A DNA stretch of 64,000 nucleotides from Pontibacter qinzhouensis. Lineage in GTDB: Bacteria > Bacteroidota > Bacteroidia > Cytophagales > Hymenobacteraceae. The position numbers were made by a program, and so were the translations under genes. Within the stretch, counting starts at the first letter, position 1. Each line of letters opens with the position of its first letter. A model generated the notes under the pieces. It did no database searches. It worked only from the letters and a program-made list of their open reading frames with translations, and was not told where the DNA came from. This document shows positions 1-64,000 of the stretch, one piece after another. Where the stretch lies: assembly GCF_008017455.1 (NCBI RefSeq), contig NZ_VRTY01000013.1:1-64000 (forward strand), given 5' to 3'.

Positions 1-2010
1 CGGCGACTGGTTAAAATTTAAAGATGCCTTATCGCCCAGCAACTCCCGCAGGCGCACCAGTTCGTGGTCGTTGTCGCCGGATAAGACAGAGATGTGCTTA
101 TGCTCCAGCCCTTGCAGAATATCCTGTAAACCATCGCGGTACACGTTGAAGAAGGTATAGTAACCCAGCAAAACACCATCTACTGACACATACACGGCTG
201 TCTGCATCGTGTCGTGCCCTTTTATGGTATTCACGCCCAGGTAGGCAGCAGATCCTACACGCACCAGTTTCCCGTCTACTTCGCCAAGCAGTCCTTTACC
301 AGCGAACTCCTGAAAATTGTATACAGTACTTGTTTCGCCGGGCATGCTCTGGAAAATACGCTGGCTCAGCGGGTGTGTGGAGTGGCTGAGAATAGATTTA
401 ACTACTCGCTCCTGCTCCTGTGTCAGCACCTTACCGGTATAAGTTACCTCGGCAGCACTTGGCTCTGTAAGCGTACCGGTTTTATCGAATACCACCGTAT
501 CAATTTTAGCCAGTGTTTCTACTACGGCTGTGTTGCGCAGGTAAAACTTATTTTTACCGAACACGCGCAAGGTATGGCCATGCACAAAAGGTGTTGCCAG
601 AGACAAGGCGCAAGGGCAGGCAATAATCAGCACCGAGGTGAAGGCATTTACAGCCATCGTAAGGTCGCGTGGCACCCAGTAAGCCAGTGTGGCAGCCGCC
701 ACAATCAGAATGGCAATAATGAACCATTTACCTGCCGCGTTGGCGTAAGTGCCTACACTCTGTGCCTGCTCCTGCTTCGAAAAAACACTATCGTTCCAGA
801 GCTGTGTCAGGTAGCCCTGCGATACTTCTTTTACCACTTCCAGCTCCACGCTCTCTCCTACCTGGCGGCCACCAGCATAAATAATTTCACCTACCACCTT
901 TTCTACCGGCTCCGACTCACCAGACACAAAACTGTAGTCGATCATAGCGGTTCCTCGCAGCAAAATAGCATCAGCAGGTATCAGCTCCTGGTTCCGGATA
1001 CGAATGCGGTGCCCTACTTTAAGGTTACGCACAGGTATATACTCTTCCTGCTGGTCGTCTTTCAGCACCGTAATGGATACCGGGAAGTAAGAGGTGTAGT
1101 CTCTGTCGAAGGAAAGGGTATCGTAGGTCTTCTGCTGAAAATATTTTCCTATCAGCATGAAAAACACCAAACCTGTAAAGGAGTCGAGGTAGCCGGGGCC
1201 GGAACCTGTTAAAACCTGGTACACACTTACAAAGAACAGCGCCAGCAAACCGGTGGCAATAGGCAGGTCTATGTTGACCATGCGCTGCTTCATGCCTTCT
1301 ATGGCAGAAGTAAAAAAGCCACGGGCACTGTAGAGCAAGGTCGGAATTGACAGGATTAAACTCAGGTAACCGAAGAACGAGCCAAAGCTGCGCTGCAGGC
1401 TGTTTGTAACGGCCAGGTAATCTGGGAAGGCCAGCAGCATGACGTTGCCAAAGCAGAAACCAGCAATACCCAGCTTGTAAATAATGGTTCGGCTGTACTT
1501 TGTCGTTTTCTTGCCGTCGGTGTCGGCCAGGGTTATGGCTGGCTCGTAGCCAATGCGTGCCAGCAGCTGCACCACCTCACGAAGCGTAGTTTGCCCGTTA
1601 AAGTAGGTGAGTGAAAGCTCTTTCCGCATGAAATTCACGGTAGATTCTGAAATGCCCGGGTTGAGTTTAAACAGGTTCTCGAGCAGCCAGATGCAGGAGC
1701 TGCAATGCATTTGCGGAATATAGAAAGTCAGTTTGCTGATGGTATCGCTGCGGAAGTTCACCAGTTGCGCCTCTACCCCGGCATCGTCGAGGTAACCGAA
1801 ACGCGATTCGGCAAGTGACTGTTTGCCAGATATGCCCGGGCTTTGCTCCAGGTTGTAATAAGTGCAGAGGTTATTTTCTTCGAGAAGTTCGTAAACAGTT
1901 TTGCAGCCATCGCAGCAGAAGCTTTTCTCATGCGAAACAATTGGTTTATCGTTGCAGTCGTCACCACAATGGTAGCAAGTCTGAATATTGGTTTGGAGTG
2001 CGGCTTCCAT
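1..2010 (-). CDS. ccoI: Copper-translocating P-type ATPase, CcoI/FixI type (3' end cut by window edge)
   Basis: P1B-type ATPase that moves copper across the inner membrane, probably to supply cbb3-type cytochrome c oxidase. 670 residues are visible; the C-terminus lies outside the window, which ends soon after the P/N domain. The N-terminus has a Cys-rich segment (YHCGDDC, then FCCDGCKTVY, residues about 12-40) typical of CcoI/FixI, followed by a heavy-metal domain with MHCSSC. Membrane segments follow, then the TGES-like SGES motif, the CPC metal-transport motif (residues 465-467) and the phosphorylated Asp in DKTGT (Asp509). The ATG at 2008-2010 is the first start ahead of the Cys-rich domain. 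hemN next door and a CRP/FNR-type palindrome 74 bases upstream support a microaerobic role. A general CopA exporter is the alternative, but the N-terminal Cys domain favours CcoI. Confidence 0.9.
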   Translation of the reverse strand, partial: MEAALQTNIQTCYHCGDDCNDKPIVSHEKSFCCDGCKTVYELLEENNLCTYYNLEQSPGISGKQSLAESRFGYLDDAGVEAQLVNFRSDTISKLTFYIPQMHCSSCIWLLENLFKLNPGISESTVNFMRKELSLTYFNGQTTLREVVQLLARIGYEPAITLADTDGKKTTKYSRTIIYKLGIAGFCFGNVMLLAFPDYLAVTNSLQRSFGSFFGYLSLILSIPTLLYSARGFFTSAIEGMKQRMVNIDLPIATGLLALFFVSVYQVLTGSGPGYLDSFTGLVFFMLIGKYFQQKTYDTLSFDRDYTSYFPVSITVLKDDQQEEYIPVRNLKVGHRIRIRNQELIPADAILLRGTAMIDYSFVSGESEPVEKVVGEIIYAGGRQVGESVELEVVKEVSQGYLTQLWNDSVFSKQEQAQSVGTYANAAGKWFIIAILIVAAATLAYWVPRDLTMAVNAFTSVLIIACPCALSLATPFVHGHTLRVFGKNKFYLRNTAVVETLAKIDTVVFDKTGTLTEPSAAEVTYTGKVLTQEQERVVKSILSHSTHPLSQRIFQSMPGETSTVYNFQEFAGKGLLGEVDGKLVRVGSAAYLGVNTIKGHDTMQTAVYVSVDGVLLGYYTFFNVYRDGLQDILQGLEHKHISVLSGDNDHELVRLRELLGDKASLNFNQSP

Positions 2011-2083
2011 CTCAATTTTCTTTTAGTTGATACACAAAAGTACCCAGATGCCACGGCAGGCAGAAGAATGGAAGTCAGCTGGA

Positions 2084-2103
2084 AAAGTGATCTATATCAC
2101 TTT
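2084..2103. promoter_or_regulatory. Perfect CRP/FNR-family operator palindrome
   Basis: AAAGTGATCTATATCACTTT: two 8-base arms are perfectly inverted around a 4-base centre. The core GTGAT-N4-ATCAC matches the half-site geometry of the CRP/FNR family (FNR consensus TTGAT-N4-ATCAA, CRP TGTGA-N6-TCACA). It ends 74 bases before the ccoI start codon, a normal promoter distance. Which regulator binds is inference. Confidence 0.65.
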
Positions 2104-2124
2104 GTTTGGACACAGGGCTTTACT

Positions 2125-2168
2125 AAGTTGAAAGTTGAAAGTTAAAAGTTATGAGTTAAAAGTTGATT
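2125..2168. repeat. Simple phrase repeat (AAGTTGA / AAGTTATGAG type)
   Basis: Imperfect 7-10-base units (AAGTTGAAAGTTGAAAGTTA, then AAAGTTATGAGTT). The same wording recurs right after the stop codons of rlmD (14110) and hrpB (27903). No coding content is seen. Confidence 0.55.
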
Positions 2169-2261
2169 TGTGTTTTTGGTATTATTACATGCTCCATCTT
2201 CAAATTTCCAAATTTTCACATCTCCAAATTAACCATTTAGCCATCTAACCATTCATCAACC

Positions 2262-2304
2262 AAATTATTCTAATGAAATTGGCCTTCCGGAGATGCATTA
2301 GCCT
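2262..2304 (+). repeat. Dispersed intergenic repeat, family R, copy 1 (partial)
   Basis: Begins AAATTATTCTAATGAAATTG then GCCTTCCGGAG, the conserved left half of family R. The CAAGGGT right end is not recognisable. It lies in the hemN-ccoI gap, whose remaining bases hold only AT-rich phrases, the operator and the hairpin terminator. Confidence 0.6.
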
Positions 2305-2428
2305 TCCTTTGGTTTGGGGTCATGATCAGCCGCAAGGGCTGAGGCTACATTTGGCTGCATCAGAAGTTAACAGCATTAGAGAATGTTCAGTAGGTTGTTA
2401 AAATAGTGGTCATCAGGGCAACGCTATA

Positions 2429-2478
2429 AAAAAGGTATGGGCTTATGAGCTGTTTAGCTCATAAGCCCATACCTTTTT
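2429..2478 (-). terminator. Long hairpin terminator downstream of hemN
   Basis: A perfect 22-bp stem (2429-2450 with 2457-2478) with a 6-base loop TGTTTA. The outer ends are A5/T5, so it can work in both directions. It lies 18 bases past the hemN stop codon. Confidence 0.85.
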
Positions 2479-2495
2479 CAAATAAACTTGTGTCC

Positions 2496-3866
2496 TTAAA
2501 TCGCTTTGCTGAACACCTGCTCGTTGTCTTTTACTACCTGCTTCAGTTTCCGGTCGAACACTTTGCAGATGTTTCGGGTAAACGCTTTTCCCAGGTCTGT
2601 AACTCGCAATAAGTTAGTGGTTCTTACTATCAGCTGCTCTGCTTCGAAATTCTCCAGCTCCACCAGTGCATCGGTGTCCAGTGTTTTCATAATTTCTTCG
2701 GTCAGGTACAGCTCCCCTTTGCAGGCAATATCGAGTATGGCTTCTTTTAGGAGCAAGTCTTCTTCTGTCAGAAAATGGCCTTTCAAAATGGCCATTTCAC
2801 CAGCCAGAACACTTTCTTTGTAAGTCTCTACTTTTTTCAGGTTCTGCATGTAGGCATACTTGGCATCGCTGATAGAGGAGGTTCCCAGGCCTATGAGCAG
2901 ATCGGTTTGGCAGGTGGTGTAGCCCATAAAGTTGCGGTGCAGCTGTTTGTTCTGCAGCGCCAGCGTGAGGGAATCCTGCGGCAGCGCGAAATGGTCCATG
3001 CCGATATCGGTGTAACCCAGTGCCTTGAATTTCTCTAAGCCAAGTTCATAAAGGGCACGTTTTTCAGCATTATCGGGCAAGTCTTTTTCGGTGTAGCTGC
3101 GCTGGCCGGGGCTTACCCAGGGCACGTGCGCATAGGAGTAAAAAGCGATCCGGTCGGGCATGAGTTGAGCCACCTTGTCTATGGTTTCGCCCACACTTTT
3201 CAGGGTCTGGTAAGGCAGCCCGTAAATCAGGTCGAAGTTAACGGATTCGTACCCGATTCTGCGGGCTTCGTTGGTAGCCCGTTCTACGTTTTCGTAAGGC
3301 TGAATGCGGTTAATGGTGACTTGTACTTTTTCGTCGAAATCCTGGATGCCGTAGCTCACTCTCGTGAAGCCCAGGTCGTAAAGCGTCTGCAAATGTTCGG
3401 TGGTGGTGTTGTTCGGGTGGCCTTCAAAGCTGAACTCCTTTTCGGGGTGCAACTCAGCATCGGCATATAGCTGCTCCAGCAACAGGCGCAGGTTCTCAGG
3501 GCTGAAGAACGTAGGTGTTCCACCGCCCAAATGCAACTCTCTGATAATTGGCTTTTCGGGAAACTGCGCCAGGTATTGCCGCCACTCACTCAGGATGGCC
3601 TTGATGTAAGGATCTTCTACCCCATGGTTTTTAGTGATGCGCTTGTTGCAGCCACAGTAGGTACAGAGTGCTTCGCAGAAAGGCAGGTGCAGGTACAGGC
3701 TAATTCCTTTCTCTGCATTAGACTCCGAAAACGTGCGCTTCACCACCTGCATCCACTGGCTGGCTTCGGGCACGTCGGTATCCCAGTAAGGCACCGTGGG
3801 GTAACTTGTGTAACGAGGGGCTGGCACGTTGTATTTTCTGATAAGGTCTTCTTTCTGTATTTCCAT
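2496..3866 (-). CDS. hemN: Oxygen-independent coproporphyrinogen III oxidase
   Basis: Radical SAM enzyme that decarboxylates coproporphyrinogen III to protoporphyrinogen IX without oxygen, for anaerobic or microaerobic haem synthesis. 456 residues, the usual HemN length. The [4Fe-4S] ligands are Cys64, Cys68 and Cys71 (FCEALCTYC), followed by the extra HemN Cys73. LHLGGGTPTF and the C-terminal HemN domain (about 370-440) are also present. The open frame extends 32 codons further upstream, but the ATG at 3864-3866 begins MEIQKEDLIRKYNVPAPRYTSYPTVPYW, the conserved N-terminus, so I chose it. Adjacency to ccoI is consistent with a low-oxygen respiration locus. The gene ends in a long hairpin terminator. 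Confidence 0.95.
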   Translation of the reverse strand: MEIQKEDLIRKYNVPAPRYTSYPTVPYWDTDVPEASQWMQVVKRTFSESNAEKGISLYLHLPFCEALCTYCGCNKRITKNHGVEDPYIKAILSEWRQYLAQFPEKPIIRELHLGGGTPTFFSPENLRLLLEQLYADAELHPEKEFSFEGHPNNTTTEHLQTLYDLGFTRVSYGIQDFDEKVQVTINRIQPYENVERATNEARRIGYESVNFDLIYGLPYQTLKSVGETIDKVAQLMPDRIAFYSYAHVPWVSPGQRSYTEKDLPDNAEKRALYELGLEKFKALGYTDIGMDHFALPQDSLTLALQNKQLHRNFMGYTTCQTDLLIGLGTSSISDAKYAYMQNLKKVETYKESVLAGEMAILKGHFLTEEDLLLKEAILDIACKGELYLTEEIMKTLDTDALVELENFEAEQLIVRTTNLLRVTDLGKAFTRNICKVFDRKLKQVVKDNEQVFSKAI

Positions 3867-4017
3867 CTCCGGCTTCGAACTTTGTACTTTTATCCGATTT
3901 TGAACACTGCAAAATTCGGCCGGAACTGGTAGGATAAAAATGACATTTAACAGAAAAGTCACTGACCTTCATCAGCCTGCTGCTTCACCTTAAAAGCTGA
4001 ATATGAGCACCCAGATT

Positions 4018-4076
4018 AAATTATGCTAATGAAAATGCCCTTCAAAAGCTATTTTAAAGAAAAAGTGTCAAGGGCT
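4018..4076 (+). repeat. Dispersed intergenic repeat, family R, copy 2
   Basis: AAATTATGCTAATGAAAATG, CCCTTCAAAAG, then TTTTAAAGAAAAAGTGTCAAGGG. A full-length copy, 38 bases from the stop codon of the 4115 gene, with the CAAGGG end facing that stop. Confidence 0.75.
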
Positions 4077-4114
4077 GGTGTGGGCTAGTCAAATAGAAAC
4101 ACTTGCTGCAACTT

Positions 4115-4765
4115 TTACTCCAATTGCTCCACAGCGGCATCAGCGGGGGCTTGTGGCGGCATTAAGCTTAGCAGGTCAAAAACTTCGGCCTCCAAAGCGG
4201 CTTTAACTTCAACGGAAAGTGTAATTCTATCTGGCTGCGGAAGTATGTTTTGTACGGCTACTTCGCTTACAGCACCTTTCAGTTTTAAACCTTTTACCTG
4301 CAGCCCTTCGGCCAGTTGGGTATTCAGTTTCTGAAGCTGCACCGATAGGATAGCCTGCAAATTTACGTTCGCTTTTTGTATAATCTGGTTATAAGCCACT
4401 TTGTTTACCAGCACCTCCAGCGCCTTGTTATAAAAGGTGCTGCGCGTTCTGGACTCCACCTTAAAGTTCTTCACAAATACATACTGCGCCTCGTTATCGT
4501 AGCCCACCGAAGCCACTACATATAAATCTACCTGGTCCCGTTTCATAAGCGTCCGGAGTATTCTCAGCTTCACATGCAGAAAAATGGTGCCCTCTCCTGC
4601 ACTACTTCCTGCCACTCCTACATCCAGTATCTGCGCATAAGGACTTTCTTCTTTTCCGGCTTCGGGTTTCGGAATATACTCCCCCACCAGCTGCTTTTTT
4701 AATAATCCTTCTACAGCAGCATAAGCTATTTTTATTGGAAGTTGTATGCTGATTAAGTTTTCCAT
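4115..4765 (-). CDS. Uncharacterised protein, short DUF4403-like
   Basis: 216 residues with no signal peptide and no membrane segment. The sequence alternates amphipathic beta strands and a helix: it begins with ISIQLPIKIAYAAVEGLL, and the C-terminal half carries LNTQLAEGLQVKGLKLKGAVSEVAVQNI followed by a strand-rich stretch. That wording resembles the C-terminal half of DUF4403 proteins (a lipid-binding TULIP-like fold), but those are about twice as long, so this would be a half-size member. The product ends in a Pro/Ala-rich tail. The neighbours (hemN, DUF4126) give no functional clue. I am confident that the gene is real and unsure of the family. Confidence 0.75.
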   Translation of the reverse strand: MENLISIQLPIKIAYAAVEGLLKKQLVGEYIPKPEAGKEESPYAQILDVGVAGSSAGEGTIFLHVKLRILRTLMKRDQVDLYVVASVGYDNEAQYVFVKNFKVESRTRSTFYNKALEVLVNKVAYNQIIQKANVNLQAILSVQLQKLNTQLAEGLQVKGLKLKGAVSEVAVQNILPQPDRITLSVEVKAALEAEVFDLLSLMPPQAPADAAVEQLE

Positions 4766-5104
4766 GGGTTCTTGAAAGTAGGGTGCAAAAAGCTGAAAAG
4801 TGCTCTATTTCTGCGCCACTGCAAGGCGCTGTTGGCCGTAAATGTAACTAAAAAAAGCCTCAAACTAAGTTCGGGGCTTCCGCAGCACAGGTAAACCAGC
4901 CGCTATACGCTTTCTATCAATTTAACTGTCAATCAATTACAAGTTATCAAAAAAATATTCTGCTAATCTCACTTTCAAGCTGTTTTCTTTTCTGAAAAAC
5001 CTACTTTACAACCGCTGGTAATTAATAAAAATAGCTGCCCCAGGCCGCACCCGGAGCAGCTTATAAAGCTCATTGTGTTTGTATTGTAGCAGCTGCAGGT
5101 GCCC
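4766..5104. other. Gene-free stretch
   Basis: 339 bases between two minus-strand genes. No credible reading frame, RNA gene, strong terminator or R-family repeat is seen. Only a weak AGCTGC...GCAGCT pairing near 5033-5062 could act as a weak terminator for the DUF4126 gene. Confidence 0.5.
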
Positions 5105-5581
5105 CTACTGCCGGGCAATGGCCCAGCCCGCCCCGATGGTTATAATATCTTCTATAACACCACAGGCGGTATCGGGCAGATACGCAGAAAGCGCTTTCCG
5201 GCCATAGAAGCTGGCATAGGTAGCTCCGATAGCCGCTGCCGCACCAACCAAAGCACCTACAAGCGGTTTGTTCTTTTGCGTGGCAAAAACAGTGGCTCCT
5301 ACCAAAGCTCCAGATGCTGCCCTGGTCAGCAATGATGGCAGAATAATACGATCGGAAGCCTGTGGCATTTTATCGCCGGCCAGTTCTGAAGCCGCGAAAA
5401 CCTTTAAACCGGTGGCAACCCAATCGTTTTGCAAATAGCGCAAGGGGCTGTCGGCCAGTAAATGGGATGGTTTGTTGTGTAGCTGGTGGCTTATAAGTGC
5501 AGGAGCCGACATGGCACGCATTCCTGCTATAGCCCCCATGCCTATTGCTTGTAAAATAGTATTTTTCTCTGTTAGTATCAT
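5105..5581 (-). CDS. DUF4126 family membrane protein
   Basis: 158 residues, very hydrophobic and Ala/Gly-rich. The N-terminus GMGAIAGMRAMSAPALISHQL matches the DUF4126 signature (G-x-R-S/A-x-x-x-P). Glycine-zipper-like membrane segments follow around residues 85-100 (RAASGALVGATVF), 107-125 (PLVGALVGAAAAIGATYASF) and the C-terminus (CGVIEDIITIGAGWAIA). The family is widespread and of unknown function, and is often annotated as a membrane protein. It appears to be a single-gene unit with an R-family repeat upstream. Confidence 0.8.
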   Translation of the reverse strand: MILTEKNTILQAIGMGAIAGMRAMSAPALISHQLHNKPSHLLADSPLRYLQNDWVATGLKVFAASELAGDKMPQASDRIILPSLLTRAASGALVGATVFATQKNKPLVGALVGAAAAIGATYASFYGRKALSAYLPDTACGVIEDIITIGAGWAIARQ

Positions 5582-5805
5582 AGCTATGTTTTTTAGGGTA
5601 TACGGAAACAGACGGAAAGCGCAACTAACATCTTTATTTTTATGCTACTATAAAAGTAACAGGTGCTACTGTTGTTAATAGGTTAACGTAAAGCTCCGGG
5701 TCTTCAGAAACCAACTGATCTTCCCTAACCTGCTTCAATACGGGTGCGAAGTAGAAGTAAGAGAGTTCTAGATATACTTTGCCCTTTGTTTTCTTTCAAG
5801 ATCCT

Positions 5806-5866
5806 AAATTATGCTAATGAAAATGGCCTCCAGAAGGTTTTTCACCAGATAGGTGTCAAGGGTCAA
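5806..5866 (+). repeat. Dispersed intergenic repeat, family R, copy 3
   Basis: AAATTATGCTAATGAAAATG, GCCTCCAGAAGG, TTTTTCACCAGATAGGTGTC, AAGGGTCAA. A full-length copy whose CAAGGGT end lies 25 bases from the response-regulator stop codon. The rest of the 310-base gap shows nothing else. Confidence 0.8.
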
Positions 5867-5891
5867 TAGGCCAAATTGTAAAGACAGGCTT

Positions 5892-6518
5892 TTAAATGTA
5901 CTTCATTTCTGTGGCTTTGTGCACGAGGGCAGCCACGTTGTTCACCCTGAACTTCTGTAACAGGTTGCGCCGATGGCTCTCTACTGTAAGCGGACTTATA
6001 AAGATTTTATCTCCGATTTCTACAGAACTTAAACCTGCTGCCAGCAACGCCAGCACCTCCTTCTCTCGCTTGGTTATAACAGGCAGCTGGCCACTTTGGT
6101 GGCGGCTCAGTATTTCCTTCACACTTTCGCTTAAACCTGTTTCGCCCTGGTAAACCTGCTCTATGCAGGAAATAACTTCTTGTTGAGCGGCATTCTTCAG
6201 CAAGTAGCCTGCTGCTCCGGAACAAAGCATGCGTTTAATTATGCTGAACTCATTTATGTTGCTGATGGCGATAACCCGGACGTGCGGCTTTTTCTTTTTA
6301 ATCAGGCTGCAGGCATCAATACCGTTAAGGCCTGGCAGGTTAATATCGAGCAACACAATATCCACAGCTGCCTTCTCTACATAAGCTATGGCAGCATCAG
6401 CATCAGAAAAAGTGGCCACCAGTTCTATCGTAGCCACATCTTTAAACATAAATGCGAACCCCTGCAGCACAACAGGATGGTCATCTACAAGCACGAGCTG
6501 TATTTTCTTATCTTCCAC
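5892..6518 (-). CDS. LuxR/NarL-family response regulator
   Basis: 208-residue DNA-binding response regulator. The receiver domain (about 6-122) has the acidic pair in VDDHP (Asp12, Asp13), the phospho-acceptor Asp58 in LLDINLPG and Lys108 in YLLKNA. The LuxR-type helix-turn-helix (about 143-208) reads ITKREKEVLALLAAGLSSVEIGDKIFISPLTVESHRRNLLQKF. It begins 4 bases after the kinase stop codon on the same strand, so the two are almost certainly co-transcribed and form one phosphorelay. The target genes cannot be told from the sequence. Confidence 0.93.
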   Translation of the reverse strand: MEDKKIQLVLVDDHPVVLQGFAFMFKDVATIELVATFSDADAAIAYVEKAAVDIVLLDINLPGLNGIDACSLIKKKKPHVRVIAISNINEFSIIKRMLCSGAAGYLLKNAAQQEVISCIEQVYQGETGLSESVKEILSRHQSGQLPVITKREKEVLALLAAGLSSVEIGDKIFISPLTVESHRRNLLQKFRVNNVAALVHKATEMKYI

Positions 6519-6522
6519 GGAT

Positions 6523-8514
6523 CTAAAGCGGTATCTGGATATTAAAAGATGTTCCCTGGTTTGGCTGCGACAGAATTTCCAGGCTGCCGTTCAGCAACGC
6601 TACTCTGTTCCGGATGTTCGAAAGCCCTAAGCCCTGAGCAGGTGCGTCTGGTGACGTGGGCATGCCTTTCCCGTTATCTTCTACGGTCAGAAAAAACACC
6701 TCCTCCAGCTGGCTGCACTGTACAATAACCTCACTGGCACAGGCATGCTTTACAGCATTGGTTAACAACTCCTGCACAATACGGTAAATGGCTACCAACA
6801 AAGGTTTGGGATAGCTTTTTCCGATATCCAGTGGCTGAAAACGTACTGCAGTCTGGGGTGTATCCATAAACATACAAAGGTCAGCGAGTGCCGGCTCCAG
6901 TCCCATCAACAGCAGAGACTCGGGCATCAGATTACGCGATATTCTTCTCAGTTCATCAACAGAAAAATCTAATTGCTCCACCACCTCCAGCATGTCCGGT
7001 TTGTCTTTGGCCAGTACCTGTTCTTTGCTGCTCACAATAGCCGATAGCTTCAGTTTAATGCCAGCTAACAAACCACCTAAGCCATCGTGCAGGTCGCGGG
7101 CCATCCTGTTGCGCTCCTGCTCCTGCCCCCGCAATACGGCATCGTACTGCTTCAGGCGCTCACGCTGTTTCATAGATCGTAGCTCCTCCTGGTAGAGTTG
7201 CTCCTTTTGCACCATAAGTTTGCGGTTTCGCTCCACCAGCATCCAGGAAAAACAGGCAATAGTAAGCGCAAGCAGAAGCCCGCCGCCAAGGCCATAGGTC
7301 CACCAGCGGATATGGACGATTGCCAGTTCCTGCTTCTGGTTCTCGTCACGGAGCTTCAGTATTTCGTTCTGCTTTTCCACACTTTCGTACCTTTTCTCCA
7401 GATCAAGAATTTTAAGTGCCATATTTTCTTCCTGAAACGTATCTTTAGCCAGGGCATACACCTCCAGTTGCTTGTAAGCCTCCTGGTAATGCCCTAATTT
7501 GTACTCCACAAGGGCCAGTTCACGCTGTAAGAGCAAACGGTTGTGAGCAGTGTTGAGAGCGGCATACTGGTTGGCCTGCAGCAGGTATTTCTTAGCCTGG
7601 CTGTACTCCTCAAAGTCGCGGTAGGTGGCGTACAACTCAAAATAAATATCCTGGGTGGCATAACCATCTTTTAACGCCACTGCCCGCTCAAGTCCTTTCT
7701 GAAAGCTCCGGATTGCTTTGTCTTTTTGCCGGATGTGCCTGAAGTAAGTGCCTTGGGTTCTGTAGAAGGCAGCAGCAAGAGTAGAATGTGGCACGTATGT
7801 TAATTGTGTGGCTGCCTGTTGCAGGTTGGCCCAGGCCACATCATACTGTTTTAAAAACAAGGCATTTCTGCTCCGGTTTACCAGCACCTCCAGTTTATTC
7901 TCATACGCTCCCGGCAACTTAGAGAACGTAAGCAGCGCTTTCTGGTAATAAGTATCGGCTTTGTGGTAGTCCTGCACATTCATCAGCATCAGGCCGATAT
8001 TGTGCAGATAATTACCGACCAATACACTATCGCCTGCCATTCTTGCATAAGGCAAGGCCCGGTTTATAGTGATGGTTAGATACTTGCTGGCGCTATCCTG
8101 CAGCTGTAGCAATATGCCATAGTTGTTCCAGGCTTTGCTCCGAATGGTGTAGGCTTGTGGTGTTTTTTCAGAGGACAAAAGTTTTTCGGCAGCCATGTAC
8201 CCAGCTTTTGCCCTTTCGATGTGATGCGCAAAAATAATGTTGGAGGTAAAATGCTCTAACAAGGCTTTTTGATAATTGCCGGGCCTGCTGCCCATCAGTT
8301 TTTCTGCCCTCCGAACATAACTGAAAGCCCTGGTCGTATCCCGGTCGCTCCAAAAATTGCTCAGTTCCAGCAAATGGTCTATCTTGGCACTGTTAGTTGG
8401 TGCCGTCTCCAGGAGTTGTAGCAGGCTGTCTGTATACCGCACTTCACTTGCTTCCTGGCAATGTGCCGGAATCGCTACAACAAGTACCATCAAGAAGAAT
8501 AGCCAGCGTCTCAA
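6523..8514 (-). CDS. TPR-containing sensor histidine kinase, HisKA_3 (NarL-partner) type
   Basis: 663 residues. A signal peptide (RRWLFFLMVLVVAIPAHCQ) leads a periplasmic array of tetratricopeptide-like helices (about 25-380). One membrane segment follows near 400-420 (WWTYGLGGGLLLALTIACFSWMLV), then a coiled linker, a HisKA_3 domain with the phospho-acceptor His476 in RDLHDGLGG, and an HATPase domain with the N box (ELLTNAVKH, Asn586), DNGKGM and GLGLSNI. This domain order is the common Bacteroidota NarX-like kinase. The start is TTG; an internal ATG at 8488-8490 would leave a shorter signal peptide. The cognate regulator lies immediately downstream. Confidence 0.92.
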   Translation of the reverse strand: MRRWLFFLMVLVVAIPAHCQEASEVRYTDSLLQLLETAPTNSAKIDHLLELSNFWSDRDTTRAFSYVRRAEKLMGSRPGNYQKALLEHFTSNIIFAHHIERAKAGYMAAEKLLSSEKTPQAYTIRSKAWNNYGILLQLQDSASKYLTITINRALPYARMAGDSVLVGNYLHNIGLMLMNVQDYHKADTYYQKALLTFSKLPGAYENKLEVLVNRSRNALFLKQYDVAWANLQQAATQLTYVPHSTLAAAFYRTQGTYFRHIRQKDKAIRSFQKGLERAVALKDGYATQDIYFELYATYRDFEEYSQAKKYLLQANQYAALNTAHNRLLLQRELALVEYKLGHYQEAYKQLEVYALAKDTFQEENMALKILDLEKRYESVEKQNEILKLRDENQKQELAIVHIRWWTYGLGGGLLLALTIACFSWMLVERNRKLMVQKEQLYQEELRSMKQRERLKQYDAVLRGQEQERNRMARDLHDGLGGLLAGIKLKLSAIVSSKEQVLAKDKPDMLEVVEQLDFSVDELRRISRNLMPESLLLMGLEPALADLCMFMDTPQTAVRFQPLDIGKSYPKPLLVAIYRIVQELLTNAVKHACASEVIVQCSQLEEVFFLTVEDNGKGMPTSPDAPAQGLGLSNIRNRVALLNGSLEILSQPNQGTSFNIQIPL

Positions 8515-8738
8515 TTAATATTCTTTTTCAGGTGTTCTCCTACGTTTATAAGTGCTTCGCCAGCTAACCAGACAAATTGCAAACAAAAGGTTATTTCCTG
8601 CTGCTTTCAGCATCCAGGTTTAGGTTATACGAACTAACGCTTCGCCAAATTAAAGATTACAAACTAACTGAAAGAATAACTTTTTACAGGCAAGTTTGTT
8701 TTGGCAGATAATCTGTTTTTACTGCAATAGTTGCTTAC

Positions 8739-8799
8739 AAATTATTCTAATGAAAAAAGCCTCCGGAAGGTTTTTCATCAGAATTCCGTCAAGGGTTGA
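8739..8799 (+). repeat. Dispersed intergenic repeat, family R, copy 4
   Basis: AAATTATTCTAATGAAAAAA, GCCTCCGGAAGG, TTTTTCATCAGAATTCCGTC, AAGGGTTGA. Full length. The rest of the 396-base gap between the kinase and the lipoprotein gene is AT-rich and has no other feature I can support. Confidence 0.8.
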
Positions 8800-8910
8800 A
8801 CATGGCAAAAAAGCTGAGCCAGCAGTAGAAAGATACTATTTTTAGTTGATGTTTTACGCAGCAACAGGAGAAGCAGCGCCTATGGCATTATAACGCCTTT
8901 CCGGTACTGT

Positions 8911-9867
8911 TTACCGCCACAACATAGCACCACTAGCTGTCTGCAGACTGTTGTTTCTATCTATCATGACCGGTATCACACCCTCACTGTCATTACTTAC
9001 ATTATATTTTTTCCCATCAGCCGGAATTATTTTCAAATACCAGATCGCTCCCATGGGGGCTACGGGTTTATAATCTGTGCCGATGAGCAAGTATTTTCCA
9101 TCCGGAGAAAAAGTTGGGTAAGCTTCTTTTGAATTGCTTTCGGTTACCTGCACAAAATCACTCCCGTCTATATTCATCATATGGATATGATTCGTTACCC
9201 GAACAGCTATTTTTGTTCCCTGCTGGTTTACACCCATATCTCCCCAATCTTCAAAATTCATTTCCTTTACTAAACTGCCGCTGGTATAGGGCGGAGCTAT
9301 CTTAATAATATAATTTTTATGTGTTAGAAGTATTCCGTTATCTGGCAACCACTGCACTTGCTCGCTACGGTCTAATTTCTCCCCGTTCACATCCTCCAGG
9401 TGAGCTACCACTGTCCCATCGGTTTTCAGTAACACGAGGCCTTCTCTAAAGGTTGGCATTACGGCAACCAGCGATTTATCTGGCGACAATTTACCGGAAT
9501 TAAACGCACTGCCGCCATTAAGTGGTGTATACTCAAACTGGTTTGCAATGCTGCCATCACTCATTTTGCTCATCGTAAATGTCATAACATCTGAACTGAT
9601 CTCGTTTTTACTGACAGTGAGCAATATTTCGTTGTCTCGCGAGATGTCCCAGTTGTTGCGCTTCGAGTTATAAGAGAGGAACTCTCGTTTTATAGCTGTT
9701 TCAGTGTTAAATGCCAAAGTCCCTTCGGTCGCCCAGTCAAAAAATAATGTTCCCTTTAGGTGGGTTGGATTAGTGGTAACCGGAGCAACGGCTGTATCGT
9801 CGTCATTAGAACAACCAAGAAGAAGTATAAAGAGCGGAAACAGAAGATAAATGAGGCTGTTTTTCAT
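8911..9867 (-). CDS. TolB-like beta-propeller lipoprotein
   Basis: 318 residues from the ATG at 9865-9867, which opens a clean lipoprotein signal (MKNSLIYLLFPLFILLLGC, then SNDDD). An upstream in-frame ATG at 9888 would add seven residues. The mature part has WD40/TolB-like blade repeats, clearest at VTESNSKEAYPTFSPDGKYLLIG (about residues 235-260) and SGKLSPDKSLVAVMPTF. Such proteins sit at the cell surface or periplasmic face of a membrane, usually as binding scaffolds; no enzyme site is visible. No operon partner is evident. Confidence 0.8.
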   Translation of the reverse strand: MKNSLIYLLFPLFILLLGCSNDDDTAVAPVTTNPTHLKGTLFFDWATEGTLAFNTETAIKREFLSYNSKRNNWDISRDNEILLTVSKNEISSDVMTFTMSKMSDGSIANQFEYTPLNGGSAFNSGKLSPDKSLVAVMPTFREGLVLLKTDGTVVAHLEDVNGEKLDRSEQVQWLPDNGILLTHKNYIIKIAPPYTSGSLVKEMNFEDWGDMGVNQQGTKIAVRVTNHIHMMNIDGSDFVQVTESNSKEAYPTFSPDGKYLLIGTDYKPVAPMGAIWYLKIIPADGKKYNVSNDSEGVIPVMIDRNNSLQTASGAMLWR

Positions 9868-10011
9868 AGTTTTATTTTGTTGGTTCATGCAACAAAATTA
9901 GCTATCTCACAAAGGAGGCACAATCCACGAAAACCAGTATTTTTAAGTAGAGCAAGAGTCGGGAAGAGGTAAAAGCCTGAAGAGACAAAGTGACAAGGCC
10001 TTAATACAAAT

Positions 10012-10039
10012 AAAAAAAGCGCACCAGAAGTGCGCTTTT
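10012..10039 (-). terminator. Terminator of tRNA-Lys copy 1
   Basis: Stem AAAAGCGCAC (10015-10024) with GTGCGCTTTT (10030-10039) and loop CAGAA. Read on the minus strand it ends in a run of T (10018-10012). It begins directly after the tRNA 3' end. Confidence 0.85.
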
Positions 10040-10040
10040 G

Positions 10041-10113
10041 TGATCCCGCTGGGATTCGAACCCAGGACCCATACATTAAAAGTGTATTGCTCTACCAGCT
10101 GAGCTACAGAATC
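10041..10113 (-). tRNA. tRNA-Lys (anticodon TTT), copy 1
   Basis: 73 bases without encoded CCA. The acceptor stem GATTCTG pairs with CGGGATC (two G-U pairs). D arm GCTCAGCTGGTAGAGC, anticodon loop CTTTTAA giving UUU, T arm with GGTTCGAATCC. It is identical to the second copy 231 bases away. Confidence 0.95.
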
Positions 10114-10232
10114 GGTACTAACTGTTTCCCTGAAAGGGAGTGCAAAAGTAATCTTTTTGCTTTACTATCAAAAATTAATTTTAACTTTTTTCAATCTTCT
10201 CTGAATCAGACATCAAAAGTGTAAGAAAGAAA

Positions 10233-10257
10233 AAGCCTTCTCCTTAAGAAAAGGCTT
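10233..10257 (-). terminator. Terminator of tRNA-Lys copy 2
   Basis: Minus-strand stem AAGCCTT with AAGGCTT (10251-10257 and 10233-10239), followed on that strand by TTTC. It lies 15 bases beyond the tRNA 3' end. Confidence 0.7.
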
Positions 10258-10271
10258 CTGCTCACATCGTG

Positions 10272-10344
10272 TGATCCCGCTGGGATTCGAACCCAGGACC
10301 CATACATTAAAAGTGTATTGCTCTACCAGCTGAGCTACAGAATC
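10272..10344 (-). tRNA. tRNA-Lys (anticodon TTT), copy 2
   Basis: Same 73-base sequence and structure as the first copy, again without encoded CCA. The identical sequence with a separate terminator for each copy points to recent duplication or gene conversion. Confidence 0.95.
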
Positions 10345-10415
10345 TTTTTACTAATTTGCATTCTCATTGGGCGTCTCCCTGAATTGCGATGCAAAATTAA
10401 CAGCAATCTGAATAA

Positions 10416-11153
10416 ATGCAAAGTCTTTGGTTCAAAATATCCCTATTTTTAATTCTTTTTTTGGGCTTCGGTGCCGAACCCACTTACAGTCAACCATATA
10501 AATTCTCACTTGATCGTGCAGATTCTCTCTTCCAAAAGCAGGAATATACCGATGCCCTCACTATTTACGAGCAGATACTGGAGCAGGAGCAACATTACTC
10601 CCCACAAATGCTACTTAAAATGGCTTACATAAAGGAGGGTTTGCGCGACTACACCAGCGCCATGTATTACCTGCATCTGTTTTATGTAAAGCAACCGAGC
10701 CGTTCCGTCCTGAAAAAAATGGAAGAGCTGGCGCACGCGCACCGCTTAACCGGCTACGAATACAGCGACCTGCATTTTTTTAAAACACAGTTCAGCAAAC
10801 ATTACATGCGTATGCTCGAGCTGATGCTAATTGCAGCAGTCGTGACCGTTACGATTATGTTCCTGAGCTGGCGCAAAGGCCGCAGGTTCAGCAACACCTT
10901 TAAAATTGGCTTTACGCTGTACCTGCTGTTTATTCTCTACTATGTAAATTTCCTGAACCTCGGAGATGCCGGCATTATAAAAAACAACCATGTGGCTATT
11001 ATGTCGGCACCTTCTGCTGGCTCAGCCTGGCTGGCTACTGCCTCACAAGGCCACAAAGTGCCGATTAGAGGGGAACAGGACATTTGGTATGAAATCCGGT
11101 GGAAAGGAGAAGTGGCTTACATCCGGAAGACCAACATTCTGGAGCTGCCTTAA
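10416..11153 (+). CDS. TPR and SH3-like membrane protein (BatE-like)
   Basis: 245 residues. Order: signal peptide (about 1-25, ending TYSQ); two tetratricopeptide-like repeats (RADSLFQKQEYTDALTIYEQIL, then MAYIKEGLRDYTSAMYYLHLFYV); two membrane helices (about 133-151, MLELMLIAAVVTVTIMFLSW, and about 163-182, IGFTLYLLFILYYVNFL); and a C-terminal bacterial SH3-like domain (about 190-245) with VPIRGEQDIWYEIRWKGEVAYIRKTNI. The layout resembles BatE of the Bacteroidota aerotolerance cluster, but no Bat neighbours are present, so I do not assign that name. Its role is probably structural or cell-wall associated. Confidence 0.8.
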   Translation: MQSLWFKISLFLILFLGFGAEPTYSQPYKFSLDRADSLFQKQEYTDALTIYEQILEQEQHYSPQMLLKMAYIKEGLRDYTSAMYYLHLFYVKQPSRSVLKKMEELAHAHRLTGYEYSDLHFFKTQFSKHYMRMLELMLIAAVVTVTIMFLSWRKGRRFSNTFKIGFTLYLLFILYYVNFLNLGDAGIIKNNHVAIMSAPSAGSAWLATASQGHKVPIRGEQDIWYEIRWKGEVAYIRKTNILELP

Positions 11154-11184
11154 AGTGGACACAGGTAGCAAATCATAGGACACA

Positions 11185-11234
11185 AGACCTTCTTTAGTAG
11201 TTAAGGATTAGAACTTAACTGCTAAAGAAGGTCT
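11185..11234. other. Long hairpin between convergent genes
   Basis: A 21-bp stem (11185-11205 with 11214-11234, one T/G mismatch) and an 8-base loop. It carries no clear T run on either side, so it is terminator-like in position (between two convergent genes) but not in tail. Confidence 0.6.
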
Positions 11235-11311
11235 GTTATCGGGGCCATCCCTTCACCTTCAAATCAACAATTTAACAGTTAAACCATTTAACCATTAGCA
11301 AATCAGAAGCG

Positions 11312-11372
11312 GATTATTCAAATGAAAATGGCCTTCCGAAGGCATTTTAGGCTTTTGCTCCTCAAGGGTCAA
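11312..11372 (+). repeat. Dispersed intergenic repeat, family R, copy 5
   Basis: GGATTATTCAAATGAAAATG, GCCTTCCGAAGGC, ATTTTAGGCTTTTGCTCCTC, AAGGGTC. The central arms AAAAT(G)GCCTT and AAGGCATTTT can fold as a 10-bp hairpin with one bulge. It lies between the convergent genes at 10416 and 11463. Confidence 0.8.
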
Positions 11373-11462
11373 AGCACCATCTCCCGCTGCTTCTGAAGGC
11401 AAAATAAAAGCCAGAGAAAAATTGTGGCATCTTCTCTGGCTTTACCTCAAATTTTCGAAAAG

Positions 11463-12275
11463 CTATTTTTTCTTCAGCGGAGAATCTTTTTCTTTCGCCA
11501 TAACATTGTACACCAGCTTATCGGCCAGGCTCGGGAAAAGCTTGTTCACCCACACCGCCATCTTCCCCTGTAGTGTCATGACAAGGTCGCGTTTGCGTTG
11601 CTGCGTTGCTTTTAGAATCCGGTCGGCCACCTCTTCGGCGCTCATCATTTTTTCTTCTTCGCGCGGTGTCTCGCCCTGCTGCTGCCCGTTGGCGGCCAGG
11701 GCCGAGTTACGAATATTGGAGGCCGTAAATCCTGGGCAGGCGATCAGCACATGTACCCCCGAGTGCAACAGCTCCGTGCGCAGTGTCTCCAGGAAGCCGT
11801 GCATGGCAAACTTGGAGGCGGAGTAACCGGTGCGGGCAGGCAACCCACGATAGCCGGCTATAGACGAAATACCAATGATAGACCCTTTCGCAGCCTGAAT
11901 ATAGGGTAAAGCGAATTTGGTGGAGTACACGGTGCCCCAGAAGTTAATGTCCATCACTTTCCGGATCACGTCCAGGTCCAGGTCCTGGAACAGTGCCCGC
12001 ATGGAGATACCAGCATTGTTGATGAGCACATCGAGCTTGCCGAATCTGGCCACTGTTTCGGCTACCATACGTTCGCACTCCTGCTCTACCGCCACATCGG
12101 CTTTAATGGCAATGGTCTCAATGCCAGCGGCTTCAAGTTCCTGCGCCGTTTCCTGAAGCCGCTTTTCATCTCTTCCCGAAAAGGCTACCTTCGCTCCTGC
12201 CCTGCCAAACGCAAAGGCACAGGCTTTGCCAATGCCGGAGGTGCCGCCTGTTACAAGTATTACTTTATTTTTCAT
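11463..12275 (-). CDS. Short-chain dehydrogenase/reductase (SDR)
   Basis: 270-residue NAD(P)-dependent oxidoreductase of the classical SDR family. Cofactor motif TGGTSGIG (residues about 9-16), structural NNAGIS (about 85-90), and the catalytic Ser in GISSIAGYRG with YSASK about 13 residues later (Tyr and Lys about 151 and 155). The Arg after the second strand (SGRDEKR) suggests an NADP preference. The C-terminal tail is basic (KEKDSPLKKK). The substrate is not predictable. The gene stands alone; both flanking gaps hold repeats. Confidence 0.92.
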   Translation of the reverse strand: MKNKVILVTGGTSGIGKACAFAFGRAGAKVAFSGRDEKRLQETAQELEAAGIETIAIKADVAVEQECERMVAETVARFGKLDVLINNAGISMRALFQDLDLDVIRKVMDINFWGTVYSTKFALPYIQAAKGSIIGISSIAGYRGLPARTGYSASKFAMHGFLETLRTELLHSGVHVLIACPGFTASNIRNSALAANGQQQGETPREEEKMMSAEEVADRILKATQQRKRDLVMTLQGKMAVWVNKLFPSLADKLVYNVMAKEKDSPLKKK

Positions 12276-12503
12276 TCAGACCAAAATTTAACAGCAGTTA
12301 AACCTGCTTCTGCAAAGTTATTATTTATGCTGAAAGGAACAGTGAAAGCCCCTTGCTTCCTTTCAATCTACCTCACCCATTCAGCAGCAGCAGGCACCTG
12401 GCAGTTCCCTTCATACAGTAATTGGACCTATATATAGACAGTGACAGTTCTTGCTGGAATTTGAGCTCATATTATTTTCATTTCACCCAAAAGATAAAAA
12501 AAG

Positions 12504-12528
12504 TCTTGTGTCGTGATACTTGTGTCCT
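12504..12528 (-). repeat. 25-bp dispersed repeat, family C, copy 1
   Basis: The reverse complement reads AGGACACAAGTATCACGACA then CAAGA. It is an exact inverted match to 33120-33144, about 20.6 kb away. The surrounding gap (12276-12689) holds only AT-rich phrases such as ATCTCCAAATTTTCAAATC besides this. Confidence 0.75.
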
Positions 12529-12689
12529 TTTTTAAGGAGCAATACCATTTCGGATTCCGATAAATTATGTCGCCGTCTATAATTCTGCCTTCCAAAGCTG
12601 CTGTTGCTCCAATCATTTCCAAATCATCATATCTCCAAATTTTCAAATCTTAAACACTCCTCCCAAATTTTCCCTAATTTTGCACCATC

Positions 12690-14114
12690 GTGAGAAAACA
12701 GAAGAAAAAGCAGAAGTTCGAACTCATCGAACAGATCCGGATAGAGGAAATGGTGGCGGAAGGCAAGTGCCTGGCGCGCCACAACAATATGGTGATCTTT
12801 GTAGGCGGCGTGGCTCCCGGCGACGTGGTGGACATTCAGGTTACCAAAAAGAAGAAAAGCTTTATGGAAGGCCGTGCTGTGCAGTTTCATAGCTACTCCG
12901 ACTTGCGTGTGGAGCCGTTTTGCGAGCACTTTGGCGTGTGCGGCGGCTGCAAGTGGCAACACCTCAGCTACGACACGCAACTACATTACAAGCAAAAGCA
13001 GGTGCAGGATAACCTGGAGCGTATTGGTAAAGTTACTCTCCCGCCCTTCGACCCGATTCTGGGCAACGACAGAGACAGGTATTACCGCAATAAACTCGAG
13101 TTTACTTTCTCCTGGAATGGCTGGCTCACCAACGAACAGATAAACTCAGGCCAGGAATTTGAGCGCCGCGCACTCGGCTTTCACATACCAGGGCGCTTCG
13201 ATAAGATTCTCGACATCAAGCGCTGCTACCTGCAGCCCGACCCGTCTAACGCTATCCGGCTGGCGGTGCGCGACTATGCACTGGCGCTGGACCTGCCGTT
13301 TTACGATGCCGTGAAGCAGGAAGGTTTCTGGCGCAACCTGGTTATTCGAACTGCCAACACTGGCGACCTGATGGTGCTACTGCTCGTGAAATGGGACGAA
13401 CCGGAGGTTATCTCTGGCGTGCTGGACATGCTGCATGAGCGTTTCCCTGAAATTACCTCACTGCAGTATGTCGTGAACCCTAAGCTCAACGATACTTACC
13501 ACGACCAGGAAGTAATCTGCTACAAAGGCTCTCCCTATATTCATGAAGACATGGAAGGTATCCGCTTCCGCGTTGGCCCGAAATCGTTTTACCAGACAAA
13601 CTCGGAGCAGGCGTATGAACTTTATAGGTTAACCCGCGAGTTTGCCGGCCTCACCGGCAGCGAACTGGTATACGACCTCTACACTGGTGCCGGCACCATC
13701 GCTAACTTTGTGGCAAAACAATGCCGCCAAGTTATAGGCATTGAGTATGTTCCCAGTGCCATAGAAGATGCCAGGATCAATTCAGAAATCAACAGCATCA
13801 CCAACACTACGTTTTATGCCGGCGACATGAAAGACATTCTGTCGGATGAGCTGATTGCGCGCCATGGCCGGCCCGATGTGGTAATTACAGACCCGCCGCG
13901 CGCCGGTATGCACCCCGATGTGGTAGAGAAACTGCTGCAGGTACATGCCGACCGCATTGTGTATGTAAGCTGCAACCCGGCCACACAAGCCCGCGACCTG
14001 GAGCTGCTCTCCGACAAATACGACGTACTACGCGTACAACCCGTAGACATGTTCCCGCAGACACACCACGTAGAAAATATTGTGTTGCTGAAAGCTAAAC
14101 CGTTTACTAGTTAA
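12690..14114 (+). CDS. rlmD: 23S rRNA (uracil-C5)-methyltransferase, RlmD/RumA type
   Basis: 474 residues; SAM-dependent m5U methyltransferase of 23S rRNA. Order: a basic N-terminus and TRAM-like domain (about 10-65); an iron-sulfur cluster Cys set (Cys78, Cys84, Cys87 in FCEHFGVCGGC and a fourth in KRCYLQP); an SAM fold with VYDLYTGAGT and TDPPRAGM; and the catalytic Cys in YVSCNPATQARDL. The start is GTG. A Bacteroidota-type -7 box TAATTTTG at 12675-12682 lies 7 bases before it, so the transcript may be almost leaderless. Paralogues such as RlmCD modify neighbouring uridines, so the exact site is inferred from the family. Confidence 0.92.
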   Translation: MRKQKKKQKFELIEQIRIEEMVAEGKCLARHNNMVIFVGGVAPGDVVDIQVTKKKKSFMEGRAVQFHSYSDLRVEPFCEHFGVCGGCKWQHLSYDTQLHYKQKQVQDNLERIGKVTLPPFDPILGNDRDRYYRNKLEFTFSWNGWLTNEQINSGQEFERRALGFHIPGRFDKILDIKRCYLQPDPSNAIRLAVRDYALALDLPFYDAVKQEGFWRNLVIRTANTGDLMVLLLVKWDEPEVISGVLDMLHERFPEITSLQYVVNPKLNDTYHDQEVICYKGSPYIHEDMEGIRFRVGPKSFYQTNSEQAYELYRLTREFAGLTGSELVYDLYTGAGTIANFVAKQCRQVIGIEYVPSAIEDARINSEINSITNTTFYAGDMKDILSDELIARHGRPDVVITDPPRAGMHPDVVEKLLQVHADRIVYVSCNPATQARDLELLSDKYDVLRVQPVDMFPQTHHVENIVLLKAKPFTS

Positions 14115-14141
14115 GAGTAAAAAGTTATGAGTTTAGAGTTA
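14110..14141. repeat. Simple phrase repeat after rlmD
   Basis: AGTTAAGAGTAAAAAGTTAT then GAGTTTAGAGTT, starting at the rlmD stop codon. Same wording as 2125-2168 and 27903-27937. Confidence 0.5.
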
Positions 14142-14276
14142 GTAGTAGCAACATCGTCATCCTGGAAAGAATCATGTAGGCGAGAAGCGCGTAAACAAGG
14201 TGGAAAATATAACCTTCTAATTCTTTCGCGCAGTAACTCCTTATTTTAGCAGCCCCTGTAGTACATCGGGGATACA

Positions 14277-14316
14277 AAAGTCTAGCATCTAACATCTACA
14301 ATCTATTGTCTAAAAA
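14277..14316. repeat. Simple phrase repeat (TCTAGCATCTAACATCTA)
   Basis: Degenerate 8-9-base units reading CTAGCATCTAACATCTACAA, ending at the next gene's start codon. The same phrase recurs at 41088-41119. Confidence 0.5.
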
Positions 14317-14318
14317 AC

Positions 14319-14687
14319 ATGGAAAACGATCCGGAATTAAATGGAAAATACCTTGGCACCATCACCCAGAATTTTGTGTTGGTGGCCGAAACGTTGCGAG
14401 AGGCTTCGTACCAGGTGCGTAAACGCCAGATATCCAAGTACCCGATTTTTGTGTTTAGCCGCACCCAGGTGCCGGTAGGTTCTTTGTTTCTGGCCAAGGA
14501 GGAACTGGCGCTGGAGTGGGATATTTCAGCTTCTTACCTCGAAGACTTTGTGCAACGAAAGCTCGTGGCCGAAGATAAAATAGAAGATTTTACTGCCGCC
14601 TACAGAGACCCGGACGAGTTCTGCTGCCTGTTTGTGGTAGACGAAGATTTTACAAATTTTGTATTTATTCCTTTCCCGGAAGATTAA
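14319..14687 (+). CDS. Conserved hypothetical protein, 122 residues
   Basis: A small acidic soluble protein with no signal peptide or membrane segment. It reads as an alpha/beta protein: an N-terminal helix (FVLVAETLREASYQVRKRQ), a strand (SKYPIFVFSRTQVPVGSLFLAKEEL), a helix (SASYLEDFVQRKLVAEDKIEDFTAAYRD) and a final strand pair (EFCCLFVVDEDFTNFVFIPFPED). I do not recognise a named family. Codon use and the protein-like pattern support a real gene. It stands alone. Confidence 0.75.
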   Translation: MENDPELNGKYLGTITQNFVLVAETLREASYQVRKRQISKYPIFVFSRTQVPVGSLFLAKEELALEWDISASYLEDFVQRKLVAEDKIEDFTAAYRDPDEFCCLFVVDEDFTNFVFIPFPED

Positions 14688-14714
14688 GTTTTCAGAGAAT
14701 CTTTTCATAACTCG

Positions 14715-14743
14715 CACCAACTGTTTACCCTTGGCAGTTGGTG
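14715..14743 (+). terminator. Hairpin downstream of the 14319 gene
   Basis: A perfect 9-bp stem CACCAACTG (14715-14723) with CAGTTGGTG (14735-14743) around an 11-base loop. No T run follows. It overlaps the CAAGGGT end of the adjacent R repeat. Confidence 0.5.
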
Positions 14744-14784
14744 CCTACTATTACCTCTGGAAGGCCATTTTCATTAGAATAATT
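14725..14784 (-). repeat. Dispersed intergenic repeat, family R, copy 6
   Basis: Reverse complement: AAATTATTCTAATGAAAATG, GCCTTCCAGAGG, ending CTGCCAAGGGTAA. The CAAGGGT end faces the stop codon of the plus-strand gene that ends at 14687. Confidence 0.8.
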
Positions 14785-15663
14785 TTTCGCAGGAACCTTC
14801 ACTTGCCAATTCCGGCGTTCTCCTGTAATAGCTGACAGATTCTCCCCCCTTTTCTAATCACCTCCTGCCAACATTTCTGCTTTTTTGCAAGCGACCAGGT
14901 AGGCTTCCTCATTCCTCATAACGTATTCGACCTGTTGCAAGTAATACTATGAATTTAGAATGCCCGAACTTGCTTCTAATTGCCTACACTACCTCCAGGC
15001 ACCTAAATTATTATGGTTAGCATCTGCTCCAACAGGAGCAGATATAAAGCCTAGTTTACAGTATTTTGCGTCCTTCTGATTTTAGTGCCCAGCCTGTAAA
15101 GGCTATCCAACATGACAGGTCAGACATGAAGCTTTAAGAATGTTGGGAACAACTAATGAAAAGTTTCCTGAAGCTTGCATGGCAGATAATATTCTGATCT
15201 TTTTATGGATGCAAAAGCACGTAAGGAGTCCCTTAATTCCCGATCATTTCTTCTGTAAACTGATGTTATTTTCTTTCAAAAATGATTTATATATAAATTC
15301 TCAATTTACCTGTATTAACCAAATTCTATTCTTTCAATCTGTGGAAATTGCAGTTTTTCCAGGAGAAAATTCTGATTTAAGATAATTTTGTATAATGATT
15401 TGCCAACATTATATACTAACAAACGATGTTTAGTTTTTACATTTATGAATTGAAAAATAACAAATGATTGTTACTAGTTCCAAATGCATACTTCTATCAG
15501 TAAGAATAATAAAGTATACAATTAAGTAGCTAATTCAAGCTATTCAGATTATGATAGAAAGCGCCAAACTTTGTTCGCAGCACATGCAGCATTTTTAAAC
15601 TTATTATCTAGTAAAAACAATTAAAACCCATTGCCTATAACCACCCGAATCTAACTCCTATAA
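14785..15663. other. AT-rich gene-free stretch upstream of the SusC gene
   Basis: About 880 bases without a credible gene. An 81-codon frame at 15140-15385 has no protein-like composition. The region becomes strongly AT-rich from about 15260, as often happens ahead of a regulated SusC operon. No binding site could be assigned. Confidence 0.5.
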
Positions 15664-15703
15664 TAACTCATTTCTGTGAGTGATAACTGGCAGAAATGAG
15701 TTA
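15664..15703 (+). promoter_or_regulatory. Hairpin upstream of SusC
   Basis: A 13-bp perfect stem TAACTCATTTCTG (15664-15676) with CAGAAATGAGTTA (15691-15703) and a 14-base loop, 88 bases before the SusC start. Its arms share ACTCAT/ATGAGT with a second, smaller inverted repeat at 15724-15740. Confidence 0.5.
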
Positions 15704-15723
15704 CTGTAAACTACAAAATTTGA

Positions 15724-15740
15724 TACTCATCCAATGAGTA
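15724..15740. promoter_or_regulatory. Small inverted repeat TACTCAT-CCA-ATGAGTA
   Basis: A perfect 7-bp inverted repeat with a 3-base centre, 51 bases before the SusC start codon. It could be a protein operator or a 5' leader hairpin; the sequence does not say which. Confidence 0.45.
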
Positions 15741-15791
15741 ACACAGGACTCCTGTTTCTAATAAATTATATGAACCAAAATTTTACAACAA

Positions 15792-18700
15792 ATGCAGACA
15801 CAATTTAAGAGCCATGTCTTTTTAAGACAGTTAAGGCGCACAACCTTGTTACAGGCAGCCCTCTCCTTTGGGTTGCTAACAGGTGCACATGCCTACAGTT
15901 ATGATATTGGCGCAAATTCGTTTGTACCAATTAAGGAAGGAAAAATTGCGCTAGCTACCTCCCTCCAGCAAGCTCAGACGAACACTATTACTGGTACTGT
16001 AACTGATGCAAGTGGTGCTCCACTACCGGGTGTTACAGTAATTGAGAAAGGCACTCCCAACGCTGCTTTAACTGATGCGGAAGGAAAATTCTCTTTAACT
16101 GTAAAGGATCCCAAAGCTGTATTATTGTTTTCATTTCTGGGATTTGAGAAACAAGAAGTTGCTTTAAACGGCAGAGCGACTATAGCTGTTACATTGGGTG
16201 CGGCAGATAACCAACTAAAGCAGGTGGAAGTTATAGCAACAGGCTATGGTGGTACGACTACAAGAGGTGCGACTACCGGAGCAATAGATGCTATCAGAGC
16301 TGAAGAAATAGAAGATTTACCTTTAGGTAATTTGGGCGCTGCCTTAACAGGTCGTGTACTGGGGCTAGGTGTAAGTGGTGGTACAGCGCGGCCTGGGTCA
16401 CAAGCAAACTTAACTGTACGGGCTCCGGTGTCTATTAGCAACAGTCCTAATACGAGTCCTTTGTATGTAATTGATGATATGATTCAGGTTACCTCACAAG
16501 GTGCGCCGGATGCTACCTTTTTTAACACCCTGGACCCTTCTGAAATTGAGAGTATATCAATTCTAAAAGACGCTTCTGCTGCTATGTATGGCTCCAGAGC
16601 AGCTAATGGTGTAATTATAGTTACTACCAAACGTGGCAAGTTAGGACCTCCGCGGATTACCTACAGCGGCTCTTATGCAGTTAACGACGAGGCTTACAGA
16701 ACTAAAATGTTAAGCGCATACGAAACAGGTCAGTATATAAATATATTAAATGGTCCTAATGGGGCTAACAGACCCATTGCAGATAACCGCTACTTTTTTG
16801 GAGAGGATGAGCTGGAACATTTCAGAACAATTAACCACGATTGGTTAGATGCCGCCTGGAAACCATCTTATAACATGCGACATACACTCAATGTAAGTGG
16901 TGGGGCTAATAAAGCTACTTATTTTGCCAACATAGCTTATTATACGCAAGACGGTAACATCGGGAAATTAGACTACAACAAATGGACATTTAGAGCTGGA
17001 GCCGATGTAAATGTAACAGCAGGATTAAAGGCTGGTTTACAAATTTCCGGCAACTACCAGAACTCTCATACCATGAACAGCAAGATTGGTGGAGAAAACA
17101 TTGAGAACGATTACCGCAACCTGCTTAGAGCGCCGCGTTACGTACCCATGTACATGGATGGTTTGCCTGTGAGGTTACCCGGTAGCGGTAATAACTTATC
17201 GGCCTATCATTTCTTTGAAATGAATAATAATGATAATTACCGTGACATTAGTGGCCAGGGCACTATGTTAAATATTTATGCGGAATACGAAATGCCATTT
17301 CTGAAAGGTCTAAAAGCCAGGGGTACTTATGCCAGGAACATGACAAATGAGAGAAGTGCCATGATCGGAAGCCAGTACTTTTTATACAATTTTACCCAAA
17401 CCGGCTCCCGCGGACATATTTACGAAGGGGCCACTAACCCGGTAGCCACCAGGTTCACCAACGATAACCGTGTTCGTTTTGCAAATAATACGGCTTCATC
17501 AAATCAAATCAACTTTTCTCTTAGCTACAACCAGCAGTTCGGAAAACACTCTATCAGCGCTTTTGCTACCGCAGAGCGTGCCGAGTCAGAATCATGGATG
17601 GAAGATGTTTGGAAAGAAGACCCGGTGCTAGGAACTAATGGCCAATTTAATACGGCTTTTGGTGCTATAGATGGGCGAACCAACGGATACGAATCCGGTA
17701 CATTAGGGTACATTGGCCGCGTTAACTACAACTACGATGGCAAGTACCTGGCAGACTTCTTATTCCGAAGCGATGCTTCTACAAAATTTGCTCCTGCAAA
17801 TTATTGGGGTAAGTTTTACTCATTGGGTACAGGTTGGGTAATTTCAGAAGAAAATTTCTTTCGTTCTGAAGCAGTTAACCTACTTAAAATACGCTATTCA
17901 GTAGGCTTAATTGGGAAAGATGATACCAATCCTTGGCAATGGCGCCAGCGCTACACCTTTCAGGGAGGCAAAGCCCCTGTTTTTGGCGACAATGATCCAA
18001 AAGGTACCGGTATAAAAATGGAAGTAACGCCAAACCCGGATGCCAAATGGACCGACGAGTTTAATCAAAATTTTGGTATAGATGCCAGCTTCCTGAACTC
18101 CCGTCTTTCGCTTACACTCGAAGGTTTTTATAATAGAGCTACTGACATGTTCAGGAGTGTTAGCAGTAATATACCGGTAACTGAAGGAGGCACACCAGCT
18201 GCACGTAATTTTGCTGCTATAAATACTTATGGAACGGAAGTAAGTGTAGGATGGAATGCTACTATAGGCAATGACTTCAGATATGGTATTGACACACGAT
18301 TTGCCTGGTATGACAACAAGGTACTTAAACATGACTTTAACGAAACTGATTTACTTTACCCCTGGAGAGGACCACGACCTGGAGAATCTCTTGATATAGG
18401 CACTTGGGGATACGACCACCTGGGCATGTTCCGAAACCAGGAAGAAATTGCAGCTTATGTGCAGGAGTACAACGTAACCCAAGTATTTGGCCAGCCTGTA
18501 GCCAACTTACGACCTGGCATGCTTTACTACCGTGATGTTCGAGGGCCGCTGCAAAGTGACGGAACCTTTGCAGAACCAGATGGTATTATAGATGATAATG
18601 ACCAGATTCGATTATTAAGAAGAGCTTCTAGTAATTATAATTTTGGTATAACACTAAAAGCCGGTTATAAAGGCTTTAGTTTCGATGCAGTTTTAGTAGG

Positions 18701-19103
18701 TTCTTTCGGTGGTTGGAGTGAGATAGATGGCAGAAGTGCGATACAAGGCGACATCAGCAATTTATTCCAAAACGCTCCTGGATACTGGAACGACATTTAT
18801 GATCCGGAATTAAATCCAACAGGTAGCTTACCAAACCCTTTTCATACTGCTATTAGCACAACGCCTACTTCTGCATTCTGGCGTGTAAGCGCATTCAGAA
18901 TACGTATGGGCAACTTTAACTTAAATTATAGCTTACCGAAGAATGTGGCTTCAGCGCTGCATGTGCAAGGAGCCCGCATTGTACTTACAAGCATCAATCC
19001 TATTAATTTTTATAATCCATATACCTACAGAAACAGCGAGGGAGCCTGGGATAATTACCCGGTATTAAGAACCTATTCTTTGGGTATAAACCTTACACTT
19101 TAA
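15792..19103 (+). CDS. SusC/RagA-family TonB-linked outer membrane protein
   Basis: 1103 residues; outer-membrane glycan importer driven by TonB. Order: a signal peptide (about 1-35); a carboxypeptidase-like regulatory domain (about 63-145: [23 protein letters not shown]); a plug with the SusC signature ([10 protein letters not shown]... PLYVIDDMI... [32 protein letters not shown], about 150-285); and a 22-strand-type barrel ending in [12 protein letters not shown]. The SusD partner starts 23 bases downstream. With DUF3826 and a pectate lyase following, the likely substrate is pectin or oligogalacturonides. Two inverted repeats precede the gene; no regulator gene is adjacent. Confidence 0.95.
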   Translation: [1103 protein letters not shown]

Positions 19104-19126
19104 TTCATTGTTGGCTAACTATTATT

Positions 19127-21160
19127 ATGAAAAAATATAATATTATACACGCGCTCATTTTTTGCATGCTTGCTCTTGCCAGCTGTAAAGACGATTTTTT
19201 ACAGGAAAAAAGAGACTTGACAGGGATTAATGAGCAGGTATTTGAGCAACCCGTAACGGCGCAAGCTTATGTAGATTATATCTACTTTATGTTTCAGCCT
19301 GATAATAACGGGCAACCATTTATTCACGACCAGACAGGAGTTAGAGGTCAGTTTACGGATATGTATACTAAAACTACTGAGGAAATGGCCGGTGAAACGG
19401 ACATTAATAGGTTGTGGGGTGCCATTGCTATTAATCAGAACCATGCGCTTCAGTACTTCGGGGAAAGAGTACAGGGAACGGGTACTCAGAATAACACCTG
19501 GACGAGGCTGCGGCAAATTAATCTCTTTTTGGATGAAATAGATAAACATGGACTTACGCCCGAAATTACCAACCCGTTAAAAGGGCAAGTGCTGTTCTGG
19601 AGAGCGTACCAGTACTTTGAGCTGCTCAAGCTCTATGGTGGTGTCCCGATCGTTTTAACTGCTCAAAGCCCCTACCTTGGAGAAGGTAATAATCCGAACG
19701 CTTTGCCTCGTAATTCATCCTCCGAAACATTAGAACAGATTATTAAAGATTTGGATGATGCGCAGACTATGCTACCGGATGCCTGGCCTAGCAATGGTTG
19801 GGGCAGAATAACGAAAGGAGCCGCTGCAGCCTACAAAGGTAGGGTGCTGCTAACATGGGCAAGCCCGCTGTTTAACCGCACGGATGATATGCAACGCTGG
19901 GAAAGAGCGTATGTTGCCAACATGGAGGCAAAGGAGATGCTGGAAGTAGCTGGTAAAAGTTTGTTCAAACAAGGCAACCTTGCCACCGGACAGGCTTGGG
20001 AAAATATGTGGTTTGTGCAGAGCAATAACCCTGAGGCTGTAATAGTATATAATTATAATAACTTAACATCAGACCTTACCAGAAGGAACAATGGTCACGA
20101 GCAAGCTGCCCGCCCAAGAGAAATACTTGGAGGTGGTTCTATTTCACCAACAAAGCAGATGGTAGATGCTTTCCCGATGAAAGACGGCAAAATGATGGGA
20201 GATCCTACTTCTGCTTACACCTACGATGAAAAGAAGTTTTATAAAAACAGAGATCCGCGCTTTTATAAAACTTTTGCATACAATGGTTCCTTATGGCCAT
20301 ACAGTGGCAACCCTAATTATAGAACATGGACTTACTCCTGGTTTAGTACTGCAGCCCGAGCTAATACACTAGAGCCGGACCGTTATACAGAAACCAACCC
20401 GAACAGTTCCGGAATTTACTTACGCAAAGCTACTAACCCGGCGGCAAATAATGCTAATGGCAACTTTGCCCTCAGCACGACCGACTATATGGAAATGCGA
20501 TTTGCCGAAGTTGTTTTGAACCTGGCCGAGGCTGCTATTGGTACCAACCGTTTAGCGGAAGGTTTAGAAGGAATTAAACAGATACGAGAACGGGCAGGCA
20601 TCGAAAATCAAGATGGTGCTTACGGTTTAAGTGGTGCTATGGCCAGCCGCGATCAAATGTTTGCTGCAGTGTTGCACGAAAGGCAAATTGAATTTGCCTA
20701 TGAAGGTAAAAGGTTCTGGGACTTAAGACGCTGGATGTTATTCGACAATTACCCGGGAGTAAATACTTTGGCGCGATTAGGAATGAAACCATTAAACGGT
20801 ACCCGACGAACAGGTTATTGGATTTATGTAAAAAAAGCAGATGGCACACCACATGTAGGTACAACTAATCCGTTAGTAGTAACTGGCACCGGTGCTCCTG
20901 TTATAGATCGCCAGCCAGCTGCCTATCCTGCAGGTATTTCAAACCAAGACGAATACCTTGATTACCTCTATGACAACCACTTTGTTGTGAAAGAAAGAGA
21001 TAATTTAGACCCTACAAACAACAACTGGAAGTTTACCTGGTACGATGAATACTATTTCTTCGGAATTCACCAAAATATTTTAACTTCTTCTCCCCACCTT
21101 CAACAAACAAAAGGTTGGCCAGCTTTAACCGGAAATACTGATTTTGATCCTCTGAGGTAA
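19127..21160 (+). CDS. SusD/RagB-family glycan-binding lipoprotein
   Basis: 677 residues; surface lid protein that captures glycan for SusC. The lipoprotein signal MKKYNIIHALIFCMLALASC is followed by KDDFL. TPR-like helices and the RagB/SusD region follow: LKGQVLFWRAYQYFELLKLYGGVPIV (about 145-170), RGA-like AAAYKGRVLLTWASPLFN, and a C-terminal ERQIEFAYEGKRFWDLRRWMLF (about 520-545). It is longer than many SusD proteins (500-600), with an insertion in the C-terminal third. Translation is probably coupled to the SusC gene. Confidence 0.95.
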   Translation: MKKYNIIHALIFCMLALASCKDDFLQEKRDLTGINEQVFEQPVTAQAYVDYIYFMFQPDNNGQPFIHDQTGVRGQFTDMYTKTTEEMAGETDINRLWGAIAINQNHALQYFGERVQGTGTQNNTWTRLRQINLFLDEIDKHGLTPEITNPLKGQVLFWRAYQYFELLKLYGGVPIVLTAQSPYLGEGNNPNALPRNSSSETLEQIIKDLDDAQTMLPDAWPSNGWGRITKGAAAAYKGRVLLTWASPLFNRTDDMQRWERAYVANMEAKEMLEVAGKSLFKQGNLATGQAWENMWFVQSNNPEAVIVYNYNNLTSDLTRRNNGHEQAARPREILGGGSISPTKQMVDAFPMKDGKMMGDPTSAYTYDEKKFYKNRDPRFYKTFAYNGSLWPYSGNPNYRTWTYSWFSTAARANTLEPDRYTETNPNSSGIYLRKATNPAANNANGNFALSTTDYMEMRFAEVVLNLAEAAIGTNRLAEGLEGIKQIRERAGIENQDGAYGLSGAMASRDQMFAAVLHERQIEFAYEGKRFWDLRRWMLFDNYPGVNTLARLGMKPLNGTRRTGYWIYVKKADGTPHVGTTNPLVVTGTGAPVIDRQPAAYPAGISNQDEYLDYLYDNHFVVKERDNLDPTNNNWKFTWYDEYYFFGIHQNILTSSPHLQQTKGWPALTGNTDFDPLR

Positions 21161-21187
21161 CACAAATCCTCACTTGTGGAAGCATAG

Positions 21188-21238
21188 CAATGGGCAATAT
21201 CTTGAGGAGCTAAACCTCCAACAGGTAGTTGCCCATTG
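21188..21238 (+). terminator. Hairpin terminator after SusD
   Basis: Stem CAATGGGCAA (21188-21197) with TTGCCCATTG (21229-21238), followed by TTTTA, with an inner GAGG/CCTC stem. The rest of the gap up to 21507 holds no other supported feature. Confidence 0.65.
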
Positions 21239-21507
21239 TTTTACAGAACATGTTCTACCTGATAAAAAAATAAATAATTACCGCTATTAATCTTCTTGGC
21301 TAACGTGGCATGTAAAACTGCTAAAAAACACTAAGCTTGAAAATTCAATTCTAAACAAGATTGATAAGGAACGTGGGGAACCGCATACAATAGCTGCCCC
21401 ACAACTTTACATTATAGATCTTGCTCCTTTTCAGTTTTGCGGTAATTGCAGTAGAGGTTCTACCTGCTCAGCACAAAAATAAATTAGTACAGAAATTCAA
21501 AAAACTG

Positions 21508-22767
21508 ATGAATAAACAGAATTGGCACTCGAACGGCTTTGCACTTATGATGGGACTGATGCTCCTATTAACAGTACCTGCTTTGGCGCAAGACAAACAG
21601 AAGGCGAAAGAAGAGGAAGCCGCCTACACTGAAGTGGTAAAGGAGCGCGCTGAAAAAATAGTAGTTACTTTGGGAGTTACTGACCCATCCCAGGGCATTC
21701 GTGTACGGGATATTATAGCGCAGCAGTACCGCAACCTGCGAGACATCCAGGGCAGCCGTGACGCCGAAATCGAAAAAGCAAAAAAAAAAGCTGGCGATAA
21801 CAAAGAGGCCACCGCTAAACGCACAAAAGCAATAGAACAGAAGACCGATGCCAAAATAGCCAGACTGCACACCAAATACTTGTCAAGGCTGTCTGCTGAA
21901 CTTTCTGCTGAGCAGGTAGAGCAGGTGAAAGATGGGATGACCTATAATGTTGTTCCTATCACCTACCGCAACTATTTGTTGATGCTGCCCTATTTATCCG
22001 GTGAGCAACAGGAGACGATCAAATCCTTCCTAGTGGAGGCAAGGGAATACGCCATGGATGGTGGATCATCCAAAGAAAAGCATGCATGGTTTGGAAATTA
22101 CAAAGGCAAAATAACAAACTATCTAGCCGCGCAGGGGTTCGATCTGAAGAAAGAAGGAGCCAACTGGGCCGAGCGCAGGAATACAAATTCAGATGTCTTG
22201 GAAATTGCCCAATCCAATCGTGTTGCCGGAACATTGCGCCTTACAGACGACATTCAGAAAGAACATGTGCGGAATTTGATTGCCCTTCAGTATCAACGGG
22301 TACAGGAGATTCAAGAGGAAAGGGATGCTAAAATGGATGCCACAACCCAGCTTCCGAAAAGCAAGGAGGAAAGGGATAAAGAAGCTGCTGATATTTGGGC
22401 TAAGTATCAGGTTTACTTTGCTAGCCAACGTAATTTATTTTTTCAGACTCTTTCCGCTTTTATTGACTCCAGTCAGGTTGAAACCGTGAAAAATGAGATG
22501 ACAGATAACAGGCTGCAGGAGGAGTATTCGCATTTTTTGGCTCTATTACCTGGCCTCAAAGATGACCAGAAGAAGCAGGTTTATAGTTACCTGCTGGAAG
22601 CGCGGGACAATGCCATGAATGTGTTAGACGAGAAGGGCAGACTTAATTGGTTCATAAAGTTCAGGGGAAGAGCGAACAACTATTTATCTAGAGAGGGATA
22701 CAACCTGCGGAAGGCTACGGAGGATCTGGAAAAAAGGCTTTTTGTAGAAAGGGAAGGGCAGCAATAA
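21508..22767 (+). CDS. Secreted protein with two tandem DUF3826 domains
   Basis: 419 residues from the ATG at 21508, which opens a signal peptide (LMMGLMLLLTVPALAQ); a longer TTG-initiated frame from 21421 lacks a sensible N-terminus. Two homologous halves follow. Each has a 'LTDDIQKEHVRNLIALQYQR-like' helix, a long charged helix, a '(M)TY/DN...YRNYLLMLPYLSGEQQETIKSFLVEAREYAMD' block and a closing 'NWF...GRANNYLSREGYNL' block. The copies lie at about 45-235 and 240-415. DUF3826 proteins typically sit in pectin utilisation loci and their function is unknown. The usual architecture is, to my knowledge, a single copy, so the tandem form is notable. Confidence 0.85.
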   Translation: MNKQNWHSNGFALMMGLMLLLTVPALAQDKQKAKEEEAAYTEVVKERAEKIVVTLGVTDPSQGIRVRDIIAQQYRNLRDIQGSRDAEIEKAKKKAGDNKEATAKRTKAIEQKTDAKIARLHTKYLSRLSAELSAEQVEQVKDGMTYNVVPITYRNYLLMLPYLSGEQQETIKSFLVEAREYAMDGGSSKEKHAWFGNYKGKITNYLAAQGFDLKKEGANWAERRNTNSDVLEIAQSNRVAGTLRLTDDIQKEHVRNLIALQYQRVQEIQEERDAKMDATTQLPKSKEERDKEAADIWAKYQVYFASQRNLFFQTLSAFIDSSQVETVKNEMTDNRLQEEYSHFLALLPGLKDDQKKQVYSYLLEARDNAMNVLDEKGRLNWFIKFRGRANNYLSREGYNLRKATEDLEKRLFVEREGQQ

Positions 22768-22966
22768 AGCAATCGAAGAAGCAGCACACCTCACAATTGT
22801 CAATAGCCGTATCAGCCCTACAAACAACATAATTGATTATTCTATATGTTTTTTACATTTCCGGGGATACCATGTTAAGCGTAAATGTTGCCCGGTTTAG
22901 ATGGCTTTATTATACACAGGTAAAATTTATAAACTAATGGAACATTCTGTTAAGAATTAAACGAAA

Positions 22967-24496
22967 ATGAAAAGATCCTACCAAATTGCCACCGCGAGCT
23001 TGCTTTTACTTGCTTCTTTATTTCCAGGTGTAGACGCAAATGCGCAGAAAGGCAAGATTGCCGCCGGGCAATCTGAACCCGGACAAATACCTCCACACCC
23101 ACCGCGATTGCCCGAAGCTGCTATTCCTGCATTTCCAGGAGCATGGGGAGGAGGCATGTTTACCACCGGAGGGCGCGGAGGCAAAGTTATTGCCGTCACA
23201 AATCTCAACGACAGCGGTTCGGGTAGCCTGCGTGCTGCATTAGAAACAAAAGGGCCACGTATTATTGTATTTCGTGTGGCTGGCACGCTCAAAGTCAATG
23301 GAGATCTTAATATCGATCATCCTGACATCACCATTGCAGGCCAGTCCGCTCCGGGCGATGGTATTTGTATTGCCGGTACACTAAATATCAACACGCACAA
23401 TGTGATCATCCGCCACCTGCGTGTGCGCCGTGGCATTCCTTCCGGAGGACAAGGGGATGATAATATAGGAGGGAATCCGCACCATCATATCATCATCGAC
23501 CATTGTTCTACAAGCTGGGGAATGGACGAAAACATTTCGCTTTACCGGCACATGAGACCATCGCTGGACGGCAGCACGCGAATAAAAGATCCCGCAGAGC
23601 ATATTACCGTTCAATGGACTATTTCCAGCGAAGCGCTCGATGCCAGAGGCCATGCTTTCGGTGGCACCTGGGGAGGAAACCCCTCTACCTTCCATCACAA
23701 CCTCTTCGCCAGCAACACGGCTCGGAATCCATCGATAGGTATGTCAGGGCCATTTGATTTCCGCTACAATGTTGTTTTCAACTGGCAGCACCGTTCAATA
23801 GATGGTGGAGACGAAACTTCTATGGTCAATCTCATCAACAATTATTTCAAACCGGGGCCTGCTACAAATGAAAATATGCGCGCGGTCTTTGCCCGCATCG
23901 AAGAACGTAGTATGTACTCTCCCGGTAGTGCATGGGCCGAAGGTGACTGGTACGCTAAAGCAGCCAACCGCCCAGGCAAATGGTATGCTGCCGGCAATAC
24001 GATGCACGACAACAAAGATGTAACCAACAACAACTGGGCTGGTATGCGCGGACCCGAGAACCTCGCCCGTGTGAATACCCCGTTCGAAGGATGGCCAGTG
24101 GCACCACACCAGACAGCCGAAGTCGCTTTTGAGTCTGTATTAGCGAAGGCCGGAGCTACTTTACCCAAACGTGATGCTGTGGACACCCGGGTTACAGAAA
24201 TGGTGCGCACTGGAAAACCGATGACTAAAACCGGTATCATTAAAGACGTATCCGAAGTCGGAGGTTATCCAAACCTGACATACGATCCTGGCAAGGTACC
24301 TGTTGATAGCGATGGCGATGGCATGCCTGACGATTGGGAAATCAAATACAAGCTTGATCCTAAAAATCCCAAAGATGGCGCGATAGATTCTGACGGCGAT
24401 GGATATACCAATGTTGAAGAATACCTGAATGGTACTAATCCTCAGGAAAAAATCAATTACCGCAATCTCGGCAACAACGTCGATACGATTAGTTAA
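22967..24496 (+). CDS. Secreted pectate lyase, polysaccharide lyase family 1 type
   Basis: 509 residues with a signal peptide (about 1-27, ending DANAQ). A right-handed beta-helix lyase core follows: FPGAWGGGMFTTGGRGGKVIAVTNLNDSG, then PRIIVFRVAGTL, ITIAGQSAPGDGICI, VIIRHLRVRRG and the HHIIIDHCSTSWGMDEN block (about 165-195), whose acidic residues fit the calcium site. The C-terminus carries two thrombospondin-3-like calcium motifs (DSDGDGMPDDWEIKYKLDPKNP, DSDGDGYTNVEEYLNGTNPQ; about 445-495). It would cut polygalacturonate outside the cell or in the periplasm by beta-elimination. It shares the locus with SusC/D and DUF3826. Confidence 0.92.
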   Translation: MKRSYQIATASLLLLASLFPGVDANAQKGKIAAGQSEPGQIPPHPPRLPEAAIPAFPGAWGGGMFTTGGRGGKVIAVTNLNDSGSGSLRAALETKGPRIIVFRVAGTLKVNGDLNIDHPDITIAGQSAPGDGICIAGTLNINTHNVIIRHLRVRRGIPSGGQGDDNIGGNPHHHIIIDHCSTSWGMDENISLYRHMRPSLDGSTRIKDPAEHITVQWTISSEALDARGHAFGGTWGGNPSTFHHNLFASNTARNPSIGMSGPFDFRYNVVFNWQHRSIDGGDETSMVNLINNYFKPGPATNENMRAVFARIEERSMYSPGSAWAEGDWYAKAANRPGKWYAAGNTMHDNKDVTNNNWAGMRGPENLARVNTPFEGWPVAPHQTAEVAFESVLAKAGATLPKRDAVDTRVTEMVRTGKPMTKTGIIKDVSEVGGYPNLTYDPGKVPVDSDGDGMPDDWEIKYKLDPKNPKDGAIDSDGDGYTNVEEYLNGTNPQEKINYRNLGNNVDTIS

Positions 24497-24796
24497 GCAC
24501 CTTACTTTGAAAAAATCAGAGTCCAGAAATTCTTGAAGAAGAATGTTCTGAATTAGACAGCTTAGCAAGCTCAATCTCAAAAAGAGGTTGGGCTTTGCCT
24601 TAAGATACAACCCTGTCATTACCAAGAACCAAGAAATGTATCATGCTGCGGGGCATCCGCCCGACTAACCACGCCTTAGCGGCCTCAATTAGTTTCATAT
24701 AGTTCTGCGGATACAGGTCTCTCATATTCTTATGATGGATCGTTATTATGTTCTGCAAAGTGTGTTTCAACCATTGCAGCAACAGCTAAGCCTGCA

Positions 24797-24824
24797 CCGG
24801 AAGGCATTTTTTATTAGAATAATT
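24797..24824 (-). repeat. Dispersed intergenic repeat, family R, copy 7 (partial)
   Basis: Reverse complement AATTATTCTAATAAAAAATG, CCTTCCGG. Only the conserved left half is recognisable. Confidence 0.6.
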
Positions 24825-24985
24825 GGCAAGATTAAACAAAAATCAGAAAAGAATTCCTCAGCAAAAAGTTCGCTTCTAATTCAAAAAACCTTACTGATCC
24901 TTCCATCCTAAAAATCCTTGAGGTAAGGGCTTACTTAAAATTTCAGACAAAAAATATCTCGGCAAAAGCAGCAGCAGAAGATGTA

Positions 24986-25014
24986 TCCGGAGGCCGGTTT
25001 CTACTAAAATAATT
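24986..25014 (-). repeat. Dispersed intergenic repeat, family R, copy 8 (partial, diverged)
   Basis: Reverse complement AATTATTTTAGTAGAAACCG, GCCTCCGGA. A weaker match; a CCTTGAGG string at 24916 may be the far end. Confidence 0.45.
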
Positions 25015-25347
25015 CGGAATTCTAATCAATTGCATCTTCTTATCCTAATCCGACAAGACTTACTTGAATGTATTTAATCATGATAAAAAGTGTCTGATTT
25101 CACAGTCGGCAAAAAAGCGTATCGAAGCCTATCTGCTTGTTCTTTTGCAGTTAGGTAGCTTGATTAAACCAGGCAGTTATTTTTAACTGATGACTTAGTA
25201 AGTACAAGACGGCATGAAATAGATTCTTCGACAATCGAAAACCTCCGCCCCCAGCTCAGAATGACTGTGAAAATCTCTCAAAATTGCATGGTCCTTACCT
25301 CCCACCACCAAGCAAATCTCAAAAAGAATTCCGATTTTTGAGGTGTG

Positions 25348-27903
25348 ATGCCAACTTCAGACCTGTTCCAGAACCTGCCCGACCTGCCCGTAAAAGAAGC
25401 CCTGTCCCGGCTGCTGCAGGCGCTCGACACCACCGAACGTGCTGTGCTCGAAGCGCCTCCGGGTGCCGGTAAAACCACCCTGGTGCCGCTGGCCCTGCTG
25501 GAGTCGGCTTGGCGAAACGATGGAAAAATACTGGTGCTGGAGCCACGAAGGCTGGCTGCCAGAGCCGCGGCACAACGCATGGCCGACTTGCTAAATGAAC
25601 CGGTTGGTCAAACAGTAGGCTATTGGGTTCGTATGGAACGTGCCGTTTCTAAAAAGACCAGAATCGAAGTCGTAACCGAAGGCATCCTGACGCGCCTGCT
25701 GCAGGAAGACCCGGCACTGGAAGGTGTTGCCGCCATCATTTTCGATGAATTTCATGAGCGGAGCCTGCACGCCGACTTGGGTTTGGCCCTGGCCCTCGAT
25801 GCGCAGGCCGTATTGCGCCCCGACCTGCGCCTGCTCGTTATGAGCGCCACGCTCGATGCCGCCGCCATTGGCAACTGGCTAGAAGCACCCGTTATCCGGA
25901 GCGAGGGGCGCCTTTACCCGGTCGAAACGCAATACCTCTCTCCTGCCGAAGTGGCTGCTGCCGGCACAAGACCTGCCCAACGCCTGACCAACCTGGTACC
26001 GAAAGCCATCAGGCAAGCACTAGCAAAAGAACAGGAAGGCGATATCTTAGTCTTTTTACCGGGAATGGGCGAAATGCGCCGGGTGGCAGAGCAGCTGGAA
26101 GAAAAATTACCGACCAACACCGATCTGCACCTGCTGCACGGCGACCTGAGCCTCTCGAAACAGTTAGCTGCCATACAACCGGCCCCTAAAGGCAGACGCA
26201 AAATCGTATTGGCTACCAGCATTGCTGAAACAAGCTTAACCATAGAAGGTGTAAAAGTTGTAATTGATGGCGGCTTTGCCCGTGCGCCTAAATTTATGCC
26301 TCGCACCAGCCTCACCACGCTTGTTACAGAACCTGTCTCGCAGGCGGCTGCCGACCAGCGTCGTGGCCGTGCCGGGCGTTTGGGGCCCGGTGTCTGCTAC
26401 CGCCTCTGGACACTGGCCGACCAGCAGCAGCTGCCGCTCCGGCAAGACCCCGAAATCTGCGAAGCCGACCTGAGCAGCCTGGCCCTGGAACTGGCACTCT
26501 GGGGAGCAAAAGAGGCATCGGACCTGAAGTGGCTCGACACACCGCCTGCAGCTGCCATGGCGCTGGCACAAGACCTGCTGCGCCGCCTCGAAGCCATTGA
26601 CACGATTGGCAACCCCACGGCACATGGCAAAGCGCTGGCTTCGCTGGGCTTGCACCCGCGCCTGGGCCACCTGGTTATGCGCGGGCACGAACTTGGCTTC
26701 GGTACCACCGCCTGTAACCTGGCTGCCTTGCTCTCGGAACGCGATGTTCTAAAACCCATGGATTTTTCAAACGTAAACGGCCTACCGGACCTACACCTGC
26801 GCCTGGAGCTACTGGCAGGTAAGCGACCGCATACACCAGGCTTCACGGCGGATGAGAACACGCTACGGCGGGTGCGGGAGCAGGCACGTAATCTGCGTCA
26901 GCGCATGCGCCTGCCGGATAGCCCGTCGCAGCCGGAGGCGGTAGGGCTCCTCACCGCCCTAGCCTACCCCGACAGGTTGGCACAACGGGAATCATCCGGG
27001 CGTTTGCGGCTTATAACTGGTCAGCGGGCTGCTTTGCCAACAGAGCTCTTTGCCGAAGAAACTTTTTACGCCGTGGCGCACCTCGACCTAAGCAGGCAGC
27101 CACGTGTGCTGCTGGCTGCCCCTGTTGCCAAAGCCGACATCCTGACCCATTTCGCGCAGCAACTGGAGAAGCTGCAGGAAGTCCGTTGGGATGCTGCCAC
27201 AGAACGGGTGGTTGCCAGGCAGTTTACCCGATTAGGTGCCTTGGTTTTAGAAGAAACTGCCCTCGCTCAACCAGACCAGGAACTGGTGGCAATAGCATTG
27301 CTGCAAGCCCTGCTGGAAAAAGGAATTGATCGGCTACCCTGGTCGGAGCTGGCAAAAAATACCCGACAGCGGCTGGCTTTCCTGCACCAGCTGGCACCGG
27401 AGCATTGGCCCGATGTATCGGAAGCAGCTTTGGTGGTTTCTGCTGAGGACTGGCTTCTGCCGCACCTGCTGGGCCTGCGCTCGCTGGAGCAGGTGGCAAG
27501 ACTAGATTTTAATGAGATGCTGCTGGCTGATTTATCTTGGGAGCAGCGGCAGGAAATGGACCGGCTTGCGCCATCGCACCTGCAGGTGCCCAGCGGCTCC
27601 CGCATCGCCCTCGACTATTCTGATGTTACCACGCCAGTGCTGGCGGTGCGCCTGCAGGAAGTTTTCGGAATGCTCGACACGCCCCGGATTGGCGGTGGCA
27701 AAGTACCACTGCTCATTCACCTGCTCTCTCCTGCCTCCCGCCCTGTACAGGTTACCCGCGACCTGCGCAGCTTCTGGACCACCGGCTACTTCGACGTGCG
27801 CAAAGACCTCCGCGGCCGCTACCCTAAACACCACTGGCCCGATGATCCACTTTCTGCCACACCCATCCGAGGTACTAAGAAAAGACCAAATCCGCTTAAT
27901 TGA
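25348..27903 (+). CDS. hrpB: ATP-dependent helicase HrpB
   Basis: 851 residues; DEAH/DExH-type RNA helicase family. Walker A APPGAGKTTLVPLALL (about 36-50); motif II reads DEFH in IIFDEFHERSLHADLGLAL; motif III SAT in VMSATLD; motif V/VI region ATSIAETSLTIEGV and DQRRGRAGRLGPG. The ratchet/HA2 region and the HrpB-specific C-terminal domain follow, ending RSFWTTGYFDVRKDLRGRYPKHHWPDDPL, the standard HrpB terminus. A GTG immediately before the ATG at 25348 would add one residue. The cellular role of HrpB is poorly defined. It is the most GC-rich large gene here. Confidence 0.96.
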   Translation: MPTSDLFQNLPDLPVKEALSRLLQALDTTERAVLEAPPGAGKTTLVPLALLESAWRNDGKILVLEPRRLAARAAAQRMADLLNEPVGQTVGYWVRMERAVSKKTRIEVVTEGILTRLLQEDPALEGVAAIIFDEFHERSLHADLGLALALDAQAVLRPDLRLLVMSATLDAAAIGNWLEAPVIRSEGRLYPVETQYLSPAEVAAAGTRPAQRLTNLVPKAIRQALAKEQEGDILVFLPGMGEMRRVAEQLEEKLPTNTDLHLLHGDLSLSKQLAAIQPAPKGRRKIVLATSIAETSLTIEGVKVVIDGGFARAPKFMPRTSLTTLVTEPVSQAAADQRRGRAGRLGPGVCYRLWTLADQQQLPLRQDPEICEADLSSLALELALWGAKEASDLKWLDTPPAAAMALAQDLLRRLEAIDTIGNPTAHGKALASLGLHPRLGHLVMRGHELGFGTTACNLAALLSERDVLKPMDFSNVNGLPDLHLRLELLAGKRPHTPGFTADENTLRRVREQARNLRQRMRLPDSPSQPEAVGLLTALAYPDRLAQRESSGRLRLITGQRAALPTELFAEETFYAVAHLDLSRQPRVLLAAPVAKADILTHFAQQLEKLQEVRWDAATERVVARQFTRLGALVLEETALAQPDQELVAIALLQALLEKGIDRLPWSELAKNTRQRLAFLHQLAPEHWPDVSEAALVVSAEDWLLPHLLGLRSLEQVARLDFNEMLLADLSWEQRQEMDRLAPSHLQVPSGSRIALDYSDVTTPVLAVRLQEVFGMLDTPRIGGGKVPLLIHLLSPASRPVQVTRDLRSFWTTGYFDVRKDLRGRYPKHHWPDDPLSATPIRGTKKRPNPLN

Positions 27904-27937
27904 GTTAAGAGTTATGAGTTATGAGTTAAAAGTTGAT
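27903..27937. repeat. Simple phrase repeat after hrpB
   Basis: Units of GTTAAGAGTTATGAGTTATG then AGTTAAAAGTTGA directly after the stop codon, matching those at 2125 and 14110. Confidence 0.5.
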
Positions 27938-27982
27938 GTCGCTACTCTGCCTTTTTCAGCTGGTACTTTTTCTGCAGCTCGC

Positions 27983-28040
27983 ACCCTTAGCATAAAATCA
28001 GACAAAATGCTTCTGGAGGGCAAAATCATTAGAAAAATCA
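27983..28040 (-). repeat. Dispersed intergenic repeat, family R, copy 9
   Basis: Reverse complement TGATTTTTCTAATGATTTTG, CCCTCCAGAAGC, ATTTTGTCTGATTTTATGCT, AAGGGT. A full-length but diverged copy with the AAGGGT end facing the hrpB stop codon. Confidence 0.65.
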
Positions 28041-28103
28041 TAAGACTTATTATGCTTCTCAGGCTAGAACAACCTGCACCTGCAGTGCCTCGTTTTAGAG
28101 GCT

Positions 28104-28631
28104 ATGAGCAGAGCATTTGTAAAAGAAGATGATGCAGGAGAACCGCCCCTGATCCCACCGCGAGCGGCATTGCCAGCGGGCATACCAAACTATGTAACAC
28201 CGCGTGGCCTGGCCTTACTCAGAAAGGAGCTGGAGGAGTTGGAAACAGAGCGGACAAAAGTAGAAGCAAACCGCGAAGACGAAGCCAACAGATCCAGGCA
28301 ACTGAGCATCCTGAACGGCAGGCGGAGCGATTTAAATGCCCGCATCGCCAGCGCAAAAGTAATTGAGCCACAGGAGCAGCAACCCGATGCAGTCCGGTTC
28401 GGAGCAACCGTTTCTCTTAAAACCATACGAGGGGGCAAACCCGGCACCACCCGAACATTTAAGATTGTAGGCGTAGACGAAGCTTCTGTAACAGATGGCT
28501 TAATAGCATTTGTTGCGCCCATTGCAAAAGCAGTTTCCGGCGCACGCGTAGGCCAGACAGTTACGTTACGGCTTGGCCGCTCCGAAGAAGAAGTGCAAGT
28601 AACCGCTATTGCCTACGAACAACAGGCTTGA
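28104..28631 (+). CDS. GreA/GreB-family transcription elongation factor-like protein
   Basis: 175 residues. It has the Gre layout: an N-terminal coiled-coil hairpin (about 30-85, YVTPRGLALLRKELEELETERTKVEANREDEANRSRQLSILNGRRSDLNARIASAKVI) and a C-terminal globular domain (about 95-170) with VRFGATVSL, TRTFKIVGVDEAS and SPLGRAL-equivalent APIAKAVSGARVGQTVTLRLG. Classical factors rescue backtracked RNA polymerase by stimulating transcript cleavage. Here the coiled-coil tip reads EDEANRSR, so acidic residues remain, but whether the activity is kept is uncertain. An extra N-terminal tail of about 25 residues is Pro-rich. Confidence 0.88.
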   Translation: MSRAFVKEDDAGEPPLIPPRAALPAGIPNYVTPRGLALLRKELEELETERTKVEANREDEANRSRQLSILNGRRSDLNARIASAKVIEPQEQQPDAVRFGATVSLKTIRGGKPGTTRTFKIVGVDEASVTDGLIAFVAPIAKAVSGARVGQTVTLRLGRSEEEVQVTAIAYEQQA

Positions 28632-28661
28632 TATTAACCTCAGATTTATGTACCTAACTAC

Positions 28662-29136
28662 ATGACAACCCGAACTCACCCCGATACCCTTCTGCGGGAG
28701 CACCTGGTGGAGCTGCTAACTGGCGGATTCGCTCCAAACGTGATCCTGCTCCGTGCATTTGATTATAAAAAAGCCGCTATTCTGTTAGATGGGCTTCATT
28801 TTTCTGCCTGAATCTTACTGGGCCACTTGCGGACACGGCAGCAAACCCTGCTCCGGTTCATGCAGAACCCGCAGCAAAACCAGGAAGTCTGGCTTGATGT
28901 GCACTGGCCCGAAAACCACCAACCTGCCAGCGATGAGGAGTGGCAACAGGCCATCAGGGACTTCGAGAATGAACTTCAGGATAATTATAGCTGTTGTGCG
29001 GAACCCGGAACAGCAGCTGTTTGAAGTGCATCAAAATGGCAAAACCATTGCCTGGGCTGACATGACGGCGCTTCACCACAACAGCTACCACATCGGGCAG
29101 TTAAAAACAGTTGGCCGGCAGCTGGGGGTATGGTAA
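28662..29136 (+). pseudogene. DinB-superfamily protein, degraded
   Basis: The frame starts MTTRTHPDTLLREHLVELLTGGFAPN and reaches an in-frame TGA at 28809-28811. It resumes in the same frame (GHLRTRQQTLLRFMQNPQQNQEVWLDVHWPENHQP...FENELQ) and then shifts by one base near 28977-28985 into IIAVVRNPEQQLFEVHQNGKTIAWADMTALHHNSYHIGQLKTVGRQLGVW. The closing HxxxHxGQL pattern (HHNSYHIGQLKTVGRQLG) is the metal-site signature of DinB/YfiT-like proteins. Full length would be about 158 residues, as expected. One nonsense and one frameshift make a pseudogene likely; sequencing error is the alternative. Confidence 0.8.
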
Positions 29137-29240
29137 AAGTTGCATGAAGGTGTTATACTACAGCGTATTTATCATGTCCCAAAAATTTCCCCTCCCACTT
29201 TTAGTTTGTCATCATGTAAAGATCTTGGGGGCGAGAACCG

Positions 29241-30006
29241 TTAGCTTTGGTTGTGGAACGTTTGGTCTGCGGCCTTCTCTACCTGCTCTGGCGTTAGCTG
29301 ATCCATCCATTAGCCGGAGGCGCCTTTTTTAAGGTGCTTCGGATTTTCTTTTTTCAGCGTGTCGAAGTGTATGGCTTTCTCCATTTCCTGCCGCTCGGTC
29401 TGGCTTAGCTCAACGCCAGGGTGCTGCAACAGCCGGTCCAGCTCCTCCTTAAAATCGAATAGGAAACCTTTGTAAAAAGCGATGTGGATGTTGTAGGGCT
29501 GACTCAGGCGCAGGTGATCGTACACGTGCCATACCCACTCGTGCAGCAGTTTATCGAAGTTTTTCTTCAGAAAAGCTTTTGGATCTTTCTCCTCCTGTGG
29601 GTACTATTTCAGCATATAAGCCGAGGTGTAATACTTAGCCGCCGATAGGGCACGGTCGCGCAGAATGTATACTTTCTTGTGGAAGTGGCTGAACAGTTCT
29701 CCGCTACTTTTGCAGATGGGCGAGCGTGTCCAGACGTGGTTGGTTTGAGAAAGGTAACTTTTCAGGTTCTCTACCGGCATCCTGAAAATACTGCTGATGC
29801 GGTAGCTGTAGTGCAGGTCTGCTATGTCCAGCGCATCGATGTCGGCCTGGCTCGGGAGTTCAGGTCCCAGGTTTTGGCTAGCTCATAAATTGGTTGCCGT
29901 TGAATAAAGCTGGTGGTGTCGTGGCCGGTTGTCTGAAATAGCTGCTGTAGTATTTGTTACAGCCAGAAGTTGCCGCACTTGGGGAGGCGCCTTGCAGTAT
30001 TTTCAT
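29241..30006 (-). pseudogene. PAPS-dependent sulfotransferase, degraded
   Basis: On the minus strand, stitched across frames, the region gives MKILQG(G)LPKCGNFWL-stop-QILQQLF..., then LPSQADIDALDIADLHYSYRISSIFRMPVENLK, ELFSHFHKKVYILRDRALSAAKYYTSAYMLK-stop-YPQEEKDPKAFLKKNFDKLLHEWVWHVYDHLR and IHFDTLKKENPKHLKKGASG-stop-WMDQLTPEQVEKA. PKCGNFWL is the PAPS 5'-phosphosulfate loop, VYILRD...RALSAAKYY the 3'-phosphate site, and KGASG-xW-x-x-x-LTPEQ the C-terminal sulfotransferase motif. Three stops (one at 29957-29959) and at least two frameshifts show decay. The divergent neighbour is a broken adenylylsulfate kinase, which would have made the PAPS donor. Confidence 0.8.
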
Positions 30007-30127
30007 AGAGTACGACTAAAATATTATCTGCCTCCTATACGACTTCTTGCCGGGTTTTGGCGTACAAGGAGGCAATATTTCATTCAGAAGCTATCTTTAT
30101 TCATGAGTAAACCCAAACGTAACGCCC

Positions 30128-30742
30128 ATGCACTTCTTTTTCCCGCAACAATCGGAGGTTAGTTATGAAAAGCGAAAGCAACGGATGCAACAGGAGCCCC
30201 GGCTGGTGTGGTTCACAGGGCTATCGGGTTCGGGTAAAAGCAACTTGGCTTTGCAGTTGGAGTACTACCTGTTCCATAAAGGGTACAAAGTTTATCTGCT
30301 GGATGGCGACAATGTGCGAAACGGGTTAAACAAAGACCTCAGCTTTTCGGAACAGGATAGGAAAGAGAATCTGCGGCGTGTGGGAGAAGTAGCTAAACTC
30401 ATGCTCGATGCTAGTTTAATTGTATTGTGCGCCTTTATTTCGCCTTACGAAGAAGAAAGAAACCTTATAAAACAGATTGCTTGAGAAATCAGAGTAACAG
30501 AAGTGTTTGTAGATTGCTCCCTGGAAGTATGCGAGCAGCGCGATACCAAAGGCCTTTCTGCGAAAGTCCGGAGCGGTCTTATTCCGCACTTCACCGGAAA
30601 CAGCTCCCCTTACGAAGCACCTACAGCATCCGACCTGGAACTGCAGACAGATACCGAATCGATAGAGGAATCGCTACAGAAGCTCATTCGGCATGTGGAG
30701 CCACAACTCAGGCACCTGCAACTGCCACAGGCGGTTTTTTAA
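30128..30742 (+). pseudogene. cysC: Adenylylsulfate (APS) kinase, interrupted by one stop codon
   Basis: The frame reads [89 protein letters not shown]...[18 protein letters not shown], then TGA at 30482-30484. It continues in the same frame with EIRVTEVFVDCSLEVCEQRDTKGLSAKVRSGLIPHFTGNSSPYEAP to 30742. Walker A (GLSGSGKS), the DGDNVR motif and the FTGxSSPYEAP motif are intact. The stop sits where the family has a glycine (GGA to TGA is one change). Full length would be about 204 residues. A further frameshift may separate an ATG at 30103 from this frame. It would phosphorylate APS to PAPS. Confidence 0.85.
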
Positions 30743-30767
30743 TTTTGAATGAGTGAATGAGTGGGTG

Positions 30768-30828
30768 AATTATTCTAATGAAAATGGCCTTCTGAAGGAT
30801 TTTAATAAGAAAACTGCCAAGGGTAAAA
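30768..30828 (+). repeat. Dispersed intergenic repeat, family R, copy 10
   Basis: AATTATTCTAATGAAAATGG, CCTTCTGAAGG, ATTTTAATAAGAAAACTGCC, AAGGGTAAAA. A full-length copy following a TGAATGAG phrase array (30746-30768). The rest of the 307-base gap before the peptidase shows only AT-rich DNA. Confidence 0.8.
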
Positions 30829-31049
30829 GAAAGACTTTAGTGTTTCCCTACATAACGATTTAAGGCTGGAGCTACGGCAACAGTCTGGGGTATTAGTCCT
30901 CTCACACCTCGTTCTTAATTTTAAGGTGCTGGTTTTAGAAAACTGTAATATTCTGATTATATTAGACTCTTAATATACTATCTGAACAGGGCAAACCAAA
31001 GCCATGTTAAAAGTAGCTTCACCTAAGTTTAAAACATTCATCATAAACT

Positions 31050-33095
31050 ATGCTAAAAATCAAAAAATCCTACGGGATTCCGCTACTGGCCTCCTCCTTG
31101 TTATGGGTGACGGCCTGTAACAATTCAAAAGAAACCAGCCGGGAACTGAAGTCCGGTATTCTGGTAGCCAACATGGATACCACCGTAAACCCAGGCGACA
31201 ACTTTACGGCGTTTGTAAACGGCAACTGGGCCAAAAATACCGAGATTCCAGCTGATAAATCGTCTTTTGGAGTTTTCCATATGCTGAACGATAAGGCTCA
31301 GGAAGATGTAAAAGTTATAATTGAAGAAGCTGCTTCCGGAAATTTTACCGATGGCTCAGACGAGCAGAAAATAGGCGATTTTTACGAATCTTATATGAAC
31401 ACCAAGGTGCGGGATTCTATTGGCTTAGCCCCTCTCGCAGCTGAGTTTAGTAAGATCGATGCCATTACCAATCAGAACCAACTGGCCGACTATTTTGCCT
31501 ATGCTAACCGTTCGGGCAATATGGTTCCATTCAACATTGGCGTAATGGAAGATTTCAAAGATCCTACAAAATATATGCTCTACACCTGGCAAGGCGGCCT
31601 GGGCTTACCGGAGCGGGAGTATTATTTACAGAACGATGCTAAATCGAAAGACATCCGGGGAAAATATGTGAAGCACGTGGATAATATGCTCCGGATTGCC
31701 GGCATCGAAAACAGTGCTACGAAGGCTTCGCAGATTCTGGACCTGGAAACCAAGCTCGCCTCCCAGCACATGAAAAAAGAGGAAACCCGCAACATTGTAG
31801 GCCTCTATAACAAGTATGCGACCAAAGACCTGAAAACCCTGATGCCTGATTTTGACTGGAATACCATGCTGCAAAAAGCAGAGGTGCAGCAGGTAGACAG
31901 CATCGTGATTACACAGGTAAATTATACAAAGGCACTTAACAACATTGTAAAAAGCACGCCACTCGACACCTGGAAAAACTACCTGAAATGGAGCCTGGTG
32001 CACAGTTCTGCCACAGCTCTTAACTCAGAACTGGATCAGGAGCATTTCGATTTTTATAACAAAACACTGTATGGCACAAAAGAGCAACGTCCGCAATGGC
32101 GACGTGCGGTAGATGAGGTGAACAACAACCTGGGTGAGATTGTAGGTAAAGTCTACGTAAAAAAACACTTTCCGCCCGAAGCCAAAGAACGTATGCTCAC
32201 GCTGGTCGACAACCTGCTGAAAGCTTACGAATCGAGTATTAAGGAGCTTGACTGGATGGGCGAAGACACTAAAAAGCAGGCGCTGGACAAGCTCAGCAAG
32301 TTTACGCCTAAAATCGGTTACCCAGACAAGTGGCGCGACTACTCCGACCTTAAAGTGGCCAAGAACGACCTGTATGGCAACATGGAACGTGCTACCGAGT
32401 TTGAGTACAAGCGCAATATAAACAAGCTTGGCAAACCAGTTGACCGGGACGAATGGATGATGACGCCACAAACGGTGAATGCCTATTATAACCCACCACT
32501 AAATGAGATTGTGTTTCCGGCTGCCATTCTGCAACCTCCTTTCTTCGATATGAGCGCCGAGGATGCCGTAAACTACGGTGCCATTGGCGGCGTAATTGGC
32601 CACGAGATTGGGCACGGATTCGACGACCAGGGAAGCACCTTTGATGGAGATGGCGTAATGCGAAACTGGTGGACAGAAAACGACCAGCAGGAATTTAAAA
32701 AGAGAACCGGTGCTCTGGTGTCTCAGTACAACGAGTTCAAGGTTTTTGATGACCTGAACGTAAATGGAGAATTTACTTTAGGCGAAAACATTGGCGACCT
32801 GGGTGGTTTAAGCATTGCCATGAAAGCCTACAAAAAAAGCCTGAATGGTAAAGAGGCCCCGGTTCTGGATGGTTATACTGGAGAGCAACGTGTGTTAATT
32901 GGCTGGGGCCAGGCATGGCTGAGCAAAGCCCGTGAAGAGTCGCTACGCAACCAGGTAAACACCGACCCGCACTCTCCTGCCGAATTTAGGGTAAATGGTG
33001 TCGTCCGCAACATTCCGGAATTCTATACGGCCTTTAATGTTAAACCAACCGACTCGCTTTACCTTGCTCCGGAGAAGCGCGTTAAGATCTGGTAA
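31050..33095 (+). CDS. M13-family zinc metallopeptidase lipoprotein (PepO/neprilysin type)
   Basis: 681 residues with a lipoprotein signal (IPLLASSLLWVTAC, then NNSKET). It has the peptidase M13 N-terminal helical domain (MDTTVNPGDNFTAFVNGNWAKNTEIPADKSSFGVF, about 43-80) and the catalytic domain. Zinc ligands and catalytic Glu lie in HEIGH (His518, Glu519, His522), the third ligand in GENIGDLGG about 60 residues later. NAYYNPPLNEIVFPAAILQPPFF and the C-terminal WGQAWLSKAREE...NVKPTDSLYLAPEKRVKIW complete the family signature. It probably degrades peptides at the cell envelope. Single-gene unit, closed by a strong terminator at 33229. Confidence 0.96.
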   Translation: MLKIKKSYGIPLLASSLLWVTACNNSKETSRELKSGILVANMDTTVNPGDNFTAFVNGNWAKNTEIPADKSSFGVFHMLNDKAQEDVKVIIEEAASGNFTDGSDEQKIGDFYESYMNTKVRDSIGLAPLAAEFSKIDAITNQNQLADYFAYANRSGNMVPFNIGVMEDFKDPTKYMLYTWQGGLGLPEREYYLQNDAKSKDIRGKYVKHVDNMLRIAGIENSATKASQILDLETKLASQHMKKEETRNIVGLYNKYATKDLKTLMPDFDWNTMLQKAEVQQVDSIVITQVNYTKALNNIVKSTPLDTWKNYLKWSLVHSSATALNSELDQEHFDFYNKTLYGTKEQRPQWRRAVDEVNNNLGEIVGKVYVKKHFPPEAKERMLTLVDNLLKAYESSIKELDWMGEDTKKQALDKLSKFTPKIGYPDKWRDYSDLKVAKNDLYGNMERATEFEYKRNINKLGKPVDRDEWMMTPQTVNAYYNPPLNEIVFPAAILQPPFFDMSAEDAVNYGAIGGVIGHEIGHGFDDQGSTFDGDGVMRNWWTENDQQEFKKRTGALVSQYNEFKVFDDLNVNGEFTLGENIGDLGGLSIAMKAYKKSLNGKEAPVLDGYTGEQRVLIGWGQAWLSKAREESLRNQVNTDPHSPAEFRVNGVVRNIPEFYTAFNVKPTDSLYLAPEKRVKIW

Positions 33096-33119
33096 CGATT
33101 ATTTATCAGCTTAAATAAC

Positions 33120-33144
33120 AGGACACAAGTATCACGACACAAGA
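33120..33144 (+). repeat. 25-bp dispersed repeat, family C, copy 2
   Basis: AGGACACAAGTATCACGACA, CAAGA: exact inverted counterpart of 12504-12528, just after the M13 peptidase gene. Confidence 0.75.
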
Positions 33145-33228
33145 TTTATATTAATTCATTGCTCTGCTTATCAATGTTTTAAATGAAACAGATCCTATAA
33201 GATTGTATAAATATAAATTGTGCTGGTA

Positions 33229-33278
33229 CTTATAAAAAAAGAACCTGTTCTTAATGGAACAGGTTCTTTTTTTATAAG
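33229..33278. terminator. Strong bidirectional terminator
   Basis: A perfect 22-bp stem (33229-33250 with 33257-33278), loop TTAATG, with runs of seven A and seven T inside the arms. It lies between the convergent peptidase (+) and DUF5723 (-) genes. Confidence 0.92.
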
Positions 33279-33361
33279 TAGAATTTTTATCCTCGATTAC
33301 CCTTCTCAGAAAGGAAAAATGAGTTGTGTAATCATCGATAGGTTTTGTTTGCTACTCTGCT

Positions 33362-35206
33362 TCAAAAGCTTGTCCTGGAATCTGGTGTTTCTACCAGTGT
33401 AGCATCTAAGCTGCTTACCGTTTCAGACTCATTGCTGTTCTCAATTTTAATAACCGGAACTGGCTCAGGCTCGGGCACAGGAACTGACTCAGGTTCTGGA
33501 GCTGCTTCCGGTATGGCCTTCATATTCTCAGTTTCTGACGGCGTTACCGTTGGGATGGTAAGGGGCTCCTCCACCGGCACATTAACCTGTTTCCTTTCTA
33601 CACCTGAAACTGAGTCAGCAGGAGCGGTTTTTATTGGCTCGGCAGGTGAACCCGGAGTCGGAACAGCAGGAGAATTCAGACCGGCCTTAGATGCTTTCCG
33701 TTGCTCCTTTGCTGCCCTTTTCCTGGCTTTATCTTCTATTCGTTGCCGCTTTCCGCCAGTAGCAATGCCAAAACCCATCCCGAAGTAGAGGTCCGGGCCT
33801 ACAGCTTTATTGCTCGAAAGAAGTGCATTCAGGTTATTGGAACCAACAGTAAACGGACCAAAACGTACCATGGCGCCAAGTGCCAGGTCGCGGTAGTTGT
33901 TGGTGAGGTAGACAGGTAGCGCTAACTCCAGTTTTCGCCCTTCCAGGCGTGGCGCAACGGCAAGCACAGAGTATTGGCGCATCCCTATTGCCTCTTTACC
34001 CCTGAGGTTCTGAAGAACAGCAGTATTTACAAACACGTTACGCGTTAGCCGGTAGTCGAAGTTGAGATGAAGAGCAGTAGGCAGGCCCGATACAATTTCT
34101 GTTTTACGCTCACTTGCCTGCACTTCAAGAGCCTCCTCTAATACTGGCCCCAGCTGGTTCACGTTTACACCTTCAAATGTGTAGCTGCCTATTGTTAAGT
34201 TCTGACGCGCAACTTCATACAGGCGCACCCCCGGCTCTTTGTAGGTTATGTTGCCAACATCTAACAAAGAGGCTCCAATGCGGTATTTGTACTTATTCTC
34301 TCCGTGGTCAGTTCGCTCTTTTCCATTAACTGTGTATTGATAGGCGGCATAATCAGGCCGGTGCTCATACGTAAAGCCAACGTCCATTCCCCAGCCAGAG
34401 CCAGGCATGCTGGTTCCTTTAAATGCATCTACTAAGTCTCTGACTTTTGTGCTATAATTGCTGCCGGAGTAGCCGAGGCTGGCTCTCCCCTGTTGAAACT
34501 GCATAACAGACTCGTCATATTGTGTTCGCTGCAGATTGTAGTTCGCCTCCGAAACCAGCAGGTGTGCTGTATGCATACCTGTTAACTTTTTGATAGTAAC
34601 GCCTGCCTTCAGAAACCGTTGCTCCTGCGAATGAAGAACAAGGGCATAGGTAAAGCCTGTTTCTGTAAAGGCATTGGTGTTAAAATAGGCTTCGCTGTTT
34701 GTAAAAGGAGTGTTCTGTAATGCACTATTTCCTATGCCAAACCCGATAGCCCGGGCAAGGTCTTCAGAAACATTATTAGCGTGCGCAGCTCTTCTAAACC
34801 TGTTTGTTACGGCGATGCTGTGGCGTGAGCCGAGTTTGAGCATAACCGAAGGCAGACGCAGTTCTATACCGTAGTGCGCCATTTTATGTTTCCCGTCGAG
34901 CCGCTCCTGGAAATAAGACTGACTACCCAGCTCATCGCCCTCTACTACTTTTTTCCCACCATGCAGTAGAAGGCTTTTGAGTTGCACATTGGGTCCGGTA
35001 TTATAAAAATAAGTGTTTGAAAATGTAAGGTGGCCAGCTGCCAGGTTAAGATGAAAACCATATCGCGAGTCGGCAATAGCGGAGGGATTAAGGAAGGTGG
35101 CATGGCTACCGGCAAAATTACTGCCTGCCATACCTAGTGTGTGTTGGCCCTGCATCCGGAAGGAAGGCAGCAGCAGTACTAACGAAAAAAGTATATATCG
35201 AATCAT
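33362..35206 (-). CDS. DUF5723 family outer-membrane-type protein
   Basis: 614 residues from the ATG at 35204-35206, which opens a signal peptide (MIRYILFSLVLLLPSFRMQGQ). The longer frame upstream runs into the preceding gene. The mature start HTLGMAGSNFAGSHATFLNPSAIADSRYGFHLNLAAGHLTFSN is the DUF5723 signature (TraF/PorV-like beta-barrel style). Alternating amphipathic strands continue to about residue 500. The last 110 residues are different: basic (KRQRIEDKARKRAAKEQRKASK), then a Pro/Glu/Val-rich tail (PEPESVPVPEPEPVPV), likely disordered and periplasmic or wall-spanning. It follows the lipoprotein gene by 46 bases and may share its transcript. Confidence 0.85.
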   Translation of the reverse strand: MIRYILFSLVLLLPSFRMQGQHTLGMAGSNFAGSHATFLNPSAIADSRYGFHLNLAAGHLTFSNTYFYNTGPNVQLKSLLLHGGKKVVEGDELGSQSYFQERLDGKHKMAHYGIELRLPSVMLKLGSRHSIAVTNRFRRAAHANNVSEDLARAIGFGIGNSALQNTPFTNSEAYFNTNAFTETGFTYALVLHSQEQRFLKAGVTIKKLTGMHTAHLLVSEANYNLQRTQYDESVMQFQQGRASLGYSGSNYSTKVRDLVDAFKGTSMPGSGWGMDVGFTYEHRPDYAAYQYTVNGKERTDHGENKYKYRIGASLLDVGNITYKEPGVRLYEVARQNLTIGSYTFEGVNVNQLGPVLEEALEVQASERKTEIVSGLPTALHLNFDYRLTRNVFVNTAVLQNLRGKEAIGMRQYSVLAVAPRLEGRKLELALPVYLTNNYRDLALGAMVRFGPFTVGSNNLNALLSSNKAVGPDLYFGMGFGIATGGKRQRIEDKARKRAAKEQRKASKAGLNSPAVPTPGSPAEPIKTAPADSVSGVERKQVNVPVEEPLTIPTVTPSETENMKAIPEAAPEPESVPVPEPEPVPVIKIENSNESETVSSLDATLVETPDSRTSF

Positions 35207-35252
35207 ATAACGCGGCTTATGAAGTTGAGTAGGATACATGAGCAATCGAAAA

Positions 35253-36047
35253 CTACTCACAGTCGTAATAAAATGAAGTGGTATTGGTAACAGGCGCGGC
35301 AGCATTTGTGGTACTGGTTCGGGTTAGCTGCAAAGGGTAACCTTGGCTATTGTATTCATATAAAAAGTCCGATACCGTTTCTGTAACTCTTCCGGAGGCA
35401 ATGTCGGTGGTGGTAGTGGTCTGCCTTCGGTACATGTTCCTGTTATGAGCCACAGTTAACGACATAAACGCAATTTTTTCCTGCTCCTTACGCCGCTTGT
35501 TTTGCCGGTTCAGGTCAAACTCGTACACAATCACCTGCCGCATGGCAGAAGAAACATACGTGCGTTTAACATTATTACTTCCCTCCCATTCGTACTCAAT
35601 CGTAAAGTTTAATGTAACTGCACCCGACCTTCTAGAAGAAGAGGTTAGCTTCTTCATCTGATTCTGTGCATTATATTCAATTATGTAATAGATTTCATCA
35701 CCATTGGCGTAGGTAGAAGAAGACTTAATCCAATTCCCTTTCTCGTTATAGCTTATAATTTCAGGTGGAGACTCGTTGGAATTCTGCAGGTTGTAATATT
35801 GGTTTTCTATAACCTGGCCCTTGTCGTTGTAAAAGAACTGGTTGTAATACTGGATATTTCCATTTTGAAGTACATATATTTCAGAAAGCTGCTGGTTGTT
35901 ATATTGCCTATCGATAGTAGAACCAGAATTATTTTCCTGCCTTACCTCAAGACAAACAGTTTGCCGAGGCCCCAAAACACCTTCCTCACAAGCTGTAAGC
36001 AACATGAGCAGTCCGAAAAGAAGAAAAAAATGTAAATTTTGTTTCAT
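35253..36047 (-). CDS. Lipoprotein with YD-like repeats
   Basis: 264 residues with a clear lipoprotein signal (MKQNLHFFLLFGLLMLLTAC, then EEGVLG). The mature part is built from strand-turn units such as QYNNQQLSEIYVLQNGNIQYYNQFFYNDKGQVIENQYYNLQNSN, IISYNEKGNWIKSSSTY and YEYNSQGYPLQLTRTST, which resemble the Tyr-rich YD/RHS-like repeats of Bacteroidota surface proteins. No enzymatic motif. It is probably surface exposed and linked to the DUF5723 protein downstream. Confidence 0.8.
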   Translation of the reverse strand: MKQNLHFFLLFGLLMLLTACEEGVLGPRQTVCLEVRQENNSGSTIDRQYNNQQLSEIYVLQNGNIQYYNQFFYNDKGQVIENQYYNLQNSNESPPEIISYNEKGNWIKSSSTYANGDEIYYIIEYNAQNQMKKLTSSSRRSGAVTLNFTIEYEWEGSNNVKRTYVSSAMRQVIVYEFDLNRQNKRRKEQEKIAFMSLTVAHNRNMYRRQTTTTTDIASGRVTETVSDFLYEYNSQGYPLQLTRTSTTNAAAPVTNTTSFYYDCE

Positions 36048-36579
36048 GAAGAAGTTATAAGTATTGTAAATTAATTTGGAGATGCTGTTATGAGTTATTT
36101 TGTAGTTCTTATACCTGCCGTGTTCTTATAAAGAACCTAGCATATCGAGGATTAAATGTATCTAAGAGCCGTTCCCAATTACTTAGAAACAGCAAAGCCC
36201 ATTGCAATTCTAGTTTAGAGGCTTGCAGCAATACATTTCTATACAAAGAGGGCTTCGAATTGATTTAGCTCATTATTGATTTACTCTGAAAGATGGTTAT
36301 TAAACTTCCGGCCTTAATAATATACTGAGCAAGTCAACGACTCTTAATTATTATATAATTTAAATATTTTGTACAAATATTTAAATTATTGCTGGCTACT
36401 ACAATACCCAGTTCTGGGTATTTTCAATATTAAATTGTTTTAAACAGGAAGAGCTTAGAATTAAGTTTCTGATCAGACTCCATATACTTACCTCTTGTTA
36501 CAGGTTAGACGTGGAGTTACTACCTTTGCTTGGAGACCTTTTTAAGGCAGATTTAATTTAATACTTACATTTGACTAAG
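36048..36579. other. AT-rich gene-free stretch
   Basis: 532 bases upstream of the lipoprotein gene and the transposase remnant. Very AT-rich around 36290-36440 and with no credible reading frame. No insertion-sequence end could be delimited. Confidence 0.5.
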
Positions 36580-36735
36580 ATGGAACGACGTATATTTGAC
36601 GCCTCCTTCAAACGGATGGCGATTGACCTTTCCTATGCGATGGGATCAGTAAAAGAGGTAGCCGAGGAGTTAGGAATCGATCCTGCCCGGCTGAGCAAAT
36701 GGCGGCAGAAGGAAAGTTCGCCATCAGGTAACTGA
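36580..36735 (+). mobile_element. IS3-type transposase OrfA remnant
   Basis: 51 codons: MERRIFDASFKRMAIDLSYAMGSVKEVAEELGIDPARLSKWRQKESSPSGN, then TGA. This is the helix-turn-helix N-terminus of IS3-family OrfA (typical pattern: FDxxFKxxAVxL...G.S..EVAxELGI....L.RWR). OrfA is normally about 90-100 residues; the leucine zipper, OrfB and terminal repeats are missing, so this is a relic. The DNA after it holds a family-B repeat. Confidence 0.8.
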
Positions 36736-36876
36736 CACCTTGCCAGTATGAAAACCTGTTATTCGACCAAGCTGTGGCTGCCTAAAAAAGTCTCCGAAAA
36801 ACATTGCAATTCCTCAAGGGTAGTTGCTGGTTTTCCTGAAATGGTTCTAAACTGTTCTTCTGCGACGCCCATAATT

Positions 36877-36908
36877 CGCTCGCAGGAGCTGCGAGGTCTT
36901 TGCTGCTC
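36877..36908 (+). repeat. Dispersed repeat, family B, copy 1
   Basis: GCTCGCAGGAGCTGCGAGGT, CTTTGCTGCTC. Core palindrome CTCGCAGGAGCTGCGAG. Counterparts are at 41001 (inverted, with a 7-base insertion) and 45269. Confidence 0.6.
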
Positions 36909-36946
36909 TTCTGCAGAACAACAAATAAACCATGTAAGCTATCAGC

Positions 36947-37004
36947 AATTATTCCAATAAAAATGGCCTTCAAAAGTATTTCAGCCTGTTTTGCCTCAAG
37001 GGTC
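36947..37004 (+). repeat. Dispersed intergenic repeat, family R, copy 11
   Basis: AATTATTCCAATAAAAATGG, CCTTCAAAAGT, ending CTCAAGGGTC. Full length; its CAAGGGT end lies 17 bases from the stop codon of the MotB-like gene. Confidence 0.75.
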
Positions 37005-37021
37005 CAGTGGCCTGAATTCTG

Positions 37022-37681
37022 CTATTTTACCTGCTTCACATCCAGTGTTCCCACCTTGGGCAGAATCTGGATGATGAAACGGCGGTCGCGTTCGTCGCCT
37101 GTTCTGCCTGCTCCTTCAAAACCACTGCCGGAGGCGATGAGCTCAATCTTGTCTTCGGGTAGTTTAATGCCGGCACTGCGCCAGAACTTTAGCAGCGCAA
37201 GGGCTCTGCGGTAGCTCAGTTCCAGGGCATAGTCGCGCTCGGTTATGTTGCGGAGGTCACCTTTAGGGTAGCTGGCAGCGCGGCCGTCAATCACGATCAG
37301 GTACTTTACATCGTCATCCTCAATGGAGTTCAGCACCTGACTCAGTTCCTCTCCTGCTCGGCGCAAAGGTGCCAGCGCCACCTGCGGTATTTCGGCGCGG
37401 CTAGGCTCGAACAGCACGTTTACCAGCAACTCGTGACGCTTGTACTTTTCGTTGTACTGAAAATACTTGGCATCGAGGCGCGACAGGGCGGCTTTAATTT
37501 CATCGAGCTTTTTCTTTTCCTCCAGTTGTACCTCCAGGCGGGCAAGCGTGTTGCGGTTTTCGTAGTCTTTGCTCTGGAACATTTTAAAACTTAGCACAAA
37601 CAGCACCAGCATTACGATGAAAAGCACCGTCATGAGGTCCACGTAGCTGGGCCAGAAAAAGTCTCTGTTCTCTTTGCTCAT
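37022..37681 (-). CDS. MotB/ZorB-like stator protein with OmpA-type C-terminal domain
   Basis: 219 residues. One N-terminal membrane helix (about 12-32, SYVDLMTVLFIVMLVLFVLSF) contains Asp15, which matches the conserved proton-carrying Asp of MotB and ZorB. A coiled coil follows (about 37-75, ENRNTLARLEVQLEEKKKLDEIKAALSRLDAKYF). The OmpA/MotB-like domain (about 82-210) has YLIVIDGRAAS, LSYRRALALLKFWRSAGIKL and DRRFIIQILPK, and would bind peptidoglycan. It is the last gene of the minus-strand cluster and starts 12 bases after the MotA-like stop codon. With its partner it should form an ion-driven 5:2-type inner-membrane motor. It is not flagellar: no flagellar genes are present. Confidence 0.88.
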   Translation of the reverse strand: MSKENRDFFWPSYVDLMTVLFIVMLVLFVLSFKMFQSKDYENRNTLARLEVQLEEKKKLDEIKAALSRLDAKYFQYNEKYKRHELLVNVLFEPSRAEIPQVALAPLRRAGEELSQVLNSIEDDDVKYLIVIDGRAASYPKGDLRNITERDYALELSYRRALALLKFWRSAGIKLPEDKIELIASGSGFEGAGRTGDERDRRFIIQILPKVGTLDVKQVK

Positions 37682-37693
37682 GCGCCTGCCTGG

Positions 37694-39484
37694 TTAACCA
37701 ACTCTGCGATTGCTGCTGCTGTTGCCTCCAAAAATCTTCTGGAAAGCAGCCTTCACTGGTCCTGGTTCTGCACTTTTCACCAGGAAAGCATTCAGTTCCC
37801 GTAGCTGCTGGAGCATCTGCTGCTGAACCTGGGAGTCAGTTTCCAGTTTCTGAAGGAGTCGTTCGTTTGTAACACCAATATTGTCGGAAAGCTGCCGCTG
37901 CTGGGTGTTCAGGTTGTTTTGCTGCTGGTTCAGGTTTTCGAAAGGCCGCATATAATCTACAATGCGCTGGTATACGTTGTCTTCGTTTAGCAGCCTGAAA
38001 TGCTCCTGCCATTTGGCGTAGGCATTCTGTGCATCCCGCTCCTGGTGTTGCAGGCGCGCTTCCATCAGGTCGGTGAGTTTAAGAGCGGCTTTATCGAAAT
38101 ACTGTTCGGTGCGGCTGGCGATGTCGGTTAGTTCCTGCTCGTGCCTGCCAAAAAAGTTGATCTGCCGCTGTATGGATTCGTCGTGTTTCTGGAGGTAACC
38201 CGGCACTTGGTCAAAGCCATCCTGCAGGCTTGTGAGCCGCGAGAGCACCTGCTCTATGTTGTTCGTGAGCGCAGCACCTTTCTCCACCGACTGATTCAGG
38301 GCCTCCTGGTATTTCATAAAGTTCATGAAGAGCTTTTCGCTTTCCTTAATCTTATCAAACACCATCATGTTGGCATTTGCCATTTGCGTAAAGCCAATCT
38401 CATCCAGCTTCTGAATAAACTCCTTCTGCACACTGATGTTCTCGGTCAGGCTATCTACAATGGGCCGGAAACCTAAAATTTTATCCAGGAAATCTTTGTT
38501 GAACGAATCGAGTACCGACTTCAGGTTGCCAAGGCTGGCGGCCATGTCGGAGTTGAGCTTGGGCAGCAAGTTGGTCTGCAGAAAGGTGTAGTAGGTGTTT
38601 TTCTGCATGTCGCGCTTGCTGCGGGCATTTTTGAGCGCCTGGTTCCCCATCAGCGTGAGCAGAAGCCCCAGAAAGCTACCGGCCATGGCAATTAACACAC
38701 CAAACAGGAACGACGGAATGTTCTGATCTGTAATGAAAGGAGAGAGTGTTTCAACACCCTCTGCTGCCTCTGGTGCCCGGAGGCCACTCCATACCAGGCT
38801 CGACAAGCCAATGATTACCCCCGAAAAAGTACCCAGCAAACCTACATACAACGGTGTGGCAATTGTAGCCTGTACCTCTGCATCCAACGACTCCGAGTGC
38901 CGCTCCGACACATCTTTCAATATTTCGAAATCAGCGGCGGCTCCTTTGTTGCGTTTCAAGTACTCGTTGGTGCTCCTGATAATTTTGCTGAAAGTAGGTG
39001 ATGGGTTGCTTACCTCCAGCAAATCGAAGGCGACTGGCTCTTGGTTAAGACCTGCTGCCTCAGTGGGTGTTGGAGGCTGCTGACCGGTAGCATCCGGGAA
39101 AAGAATCTTTCCATCTTCGAGCAGCTTCCGCAGCCTGTCTTTTGCCACATTGTACTGCTGCACCGCCTCCCCGTTCCGGGCATCAATCCGGACTTCATCT
39201 TTTTCAACTTTAATTGCCCTGATGAGCACCGGGTTAAGCAGCGAGTATTCTTTAAACGGCTTGCCCGCCAGCAGTTCTTCCCACTGCTGATTGACAGAGA
39301 TTCCACTCACAGCGCCAGCACCTTCGCCTGGCGTAAACACACTTTCTTTTAAAGCCAACTGGTGCTCCGAAGGGTACAGCTCCTCAATCGCCCTGATCTT
39401 CAGTTTGTTCCCTTTGTACACGTACAACTGGTACCCCAGAATAATCAGGATTAAAATACTTTCAATGAGAAATATACCTTCCAT
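37694..39484 (-). CDS. MotA/TolQ/ExbB-like (ZorA-like) channel protein with long cytoplasmic tail
   Basis: 596 residues. Membrane helix 1 lies at about 5-22 (FLIESILILIILGYQLYVY). A cytoplasmic insert of about 180 residues follows. Helix 2 (about 207-232, ATIATPLYVGLLGTFSGVIIGLSSLV) carries the family signature TPLxxGLLGTxxG. Helix 3 lies at about 256-280 (IPSFLFGVLIAMAGSFLGLLLTLMG). About 315 residues of predominantly helical, Gln- and Leu-rich coiled coil then extend into the cytoplasm (about 290-580). A long tail of this kind is the hallmark of ZorA in Zorya defence and differs from flagellar MotA or ExbB. It pairs with the MotB-like gene 12 bases downstream. Zorya's ZorC/ZorD/ZorE genes are absent. 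Confidence 0.88.
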   Translation of the reverse strand: MEGIFLIESILILIILGYQLYVYKGNKLKIRAIEELYPSEHQLALKESVFTPGEGAGAVSGISVNQQWEELLAGKPFKEYSLLNPVLIRAIKVEKDEVRIDARNGEAVQQYNVAKDRLRKLLEDGKILFPDATGQQPPTPTEAAGLNQEPVAFDLLEVSNPSPTFSKIIRSTNEYLKRNKGAAADFEILKDVSERHSESLDAEVQATIATPLYVGLLGTFSGVIIGLSSLVWSGLRAPEAAEGVETLSPFITDQNIPSFLFGVLIAMAGSFLGLLLTLMGNQALKNARSKRDMQKNTYYTFLQTNLLPKLNSDMAASLGNLKSVLDSFNKDFLDKILGFRPIVDSLTENISVQKEFIQKLDEIGFTQMANANMMVFDKIKESEKLFMNFMKYQEALNQSVEKGAALTNNIEQVLSRLTSLQDGFDQVPGYLQKHDESIQRQINFFGRHEQELTDIASRTEQYFDKAALKLTDLMEARLQHQERDAQNAYAKWQEHFRLLNEDNVYQRIVDYMRPFENLNQQQNNLNTQQRQLSDNIGVTNERLLQKLETDSQVQQQMLQQLRELNAFLVKSAEPGPVKAAFQKIFGGNSSSNRRVG

Positions 39485-39491
39485 GGCTTTT

Positions 39492-39660
39492 AAATTTTGA
39501 ATGAGTGGATGAGTGGATATTAGATTTGAAAATTTGAAGATTTGGAAATTCTTAAATCTTCAAATCACATCTCTACTCTTTCATAATGTAAGAATTCATT
39601 CATCCATTTAATCACTCTTTCAAAGTTGTAATTCACTCATCCACTCATTCAAAATTAAAA
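39492..39660. repeat. Simple phrase arrays between two cluster genes
   Basis: The 185-base gap is almost entirely repetitive. TTTGAATGAGTGGATGAGTG (39495-39514) is followed by AATTTGAAGATTTGGAAATT phrases and, inverted, ATTCACTCATCCACTCATTC (39633-39652). The outer arrays are inverted copies of one another and could pair. Confidence 0.6.
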
Positions 39661-39669
39661 CGAAGTGTC

Positions 39670-40662
39670 TTATCTGAAATCGATTTTTGCTTTTTCCTGA
39701 ATTCTCCACCCATTACCGACTCTGGCCAGAATGCCATCGTCTTGCAGTACCACCTGGCTTACTTTGCGGTTAGAGGGTTTTTCGAAGCTGAAGGCATTCT
39801 CCAGCCGGTCAATTCCCTGAGAGATAACGAAGGCCTGGTTACCTGACAGGTTGAAGCGGTAACGGGTAGTGTTGCTGTTGCCATCTTGCGGCGTGTCTAC
39901 TTCCAGGTAGCTGTCGGAGTCGGGTTGCTGCTGCAGTTGGTGCTGCTTTATAACACCGTCTTCCGGAATAATGGCATATTGCCTGGTGGCTCTTGCCGGC
40001 TTGCGCTCCTGTTGCTGCTCCCGCTGCTCTTTACGCTCCGGCTGTTGCTCCCGCTGGTCTCTAAGCTCCGGCTCTGCCCGCTCCTGCTGCTGATTCCGCT
40101 GGTTTCGCCTTTCCAACTCCGGCTCTGTACGGTCCGGCTGTTGCTCCCGCTGGTTTCTTCGTTCCCGCTGCTCGCCCTGCTGCCCTCTTGGCTCCCGCTG
40201 TTCGCGTGGTTCGCGCTGTTCTCTGTGCTGGGCCCTTGGAGAACTGGCAATATTTATTTCTGCAGCACCAGGCTCATCGCTTGCCACACTACGTGACCGC
40301 TGTTGCGGTGCTTGCTGCTCTGGCTGGTCGTTTTGCTGCGGTTTTTTAAACTCGTTGCGTCTTTTGGGCTGTCGGGCCTGCTGTGTCTCCTGCTGCGCAT
40401 CAGCGGTTCTGCCAGGAACGGTTGTCATCACGCGTGAAGTCTGCTGTACAGGTTTAGCCGCAGGAGCAGACTCCTGGCGCTTGCCACCCCCTCTGCTGGC
40501 CATTCCACGGATCTCGCTCAGCTGATGCTCCAGAATACTGTTGCGGTCTTTCAGCCGCTCCAGTTTACCAGATAAAGCTCTGTTGTAAGTATTTACTTTG
40601 AGTAAGGCTACAACAGCCACTAAAACAGCTATAATGCTCACTATAATCGATGCGTATTCCAT
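39670..40662 (-). CDS. Membrane-anchored protein with disordered Arg/Glu/Gln-rich middle
   Basis: 330 residues in three parts. Residues about 3-22 are one membrane helix (YASIIVSIIAVLVAVVALLKV) followed by a short coiled coil (NRALSGKLERLKDRNSILEHQLSEI). Residues about 55-225 are a low-complexity linker rich in Arg, Glu, Gln and Pro, with repeats such as REQREPREQREPRGQQGEQR. Residues about 230-330 are a compact domain (YAIIPEDGVIKQHQ...TRYRFNLSGNQAFVISQGIDRLENAFSFEKPS...VVLQDDGILARVGNGWRIQEKAKIDF). I do not recognise the C-terminal domain. Its place between the stator genes and the actin-like gene suggests a tether or adaptor between membrane and cytoskeletal components. Confidence 0.8.
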   Translation of the reverse strand: MEYASIIVSIIAVLVAVVALLKVNTYNRALSGKLERLKDRNSILEHQLSEIRGMASRGGGKRQESAPAAKPVQQTSRVMTTVPGRTADAQQETQQARQPKRRNEFKKPQQNDQPEQQAPQQRSRSVASDEPGAAEINIASSPRAQHREQREPREQREPRGQQGEQRERRNQREQQPDRTEPELERRNQRNQQQERAEPELRDQREQQPERKEQREQQQERKPARATRQYAIIPEDGVIKQHQLQQQPDSDSYLEVDTPQDGNSNTTRYRFNLSGNQAFVISQGIDRLENAFSFEKPSNRKVSQVVLQDDGILARVGNGWRIQEKAKIDFR

Positions 40663-40783
40663 ACACCACTTGCTTAGTTATGAAGTTTATTTTCTAAAAA
40701 GGCCACATGTGAAAGCGCTACCAATTAGCTGGTTGCCACTCGTGCCGGTTCGTTTTACAAAAGTCGTTATTTAAATTGGCTTT

Positions 40784-40843
40784 TTACCCTTGAGCCATTT
40801 TCGGCAAATTTCCTTCCGAAGGTCAATTTCATCAGAATAATTT
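40784..40843 (-). repeat. Dispersed intergenic repeat, family R, copy 12
   Basis: Reverse complement AAATTATTCTGATGAAATTG, ACCTTCGGAAGG, AAATTTGCCGAAAATGGCTC, AAGGGTAAAA. Full length, in the 460-base gap between two cluster genes. Confidence 0.8.
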
Positions 40844-40942
40844 AGTGGGCTACGCCAAATTCAAAATTAGAAATTAAAAATAATGAAAAGCTTAGGGAGC
40901 AGCCTTTGCCAGTAAGCACCCTCAGCCTCGTGTCTCAAAAAA

Positions 40943-40974
40943 ACCTTCGGAAGGCCTATTTTATTAGAATAATC
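40943..40974 (-). repeat. Dispersed intergenic repeat, family R, copy 13 (partial)
   Basis: Reverse complement GATTATTCTAATAAAATAGG, CCTTCCGAAGG. Only the left half is clear; second R copy in the same gap, same orientation as copy 12. Confidence 0.65.
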
Positions 40975-41000
40975 TGATTGTTAAATGGTTAACATGAGAA

Positions 41001-41042
41001 TGAGCAGCAAAGACCTCGCAGTGAGCGCAGCTCCTGCGAGTG
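41001..41042 (-). repeat. Dispersed repeat, family B, copy 2
   Basis: Reverse complement CACTCGCAGGAGCTGCGCTC, ACTGCGAGGTCTTTGCTGCT: inverted copy of 36877-36908 with seven extra bases in the middle. Confidence 0.6.
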
Positions 41043-41087
41043 TCTGGCCGAAGCAGATCGGACATCAAAACCAGGTTCAAAAAAATC

Positions 41088-41119
41088 TATTATCTAATAT
41101 CTAGCATCTAACATCTAAA
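41088..41119. repeat. Simple phrase repeat (TATCTAATATCTAGCATCTA)
   Basis: Same wording as 14277-14316. It abuts the stop codon of the actin-like gene. Confidence 0.5.
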
Positions 41120-41122
41120 AAG

Positions 41123-44100
41123 CTAGTGTTGCTGCTGCTGGTACAGTTCTTTCGACAAGAGGTAAAGCGACTGCTTGAGCGGCATAAAGAACATCGTCTC
41201 CGGCAGCAGTTCCCGGTCGCTCAGGCCTCGGAGTGTGTCTTCCAGCACCATGGTCAGGCTGTCCTGCATGTTGGCTTTCATAAAGTCCAGCACCTGCAGC
41301 GGGTCTACCTCCACGCCCATAGAGCGCATGAGCGGTGCCACATCGTTATCGTCGAGCAGGAGTTGGAGGCAATCCATTACGTTGTCGAGCACTTCCTGGC
41401 GAAGCGTGCCGGTGATCTGGCTCTTGTTTACCGGCTTCAGCGCGTCTTCTTCGGTAGCAGCACCAGTCGGACGAATAATCGGAATGTCGGTGAGGTCGGA
41501 GAGGTTGGTACCTTCCAGGGCCATAGCGCCTCCGTTAGCCGTTACCTGTTTCGGGTTATCGACCAACACGAGCTTAAAGTTGGCCGGTGGCTCCTGCCCT
41601 GTTACCTTCCTGAACACGAGCTTCGCATAGCGCTCCACATTTGAGAGGTTGTTGCCGGCACTCAGCAGTTTAATGTACAAGCTGCCCTGCCCGCTGAAGC
41701 AGATGTAGCGAGGTGTCTGCACATCGAGCTGCTTCACAAGCTGCGCCAGGTGGTACATCAGCGCGCCAAAGTGCAGGTAGAACATCAGGCGCAGCTGCCG
41801 GGCCTGCAACAGCTGCGAGCTGTAGTGCAGTTCTTTGTCGTAGCTGAACAGCAAACTGGTAATATCGGCAGAGCTGAAGTCGGGGTTATCTAAGGCTGTT
41901 TCGAGGAACTTGCGGTACTCTTTGCCTTCTTCGGTGAGCGGAATGCGTAGCACATGCGCCACGCCATATTGCAGCAAGCCATTGTCTTTACTGGTTTTTA
42001 CGGTAGCAAAACCATCGCCCCACAAATCGTTGCCGGCAAAACGGAAGGAGGAGCTGTGCGAAGGTTTCCGGTTGGTGAACAGCAATACGTCGGTAGTACC
42101 ACCGCCTATATCCACGTTTATCAGGTTCTCATCCTGGCTTGGCACCACAGCACCCGTTCTGGACAGGAAATAATAAGGTGCCACCGATTCGGTGATGCAC
42201 ACGGTTGTTCTGTCGTTGCGGAATACTTTGTTGTACACGCCATCCCACACGTTCTGGAACATGTTGCGCGAATATTCATCGAAGCTCAGCGGCGCAAACC
42301 ATACAATTTTGGTATTGGCCACGTTGCCATGGTTCAGCACCACCTTGTTGCGGAGCAGCAGCATAATTTCGGTAAAAAACGCTTCGATGCGCCGTTTGCC
42401 GGTGTTGGTCAGCGTTTCGCTCCACTTCAGGTCGGTATGGTAGGTCTGCTTGTACTGGTCCTGGTGTGTGCCTTCGGTATTAATAGAAAAGCCAATGTTG
42501 ATATTCCCGAACAAATTCGGAATCTGGTTCTCAAAATCAATCGATTCGCAGGTAGCCGTGCGGGTCGGGAAGGAATACAAGGAGCCACCGGAGCCGATGA
42601 TCAGCGGAATGAACTCCCGCTTCAGCAGTGTTTCCACGGCAAACAACCTGCCGAAGCCGCGCTTATGGAAACGCTGGTAATCGGTGAGCGAAGGGTCGTC
42701 GGATGGCTTGTTGAGCATAACCAGTTGCAGATCGTTGGCCGTAATGGAGAACTCTTTCGGAGCCTGGTTCGCACCGGAGGTGTAGGCGATGTGGGTGTTG
42801 GAGGTTCCAAAATCCACAGCAAAAGTAAAGTTCTGTATCCCCTGCTGCACTTCCTGGAAACGCGGCACGATCAGGGCTCTTCCCGAAATGTCTACGCCTG
42901 CGTGTGTGAACTCGGCAAAGTCGAAGTGTGTACCCTTAATTTCGTAATAGGTGCTGCCGGCGCTGCTGTTGCTCTTTTTGGTACGCCGATGTGCTGTGGC
43001 AGATATAATGCCGCCCCCAGCCTCCAGTTGCTTGCCGCCCGCAAAAAACGACAGATCGTGGTTCCGGTTCAGCAACAGCGGATCGATGTCCTCATCTACC
43101 AGCATCACCTTATAAAAGTCGTTGTAAGCGGTGGCGTCGGTAAACTTGTAGAACGGGAAAATACCCAACCCTACCCTTGATTTCAGAATATGTCCTTTCT
43201 CCGGTATCAATTCCCCGTTGGCATCTTTGGGGTTTAGCGGATTATCGTAATAACTGCGCTCGTACACCACGCTGCCACTCTCCGTTGGCACCTGCAGCGT
43301 AACCCGCACATGGTTTACATCAATGTAAAAAGTCAGGTGGTTGGCCAGGTCCTGCGCCGTAAAAAACTCAAAATACAGGCTCGTGATGGGCAGCAGGTAA
43401 TTGAATGATTTTTCGGTAACCCCCGGTTGGTACACCACCGTGCCACTGTAGAAACGGTCGGTGTTTACCTCGTAAGGCACCTGCACCAACGTCTCCTGCA
43501 GCAGGTCGTTTATGGTGATGTAGGGGTAGTTAAAGCCTACGCCAGGTAACGAGCGGTTCGGAATGGCTTTGCTATCGGAATAGCCTACGCTGGTGTTGGC
43601 AGGCCAGGCCAGGTTGTTCACGTATTTCACGTTTGGTGCCAGCCGCAGATCCGGTTTCAGCACAATAGGGCGTTCGCCTGCAAAAGCCGGGTTCGTAGGC
43701 CGCAGGAACAGGTCGCTGCTCGTAACGGCTGTCTGGTCTTTTCGCACCAGGAACGTTAAGTGCCCCACATGCACCGGGTTCTGCTGATAATCTACAAGAG
43801 GCGCAAAGTCAGCTGCCAATGCATTGGTTCCTACTGCCCCAGACATAGCCAGGCTCCGGAGCATGCCTTCGTCCAGTGAGCCATACACTGCCGGAAAAGC
43901 CTGAATATAAGCTGCATTGGAAGCAAAGAGTTTATGCACATATTCTTTGAAATCATGTGCCCGCTCCTGTAGCCCCACATAGCGGTTATCGAAGTAAGTG
44001 CCACCATTTTGCGCCCTGTTAATAGAAAGCGGCTGCACACTCGGCGACACAAACAGGAAGGTAAGCGGTGATGTTCCGCCTATCAATTGCATGTGCCGGT

Positions 44101-44557
44101 TGCTGGTTTCGAAGTAAAAAAGGAAGATATCTTCGATGCCCTGGAAGCGCCTGTCGTTCAGGAACAGCTCCAGCGTTTTGCCCAGCAGGTTCGTGCCAGT
44201 GTTCGCTTTCATGGCTGCCAGTTGCTGGTGCTTGTTCCAGCGCCTGACAATAATTTTGTTGCCGGCCTGGGCGTAACTTTCGTGGTTGTAGAGCAGCTCC
44301 CACAGGTCCCAGAAGTGGGTTACCATTTTGTGGTAGATGCTGCTGTTAGTATCGGCCACCCCCTGCCGCACAAATTCGAAAGCTGTTTCGAAGAGGTGCA
44401 TGCGGGCAAAAGGAGTCGGAATGGAGGCATTTATCTTCTGAGCCCGGCCACCTGCACCATCTACTATATCTTTAATTTCGGTACTGGTTATCTGGCTTGT
44501 TTTAGCCCAACCTTCTACGTTAGATCCGGTTTTATGAAGACGAAGTACTTTCGGCAT
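41123..44557 (-). CDS. Actin/Hsp70-fold ATPase with large N-terminal region (SrfB-like)
   Basis: 1144 residues from the ATG at 44555-44557; an upstream TTG would add 12. The C-terminal half has the sugar-kinase/Hsp70/actin ATP-binding motifs: phosphate 1 FAVDFGTSNTHIAY (Asp582), phosphate 2 INVDIGGGTTDVLLF (Asp816) and an adenosine-type motif YICFSGQGSLYIKLLS. The first 570 residues are a beta-rich region I do not recognise. Size and order recall the virulence-factor SrfB family, which is often encoded with SrfA/SrfC; those are absent here. No membrane segment, so it is cytoplasmic. With a tubulin-like protein and a stator pair in the same cluster, a role in an energised cytoskeletal machine is plausible but inferred. 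Confidence 0.85.
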   Translation of the reverse strand: MPKVLRLHKTGSNVEGWAKTSQITSTEIKDIVDGAGGRAQKINASIPTPFARMHLFETAFEFVRQGVADTNSSIYHKMVTHFWDLWELLYNHESYAQAGNKIIVRRWNKHQQLAAMKANTGTNLLGKTLELFLNDRRFQGIEDIFLFYFETSNRHMQLIGGTSPLTFLFVSPSVQPLSINRAQNGGTYFDNRYVGLQERAHDFKEYVHKLFASNAAYIQAFPAVYGSLDEGMLRSLAMSGAVGTNALAADFAPLVDYQQNPVHVGHLTFLVRKDQTAVTSSDLFLRPTNPAFAGERPIVLKPDLRLAPNVKYVNNLAWPANTSVGYSDSKAIPNRSLPGVGFNYPYITINDLLQETLVQVPYEVNTDRFYSGTVVYQPGVTEKSFNYLLPITSLYFEFFTAQDLANHLTFYIDVNHVRVTLQVPTESGSVVYERSYYDNPLNPKDANGELIPEKGHILKSRVGLGIFPFYKFTDATAYNDFYKVMLVDEDIDPLLLNRNHDLSFFAGGKQLEAGGGIISATAHRRTKKSNSSAGSTYYEIKGTHFDFAEFTHAGVDISGRALIVPRFQEVQQGIQNFTFAVDFGTSNTHIAYTSGANQAPKEFSITANDLQLVMLNKPSDDPSLTDYQRFHKRGFGRLFAVETLLKREFIPLIIGSGGSLYSFPTRTATCESIDFENQIPNLFGNINIGFSINTEGTHQDQYKQTYHTDLKWSETLTNTGKRRIEAFFTEIMLLLRNKVVLNHGNVANTKIVWFAPLSFDEYSRNMFQNVWDGVYNKVFRNDRTTVCITESVAPYYFLSRTGAVVPSQDENLINVDIGGGTTDVLLFTNRKPSHSSSFRFAGNDLWGDGFATVKTSKDNGLLQYGVAHVLRIPLTEEGKEYRKFLETALDNPDFSSADITSLLFSYDKELHYSSQLLQARQLRLMFYLHFGALMYHLAQLVKQLDVQTPRYICFSGQGSLYIKLLSAGNNLSNVERYAKLVFRKVTGQEPPANFKLVLVDNPKQVTANGGAMALEGTNLSDLTDIPIIRPTGAATEEDALKPVNKSQITGTLRQEVLDNVMDCLQLLLDDNDVAPLMRSMGVEVDPLQVLDFMKANMQDSLTMVLEDTLRGLSDRELLPETMFFMPLKQSLYLLSKELYQQQQH

Positions 44558-44584
44558 ATTGAGTCTGTTTAGGTATTTTATAAA

Positions 44585-44609
44585 AGGACACAAGTATCAG
44601 TACATAAGA
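44585..44609 (+). repeat. 25-bp dispersed repeat, family C, copy 3 (diverged)
   Basis: AGGACACAAGTATCAGTACA, TAAGA. It differs from the other two copies at three positions and lies just upstream of the actin-like gene. Confidence 0.6.
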
Positions 44610-44684
44610 TATAAGACTATCTTTCTTCTGCTACTGATCTTTATCCAACTTCGTAAATTGAAGCTAATTTTCACTTTCTACTAC

Positions 44685-44722
44685 AAATTATTCTAATGAA
44701 AATGGCCTTCCGAAGGCTTTTT
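44685..44722 (+). repeat. Dispersed intergenic repeat, family R, copy 14
   Basis: AAATTATTCTAATGAAAATG, GCCTTCCGAAGGC, TTTTT. A perfect consensus left half; the right end is not recognisable and is replaced by the family-E repeat that follows at 44769. Confidence 0.75.
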
Positions 44723-44768
44723 TAGGTTGTAGACTTTAAGCCTATAGCAGAATACTGCTCCCCGCCTT

Positions 44769-44798
44769 TGTCATCCTGAAAGGATCTTGTGAGCGAGA
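44769..44798 (+). repeat. 30-bp repeat, family E, left copy flanking the GIY-YIG gene
   Basis: TGTCATCCTGAAAGGATCTT, GTGAGCGAGA. It is an inverted match (29 of 30) to 45126-45155 on the other side of the GIY-YIG gene. The arm CCTGAAAGG is itself nearly palindromic. Confidence 0.85.
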
Positions 44799-44812
44799 TC
44801 CGAAAACGATAG

Positions 44813-45109
44813 CTACTGCCGTACCTCCAGAAACATCAGCAACGGATTCTCCTGTTTTATCAAATCCAGCTTGTCCTCTCTGCTCATAAGCTTTATCTCT
44901 TTCTCCCGCTCAATCGCGTGTTGTACGTGAGTGTAACGCTCGTAGTACAGCAGCTTATAGCAATAGTAGCGTCCGGCAAAGGAGTCAGGCTTTCCCCGAT
45001 TCTGCCTATGCTGCTCCAGTCTTACGCTCAGATCATTCGTTACACCAACGTACAGCACCTTTTTACCAGGATTTGTCATGATGTAAACGAAATAGTTGTG
45101 ATCTTTCAT
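44813..45109 (-). CDS. GIY-YIG family endonuclease-like protein
   Basis: 98 residues, the usual size of stand-alone GIY-YIG (UvrC-N-like) proteins. The motif pair is FVYIMTN (GIY position) and LYVGVTND (YIG position). Arg30 in DLSVRLEQH and the Glu in HAIEREKEIK match the catalytic Arg and metal-binding Glu. Such proteins are abundant in Bacteroidota and mostly uncharacterised. This one is framed by near-perfect inverted 30-bp repeats (44769-44798; 45126-45155, with another at 45194-45223) inside the gap between two cluster genes, which suggests it arrived as a small mobile unit rather than belonging to the cluster. Confidence 0.9.
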   Translation of the reverse strand: MKDHNYFVYIMTNPGKKVLYVGVTNDLSVRLEQHRQNRGKPDSFAGRYYCYKLLYYERYTHVQHAIEREKEIKLMSREDKLDLIKQENPLLMFLEVRQ

Positions 45110-45125
45110 AGCTCCGGTTCATGCA

Positions 45126-45155
45126 TCTCGCCCACAAGATCCTTTCAGGATGACA
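45126..45155 (-). repeat. 30-bp repeat, family E, first right copy
   Basis: Reverse complement TGTCATCCTGAAAGGATCTT, GTGGGCGAGA. One difference from the left copy. Confidence 0.85.
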
Positions 45156-45193
45156 ATGGGAGAGAATGTGTGATTATAGATAACATTTCTGTT

Positions 45194-45223
45194 TCTCGCC
45201 CACAAGATCCTTTTTGGATGACA
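45194..45223 (-). repeat. 30-bp repeat, family E, second right copy
   Basis: Reverse complement TGTCATCCAAAAAGGATCTT, GTGGGCGAGA. Two differences from 45126-45155; same orientation, 68 bases further on. Confidence 0.8.
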
Positions 45224-45268
45224 ATTTAAAGAAAGTAAAAGTCCTCTTCGCATCTGTACTTCCCTCAG

Positions 45269-45307
45269 ACGCTCGCAGGTCTGGAAGACGCTGCGAGGTC
45301 TTTTGAG
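45269..45307 (+). repeat. Dispersed repeat, family B, copy 3
   Basis: ACGCTCGCAGGTCTGGAAGA, CGCTGCGAGGTCTTTTGAG. The arms CTCGCAGG and CTGCGAGG match the other two copies; the middle differs. The rest of the gap ends in the phrase AATTTCTAATTTTGAATTTC. Confidence 0.55.
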
Positions 45308-45372
45308 CCGGCTGCCCTCAGGTCGAATAATTTCTAATTTTGAATTTCTAATTTGGAGTAGCGCAGCGCGAC

Positions 45373-46824
45373 CTAAGCGTATTTCAGCTTACTGTCTACC
45401 AATGCTTCCGTAGCAGCTTCAAAGGCTTTGATTGTCGCTTTGTAAGCATCTCGGTCGGAGATGGATTCGGAGGCGCGGTTCAGTTCTTTCACGAAGGCGC
45501 CCTGGTGAATGCCTTTGTTCAGGAAACCTGTCTCTATCTGTTTGTCGGCCACCATGCGGTTAAAGTCCGTTTCGTTTATGTTGAGCGCGGCAAAAGTTCT
45601 GTCTTTCCGGTTCAGCTCTTTTAGCCAGGTCTGGTAGCCAAAATCGGGGTGCGTCAGGAACTTGTTCAGCTCTTTAAAGATCGGCTCGTTTCGGAGGGCG
45701 CTGGTCAGGTCTACGCCTTTGGCATAAGCCGCCTGTGCATCGTCGGGCATGTGGGCTGTGTAGTAGCGTTCGAAGTAGTGGAAGCGGATCAACTGCTTGG
45801 CAACCCGGTCGCGGGTTTCCTGGTCGAGGTGCGAAAACTGCACATGGCTCACGTCTTCGCGCAGGCCAAACTCATGGTACACCTCCGCCCCCGACAGCTC
45901 ATTATCGGAGTAATCCATAAAGTCTACAATCGCCAGGGCACTCAGCAGCTCCACCAGGTGCGCATCGTTTTTCTGACTGGCACGGCCTGGGTTGTTCTCC
46001 AACGGTTTATCAGGCGTATCGCCCATGTAATACACAGCATTTACGCCGCCCAGGTGGTGCTGGTAGTACGACAACGCATCTTTGGCTTTGGTCGTGAAAG
46101 CGTTGGAGTCAATAAAATCGGCCTGAACACCGGCTGCAGGTTGCTCTAAAGAGAAGTAAGGCAGTACCACCATAGCACCAGTCAGGGCGCTGTTCAGGCT
46201 GGCCGCGTTGGGAAGCGTGGTATGCACATCCTTAAAGTTCTTGAGCAGCAGCGGGAAACCGGCTGCACCAGTTCCTCCAAAAATAGAACTCACAAAGAAA
46301 ATACGATCACCGGCCTGAAAGTTAGAGGCGAAAAAGCGCATTTCCGGCGAGTCGATGATCTCGTTGAGTACCACGCTGCCCACGTTCGGGCTGCCTCTGA
46401 AACCCACATCGAGGCTGTTGCTGAGGTTTTCAGGCGTAAACAGCAGGTCCACGAGCGCCTGGCTGTCTATGTCGAGCTGGTTGTAGCCCACATGGTCTTT
46501 AAACGGTTTGTTGATGCCGCCAAAGTCGTACACAAAACTGTCTCTGATCTTGCCTGTGCCATCGCCGGCAATGCTGGAGAGGGTGCTGATATCGGTATGG
46601 AAGAAGCCTTCTTCTCTCCTGCCAAGTCCGTCGTGCAGGTGCTTGTAAGTTTTGAGCAACTCGACCGTGCGGTTCATGTCGCCGTTCTGCGTGTCAGGGT
46701 CTATGATGATCGGTACTATTTTATCACAGTTCTGAATCTTGACACCAGCGGCCATCAGCATCACCAGCGAGCGGATAACTCTGGAGCCTGTGCCGCCAAT
46801 TCCGAATACAAAAAGCTTTGCCAT
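45373..46824 (-). CDS. Tubulin/FtsZ-like GTPase-fold protein
   Basis: 483 residues. It opens with KLFVFGIGGTGSRVIRSLVML (nucleotide-binding GxGGxG, residues 7-15), followed by an acidic loop VPIIIDPDTQNGDMNRT (about 38-54). The tubulin signature-like loop is FGGTGAAGFPLLLKNF (182-197), equivalent to GGGTGSG of tubulin/FtsZ. This matches the bacterial 'tubulin-like' (Tubulin_2) group rather than FtsZ or TubZ. No membrane segment. It begins 3 bases after the stop codon of the small membrane protein and belongs to the same transcript. Whether it polymerises or hydrolyses GTP is not known from sequence. Confidence 0.85.
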   Translation of the reverse strand: MAKLFVFGIGGTGSRVIRSLVMLMAAGVKIQNCDKIVPIIIDPDTQNGDMNRTVELLKTYKHLHDGLGRREEGFFHTDISTLSSIAGDGTGKIRDSFVYDFGGINKPFKDHVGYNQLDIDSQALVDLLFTPENLSNSLDVGFRGSPNVGSVVLNEIIDSPEMRFFASNFQAGDRIFFVSSIFGGTGAAGFPLLLKNFKDVHTTLPNAASLNSALTGAMVVLPYFSLEQPAAGVQADFIDSNAFTTKAKDALSYYQHHLGGVNAVYYMGDTPDKPLENNPGRASQKNDAHLVELLSALAIVDFMDYSDNELSGAEVYHEFGLREDVSHVQFSHLDQETRDRVAKQLIRFHYFERYYTAHMPDDAQAAYAKGVDLTSALRNEPIFKELNKFLTHPDFGYQTWLKELNRKDRTFAALNINETDFNRMVADKQIETGFLNKGIHQGAFVKELNRASESISDRDAYKATIKAFEAATEALVDSKLKYA

Positions 46825-46827
46825 AGG

Positions 46828-47241
46828 TTATCGTTTATGAGGCCATTTCATGGGGGTTGTCCATGCCTGCACGGAGCCTCTTTTCAGGAGAATGGAGAAA
46901 AGGAAAAATAAAATCAGGCTATACACCATGTTCACAAAGGCAAACATGTAGGTATAGGAGTGCGATTCGATGCCATTGCTGTTAACCTGAACAATAGGTA
47001 TGATAAACGCGATGATAGCATTGAGCACCAGAAAAAGCACCCAATGCTGGGTTTTGTAAAAGCCTGTACTCATCATGCGGTTCAGCACATAATAATAAAT
47101 AACCACCAGCGCCAGCGAGATAATAAAAAGCTGCAAACCTGTGTTCGGAAAAACCACCTCGCGGTAGTCGTTCGTGAAGTTTGCAGGCATAGGCCGGCCT
47201 AAAATGAGCTCATAAAGCCCCGCGAAAAAGTTCTGTATCAT
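46828..47241 (-). CDS. Small integral membrane protein of the cluster
   Basis: 137 residues with three membrane helices: about 35-55 (GLQLFIISLALVVIYYYVLN), about 65-85 (HWVLFLVLNAIIAFIIPIVQV) and about 97-120 (YMFAFVNMVYSLILFFLFSILL). The N-terminus FFAGLYELILGRPMPANF and the C-terminal KWPHKR are short. I know no family for it. It lies 2 bases downstream of the lipoprotein gene and 3 bases upstream of the tubulin-like gene, so all three are translationally linked. Confidence 0.85.
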   Translation of the reverse strand: MIQNFFAGLYELILGRPMPANFTNDYREVVFPNTGLQLFIISLALVVIYYYVLNRMMSTGFYKTQHWVLFLVLNAIIAFIIPIVQVNSNGIESHSYTYMFAFVNMVYSLILFFLFSILLKRGSVQAWTTPMKWPHKR

Positions 47242-47243
47242 AC

Positions 47244-48590
47244 TTAATCTGCTTTGTTAAAATCCATGGTTAAACTGAATACGTGCTTACGCTGATCCCG
47301 GTACAAGGCTTGAACGCCATCTATTATTTTGTTGAACTGGTAGGTTTTCTTTGGGTCTGCTGCCGGATCGTTGTCGTTTTCGGTCGACCAGTTTTCGATC
47401 CAGGTGGGCACCACCTGCTGCAGTTGCAGGGCCAGTGTGCCTTTGTTAGCGGTTAGCTCCGGCACGTTTACCTGCACAAAATGCGTATAGCCAGCCAGTT
47501 CAGGTATGGCCTTGGTGTCTTCCGTTGCGGCTGAAATGTCGCCTATAGTTGCCCGGCAGCCGGTTGCTGCCAGTTTCAGATTGCGCTTCAGGTAGGCCAG
47601 CTCCTGCATAGAGGCAGGCAGCGTGTTCAGGTCCACACCAATAGTGAACGACACCGGCTCGTCCTTTTGCGGCTGTATATTTACGGAAGTACAGGTTTCG
47701 GCAGTGCGGGAGGTGCAGTACACCACGCCAGCCGGTCTGAACTGTTTCGACTTTAAAACGGCAGAGTAAGGCAATGTAGTATAGCCGAAGCCAAAGTAAG
47801 CCTGCTGCGCCGGCAGGTTCCGGAGCACCTTATTTGTAACCACCTGTACTTCCTGCTGCTTGCCGATTACCCAGATGTAGTACGGTATTTCCTCGCCATC
47901 GAGTTTTTTGCTGACAGCCGGTTTCTTTACGGCCGGATAGTAAGAACCATAAAACGAAGAAGCATCGGCCAGTACAGCCACCACCAGCCCTTTGTGCTCG
48001 GCCAGTTTCAGGCTGCTCCTGATGTCGGAGTCCAGGGAAATAAACTGTCCCTGGTCGCGTGGGTCGGGACCATGAATAAAGTCTGATACGATGATGCTGA
48101 CAGTGTTTTGTGCCACCGACTTTTCGAGGGCGGCCTGTAACATGGCCGGTAAGGGTGTGCCCAGTACATTGGCTTTAATGCCGCTCACGACTGTGCTTTT
48201 CAGCGTGCTGTAAGAAACGCTGTCGAGCACCGGGCGGCCCTGGTTGTCTTGCTTAGCCAGGTAATAGCTTTTAGAATCCACATAAATGCCGTCCTGCACT
48301 TCAGAAATCATTTTATTTAAGCGGCTCTGAAATTCGGTGGGTTTTCTTCCGGCTTCGGCAGGTGGCATAAAGCCTTTCATGCCGTTCGATACCTCGAGGT
48401 ACAGGTTTACATCTACTTTAGAACTTTCGGCTGGCGCCGTAGTCGTAGTGCGCGGCTCGTCTTTCTGTTCAACTGTAGCAGTAGCCTCCCCGGTTTCTTC
48501 GCCGCTACTTTCTTTTTTGTAGCAACCAGAAACAACCAGCAGCAGGCTCAGCAGCAAATAAAGGCTGCTTACAGACTTTGTTATAGGCAT
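47244..48590 (-). CDS. Lipoprotein with von Willebrand factor A-like fold
   Basis: 448 residues. Lipoprotein signal (SLYLLLSLLLVVSGC, Cys23), then a Thr/Glu-rich linker (about 25-58). The next 170 residues look like a vWA-type domain: first strand VNLYLEVSNGMKGFMPP (MIDAS-like position, but Glu-x-Ser rather than Asp-x-Ser) and later VSIIVSDFIHGPDPRDQ and LVVAVLADASSFYGSYYP. The C-terminal 200 residues are a second domain I do not recognise. It is the first gene of the cluster; nothing coding lies within 500 bases upstream, so the promoter is probably in 48591-48870. Probably periplasmic or outer-membrane facing. Confidence 0.78.
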   Translation of the reverse strand: MPITKSVSSLYLLLSLLLVVSGCYKKESSGEETGEATATVEQKDEPRTTTTAPAESSKVDVNLYLEVSNGMKGFMPPAEAGRKPTEFQSRLNKMISEVQDGIYVDSKSYYLAKQDNQGRPVLDSVSYSTLKSTVVSGIKANVLGTPLPAMLQAALEKSVAQNTVSIIVSDFIHGPDPRDQGQFISLDSDIRSSLKLAEHKGLVVAVLADASSFYGSYYPAVKKPAVSKKLDGEEIPYYIWVIGKQQEVQVVTNKVLRNLPAQQAYFGFGYTTLPYSAVLKSKQFRPAGVVYCTSRTAETCTSVNIQPQKDEPVSFTIGVDLNTLPASMQELAYLKRNLKLAATGCRATIGDISAATEDTKAIPELAGYTHFVQVNVPELTANKGTLALQLQQVVPTWIENWSTENDNDPAADPKKTYQFNKIIDGVQALYRDQRKHVFSLTMDFNKAD

Positions 48591-49095
48591 TTATTTTTTA
48601 GTAAGATGTTAGATGCTGGACATTATTTGTTTTGTGTTAAAAAGCTAGTTTCCGCTCAGCAACACATTTCCTCTTTGTAAATCTATCAAAATTAATCTGA
48701 TCTACTAATGCACAGAAGTTTATTCGGCCTTCCTTCCGGCTTGTTTTTCACTTTCAGGAAATCCTATGAACGATTTCTTAAACGATTAGATACAATAGCT
48801 ATTATATATTATGAAGACAATCTATTTAAAGATTTACAAATCAATGCCTTATAATACATCTAACCAGAAAAAGCCTTGATACCTGAGACTGCATTTGAGC
48901 GTCGGAAGGCTATTTTCATTAGAAAAATTGCTGCTGGATGTTTGTTGGTCCCTGTTGCTTAATTATCTGAATCATAGAAGTTCGTGATTACACAGAATTT
49001 ATAGAGAGATAAAAAACCGGCTATATATCCGCGTAATCTGCGTTATCCAGGTAATCCGTGATTCGGACCAACAGCAGGAATTCAGATGGGAAATA
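48591..49095. other. 505-base gap upstream of the cytoskeletal/stator cluster
   Basis: It contains one R-family repeat (48872) and AT-rich DNA in which the cluster promoter should lie. Lone Bacteroidota-type -7 boxes cannot be told from background here, so I mark none. Confidence 0.5.
48872..48929 (-). repeat. Dispersed intergenic repeat, family R, copy 15
   Basis: Reverse complement AATTTTTCTAATGAAAATAG, CCTTCCGACGC, ending TCAAGGC. Moderately diverged, full length. Confidence 0.7.
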
Positions 49096-49941
49096 TCAAA
49101 ACAGCGAAAGCTGCGTGGAAACGCTTACTGCTGCTGCTACAGGTTTGGCAATGGGTGCTGTGGAGGTGAAACCGGAGCTGCGAACGGTATAAACAGGTGT
49201 TTCTGCGTACCTGGAGGCTACTACTATTTCGGTTCCGTCGGCGTGTCTGGCAAAAAGCTCTGCCACCAGTTTGGGGCAGTTGTTTTCTTTGGAGAGATGG
49301 CCGAGCAACAGGTGGCTCATAAACGAGGGCTTGTAGCCGGTAAAAAGCGTCAGCGCCTGCTTGTTCGACAAGTGGCCTTTGTTGCCGCTGATGCGCCGCT
49401 TCAGGTGGTAAGGGTAGTGCCCGTTCTGGAGCATGGTTTCACAGTAGTTGGCTTCCAGAATGGCGGCATGGCATTGCTGGAAATGTGCGATAACGTGATC
49501 GCAGGGCGCGCCGATGTCGGTAAACACGCCCACTTTCACCCCCTGGCAGCTAACGATAAAGCTGTGTGGATCAGCAGCATCATGAAACTTAGGAAAGGCC
49601 GTAACCGATAGCGCCCCTACCTGTACCGGCTCATAGGCTCTGAACGGAATGGTTTGTACGCTGCTCAGGTTCAGCCTGGAAAAGCGCTCTGTGTCGTGGG
49701 TGATGTATACTGGTAAGCTGTGTTTTTTGGCCAGCACCTCGATGCCCCGAATGTGGTCAGAGTGCTCATGCGATACAAAAATGGCCTTTACCTTGCTCAT
49801 GCTCAGTCCCAGCCGCGCCATGCGTCTTTCGGTTTCGCGGCACGAAATACCTGCATCCACTAAAACAGCCTCCTCTGCATTGCCTACATAATAGCAATTT
49901 CCGTTACTTCCCGAGTTTAGCGATGTGATGTACAATTCCAT
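49096..49941 (-). CDS. Metallo-beta-lactamase-fold hydrolase (YycJ/WalJ-like)
   Basis: 281 residues from the ATG at 49939-49941 (MELYITSLNSGSNGNCYYVGN); the open frame continues 41 codons upstream without protein-like sequence. The zinc motif HxHxDH is seen as SHEHSDHIRGIEVL (about 57-70). Further ligands are in FHDAADPHSF and ILEANYCETML. The start SLNSGSNGNCYYV matches the YycJ/WalJ branch of the family, implicated in DNA or RNA processing linked to replication in other bacteria. The last 30 residues are a poorly conserved tail ending TQLSLF, which resembles a beta-clamp binding peptide (QLxLF). Confidence 0.88.
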   Translation of the reverse strand: MELYITSLNSGSNGNCYYVGNAEEAVLVDAGISCRETERRMARLGLSMSKVKAIFVSHEHSDHIRGIEVLAKKHSLPVYITHDTERFSRLNLSSVQTIPFRAYEPVQVGALSVTAFPKFHDAADPHSFIVSCQGVKVGVFTDIGAPCDHVIAHFQQCHAAILEANYCETMLQNGHYPYHLKRRISGNKGHLSNKQALTLFTGYKPSFMSHLLLGHLSKENNCPKLVAELFARHADGTEIVVASRYAETPVYTVRSSGFTSTAPIAKPVAAAVSVSTQLSLF

Positions 49942-50449
49942 AGAAATACAAAGTAACCTGATTTTCAGGTTTAATTCAACCTGGCACGGCCGCAATTTAG
50001 CATCACGGGATTTTGCGGCTGCCCCTGTGAAGTTACTACAAGCAGCCCTATAGCTAAAGTTCACCTTCCGGGGAGGTACAGCAAGCGATTTCGTAGTAAA
50101 ATTTACCGGATCTAGCGGCTCCTATGCTGGTTCTCAAAGCGATAGAAGTCAAAAAAAATCTGAAAAAACTTTCCGTCGCAACTCGCCTGGAAATCTGGCG
50201 CTTCCTTAATCTAACTATAGCCTTGACCAAAAAAGTACCAAAAAGCTTTGGAAGCCTTTTTTCATTCGAATAATTTGCTCGCGGCTAGTGCACCTCCATT
50301 TTGATGCTTATAAGAAGATGTATTAAACTTGAATTTTTTAACGGCCAGAGGCCTTTGAATAACAGACACGAGCGAGGACGCTCGCGCCATGATTATTTTT
50401 AATTTTTAATTTTTAATTTCTAATTTCTAATTTTTAATTTGGCGAAGCA
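49942..50449. other. 508-base gap
   Basis: It contains one R-family repeat (50221) and, next to the TonB-receptor stop codon, an AT-rich array of TTTTTAATTTCTAATTTCTA phrases (50397-50440). No gene or RNA is seen. Confidence 0.5.
50221..50276 (-). repeat. Dispersed intergenic repeat, family R, copy 16
   Basis: Reverse complement AAATTATTCGAATGAAAAAA, GGCTTCCAAAGC, ending GTCAAGG. Full length. Confidence 0.7.
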
Positions 50450-53239
50450 CTAGTTTAGCAACTCATCGAAAGTAAAGGACACATAGTAAAGCGCGCCAAT
50501 GGTAGGGCCGCCATAGACTTGCCTGAACCTTTTATTGGTAACATTGGAGCCTCCTACTTTCAGAATAGATTTTAGCGCAGGCATTTTATAACTCACCTGG
50601 GCATCGAGGGTGGAGTAGCTGGGGATAATGGCTTCGTTTATGCCTGCAATAAAAGCCGATTGCCAGTTGTAGGAGCCAGACCAACGGTAAGTAAGTGCAA
50701 AGCCAATGTTGTTGTAAACATCTCGGTTGCTCAGCAGCAGGTTGTATTTCCACTCGGGTGTGTTGAAGGCCGGCACCTGGTCCGGATCTACGTTTTTGCC
50801 CAGGTCGAGTTTGTTCCAGTTTGCGTTGCCCCCAAGGCTGTACCCTTTGTAGGAGTAAGTTAGCCCGATGGCTGCTCCCTGTGCCGACACGCGTTGGGCA
50901 GCGTTGGTGTAGAGTTGGTAAGGCTGGTAGCGGCCTAGAGCCACATCGAAGGCAGCGGCCTGTGGTTCCGTGCGGATATCACTTTGCGTCTGCACCACGG
51001 TGGTGCTCAGAATGAAGTTTTGGTAGGTGCTGTAATAGTAGTTCAGGTCGGCCAGTAGCGATTTGTTGAACAGCAGGCTTTTGTAGCCAATTTCGTAAGC
51101 CTGCACCTGCTCCGGCTGCACATAAGCCACTGTGGCAGGCTGTAAAACTGCCGTATTCTGCAGCACCGCCTCAGCACTACCGGCACCGCTGGCCACTGCC
51201 TGCGCCACTCTGGTTCCGAACTGCTGCACCGCCGATAGCCCAATGCTGTTGGAGCCTGGCCCATACAAGTTTAAGCCGCTGCTGTTGGAGGGTACGCCTC
51301 CTACCAGAATGGCCTGCCCCACATTCAGAAAAATAAACTGATCCTGTGTAGTCGGGTTGCGGAATCCGGTTTGGAAAGAGGTTCTGAAATGGTGGTTTTC
51401 GGCAAGCGAGAATACAGCCGATGCACGTGGTGTAAAGCGCCCGTCAAAGTTCTCGTTTTTGTCGTAACGCACCGAGCCTGTAATCTTTAGCCTGTCTTTC
51501 AGCAGCATTCTGCTGCCTTGCACATAGGCCCCGTATTCGTACATGGTAATATCGTTGCCGGTGGTGTCGCTGAAAATGGTGCCATCCGAATTGAGGTCAT
51601 AGAGCCTGTAACTGCCACCTACCTGCACATCGAGCAGGCTGCCGGTGTACTGGCTGAAGTCGTATTGCCCTTCGGTGTGGTACATTTTTGTCTGGTCTTT
51701 GAACTGCGCTCCCACCCTGAAATCGGGGGTACCGGCAATGCGGGTGAGTTCCCGGTCGTATTCGGCGGTGCCTGGTACTAACCTGCCACGGTCGGCAAAG
51801 TTACGGGCCACGGCATGGTCGCCAGGGGTAATGCCCTGTTGCTCAAATAAGCCAAGGTATGCCACCGCATACTCCTGAAACCATTGCTGGTCGCTTTTCC
51901 AGGCGCGGTTCAGGTTAAGCGCCAGAAAACGGGAGTCGTAGGAGTCGCCGGCATTTTCGAGGGTAGCGTAGGCACGGGCAAAAAAGTGTGCCCCCTTCAG
52001 CTCCAGCTTGTGCTGCTGCAACCTGAAATTCTTGATAGCATAACGGTTAGCACCCTGGTAAACCGATGTTCCGGCCCCAAACTTATACTGGTAAATAGCC
52101 TCGGCTTTTTCTGACAGCCGGTAATGCAGGGCGGCATCAGCTTTCAGGCTGTAGGTATCGTAATCTACCAGGTCGCGCTCGTTGTAGCCTGTTCGGGCTA
52201 CCCGTACTGGTGCACCTCCCGCACCAATAGGTAAGCTGGTTACAGCCTCATCGCCATACACATTCAGGGCGTTGTACGCTGGGTTCGTGGCCGGGGTGCC
52301 TGGCTGCCGGAACGTGAGCGGATCTACATTCTCGGTGCTGTTGGCATGCCAGTCGTGTGCCGTCATGTAAGCAAGGTTCACTTTAAAGGCAAAGCGGTTC
52401 CGGTACGCCTTTGCATACCGAAACATAGCCTCGTACATCGGTTTGGCCGCCACTTCCGAATCGTTAATGTGGTTTACGCCCAGTCGCACCATAGCACTGA
52501 AGCCCTGGTAATCGAACGGGTTTTTACTTGTCATGGACAGCACACCGTTAAAGGCATTGGGGCCGTAGAGAGCTGAGGCAGCACCTGGAATTATCTCTAC
52601 TCCTTCGGCATCCAGATCAGAAAGGCCAACCAAATTGCCGAGCGGCAGGTTCAGGCCTGGCGCCTGGTTATCCATGCCATCAATAAACTGCACGAACCGG
52701 TTGTTGCTGGTACTCATAAACCCGCGGGTGTTTACTATCTTAAACCCGAGACTGGTGGTAATCATGTCCACAGTTTTCAGGTTCTGCAGGCCGTCGTAGA
52801 AGTTGGCGGCAGGTGTTTCACGAATCGCCCTGCTATCGAGTTTCTCCACGCTTACCGGCGACCGCAGGATACTCTCCTCCACCCGCGATGCCGACACCAC
52901 CACTTCGGAGCCGAGTAAGGCTGCCTCGCTTAAGCTGATGTTCAGGTTGCTGCGACTCTCTGAAACAACGACCTCCTGTGGAGTAAAGCCTACGATGGAG
53001 AACACCAGTGCAAAAGGCGCGGCAGTAGTTGTGGTAAGCGAGAAGGCGCCACGGGAGTCGGTGCTGGTGCCGGTTACTTTGCCTTTTACATACACATTAA
53101 CGCCTGCCAGTCTTTCGCTTGTTTTGGCATTGGTTACCTGACCGGCTATGGTAACAGGTGCCTGGGCTGATACCTGGTTAAAGGCTGAAGCTAAAGAGAA
53201 AAAAAACAGGATAAGGTGCCAGTGTAACATATGTTTCAT
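50450..53239 (-). CDS. TonB-dependent receptor
   Basis: 929 residues from the ATG at 53237-53239 (MKHMLHWHLILFFFSLASAFNQVSAQ signal peptide). Order: carboxypeptidase-like domain (about 30-110, TIAGQVTNAKTSERLAGVNVYVKGK); plug (about 118-245) with VVVSASRVEESILRSPVSVEKL and VEIIPGAASALYGPNAFNGVLSMTSK; then a 22-strand barrel ending YYVSFTFDELLN. It is not a SusC: no SusD partner is adjacent and the plug follows the ordinary receptor pattern. The ligand is unknown (metal chelate, vitamin or peptide are all possible). The upstream gap contains an R repeat at 53582. Confidence 0.94.
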   Translation of the reverse strand: MKHMLHWHLILFFFSLASAFNQVSAQAPVTIAGQVTNAKTSERLAGVNVYVKGKVTGTSTDSRGAFSLTTTTAAPFALVFSIVGFTPQEVVVSESRSNLNISLSEAALLGSEVVVSASRVEESILRSPVSVEKLDSRAIRETPAANFYDGLQNLKTVDMITTSLGFKIVNTRGFMSTSNNRFVQFIDGMDNQAPGLNLPLGNLVGLSDLDAEGVEIIPGAASALYGPNAFNGVLSMTSKNPFDYQGFSAMVRLGVNHINDSEVAAKPMYEAMFRYAKAYRNRFAFKVNLAYMTAHDWHANSTENVDPLTFRQPGTPATNPAYNALNVYGDEAVTSLPIGAGGAPVRVARTGYNERDLVDYDTYSLKADAALHYRLSEKAEAIYQYKFGAGTSVYQGANRYAIKNFRLQQHKLELKGAHFFARAYATLENAGDSYDSRFLALNLNRAWKSDQQWFQEYAVAYLGLFEQQGITPGDHAVARNFADRGRLVPGTAEYDRELTRIAGTPDFRVGAQFKDQTKMYHTEGQYDFSQYTGSLLDVQVGGSYRLYDLNSDGTIFSDTTGNDITMYEYGAYVQGSRMLLKDRLKITGSVRYDKNENFDGRFTPRASAVFSLAENHHFRTSFQTGFRNPTTQDQFIFLNVGQAILVGGVPSNSSGLNLYGPGSNSIGLSAVQQFGTRVAQAVASGAGSAEAVLQNTAVLQPATVAYVQPEQVQAYEIGYKSLLFNKSLLADLNYYYSTYQNFILSTTVVQTQSDIRTEPQAAAFDVALGRYQPYQLYTNAAQRVSAQGAAIGLTYSYKGYSLGGNANWNKLDLGKNVDPDQVPAFNTPEWKYNLLLSNRDVYNNIGFALTYRWSGSYNWQSAFIAGINEAIIPSYSTLDAQVSYKMPALKSILKVGGSNVTNKRFRQVYGGPTIGALYYVSFTFDELLN

Positions 53240-54065
53240 AAGCTGTTTGGTTAAGGTAAATCTGCAAGTACTACAAGAGGAGAAGCAACAGGAAAGCAGA
53301 TGCAACAGGAAGCGTAGAGGTGATATAAATTACTGTATAATCAATATGAAAAGTCTTACCTGAAAATCTATATCTCTTATAAAAGGAGCTTTTCGCACTA
53401 AATAAAGATTCCCGGCAGCTTTACTAAAGTTATATTTTTTATCAATATAAACAAATATTAAAGAACTAAAAATTATGCAGCATTTGAACCTTGCAGCAGG
53501 AACTGGTGGTGAAAAAGCGAAAGAATATTAGGCGATGAGTTGCATTAATTTATAGTTTTAGGCCTTCTCTGTAACCTGATCTACCCTTGAGGCAAACTGG
53601 CTATAAAAGCTTTGGAAGGGCTATTTCATTCTAATAATTTACTATGAGTTTCTAACTAGCAGCTTTACGGCCAGTTGTTTAACCTCTGGTCTACAACCAG
53701 GCTTTAAAATTGTTTGCCCCACCCACGGCACAGCATGTTCTTTGTTCTGACTACCAATCAACAAGCAGTTGTTAAAATTTATCCTTATACACCTGTGGGA
53801 AGGATGATGATAGGTGTTAGAAGATCACAATTCTCTAAGTTATGCCTTTGCAAAATCTAAAAGAGCTGCTGAGGTTTAGATGAAGTTTAGCAGAAACACG
53901 GCCTTTTCTCGGGCTGTTCCCTGTTCTTTTTATTTCTTTTTTTAAGGAGAATTCCCAAAAAAGGAAAAACAAATAATGGTTGTTGCGTAAAAGGAGTCGT
54001 AGTATAACCATTCAGAAAATATTTTTACTTACCTCTTTAATTCCTCTTGTACAATTCCCAAGCTT
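53240..54065. other. 826-base divergent gap
   Basis: It separates the minus-strand TonB receptor from a plus-strand lipoprotein gene, so promoters for both must lie here. One R repeat (53582) is present. No RNA gene, riboswitch-like fold or other gene could be supported. Confidence 0.5.
53582..53640 (-). repeat. Dispersed intergenic repeat, family R, copy 17
   Basis: Reverse complement AAATTATTAGAATGAAATAG, CCCTTCCAAAGC, TTTTATAGCCAGTTTGCCTC, AAGGGTA. Full length. Confidence 0.8.
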
Positions 54066-55079
54066 ATGAAAACATTCTTCAACTCAACTGTGGCTACAGC
54101 TGTGGCCTGCCTGTCACTTTTTAGCTGTACCCAACAAGACGAAGAACTGTCGCCAAACGAATCTTTAAAAGTTTCGCAACAGTCTGACCTGGTTGGTTTC
54201 GACCCCACTACCTGTAATTTAATTCAGTCTTTCGGTACAGGCGAGTTGCCGCGTGCTGTAGATGTAATTGAAGAAAACAGAGCCATTTTCACGGTTAAGG
54301 CGCAGCGCAGAGGCCATAACGGCAAGTATCTGAACGAAACTTCGGCTGTTTTACTCGATCCGCAAGACCCTGCCACTAATTTACTTAACCCCTTCGATAC
54401 ACAAATGGCTGGCGTTTATGGTCTGCTTACCGTTGGCGACGAATCTGGGCTGGCAGCCAACGAAACCGGCGGCCGCGTTATTCTGGATTTTACGCCGGTG
54501 AGTTCTGTTACCATGAAAACACTGGTTGTAGCCGATATAGAAGAATCTGAGGCAGGTTCTAAAGTGCAGCTTTTCAGCAGCACCGGTCAGCTACTCGACG
54601 AAAAACCATTGCCGGTAACAGGAGATAAAGGCTTAGGTTTTGTTTCTTTTGATAACGTACCAGGTGTAGCCAAAGTAATTGTAACATTTGGCTATGAGCG
54701 CCAAAAATCAGGTTCTGGTGCTATAGCTCGTTTGCAGCTTTGTATTGAAGGTGAAGGTGTAGATGATTTTTGCTTCCAGAGCATCAACTCTGTGTGGATG
54801 CAGTACACAGGCTCCAACCCGGCCAACATAACCGTAAAAGCAAAAGAGGGGGCAGCCTCCAAAGTTGTTTACAGCGGAAAAGGCGTGAAACCAGGTACCA
54901 TGTTTAAGCTCGAAAATGCTGCAGGTTTTGGCGAAGCGCTGGTAGTAGAAACCCAACGCAAAGACAAAGAAACGATTCCGATGACCTGCAACGGCCCGAC
55001 TTCGCTTAAGAAACAGTACGGCAACTTTAAGTTAGTTGAAGTTAGATCAGGCGCCGGCATGCCGCTGCTGCTGCAGTAA
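54066..55079 (+). CDS. Secreted lipoprotein with two beta-sandwich-like domains
   Basis: 337 residues; lipoprotein signal MKTFFNSTVATAVACLSLFSC, then TQQDEE. The middle (about 60-230) is a beta-rich domain with GRVILDFTPVSSVTMKTLVVADIEESEAGSKVQLFSSTGQLLDEKPLP, reminiscent of carbohydrate-binding or discoidin-like sandwiches. The C-terminal part (about 235-315) begins DFCFQSINSVWMQYTGSNPANITVKAKEGASKVVYSGKGVKPGTMFKLE, a pattern common in Bacteroidota surface proteins (DUF7467-like). No enzymatic motif. A strong terminator follows at 55106. Confidence 0.82.
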   Translation: MKTFFNSTVATAVACLSLFSCTQQDEELSPNESLKVSQQSDLVGFDPTTCNLIQSFGTGELPRAVDVIEENRAIFTVKAQRRGHNGKYLNETSAVLLDPQDPATNLLNPFDTQMAGVYGLLTVGDESGLAANETGGRVILDFTPVSSVTMKTLVVADIEESEAGSKVQLFSSTGQLLDEKPLPVTGDKGLGFVSFDNVPGVAKVIVTFGYERQKSGSGAIARLQLCIEGEGVDDFCFQSINSVWMQYTGSNPANITVKAKEGAASKVVYSGKGVKPGTMFKLENAAGFGEALVVETQRKDKETIPMTCNGPTSLKKQYGNFKLVEVRSGAGMPLLLQ

Positions 55080-55105
55080 TAGCTGAAGTACTAAAGTACA
55101 AACAT

Positions 55106-55136
55106 AAAAAGGGAAGCAGTTGTTGCTTCCCTTTTT
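55106..55136 (+). terminator. Rho-independent terminator of the 54066 gene
   Basis: A 13-bp perfect stem AAAAAGGGAAGCA with TGCTTCCCTTTTT, loop GTTGT, followed by ATTTTT. It is 26 bases past the stop codon. Confidence 0.95.
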
Positions 55137-55256
55137 ATTTTTGTCAGATCTACTATCAGATTTTAGATACTAGATTTTTGCAAATTAACTGAAGTTACGC
55201 ACATTTATCAGGAAGTCTCCTGTTAGTTGGTTCTAATACATTTGGTACCAGTTTCA

Positions 55257-55411
55257 TCCGGTGCCCTTAGCCCTGCATGTTCCATTGTTTAGCTCCGAGC
55301 GCTTAAGGCCGCGGGGCCTCGTTCTCGGGCATCGCGCTGCTGCATCTTTCCTGCCAGGGGTGCAGGGGCCCCTTTTAGGCTCGCTCCCGCTCAGGCTGCC
55401 TGCGGCACCGG
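55257..55411 (+). repeat. GC-rich palindromic intergenic element, family D, copy 1
   Basis: A GC-rich block in an AT-rich gap, bounded by CCGGTGCC (55258-55265) and its inverse GGCACCGG (55404-55411). The first 97 bases (55257-55353) align end to end, without net length change, with the reverse complement of 60473-60569. Shared blocks: CCGGTGCCCTTA, AGCGCT, GGCCTCGT, GCGCTGC, TCTTTCCTG. It could be a structured RNA or a transposable repeat. No coding frame is convincing. Confidence 0.65.
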
Positions 55412-55637
55412 AAACCTGCAAAGTCCCTCAACCCAAGAACTGGAAATTTATGCTCTTAGTTGAGACTATAGCACCAGCTAATGTCTCGAGTTGCTCTGGG
55501 AATACTATTTCTTTGCTGGTCGCATTAGTGCCTAACATCAGTAATTATGAAATAGTTTTTCCCATTCATCCTCTCCATCACATATTCAATTTGCCTGTTT
55601 TTCATCTTCACATTCTTGTATTAAATAACCAGCAATC

Positions 55638-55698
55638 AAATTATTCTAATGAAATCAGCCTTCCGAAGGAAAAAACTGTTTCATTGGCCAAGGGTAAA
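55638..55698 (+). repeat. Dispersed intergenic repeat, family R, copy 18
   Basis: AAATTATTCTAATGAAATCA, GCCTTCCGAAGG, AAAAAACTGTTTCATTGGCC, AAGGGTAAA. Full length; it ends 2 bases before the stop codon of the amidohydrolase gene. The rest of the gap 55412-55637 shows nothing else. Confidence 0.8.
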
Positions 55699-55699
55699 G

Positions 55700-57004
55700 T
55701 TAGTTCAGCACCTGCTTCGCTTCCGACTCATATTTGTTTTTAAACTTGTCGTAGAGGTACTTCTGCTTGTTGTTGAGGTCTACCTGGCGGCCCTGGATAA
55801 AGGCATGCGTTACATCGTTGGTGCGCATGTCCAGTATATCGCCATTCGACACGATGATCGAGGCATCTTTACCCACTTCCACAGAACCTACCCTGTCGGC
55901 AATACCTAAAATCCGGGCTGTGTTTAAGGTAACAGAGCTTAGCGCCTGTTCCTTACTAAGGCCATAGGCTACGGCAGTACCGGCAATAAAAGGCAGGTTC
56001 CGGATGCCATGTATGCTCAGGTCATAATCGAGGGCAAACGGAATACCGGCCTGCTGCAGCAGAAAAGGCGTTTTGTACGGCAGATCAATGTCATCGTCGT
56101 CGCGGTTCGGCAGCTGGTGCACCCCGGAGTAGATAACTGAAATATTGTTGGTTTTCAGAAAATCAGTTACGGCTACGGCATCTCCTCCGCCCACCAGCAC
56201 GATTTCCTTCACCCCTTGCTGCTTCGCAAAATTCACGCCTTCCAGTATGTCTTTGGCGAAATTAGCATGCAGGTACAACTTTCTGGACCCATCGAATAAA
56301 CCAGCCAAGGCGGCTAGTTTCAGGTTTTCTTTCTCTGGTTTCGCAGCTTTATACACAGCAGCATCGCGCAGCATCTGCTGCAACTCCAACAGGGTATGTT
56401 CCCGCTTTTGCTTCATCTCGGCGTAGCGGGGGTTCGGTATGTTGTCGAGGGGCAGCAGCGAGGTGGGCCAGTTCAGGTGTATGCCTTCATCCGCTTTCAC
56501 AATAGCGTCTTCCCAGTTCCAGGCATCGAGCTGCACAATAGACGAAAGCCCGGAAATGGTGCCACCCACCGGCGTTAGCTGCGTCATCAGGATACCATTT
56601 GCCCGTATAGTCGGGATGATATCGGAATCCGTATTGTAGGCGATTACCGATCTTATATTAGGATTCAGTTCCCCTACCTCGCGGGTATCGATGGTGGCGC
56701 GCACACTGTTTATCTCGACCAGACCCAGCGTTGTGTTTGGCTGAATAAGGCCCGGATAAATGTGCTTGCCCGTTACATCTACCACCTCGTAGCTGGCGGA
56801 GCTGGCACCACTTTTAGGGCCTGCATAGGTAATTTTGCCATTGGCAAAGCCTACGGCAGCATTTTCTATAACAGTGCCATTGCCAACGTGCAAGGTAGCA
56901 CCAGAAAGCAATATAGGTTTGCTTTGCGATTGTCCGGGAGCCGGCACCTGGGCCAGCGCAGGCATACTTAAAAGTAAGCCTACAAAAGCTGCTAAATATT
57001 TCAT
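55700..57004 (-). CDS. Amidohydrolase-family protein lacking the first metal motif
   Basis: 434 residues from the ATG at 57002-57004 (MKYLAAFVGLLLSMPALAQ signal peptide); an ATG three codons earlier is possible. The family frame is clear: ILLSGATLHVGNGTVIENAAVGFANGKITYAG, VTGKHIYPGLIQPNTTLGLVEI, and the terminal ALSSVTLNTARILGIADRVGSVEVGKDASIIVSNGDI. However, the GxxDxHxH metal motif expected after YPGL is replaced by IQPNTTLG, so metal binding in the usual way is unlikely. It is probably the partner of the larger amidohydrolase just upstream, with which it is commonly paired in Bacteroidota. The two are separated by about 230 bases containing an R repeat. Confidence 0.85.
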   Translation of the reverse strand: MKYLAAFVGLLLSMPALAQVPAPGQSQSKPILLSGATLHVGNGTVIENAAVGFANGKITYAGPKSGASSASYEVVDVTGKHIYPGLIQPNTTLGLVEINSVRATIDTREVGELNPNIRSVIAYNTDSDIIPTIRANGILMTQLTPVGGTISGLSSIVQLDAWNWEDAIVKADEGIHLNWPTSLLPLDNIPNPRYAEMKQKREHTLLELQQMLRDAAVYKAAKPEKENLKLAALAGLFDGSRKLYLHANFAKDILEGVNFAKQQGVKEIVLVGGGDAVAVTDFLKTNNISVIYSGVHQLPNRDDDDIDLPYKTPFLLQQAGIPFALDYDLSIHGIRNLPFIAGTAVAYGLSKEQALSSVTLNTARILGIADRVGSVEVGKDASIIVSNGDILDMRTNDVTHAFIQGRQVDLNNKQKYLYDKFKNKYESEAKQVLN

Positions 57005-57141
57005 GTGTTGCATTTTTTGTATTGTTAAACCCAGTATTTCAGCATGGTTCTAAGATTGAAATAAGCTGAGCTATAATTTTATTATTTTCTGATGTTTGAA
57101 TTTGGCGTAATACTAACTCCATGCAAAAAACTGGTTGAGTA

Positions 57142-57199
57142 GACCCTTGGCAAAATGCTGATAAAAATCCTTCTGAAGGGTATTTTCATTTGAATAATT
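57142..57199 (-). repeat. Dispersed intergenic repeat, family R, copy 19
   Basis: Reverse complement AATTATTCAAATGAAAATAC, CCTTCAGAAGG, ATTTTTATCAGCATTTTGCC, AAGGGTC. Full length. Confidence 0.8.
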
Positions 57200-57232
57200 G
57201 GTTCACCACTCAACATAAAAACTTACATGCAC

Positions 57233-60200
57233 TTAATAAGCCAAATAAGAAGTGCCTTCTTCCTCCTCATGCTCCTCGCAATGCAGCACGGTAGTTTTTT
57301 TATTGGCTGGGGTCTGCGTTTTTTCGCCGGAGGCTTTGGCTGCCAACATCTTCTGCGTCAGGCGCATCCGCTCCCTCTCCTGGTCTGCCCGCAGTTGCAG
57401 GTCCCTTTCAGCGTCGAAATAAACGATACCGTCTACAAAAGTCTTTTCGGGTCTGGCGTAAATAGAAAGCGGGTGCTCGTTCCAAAGCACCACATCGGCA
57501 TCTTTGCCTGGTTTCAGGCTACCCATGCGCTCGTCGAGGTGCAGGAGTCTGGCAGGGTTCAAAGTAATCAGCTTCAAGGCATCCTCTTCCGACATGCCGG
57601 TGTATTTAATGCTCTTAGCGGCTTCCTGGTTCAGGCGGCGTGCCATTTCGGCATCATCGGAATTAATGGCCGTTACCACTCCTACCTGGCTCATCAGACC
57701 GGCATTCTGCGGAATGGCATCTTTCACTTCCATTTTATAAGCCCACCAGTCGGCAAAGGTGCCACCGCCAATGCCGCGCTCACGCATTTTATCGGCCACT
57801 TTGTAACCTTCCAGAATGTGGGTAAAGGTGTTTATTTTAAAGCCCATCTGGTCAGCTACACGCATCATCATATTAATTTCTGACTGCACATAGGAGTGGC
57901 AGGTAATGAAGCGCTTGCCCTCCAGAATCTCTACCAGCGTTTCCAGCTCCAGGTCGCGGCGTGGAGCTGGTGTGTTGGCTTGTGCTCTTTTGCTCAGCTT
58001 GTTGTGGCTCTTCCAGACTTGGTCGTACTCTTTCGCCCGCTGAAACGCATCTACATACACCTGCTCCACTCCCATACGCGACTGCGGAAAACGAATGGTG
58101 GCGTTGTTCCGGTTCGATTGTTTTACGTTTTCGCCCAAAGCGAATTTAATAAAGGGTGCACCGCCCTCTACCAGCAGCTCCTGCGGACTCTTGCCCCAAC
58201 GCAGTTTAATAATTGCCGACTGCCCGCCAATAGGGTTAGCGGAGCCGTGCAGCAGTTGCGAGGTAGTAACGCCACCGGCCAGCTGGCGATAAATATTAAT
58301 GCTCTCACTATCCACCACATCCTCCATGCGAACTTCGGCAGTAACAGATTGTGTCGCCTCGTTTACGCCATTCAGGGCAATGTGCGAATGTTCGTCTATA
58401 ATACCAGGGGTTACGTGCTTTCCTGTTCCGTCTATTACCCTGGCTCCAGACTCGCTCAGGTTTTTACCTACTTTCGAGATTTTCCCGTTTTTCAGGAGCA
58501 CATCGGCGTTCTCCAGTTTGCCTTCTTTTTCGTTTGTCCAGACGGTGGCGTTTTTGATCAGCACCGTTTCCTGTTGCGGAAGGGCGGCCGTACCGTAGGC
58601 TGCAAAAGGATAAATCATGGGGCCGTACGCAACCGGTGCAGCCTTTTTCTCAGCGTCTTTTTTAGCCTGTTGGGTTAAGGCAGCAGAATAAAGAGCCGTC
58701 CATTTTACGTCTGTGGCGTCGGGCAGTTTGCCTTCGCCCTGCATGTTTTTCTCGTTCAGCCAACCGCTCAGCCTGATGCTCTCGGTGCTCTTTTTATCTT
58801 TGGTGAAGGAGATGGTGACAAGGCTGCCGTTGAAAGCAATTTTCCCTTTTACCGTATCCGGCCCGATTACACGCAGCTCAGGTTTTGCAGGCGTTCCTTC
58901 CACAAGCAGTTTCCGCTCCGGCTGCTGGCCCATTTTTAGCGTGTAAACACCTCTTACATCGGTAAAAACATCCGTTATTTTATACTGATTTCCCTGCACC
59001 CAGTTCTCCAGTATAATGTTATCATCGGCAAACAAATTACCGGATGTGATCAGAAAGTTTGCCAGCATACCTTTGTTCAGGCTACCCACCAGGCTCTCAG
59101 CCTTCAGGAGTTTTGCAGGTGTGGCCGTAAGTGCCTTCAAAGCTTCTTCTTCCGGCAGACCAAACTGAATCGCTTTGCGCAGGTTTGGCAGGAAATCTTT
59201 TTTGTCTTTCAGGTCTGCAGCGGTAAAGGCAAAGGTAATGCCCTCTTTCTGAAGCAGGGCGGCATTGGCAGGCGCCATTTCCCAGTGCTTCATATCGGAG
59301 AGGGTTACACGGCGGGCATCGTACACATCTTCTACATGGTAAGGCTCCGGAAAGTTAAGCGACAGGATAAGCGGTGCTTTGGCTGCCTTTATCTGGGGCA
59401 GCATCTGGTATTCGTCGCCTTCGCCCTTTATAATGTACTGCACGTTAAACTCATCGCCTACTTTATCGGCCCGGAGCACATTCAGTTTGTTTCCTGCTTC
59501 GAAAATCTGGGGGTATTTGGCAGCATCTGCAAAGGCTTTAAGCGAGATATTCTGTTCTTTACCTGCATTCTGGCTGTTCCACTGCACATCGAGGTAAGTC
59601 TGGCGGAGCAGCGCTACAGCACCCATAAGCGAGTTCGGGTAATCTTGCGTAGAGGAACCTTTGTCGAACGAGAGGGCTCCGGCTGCTTTGTCGAGCACCA
59701 CCACCTCGTTTTCCCGCTTTTCAGCCAGTGTTACCAGAGCCGCTGTGCCACGGGCAATACCATCGGGGTGCACGGCCAGCACAGCACCAAAGCCCAGCTT
59801 GCGCAATTCCTCCGCTTGTTTGGCATCTACTTTAAAAAGCTCAGCCGCGTTTGTTTCCGGCCTGATTGCCTGGTTCCAGCTAAAAGCACCTTGTTTGGCT
59901 GTTTCCATTTGCGGCGGCGACATCCAGTTTCGGGTGGAGCGTTTAACTTCAGGCATGCCATAGCTGGAGAACATATCTACCAGGCCCGGATAAATATGCT
60001 TGCCCTTGGCATCTACAACCACAGCACCGGCAGGAATTTTAACAGCTGTTCCTACGGCCTCCACTTTTCCGTTCCGGATCAGGAGCGTGGCGTTCTCAAG
60101 GGTGGTTTTATAATCGGTGTGGATGGTGGCGTTGGTGAAAACGACCAGACCCGGACGCTCGTCGTACACGCCGTTTCTGGGAAATGTTTCCTGAGCCAGT

Positions 60201-60256
60201 ACACTGCCTGCCACGCCCCAGGCGAGGCAGGCGGCCAAAGTAAAGATTTTCTTCAT
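57233..60256 (-). CDS. Two-domain periplasmic amidohydrolase
   Basis: 1007 residues from the ATG at 60254-60256 (MKKIFTLAACLAWGVAGSVLAQ signal peptide). Two amidohydrolase-like units are fused. Unit 1 (about 30-450) has FTNATIHTDYKTTLENATLLIRNGKVEAVG and KHIYPGLVDMFSSYG, with no HxH, so it is probably inactive. A linker of about 100 residues follows. Unit 2 (about 560-970) keeps the metal motif IIDEHSHIALNG, with later FITCHSYVQSE, FTHILEGYKVAD and the catalytic-position Asp in AINSDDAEMARRLNQEA. It ends LLHLDERMGSLKPGKDADVVLWNEHPLS. It probably hydrolyses a cyclic amide or peptide bond in the periplasm; the substrate is unknown. Confidence 0.9.
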   Translation of the reverse strand: MKKIFTLAACLAWGVAGSVLAQETFPRNGVYDERPGLVVFTNATIHTDYKTTLENATLLIRNGKVEAVGTAVKIPAGAVVVDAKGKHIYPGLVDMFSSYGMPEVKRSTRNWMSPPQMETAKQGAFSWNQAIRPETNAAELFKVDAKQAEELRKLGFGAVLAVHPDGIARGTAALVTLAEKRENEVVVLDKAAGALSFDKGSSTQDYPNSLMGAVALLRQTYLDVQWNSQNAGKEQNISLKAFADAAKYPQIFEAGNKLNVLRADKVGDEFNVQYIIKGEGDEYQMLPQIKAAKAPLILSLNFPEPYHVEDVYDARRVTLSDMKHWEMAPANAALLQKEGITFAFTAADLKDKKDFLPNLRKAIQFGLPEEEALKALTATPAKLLKAESLVGSLNKGMLANFLITSGNLFADDNIILENWVQGNQYKITDVFTDVRGVYTLKMGQQPERKLLVEGTPAKPELRVIGPDTVKGKIAFNGSLVTISFTKDKKSTESIRLSGWLNEKNMQGEGKLPDATDVKWTALYSAALTQQAKKDAEKKAAPVAYGPMIYPFAAYGTAALPQQETVLIKNATVWTNEKEGKLENADVLLKNGKISKVGKNLSESGARVIDGTGKHVTPGIIDEHSHIALNGVNEATQSVTAEVRMEDVVDSESINIYRQLAGGVTTSQLLHGSANPIGGQSAIIKLRWGKSPQELLVEGGAPFIKFALGENVKQSNRNNATIRFPQSRMGVEQVYVDAFQRAKEYDQVWKSHNKLSKRAQANTPAPRRDLELETLVEILEGKRFITCHSYVQSEINMMMRVADQMGFKINTFTHILEGYKVADKMRERGIGGGTFADWWAYKMEVKDAIPQNAGLMSQVGVVTAINSDDAEMARRLNQEAAKSIKYTGMSEEDALKLITLNPARLLHLDERMGSLKPGKDADVVLWNEHPLSIYARPEKTFVDGIVYFDAERDLQLRADQERERMRLTQKMLAAKASGEKTQTPANKKTTVLHCEEHEEEEGTSYLAY

Positions 60257-60472
60257 GCGATAAGGAAATGTAGGTGGTTTAAGTTTAGGCAATATCAAAT
60301 ATAAGGTTCCGGCAGCATAAAATCCAGAATTAAAACTTTAATTTTGACCTGTCTCATTCACAAGAAGATACACCTAAAACGCATGGCTTACTGCACTTTA
60401 CTAACTCCTGTTAGCACTACAAGTATTGTACTTTAAAAAGACTCCTTTTTCCTGAATTTTTATTCTTGAACA

Positions 60473-60569
60473 CAGGAAAGAGGTGCAGCGCTGATGGCAA
60501 ACGACGAGGCCTCGCCGCCTGCAGCGCTAAGACTTTTAGAATATAACAAGATAGCATAAGGGCACCGGA
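60473..60569 (-). repeat. GC-rich intergenic element, family D, copy 2
   Basis: The reverse complement aligns with 55257-55353 over the same 97-base length, sharing CCGGTGCCCTTA at one end and TCTTTCCTG at the other. It lies in the 435-base gap between the amidohydrolase and AAA+ genes, which otherwise shows nothing. Confidence 0.65.
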
Positions 60570-60691
60570 TCGAGCTGCAGCTAAGGATAATGGAACCTGA
60601 TTTATTAAAGTATTACAGTATGAATACCCCTTCATATGTTATACACTCAAATAATTTCAGTTAATGTAGTATTTGTAAATTTGAAGCAGCA

Positions 60692-62044
60692 CTACACCGA
60701 TTTCTCTTCCTTCCGGAACTCACGCTTTACTCCTTCAATAATATCGGCATAATGCAGTTCCTTACTTTCTTTGGAGAAAGCCCGGAGCGATGCATATTGC
60801 ACGGCACTTAAAATAGAGGCACCTGTCAGCTCATACTGTGTGGCGATATCCATCAGGTTCACTTTCTCCTGCAGTTGCAGACCGGCAGGCAAAGATTTTT
60901 CCCAAAGCATTTTCCGCTCCTGCGCATCGGGTAATGGGAAATGCACCACCTCATGGAACCGGCGGATAAAGGCCTCATCAAGATTATTTTTGAAGTTAGA
61001 TGCCAGAATGAGCAGGCCAGTATAATCTTCTACGCGCTGCAGCAGGTAACTTACTTCCTGGTTGGCATACTTATCGTGGGAACTCTGCAGGTTGGTGCGT
61101 TTCCCGAACAAGGCATCGGCTTCGTCGAAAAACAGAATCCAGTCGCGGCTCTCGGCACGCCGGAACACGTTCTCCAGGTTCTTCTCTGTTTCACCGATAA
61201 ACTTCGACACGATCTGCGACAAGTCGATACGGTACACTTCTTTGTTGAATTGTTTGCCAAGCAAGGTGGCGGTAAGCGTTTTGCCTGTTCCCGGTGGTCC
61301 GTAGAGCAGCACCCGATAGCCTGGTTTAACCTTCCGTTTCAGGTTCTCGTCTTCGAACAAGTGGCTATGGTATTGGAGCCAGGTGCTGATATGCTGTATC
61401 TGCTGCCGGGTGCGAGGGTGTAACACCAGGTCGTCCCAGGTCATGCTGGTGGTGATTTTGCGGGCCGGAAAATCAAGTCCGAACCGGGGTGCGTAATCTT
61501 TGCCGAACAGCAACTTATCCAGCCATTCCTGTGCCAGAATCATGCGCCCGCTCATGAGCGGTTCACCTTCCCGCACAGGCTCCAGCCACAAAATACTTTG
61601 CCTGTAGAACATGGCGCTTTCCAGGAACAGTTCCTGCACCTGCAGGCGCTGCTGCAGGTCGTTGCCGGCCAGTAAAAACTGAGCTGTTTCGCCGGTAGGC
61701 AGCATCCCCCGGTGGTTCGCTCCCTTTACACCACCAAATTCCGGAAACTCGCCGCCATTGGGGAGGTAGGCAATTAAGATACTTTCAAAAAAATCGGGCT
61801 TCAGGTGCGGCACCAGCGCCAGTAGCAACACCACCCACTCCTGTACCAACAGCTTTTCCGGCAACAGTTTGTTTACCTCCGCCTGCAGCGCGCTTTGCTT
61901 ATATGCCTCCTTCAACTCCTGCCCGAAATAAAAATCCTGCTGACTGAAATAGGCCTGCAGCCGCTTCTCCAGGATCTGGCGCAGGTCCTGTAAAGCAGCA
62001 TCGAAGAGATTTAGAGTAGCGTAGTTTTTATGAACCGTAAACAT
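60692..62044 (-). CDS. AAA+ ATPase of extracellular contractile injection system type
   Basis: 450 residues from the ATG at 62042-62044 (MFTVHKNYATLNLFDAAL). The longer frame upstream reads through an R repeat, so I reject it. The N-terminal 200 residues are helical with LPEKLLVQEWVVLLLALVPHLKPDFFE. The AAA+ module has Walker A GPPGTGKT (249-256), Walker B ILFFDEAD (about 304-310), an RRFHEVVHFPLPD arginine-finger region and a C-terminal lid. This is the layout of the ATPase found in eCIS loci (Afp15-like), thought to assemble or disassemble the tail tube. The next two genes upstream fit an eCIS context; sheath, tube and baseplate genes would lie beyond the right edge. Confidence 0.85.
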   Translation of the reverse strand: MFTVHKNYATLNLFDAALQDLRQILEKRLQAYFSQQDFYFGQELKEAYKQSALQAEVNKLLPEKLLVQEWVVLLLALVPHLKPDFFESILIAYLPNGGEFPEFGGVKGANHRGMLPTGETAQFLLAGNDLQQRLQVQELFLESAMFYRQSILWLEPVREGEPLMSGRMILAQEWLDKLLFGKDYAPRFGLDFPARKITTSMTWDDLVLHPRTRQQIQHISTWLQYHSHLFEDENLKRKVKPGYRVLLYGPPGTGKTLTATLLGKQFNKEVYRIDLSQIVSKFIGETEKNLENVFRRAESRDWILFFDEADALFGKRTNLQSSHDKYANQEVSYLLQRVEDYTGLLILASNFKNNLDEAFIRRFHEVVHFPLPDAQERKMLWEKSLPAGLQLQEKVNLMDIATQYELTGASILSAVQYASLRAFSKESKELHYADIIEGVKREFRKEEKSV

Positions 62045-62120
62045 AGTAGCAGATGAATTTAGAAGGCTGGTGTAAGATTTCAGGTCATACTTAGTCCTTA
62101 ACAATAGACTACCTTCTTCC

Positions 62121-62180
62121 AATTTTTCTAATGAAAACGGCCTCCACAAGAAAAATCTCAGGATTTTAGTCAAGGGTCAA
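62121..62180 (+). repeat. Dispersed intergenic repeat, family R, copy 20
   Basis: AATTTTTCTAATGAAAACGG, CCTCCACAAG, AAAAATCTCAGGATTTTAGT, CAAGGGTCAA. Full length, between the AAA+ gene and the small eCIS-associated gene; the remainder of this 341-base gap is featureless. Confidence 0.75.
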
Positions 62181-62385
62181 ACCTGCTATTCTTACAAAAT
62201 TTGCTTAGGAGCTTCTGCAAACTGAAAGCCGCAGGTTTAGAATATTAAGGGCGCAGGATGATCAGTATATAAAGTAGTAAAATTTCAGCAGGTTACATAG
62301 TTAATCATAAACTCATTTGTGCGTTCAGTTTTCTATTCACGAATTATGAAAGGATGCAGCATGTTTGCCTCAGCCAAAACAAATT

Positions 62386-62739
62386 TTATTTTACAAGCCG
62401 GAGACTGGTGCCGGCAGTAGCTTCAGCAGACCTTTGCACCATTTCCTCTTCTTTGGATTCAGTAGCCTGCCGCTGTAGTTTCTCCTGTTCAGGCTGCTCT
62501 GCTTCTTTTGTTTCCTGCGCTAACTGCGATGCCTGTACTGCTTGTGCCTGCTGCTTCTCTTCCTGGTCATAGTTCTCGGATTTGCGATGAACAGCTGCCA
62601 CAGGACTTGCAGGCGCAAAGAAACTGTTCTCCGACTCGAAGGTGAAGAAGGGAGCAGCCTGTTTGGGAGCAGCACCTAAATTCGGCACCACCCTTCTCCT
62701 GCTCTGGGCACGCCTGCGGATGTATCTGGACTGGCTCAT
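62386..62739 (-). CDS. Small charged, probably disordered protein, eCIS-associated
   Basis: 117 residues. The basic N-terminus (SQSRYIRRRAQSRRRVVPNLG) is followed by AAPFFTFESENSFFAPASP, then a Gln/Glu-rich region (EEKQQAQAVQASQLAQETKEAEQPEQEKLQRQATESKEEEMVQRS). It resembles the leader region that precedes the DUF4157 core in eCIS cargo proteins (FF-x-P, VQR-type pieces) but lacks the DUF4157 metal motif itself. It starts 17 bases after the stop codon of the large effector gene, so the two share a transcript. Possible roles are a loading tag or an effector partner; this is inference. Confidence 0.7.
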   Translation of the reverse strand: MSQSRYIRRRAQSRRRVVPNLGAAPKQAAPFFTFESENSFFAPASPVAAVHRKSENYDQEEKQQAQAVQASQLAQETKEAEQPEQEKLQRQATESKEEEMVQRSAEATAGTSLRLVK

Positions 62740-62756
62740 ATGATGTCTACTAATAA

Positions 62757-64000
62757 CTAACTCAGAACAAAGAATGGTCCTCTATTATTTATATTATGTT
62801 GGCCTCTTGATAAGCCTTTGTAAGAATAAAAAGCTTCTTTTATTTTTTTATGCTCACTAAAGCTACTGACGTTCTTCAAATATTCCCTAATACTAATGTT
62901 CCCTGGGACACCGGCTATATCTTTATACAGTTTGTCTTTAATTTCATAGGGTAAAAACTCTAATTTGCTCTTGACTGTGGTTGTATATAACTTATTGGCC
63001 TCTTGATTAATCGCAGTCGGAGTCCACGATAAATTGGCAAGCGAATTAAGTTGGTGTGATCCAAATCCCGAACTTTGTTCCACTGTATGTTCCCACTGGT
63101 ACGCAGGATCATTATTAAACTGATGGCCACTTCTTCTATAATTTAACACTTTATTAGCATCCGGATAAGAGTCCCATTTTTCTCTGAACTTGGTATCGCT
63201 CTCTTTATTTAACTCTTCCAGTTCCTCAGGCGCAACAGGTAAGGCTTCTGCTGGTATTTTGGTATAGGCTGATCCGTATCCTAAGAATTTTCCGTAGTAT
63301 ATTCCGCCATTCTCATGTTTAGCTTTAAAGTCATACGTAAAATCTCCATTAGCTCCCGGTGTTAAGTCTTCTACCTGATAAGCTTTTTTACCCTGTTTTA
63401 TAAAATCACCAACTTGTATTGGTGGAGTTAATACGACCTTCTCTACATCATGCTCTGTAACTCCTACTTCTTCCAAAATCGCTATAATGCTATCTACCAA
63501 CTTGAAAATTTCTCTCTGAATTTCAGATTTTCTACTTTCATCTTTCTCCGCTTTTAATTCACTTTCTTTAGTTTTTATTTCCGCATGTTTAGTTACAGCA
63601 TTAGTAAGTTTTGTCTTGAATTTTGTTCTCTCCTTTTTCTGTTCTTCCGATAAGGACTCTTTGTGTTTGTCTAATTCAGCTCTTCTATCAGCTACAGCTG
63701 TTAGGAAATCTTTTTTCTCTGAAGCTACCATAAGCGATGGATTATCTTCGCTTCCTTCAAAGAATATAGTATGATTTGCTTTTCCCGCTTTAAAGACTTT
63801 CTTGAATCCAAGAAAACTCATAATTTTCTCTTTCACCTCCTGCACCTTCGCCACCAGGCTCTCCACCATTCCCACCAGCTTATCAATTACCCAGGTCAGG
63901 CCGACATCCACTTTCTCCCGCACCAGTTCCAGGGCATCGCGCAGGCGCTCGCTCAGGTTCAGGCCTACCTGGTTAGCCAGGAAACCGATAACCACCGGCA
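62757..64000 (-). CDS. C-terminal part of an eCIS-type effector with nuclease-like terminus (5' end outside window)
   Basis: About 414 residues are visible and the frame runs off the right edge; no true start lies in the window. Residues near the cut read VVIGFLANQVGLNLSERLRDALELVREKVDVGLTWVIDKLVGMVESL, a helix pattern typical of the segment after the DUF4157 core in eCIS cargo proteins. A charged coiled coil follows (AVADRRAELDKHKESLSEEQKKERTKF...EIKTKESELKAEKDESRKSEIQREI), then a linker. The last 150 residues contain SGHQFNNDPAYQWEHTVEQSSGFGSHQLNSLANLSWTPTAINQEANKLYTT, where EHxVEQ, a later Asn and the distal NQEANKLY resemble an HNH/His-Me-type nuclease site. It is probably a secreted toxin. 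The base composition of the terminal 1 kb is visibly more AT-rich than that of the adjacent genes. Confidence 0.75.
   Translation of the reverse strand, partial: PVVIGFLANQVGLNLSERLRDALELVREKVDVGLTWVIDKLVGMVESLVAKVQEVKEKIMSFLGFKKVFKAGKANHTIFFEGSEDNPSLMVASEKKDFLTAVADRRAELDKHKESLSEEQKKERTKFKTKLTNAVTKHAEIKTKESELKAEKDESRKSEIQREIFKLVDSIIAILEEVGVTEHDVEKVVLTPPIQVGDFIKQGKKAYQVEDLTPGANGDFTYDFKAKHENGGIYYGKFLGYGSAYTKIPAEALPVAPEELEELNKESDTKFREKWDSYPDANKVLNYRRSGHQFNNDPAYQWEHTVEQSSGFGSHQLNSLANLSWTPTAINQEANKLYTTTVKSKLEFLPYEIKDKLYKDIAGVPGNISIREYLKNVSSFSEHKKIKEAFYSYKGLSRGQHNINNRGPFFVLS

What the first reader, a model, noticed from the sequence alone, without database searches (positions are those of the whole stretch)
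37022..48590. Stator-plus-cytoskeleton cluster: MotAB/ZorAB-like pair with actin-like and tubulin-like proteins
Seen: seven cluster genes on one strand encode a vWA-like lipoprotein, a 3-helix membrane protein, a tubulin-like protein (GxGGxG and FGGTGAAG), an actin/Hsp70-like 1144-residue protein (FAVDFGTSNT and INVDIGGGTTD), a membrane-anchored disordered linker protein, a ZorA/MotA-like channel with a 315-residue cytoplasmic tail, and a MotB-like OmpA protein with the key Asp15. Spacings of 2, 3 and 12 bases tie members together. Known: MotAB/ZorAB pairs are ion-driven motors; actin and tubulin folds make dynamic filaments. Inference: an envelope-spanning machine in which a proton- or sodium-driven stator acts on or is gated by cytoskeletal elements. 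Defence, surface motility, secretion or envelope remodelling are all possible. No Zorya ZorC/D/E, flagellar, gliding or secretion genes accompany it.
Basis: partly seen in the sequence, partly recalled or inferred. Interest (0 to 1): 0.88.

Follow-up and report, generated by a model that had tools for sequence, protein, structure and literature searches.

The report
Ion motor linked to tubulin-actin system
In Pontibacter and its relatives a membrane ion-channel motor resembling one used in phage defence is encoded together with a tubulin-like protein, an actin-like protein and three envelope proteins; a similar core without the motor turns up even in cyanobacteria, so this looks like an old, unstudied cell-envelope machine.

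Summary
Seven same-strand genes at 37022-48590 encode a vWA-like lipoprotein, a 3-TM protein, a tubulin-like protein, a 1144-aa actin/Hsp70-like protein, a membrane linker, a ZorA-like channel and a ZorB-like partner. All seven occur in the same order in 28 of 28 related loci fetched. In 120 family genomes the tubulin and ZorA genes are both present (94) or both absent (26), 6.1-8.4 kb apart. The motor is an add-on: vWA, TM, tubulin and actin genes, usually with the linker, also occur without it in other Bacteroidota, and in cyanobacteria with a linker-like protein recognised only by eye. Every strong ZorA match found lay in a tubulin-positive genome. Among Pontibacter and near genera the tubulin is about as conserved as FtsZ, but not in Hymenobacter. 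Best reading: a cell-envelope machine in which ion flow and wall contact act, through the ZorA tail, on a membrane-tethered tubulin/actin NTPase assembly. No paper listed in nine searches shows this set; nearest are FtsZl1/vWA/OmpA operons, GAP1-N2 systems and Zorya.

The parts
47244..48590 (-). vWA-like lipoprotein (448 aa), core gene 1; MIDAS-like motif LYLEVSNGM and second Asp in IVSDF
   Evidence: hhalign to 30 VWA_2 proteins: Prob 79%, P=1.6e-5; lipobox pattern in 25 of 29; Asp170 invariant in 9 of 9; cyanobacterial rows read DGSGSM or DASGSM
46828..47241 (-). three-TM membrane protein (137 aa), core gene 2
   Evidence: (28 of 28 loci)
45373..46824 (-). tubulin/FtsZ-like protein (483 aa), core gene 3; T1-like GIGGTG and T4-like GGTGAAG loops
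   Evidence: at E<=0.1: PF00091 in 28 of 29 members, PF13809 in 27 of 29
44813..45109 (-). GIY-YIG ORF (98 aa), a passenger in the tubulin-actin gap, not part of the system
   Evidence: 6 of 28 loci; flanking repeats
41123..44557 (-). actin/Hsp70-superfamily protein (1144 aa), core gene 4; both phosphate loops in the C-terminal half, N-terminal ~570 aa unassigned
   Evidence: (D582, G584, T585, E790, D816, G818-G820, D823 invariant in 22 of 22)
39670..40662 (-). linker protein (330 aa), core gene 5; N-terminal TM, low-complexity middle, conserved C-terminal segment
   Evidence: (28 of 28 loci)
37694..39484 (-). ZorA/MotA-like channel subunit (596 aa): 3 TM and a conserved ~315-aa cytoplasmic tail
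37022..37681 (-). ZorB/MotB-like partner (219 aa): one TM with Asp15, OmpA-like periplasmic domain
   Evidence: best PDB profile hit 8VVN_B, 1e-15; 16 of 16 hit ZorB1 models

Best explanation
The locus encodes one cell-envelope machine made of an ancient core and an ion-driven stator. Core: a vWA-like lipoprotein outside the inner membrane, a 3-TM protein, a tubulin-like GTP-binding protein, an actin/Hsp70-like ATPase, and a linker whose conserved C-terminal segment faces the cytoplasm and tethers the two NTPases to the membrane. Stator: a ZorAB-type complex whose periplasmic domain contacts the cell wall, whose intramembrane Asp conducts H+ or Na+, and whose long conserved ZorA tail reaches the cytoplasmic assembly. 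Proposed working: wall or envelope perturbation engages ZorB and opens ion flow; movement of the ZorA tail changes the nucleotide state or assembly of the tubulin/actin-like pair at the membrane; that assembly with the vWA lipoprotein then remodels or stabilises the envelope. Lineages without the stator carry other proteins in its place, some with envelope-type domains (SH3-like, L,D-transpeptidase, trypsin-like, WG repeat), so the core is a platform and the stator one of several inputs or power units. Shown: gene set, order, co-inheritance of the tubulin and ZorA genes, modularity, intact stator and ATP-binding motifs. Inferred: topology, stoichiometry, direct contact, NTPase activity, filament formation and the envelope function.
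For: All seven genes in order in 28 of 28 loci. In the family, tubulin and ZorA genes co-occur in 94 and are both absent in 26 of 120 genomes, none discordant, same contig 94 of 94, 6060-8449 bases apart. In the phylum sample the 7 strong ZorA matches of 395 genomes are all tubulin-positive. A second, divergent, complete set in one genome of the window's genus (G615) keeps all seven genes in order with gaps of -14 to 16 bases. The most distant Bacteroidota relative, L101, has ZorB-like (5e-5), vWA (3e-8), tubulin, actin (9e-16) and ZorA-like (7e-6) genes together, with a 3-TM and a linker-like protein by position and topology only. The ZorA tail (285-400) is as conserved as the pore: 79-87% against 75-86% in six genomes of Pontibacter and near genera, 49% against 47% in Hymenobacter. 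Asp15 and Trp10 of the ZorB-like protein and Thr219 and Ser270 of the ZorA-like protein are invariant in 16 of 16. In stator-less loci SH3_3 (1e-4, under cut-off), YkuD (9e-22), trypsin-like (1e-25) and WG-repeat (4e-10) proteins follow the core. Tubulin 85-91% against full-length FtsZ 73-88% identity in five genomes of Pontibacter and near genera.
Against: In the window the genes may form several transcription units (gaps of 815, 460, 185 bases; palindromes in the gaps). The FtsZ comparison does not hold throughout the family: in Hymenobacter (L030) tubulin is 53% against FtsZ 67%, and FtsZ's GTPase part alone (85-97% in the five genomes) is as conserved or more so. The Asp of the OmpA-like G-x-T-D motif is present in only 1 of 16 ZorB-like members, though Arg159 is in 16 of 16, so wall binding is doubtful. 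I could not make out a conserved catalytic T7 Asp in the tubulin-like family (by eye). TerD, HSP70 and PP2C neighbours in some relatives fit stress or conflict systems as well. At least 20 genomes of the window's genus lack both the tubulin and the ZorA gene, so they are dispensable. In G004 no motB match lies beside zorA. The phylum search with ZorA scored at most 3 candidates a genome and also gave 4 weak matches (8e-6 to 6e-4) in genomes without a tubulin match.
Confidence: 0.43

Rival explanations
1. An anti-phage or stress-conflict system of a new type: the ZorAB-like complex senses phage-caused envelope damage, as proposed for Zorya, and the tubulin/actin pair assembles as the effector or switch.
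For: Stator partners are ZorAB-like. Relatives carry TerD, HSP70, PP2C and trypsin genes, themes of the systems in PMC7159879 (sections 28 and 29 read). A second divergent copy in G615 and plasmid copies in cyanobacteria show mobility. Patchy within the window's genus: at least 20 genomes without.
Against: Not patchy in the rest of the family as far as listed (94 of 120 positive; the 20 absences listed are all in the window's genus, 6 are not listed). Tubulin about as conserved as FtsZ among Pontibacter and near genera, though not in Hymenobacter. None of 10 chosen flanking proteins hits a Zorya model. No nuclease or other toxic effector recognised among the seven. The tubulin protein has no match in 50,697 phage records and no relative among 73 pattern stretches of viral contigs.
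Confidence: 0.29
2. A motility, surface-organelle or secretion machine: the stator drives movement of an envelope structure and the tubulin/actin proteins position it.
For: Non-flagellar stators power gliding and secretion in other bacteria (PMC12505986, passages; PMC11890865 abstract).
Against: The four flanking window genes compared do not travel with the cluster (one found in 2 of 28 loci, three in none); the core persists without the stator. Pilus, gliding and secretion genes were not searched for by profile, so this rival is weakly tested.
Confidence: 0.1
3. The stator pair and the tubulin/actin core are separate systems that merely travel together.
For: The core occurs without the stator in 10 of 21 four-gene loci and in cyanobacteria; the stator label changes at least 4 times on the tubulin tree; gaps in the window are large.
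Against: 94 of 94 co-occurrence with no exception in 120 genomes; both parts kept in G004 although split into two loci 230 kb apart, with act, linker-position and zorA genes together; tight second set in G615.
Confidence: 0.1

Closest known systems
FtsZl1 (Tubulin_2, PF13809) / vWA / GTPase / OmpA predicted membrane-remodelling system (Makarova and Koonin 2010, PMC2875224; text parts 1 and 2 of 5 read, plus passages)
   Same: Divergent FtsZ-tubulin family protein next to a vWA protein, membrane proteins and, in some genomes, an OmpA-type protein; scattered over phyla.
   Different: FtsZl1 proteins mostly have a coiled coil and helical C-terminal domain, and their operons often carry a P-loop GTPase or kinase; here the tubulin has 483 aa, an actin/Hsp70-like gene follows it, and a ZorAB-like stator is present. 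In the main text MotB, Hsp70 and stator do not occur and actin is not named as a neighbour (find); its additional files were not seen.
GAP1-N2 GTPase-centred systems with tubulin, HSP70 and vWA proteins (Kaur et al. 2020, PMC7159879; sections 28 and 29 read, plus passages)
   Same: Tubulin or HSP70 and vWA proteins near the membrane with wall-binding domains on partner proteins.
   Different: Built on DO-GTPases and GAP1, mainly in actinobacteria, firmicutes, planctomycetes, verrucomicrobia and chloroflexi; MotA, MotB and stator do not occur in the text (finds).
Zorya ZorAB (PMC11890865, passages; PDB 8VVN, 8VVI; PDB 8QYD, labelled 'membrane protein', which I take for ZorB since 8QYH of the same set is named ZorA)
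   Same: Channel subunit with long cytoplasmic tail plus OmpA-type partner with the intramembrane Asp; best PDB match of the ZorB-like profile is 8VVN_B.
   Different: No ZorC/D/E hit among 10 chosen neighbours; partners are tubulin, actin, vWA, TM and linker proteins.
MotAB, ExbBD, TolQR stators (PF01618)
   Same: TM2-TM3 region GLLGTF...GVLIAM aligns in register with MotA_ExbB (Prob 50%, P=1.6e-4).
   Different: The window protein does not hit PF01618 by hmmscan, nor does that model find it in the genome.

Membership tests
Zorya | ZorB-like partner with intramembrane Asp | tested here: met
   16 of 16 members hit ZorB1 models at E<=0.01; Asp15 invariant in 16 of 16
Zorya | ZorA channel subunit with long tail | tested here: inconclusive
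   Window protein itself hits no ZorA model; at most 5 of 16 members hit a given ZorA model, best 1.2e-8, and coiled-coil families score similarly; TM region aligns with MotA_ExbB
Zorya | adjacent ZorC/ZorD or ZorE effector | tested here: not met
   10 chosen flanking proteins against PADLOC: no Zor hit; not searched genome-wide
Zorya | anti-phage activity | not testable with these tools
   needs plating assays
FtsZl1 system | Tubulin_2-type FtsZ domain | tested here: inconclusive
   PF13809 E=0.0012, under cut-off, in the window protein; 27 of 29 members match at E<=0.1, best 3.2e-9
FtsZl1 system | coiled coil plus helical C-terminal domain of a long FtsZl1 protein | tested here: not met
   by length only: 483 aa, members used are 469-576 aa; no coiled-coil program was run
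FtsZl1 system | vWA neighbour | tested here: met
FtsZl1 system | P-loop GTPase neighbour | tested here: not met
   no GTPase among the 7 window genes (Pfam)
GAP1-N2 systems | DO-GTPase and GAP1 components | tested here: inconclusive
   Pfam and NCBIfam on the window genes show no GTPase; no GAP1 profile was run
Flagellar MotAB | flagellar genes alongside | not tested
   no search for flagellar genes was made

The most novel reading that the evidence does not exclude
A categorically new molecular machine: a proton- or sodium-driven 5:2 stator whose cytoplasmic tail works directly on a membrane-tethered assembly that contains both a tubulin-like and an actin-like NTPase, i.e. ion-motive force used to control a two-component cytoskeleton across the envelope, built on a core old enough to be shared by Bacteroidota and Cyanobacteriota.
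Probability: 0.35. Interest if true: 0.92.

Novelty: new variant of a known kind. Interest (0 to 1): 0.76.

Why it matters
From recall, I know of no bacterial gene set that holds an actin- and a tubulin-family protein as standing partners, and of no stator said to act on such proteins. If the coupling is real, it would add a new output for the 5:2 ion motors, give a handle on what a ZorA-type tail touches, and place an unstudied envelope system in genera where it is common and so genetically testable. It also extends the 2010 FtsZl1 prediction towards a defined core with interchangeable envelope modules.

Tried and rejected
Classical Zorya: rejected as membership, no effector hit among 10 chosen neighbours. 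GIY-YIG ORF as a member: rejected, 6 of 28 loci. Linker as mere disorder: rejected, related proteins follow the actin gene with or without the stator. Virus-borne system: the tubulin protein has no match in phage records; 73 pattern stretches in viral contigs, none a relative, two short patterns used. Rfam on 36000-49600: nothing. PDB profile search for the vWA protein: nothing. Pfam on its 22 members: no vWA family, one weak DUF58 match. The PDB search with the ZorA profile was swamped by coiled coils; 8QYH ZorA came only at 0.11 and TolQ at 0.026, so I do not count it.

Mistakes corrected: I took ORFs from the wrong strand of some loci, since genome-search loci are not turned; one search repeats it with strands set (30 + 30 proteins) and only its values are used. 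The FtsZ columns suffer from the same error; FtsZ values are. One locus of 38 (L077) gave no HMM match in my ORF set although the genome search had matched it; it counts as a miss. Control P values range from 0.13 to 0.47 in seven of eight pairs; the eighth (tubulin against vWA set) was 0.017. E-values for loci whose proteins had gone into the profiles are inflated by that. On checking this report against the calls I found that the FtsZ comparison fails in Hymenobacter, which is in the same family, and therefore moved the best explanation from 0.45 to 0.43 and the conflict rival from 0.27 to 0.29.


Full report
Observation. The seven genes lie at 37022-48590, all on the - strand. The stated motifs, the 1144-aa length (ATG at 44557), the 2-, 3- and 12-base gaps and Asp15 are right. 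The other gaps are 815, 460 and 185 bases, so one transcript is not shown for this genome. The nearest named relative is Pontibacter beigongshangensis (tubulin 99% identical).

What the proteins are. MotB-like: 16 of 16 aligned members match ZorB1 models at E<=0.01 and the family profile's best solved structure is type I ZorB 8VVN_B (E=1e-15), then 8QYD (4e-8), ahead of flagellar MotB 6YSF (5e-7, OmpA part only) (8VVN is named in PMC11890865). Trp10 and Asp15 are invariant in 16 of 16, as is Arg159 of the LS-x-x-RA stretch, but the Asp of the G-x-T-D motif is in only 1 of 16, so wall binding is open. ZorA-like: three TM stretches by hydropathy, Thr219 and Ser270 invariant in 16 of 16, TM region aligned in register with 30 MotA_ExbB proteins (Prob 50%, P=1.6e-4); at most 5 of 16 members hit a given ZorA model and the window protein none. 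Its tail (285-400) is 79-87% identical in six genomes of Pontibacter and near genera, against 75-86% for the pore and 33-40% for the first cytoplasmic loop; in Hymenobacter the three figures are 49, 47 and 18. Such conservation suggests a specific partner. Tubulin-like: at E<=0.1, PF00091 in 28 and PF13809 in 27 of 29 members. Actin-like: both phosphate loops and Glu790 invariant in 22 of 22, best structure hit 8r2n 5e-5, then MreB, Hsp70, FtsA; the first ~570 residues are unassigned. vWA-like: no vWA family in Pfam and no PDB hit, but profile alignment to 30 VWA_2 proteins (Prob 79%, P=1.6e-5) puts LYLEVSNGM on the MIDAS motif, and cyanobacterial homologues have DGSGSM or DASGSM at that place. 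Linker: see below.

Conserved as a set. A scan of the collection of 84,980 species genomes with the tubulin protein gave 28 loci (Pontibacter, Rufibacter, Sabulibacter, Botryobacter, one Hymenobacter); the method finds close relatives only. All seven genes lie in order in 28 of 28 (by tblastn the linker was missed in L013, by ORF comparison found). GIY-YIG is in 6 of 28. In 120 family genomes, tubulin and ZorA are both present in 94 and both absent in 26, on the same contig in 94 of 94, 6060-8449 bases apart; the 20 absent genomes listed all belong to the window's genus, 6 are not listed. The other five genes were not searched for in these 120. Relatedness makes the Fisher value meaningless as a probability, but there is no discordant genome. 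G615 holds a second, divergent, complete set with gaps of -14 to 16 bases, followed by a trypsin-like lipoprotein and, further on, a PP2C gene.

The core is larger than the stator. The tubulin profile matched 47 of 194 genomes of the order and 13 of 395 of the phylum. Of 38 regions fetched, 21 hold vWA, TM, tubulin and actin genes together; 10 of these also hold zorA and motB, one (L071) is cut by the contig end (its genome has zorA), and 10 have none. Of the other 17: six have the tubulin gene alone, five tubulin and actin, three lack only act (two of them at contig ends), one (L098) is broken but keeps zorA and motB parts, one (L101) is a distant set with zorA and motB, one (L077) gave nothing. 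The genomes of the 10 stator-less loci have no ZorA match at E<=0.001. Of 395 phylum genomes, 11 have a ZorA match; the 7 strong ones (E<=2e-42) are all tubulin-positive, the 4 weak ones (8e-6 to 6e-4) are not; at most 3 candidates a genome were scored, so matches may have been missed. On the tubulin tree the stator label needs 5 changes, at least 4 forced. In G004 the set is split: vWA-TM-tubulin at 3.36 Mb, actin, a protein at the linker's place, and zorA at 3.59 Mb, with no motB match beside it.

The linker. The protein after the actin gene falls, with counterparts in stator-less loci, into one single-linkage cluster of 31 proteins (blastp E<=1e-3). The cluster also takes in four second-position proteins, so coiled coils may have loosened it, and it leaves out those of L096 and L101. 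In an alignment of 26 C-termini most end in a G-x-W-type pattern; 21 of the 26 proteins have an internal TM, four (Pontibacter and near genera) start at the TM, one shows none. With the linker the core has five genes in Bacteroidota.

Beyond Bacteroidota. Of 6 plasmid records with a tubulin match I read four. Plasmids of Picosynechococcus PCC 7003, Synechococcus NIES-970 and Gloeothece carry lipoprotein (vWA profile 8e-9 to 2e-14), a 3-4-TM protein by hydropathy, tubulin (2e-66 to 6e-70) and actin (3e-19 to 4e-35) genes. The next protein looks linker-like at its end by eye, but the linker profile did not match it. No zorA or motB match under 1e-3 was seen in the stretch printed; the NIES-970 stretch also holds an annotated ExbB/ExbD pair beside a TonB receptor, ~10 kb away. 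In Gloeothece the vWA gene is on the other strand. A Prevotella record (L199) has all five core genes and no stator.

What follows the core without a stator. From 5 of the 10 stator-less loci 12 proteins were tested: SH3_3 (1e-4, below cut-off), YkuD (9e-22), trypsin-like (1e-25) and WG repeat (4e-10) were found; the other eight gave no family over its cut-off. More distant sets carry TerD (1e-70), HSP70 (2e-77) and an OmpA protein (3e-19). Envelope themes are frequent, stress/conflict themes are present.

Tempo. Identity of the window's proteins to those of L004, L016, L019, L020, L025: tubulin 91, 90, 88, 87, 85; actin 85, 87, 85, 85, 84; FtsZ full length 84, 88, 75, 73, 85, its GTPase part 93, 97, 85, 85, 95. 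In Hymenobacter L030, of the same family, tubulin is 53 against FtsZ 67; farther out (L072, L075, L076, L101) tubulin (54, 42, 42, 26) is again below FtsZ (60, 58, 49, 44). So purifying selection is strong among Pontibacter and near genera, and ordinary beyond.

Mechanism. The best reading and rivals are given in their sections. Shown: set, order, co-inheritance of two marker genes, modularity, intact motifs. Inferred: direct contact between ZorA tail and the NTPases, filament formation, wall sensing, function.

Literature. Nine searches of the open-licence PMC library listed no paper with this gene set; I saw listings only, and only the first 20 of 263, 20 of 255 and 10 of 16. Nearest: PMC2875224 (parts 1 and 2 of 5 read, passages), PMC7159879 (sections 28, 29 and passages), PMC11890865, PMC12505986 and PMC9871819 (passages). 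Subscription journals are not covered.

Noticed in passing
window 44769-45223: Copies of TGTCATCCTGAAAGGATC in opposite orientations flank the GIY-YIG ORF (4 matches with up to 3 mismatches in the window, three of them here, 0.05 expected). Small GIY-YIG ORFs lie in the same tubulin-actin gap in 6 of 28 relatives, and an ORF that looks like one (by eye) beside the actin gene of a distant relative (L087). Looks like a small mobile or REP-like element.
   Followed up: partly
window, e.g. 11331, 40944, 44705, 55658: The near-palindrome GCCTTCCGAAGG (up to 2 mismatches, both strands counted) gives 25 matches against 5.1 expected, including gaps of this cluster; possibly bidirectional terminators or a repeat family.
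   Followed up: partly
L125:1809-16281: A genome of the window's genus (G615) carries a second, divergent complete set followed by a trypsin-like lipoprotein, further small proteins, a protein with a DQSGSM motif and a PP2C gene.
   Followed up: partly
L126:4665-13178: Another family genome has vWA-, tubulin- and actin-like genes followed by a DnaK/HSP70-like gene and no stator match in the stretch.
   Followed up: partly
L100:1987-14107: A distant member of the phylum has tubulin and actin-like genes followed by three proteins of one family (two of the three tested: TerD, E=1e-70 and 4e-51) and an OmpA protein.
   Followed up: partly
L089:6068-11355: In one family genome (G087) the tubulin and the actin gene are each broken into two ORFs while zorA and motB are whole; decay or sequencing error.
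   Followed up: no
window 30128-30756: An adenylylsulfate-kinase-like reading frame (by eye) appears split over two overlapping ORFs; a similar-looking 218-aa ORF lies near the cluster in L127.
   Followed up: no
window 10040-10344: Two tRNA-Lys genes with the same anticodon in tandem.
   Followed up: no
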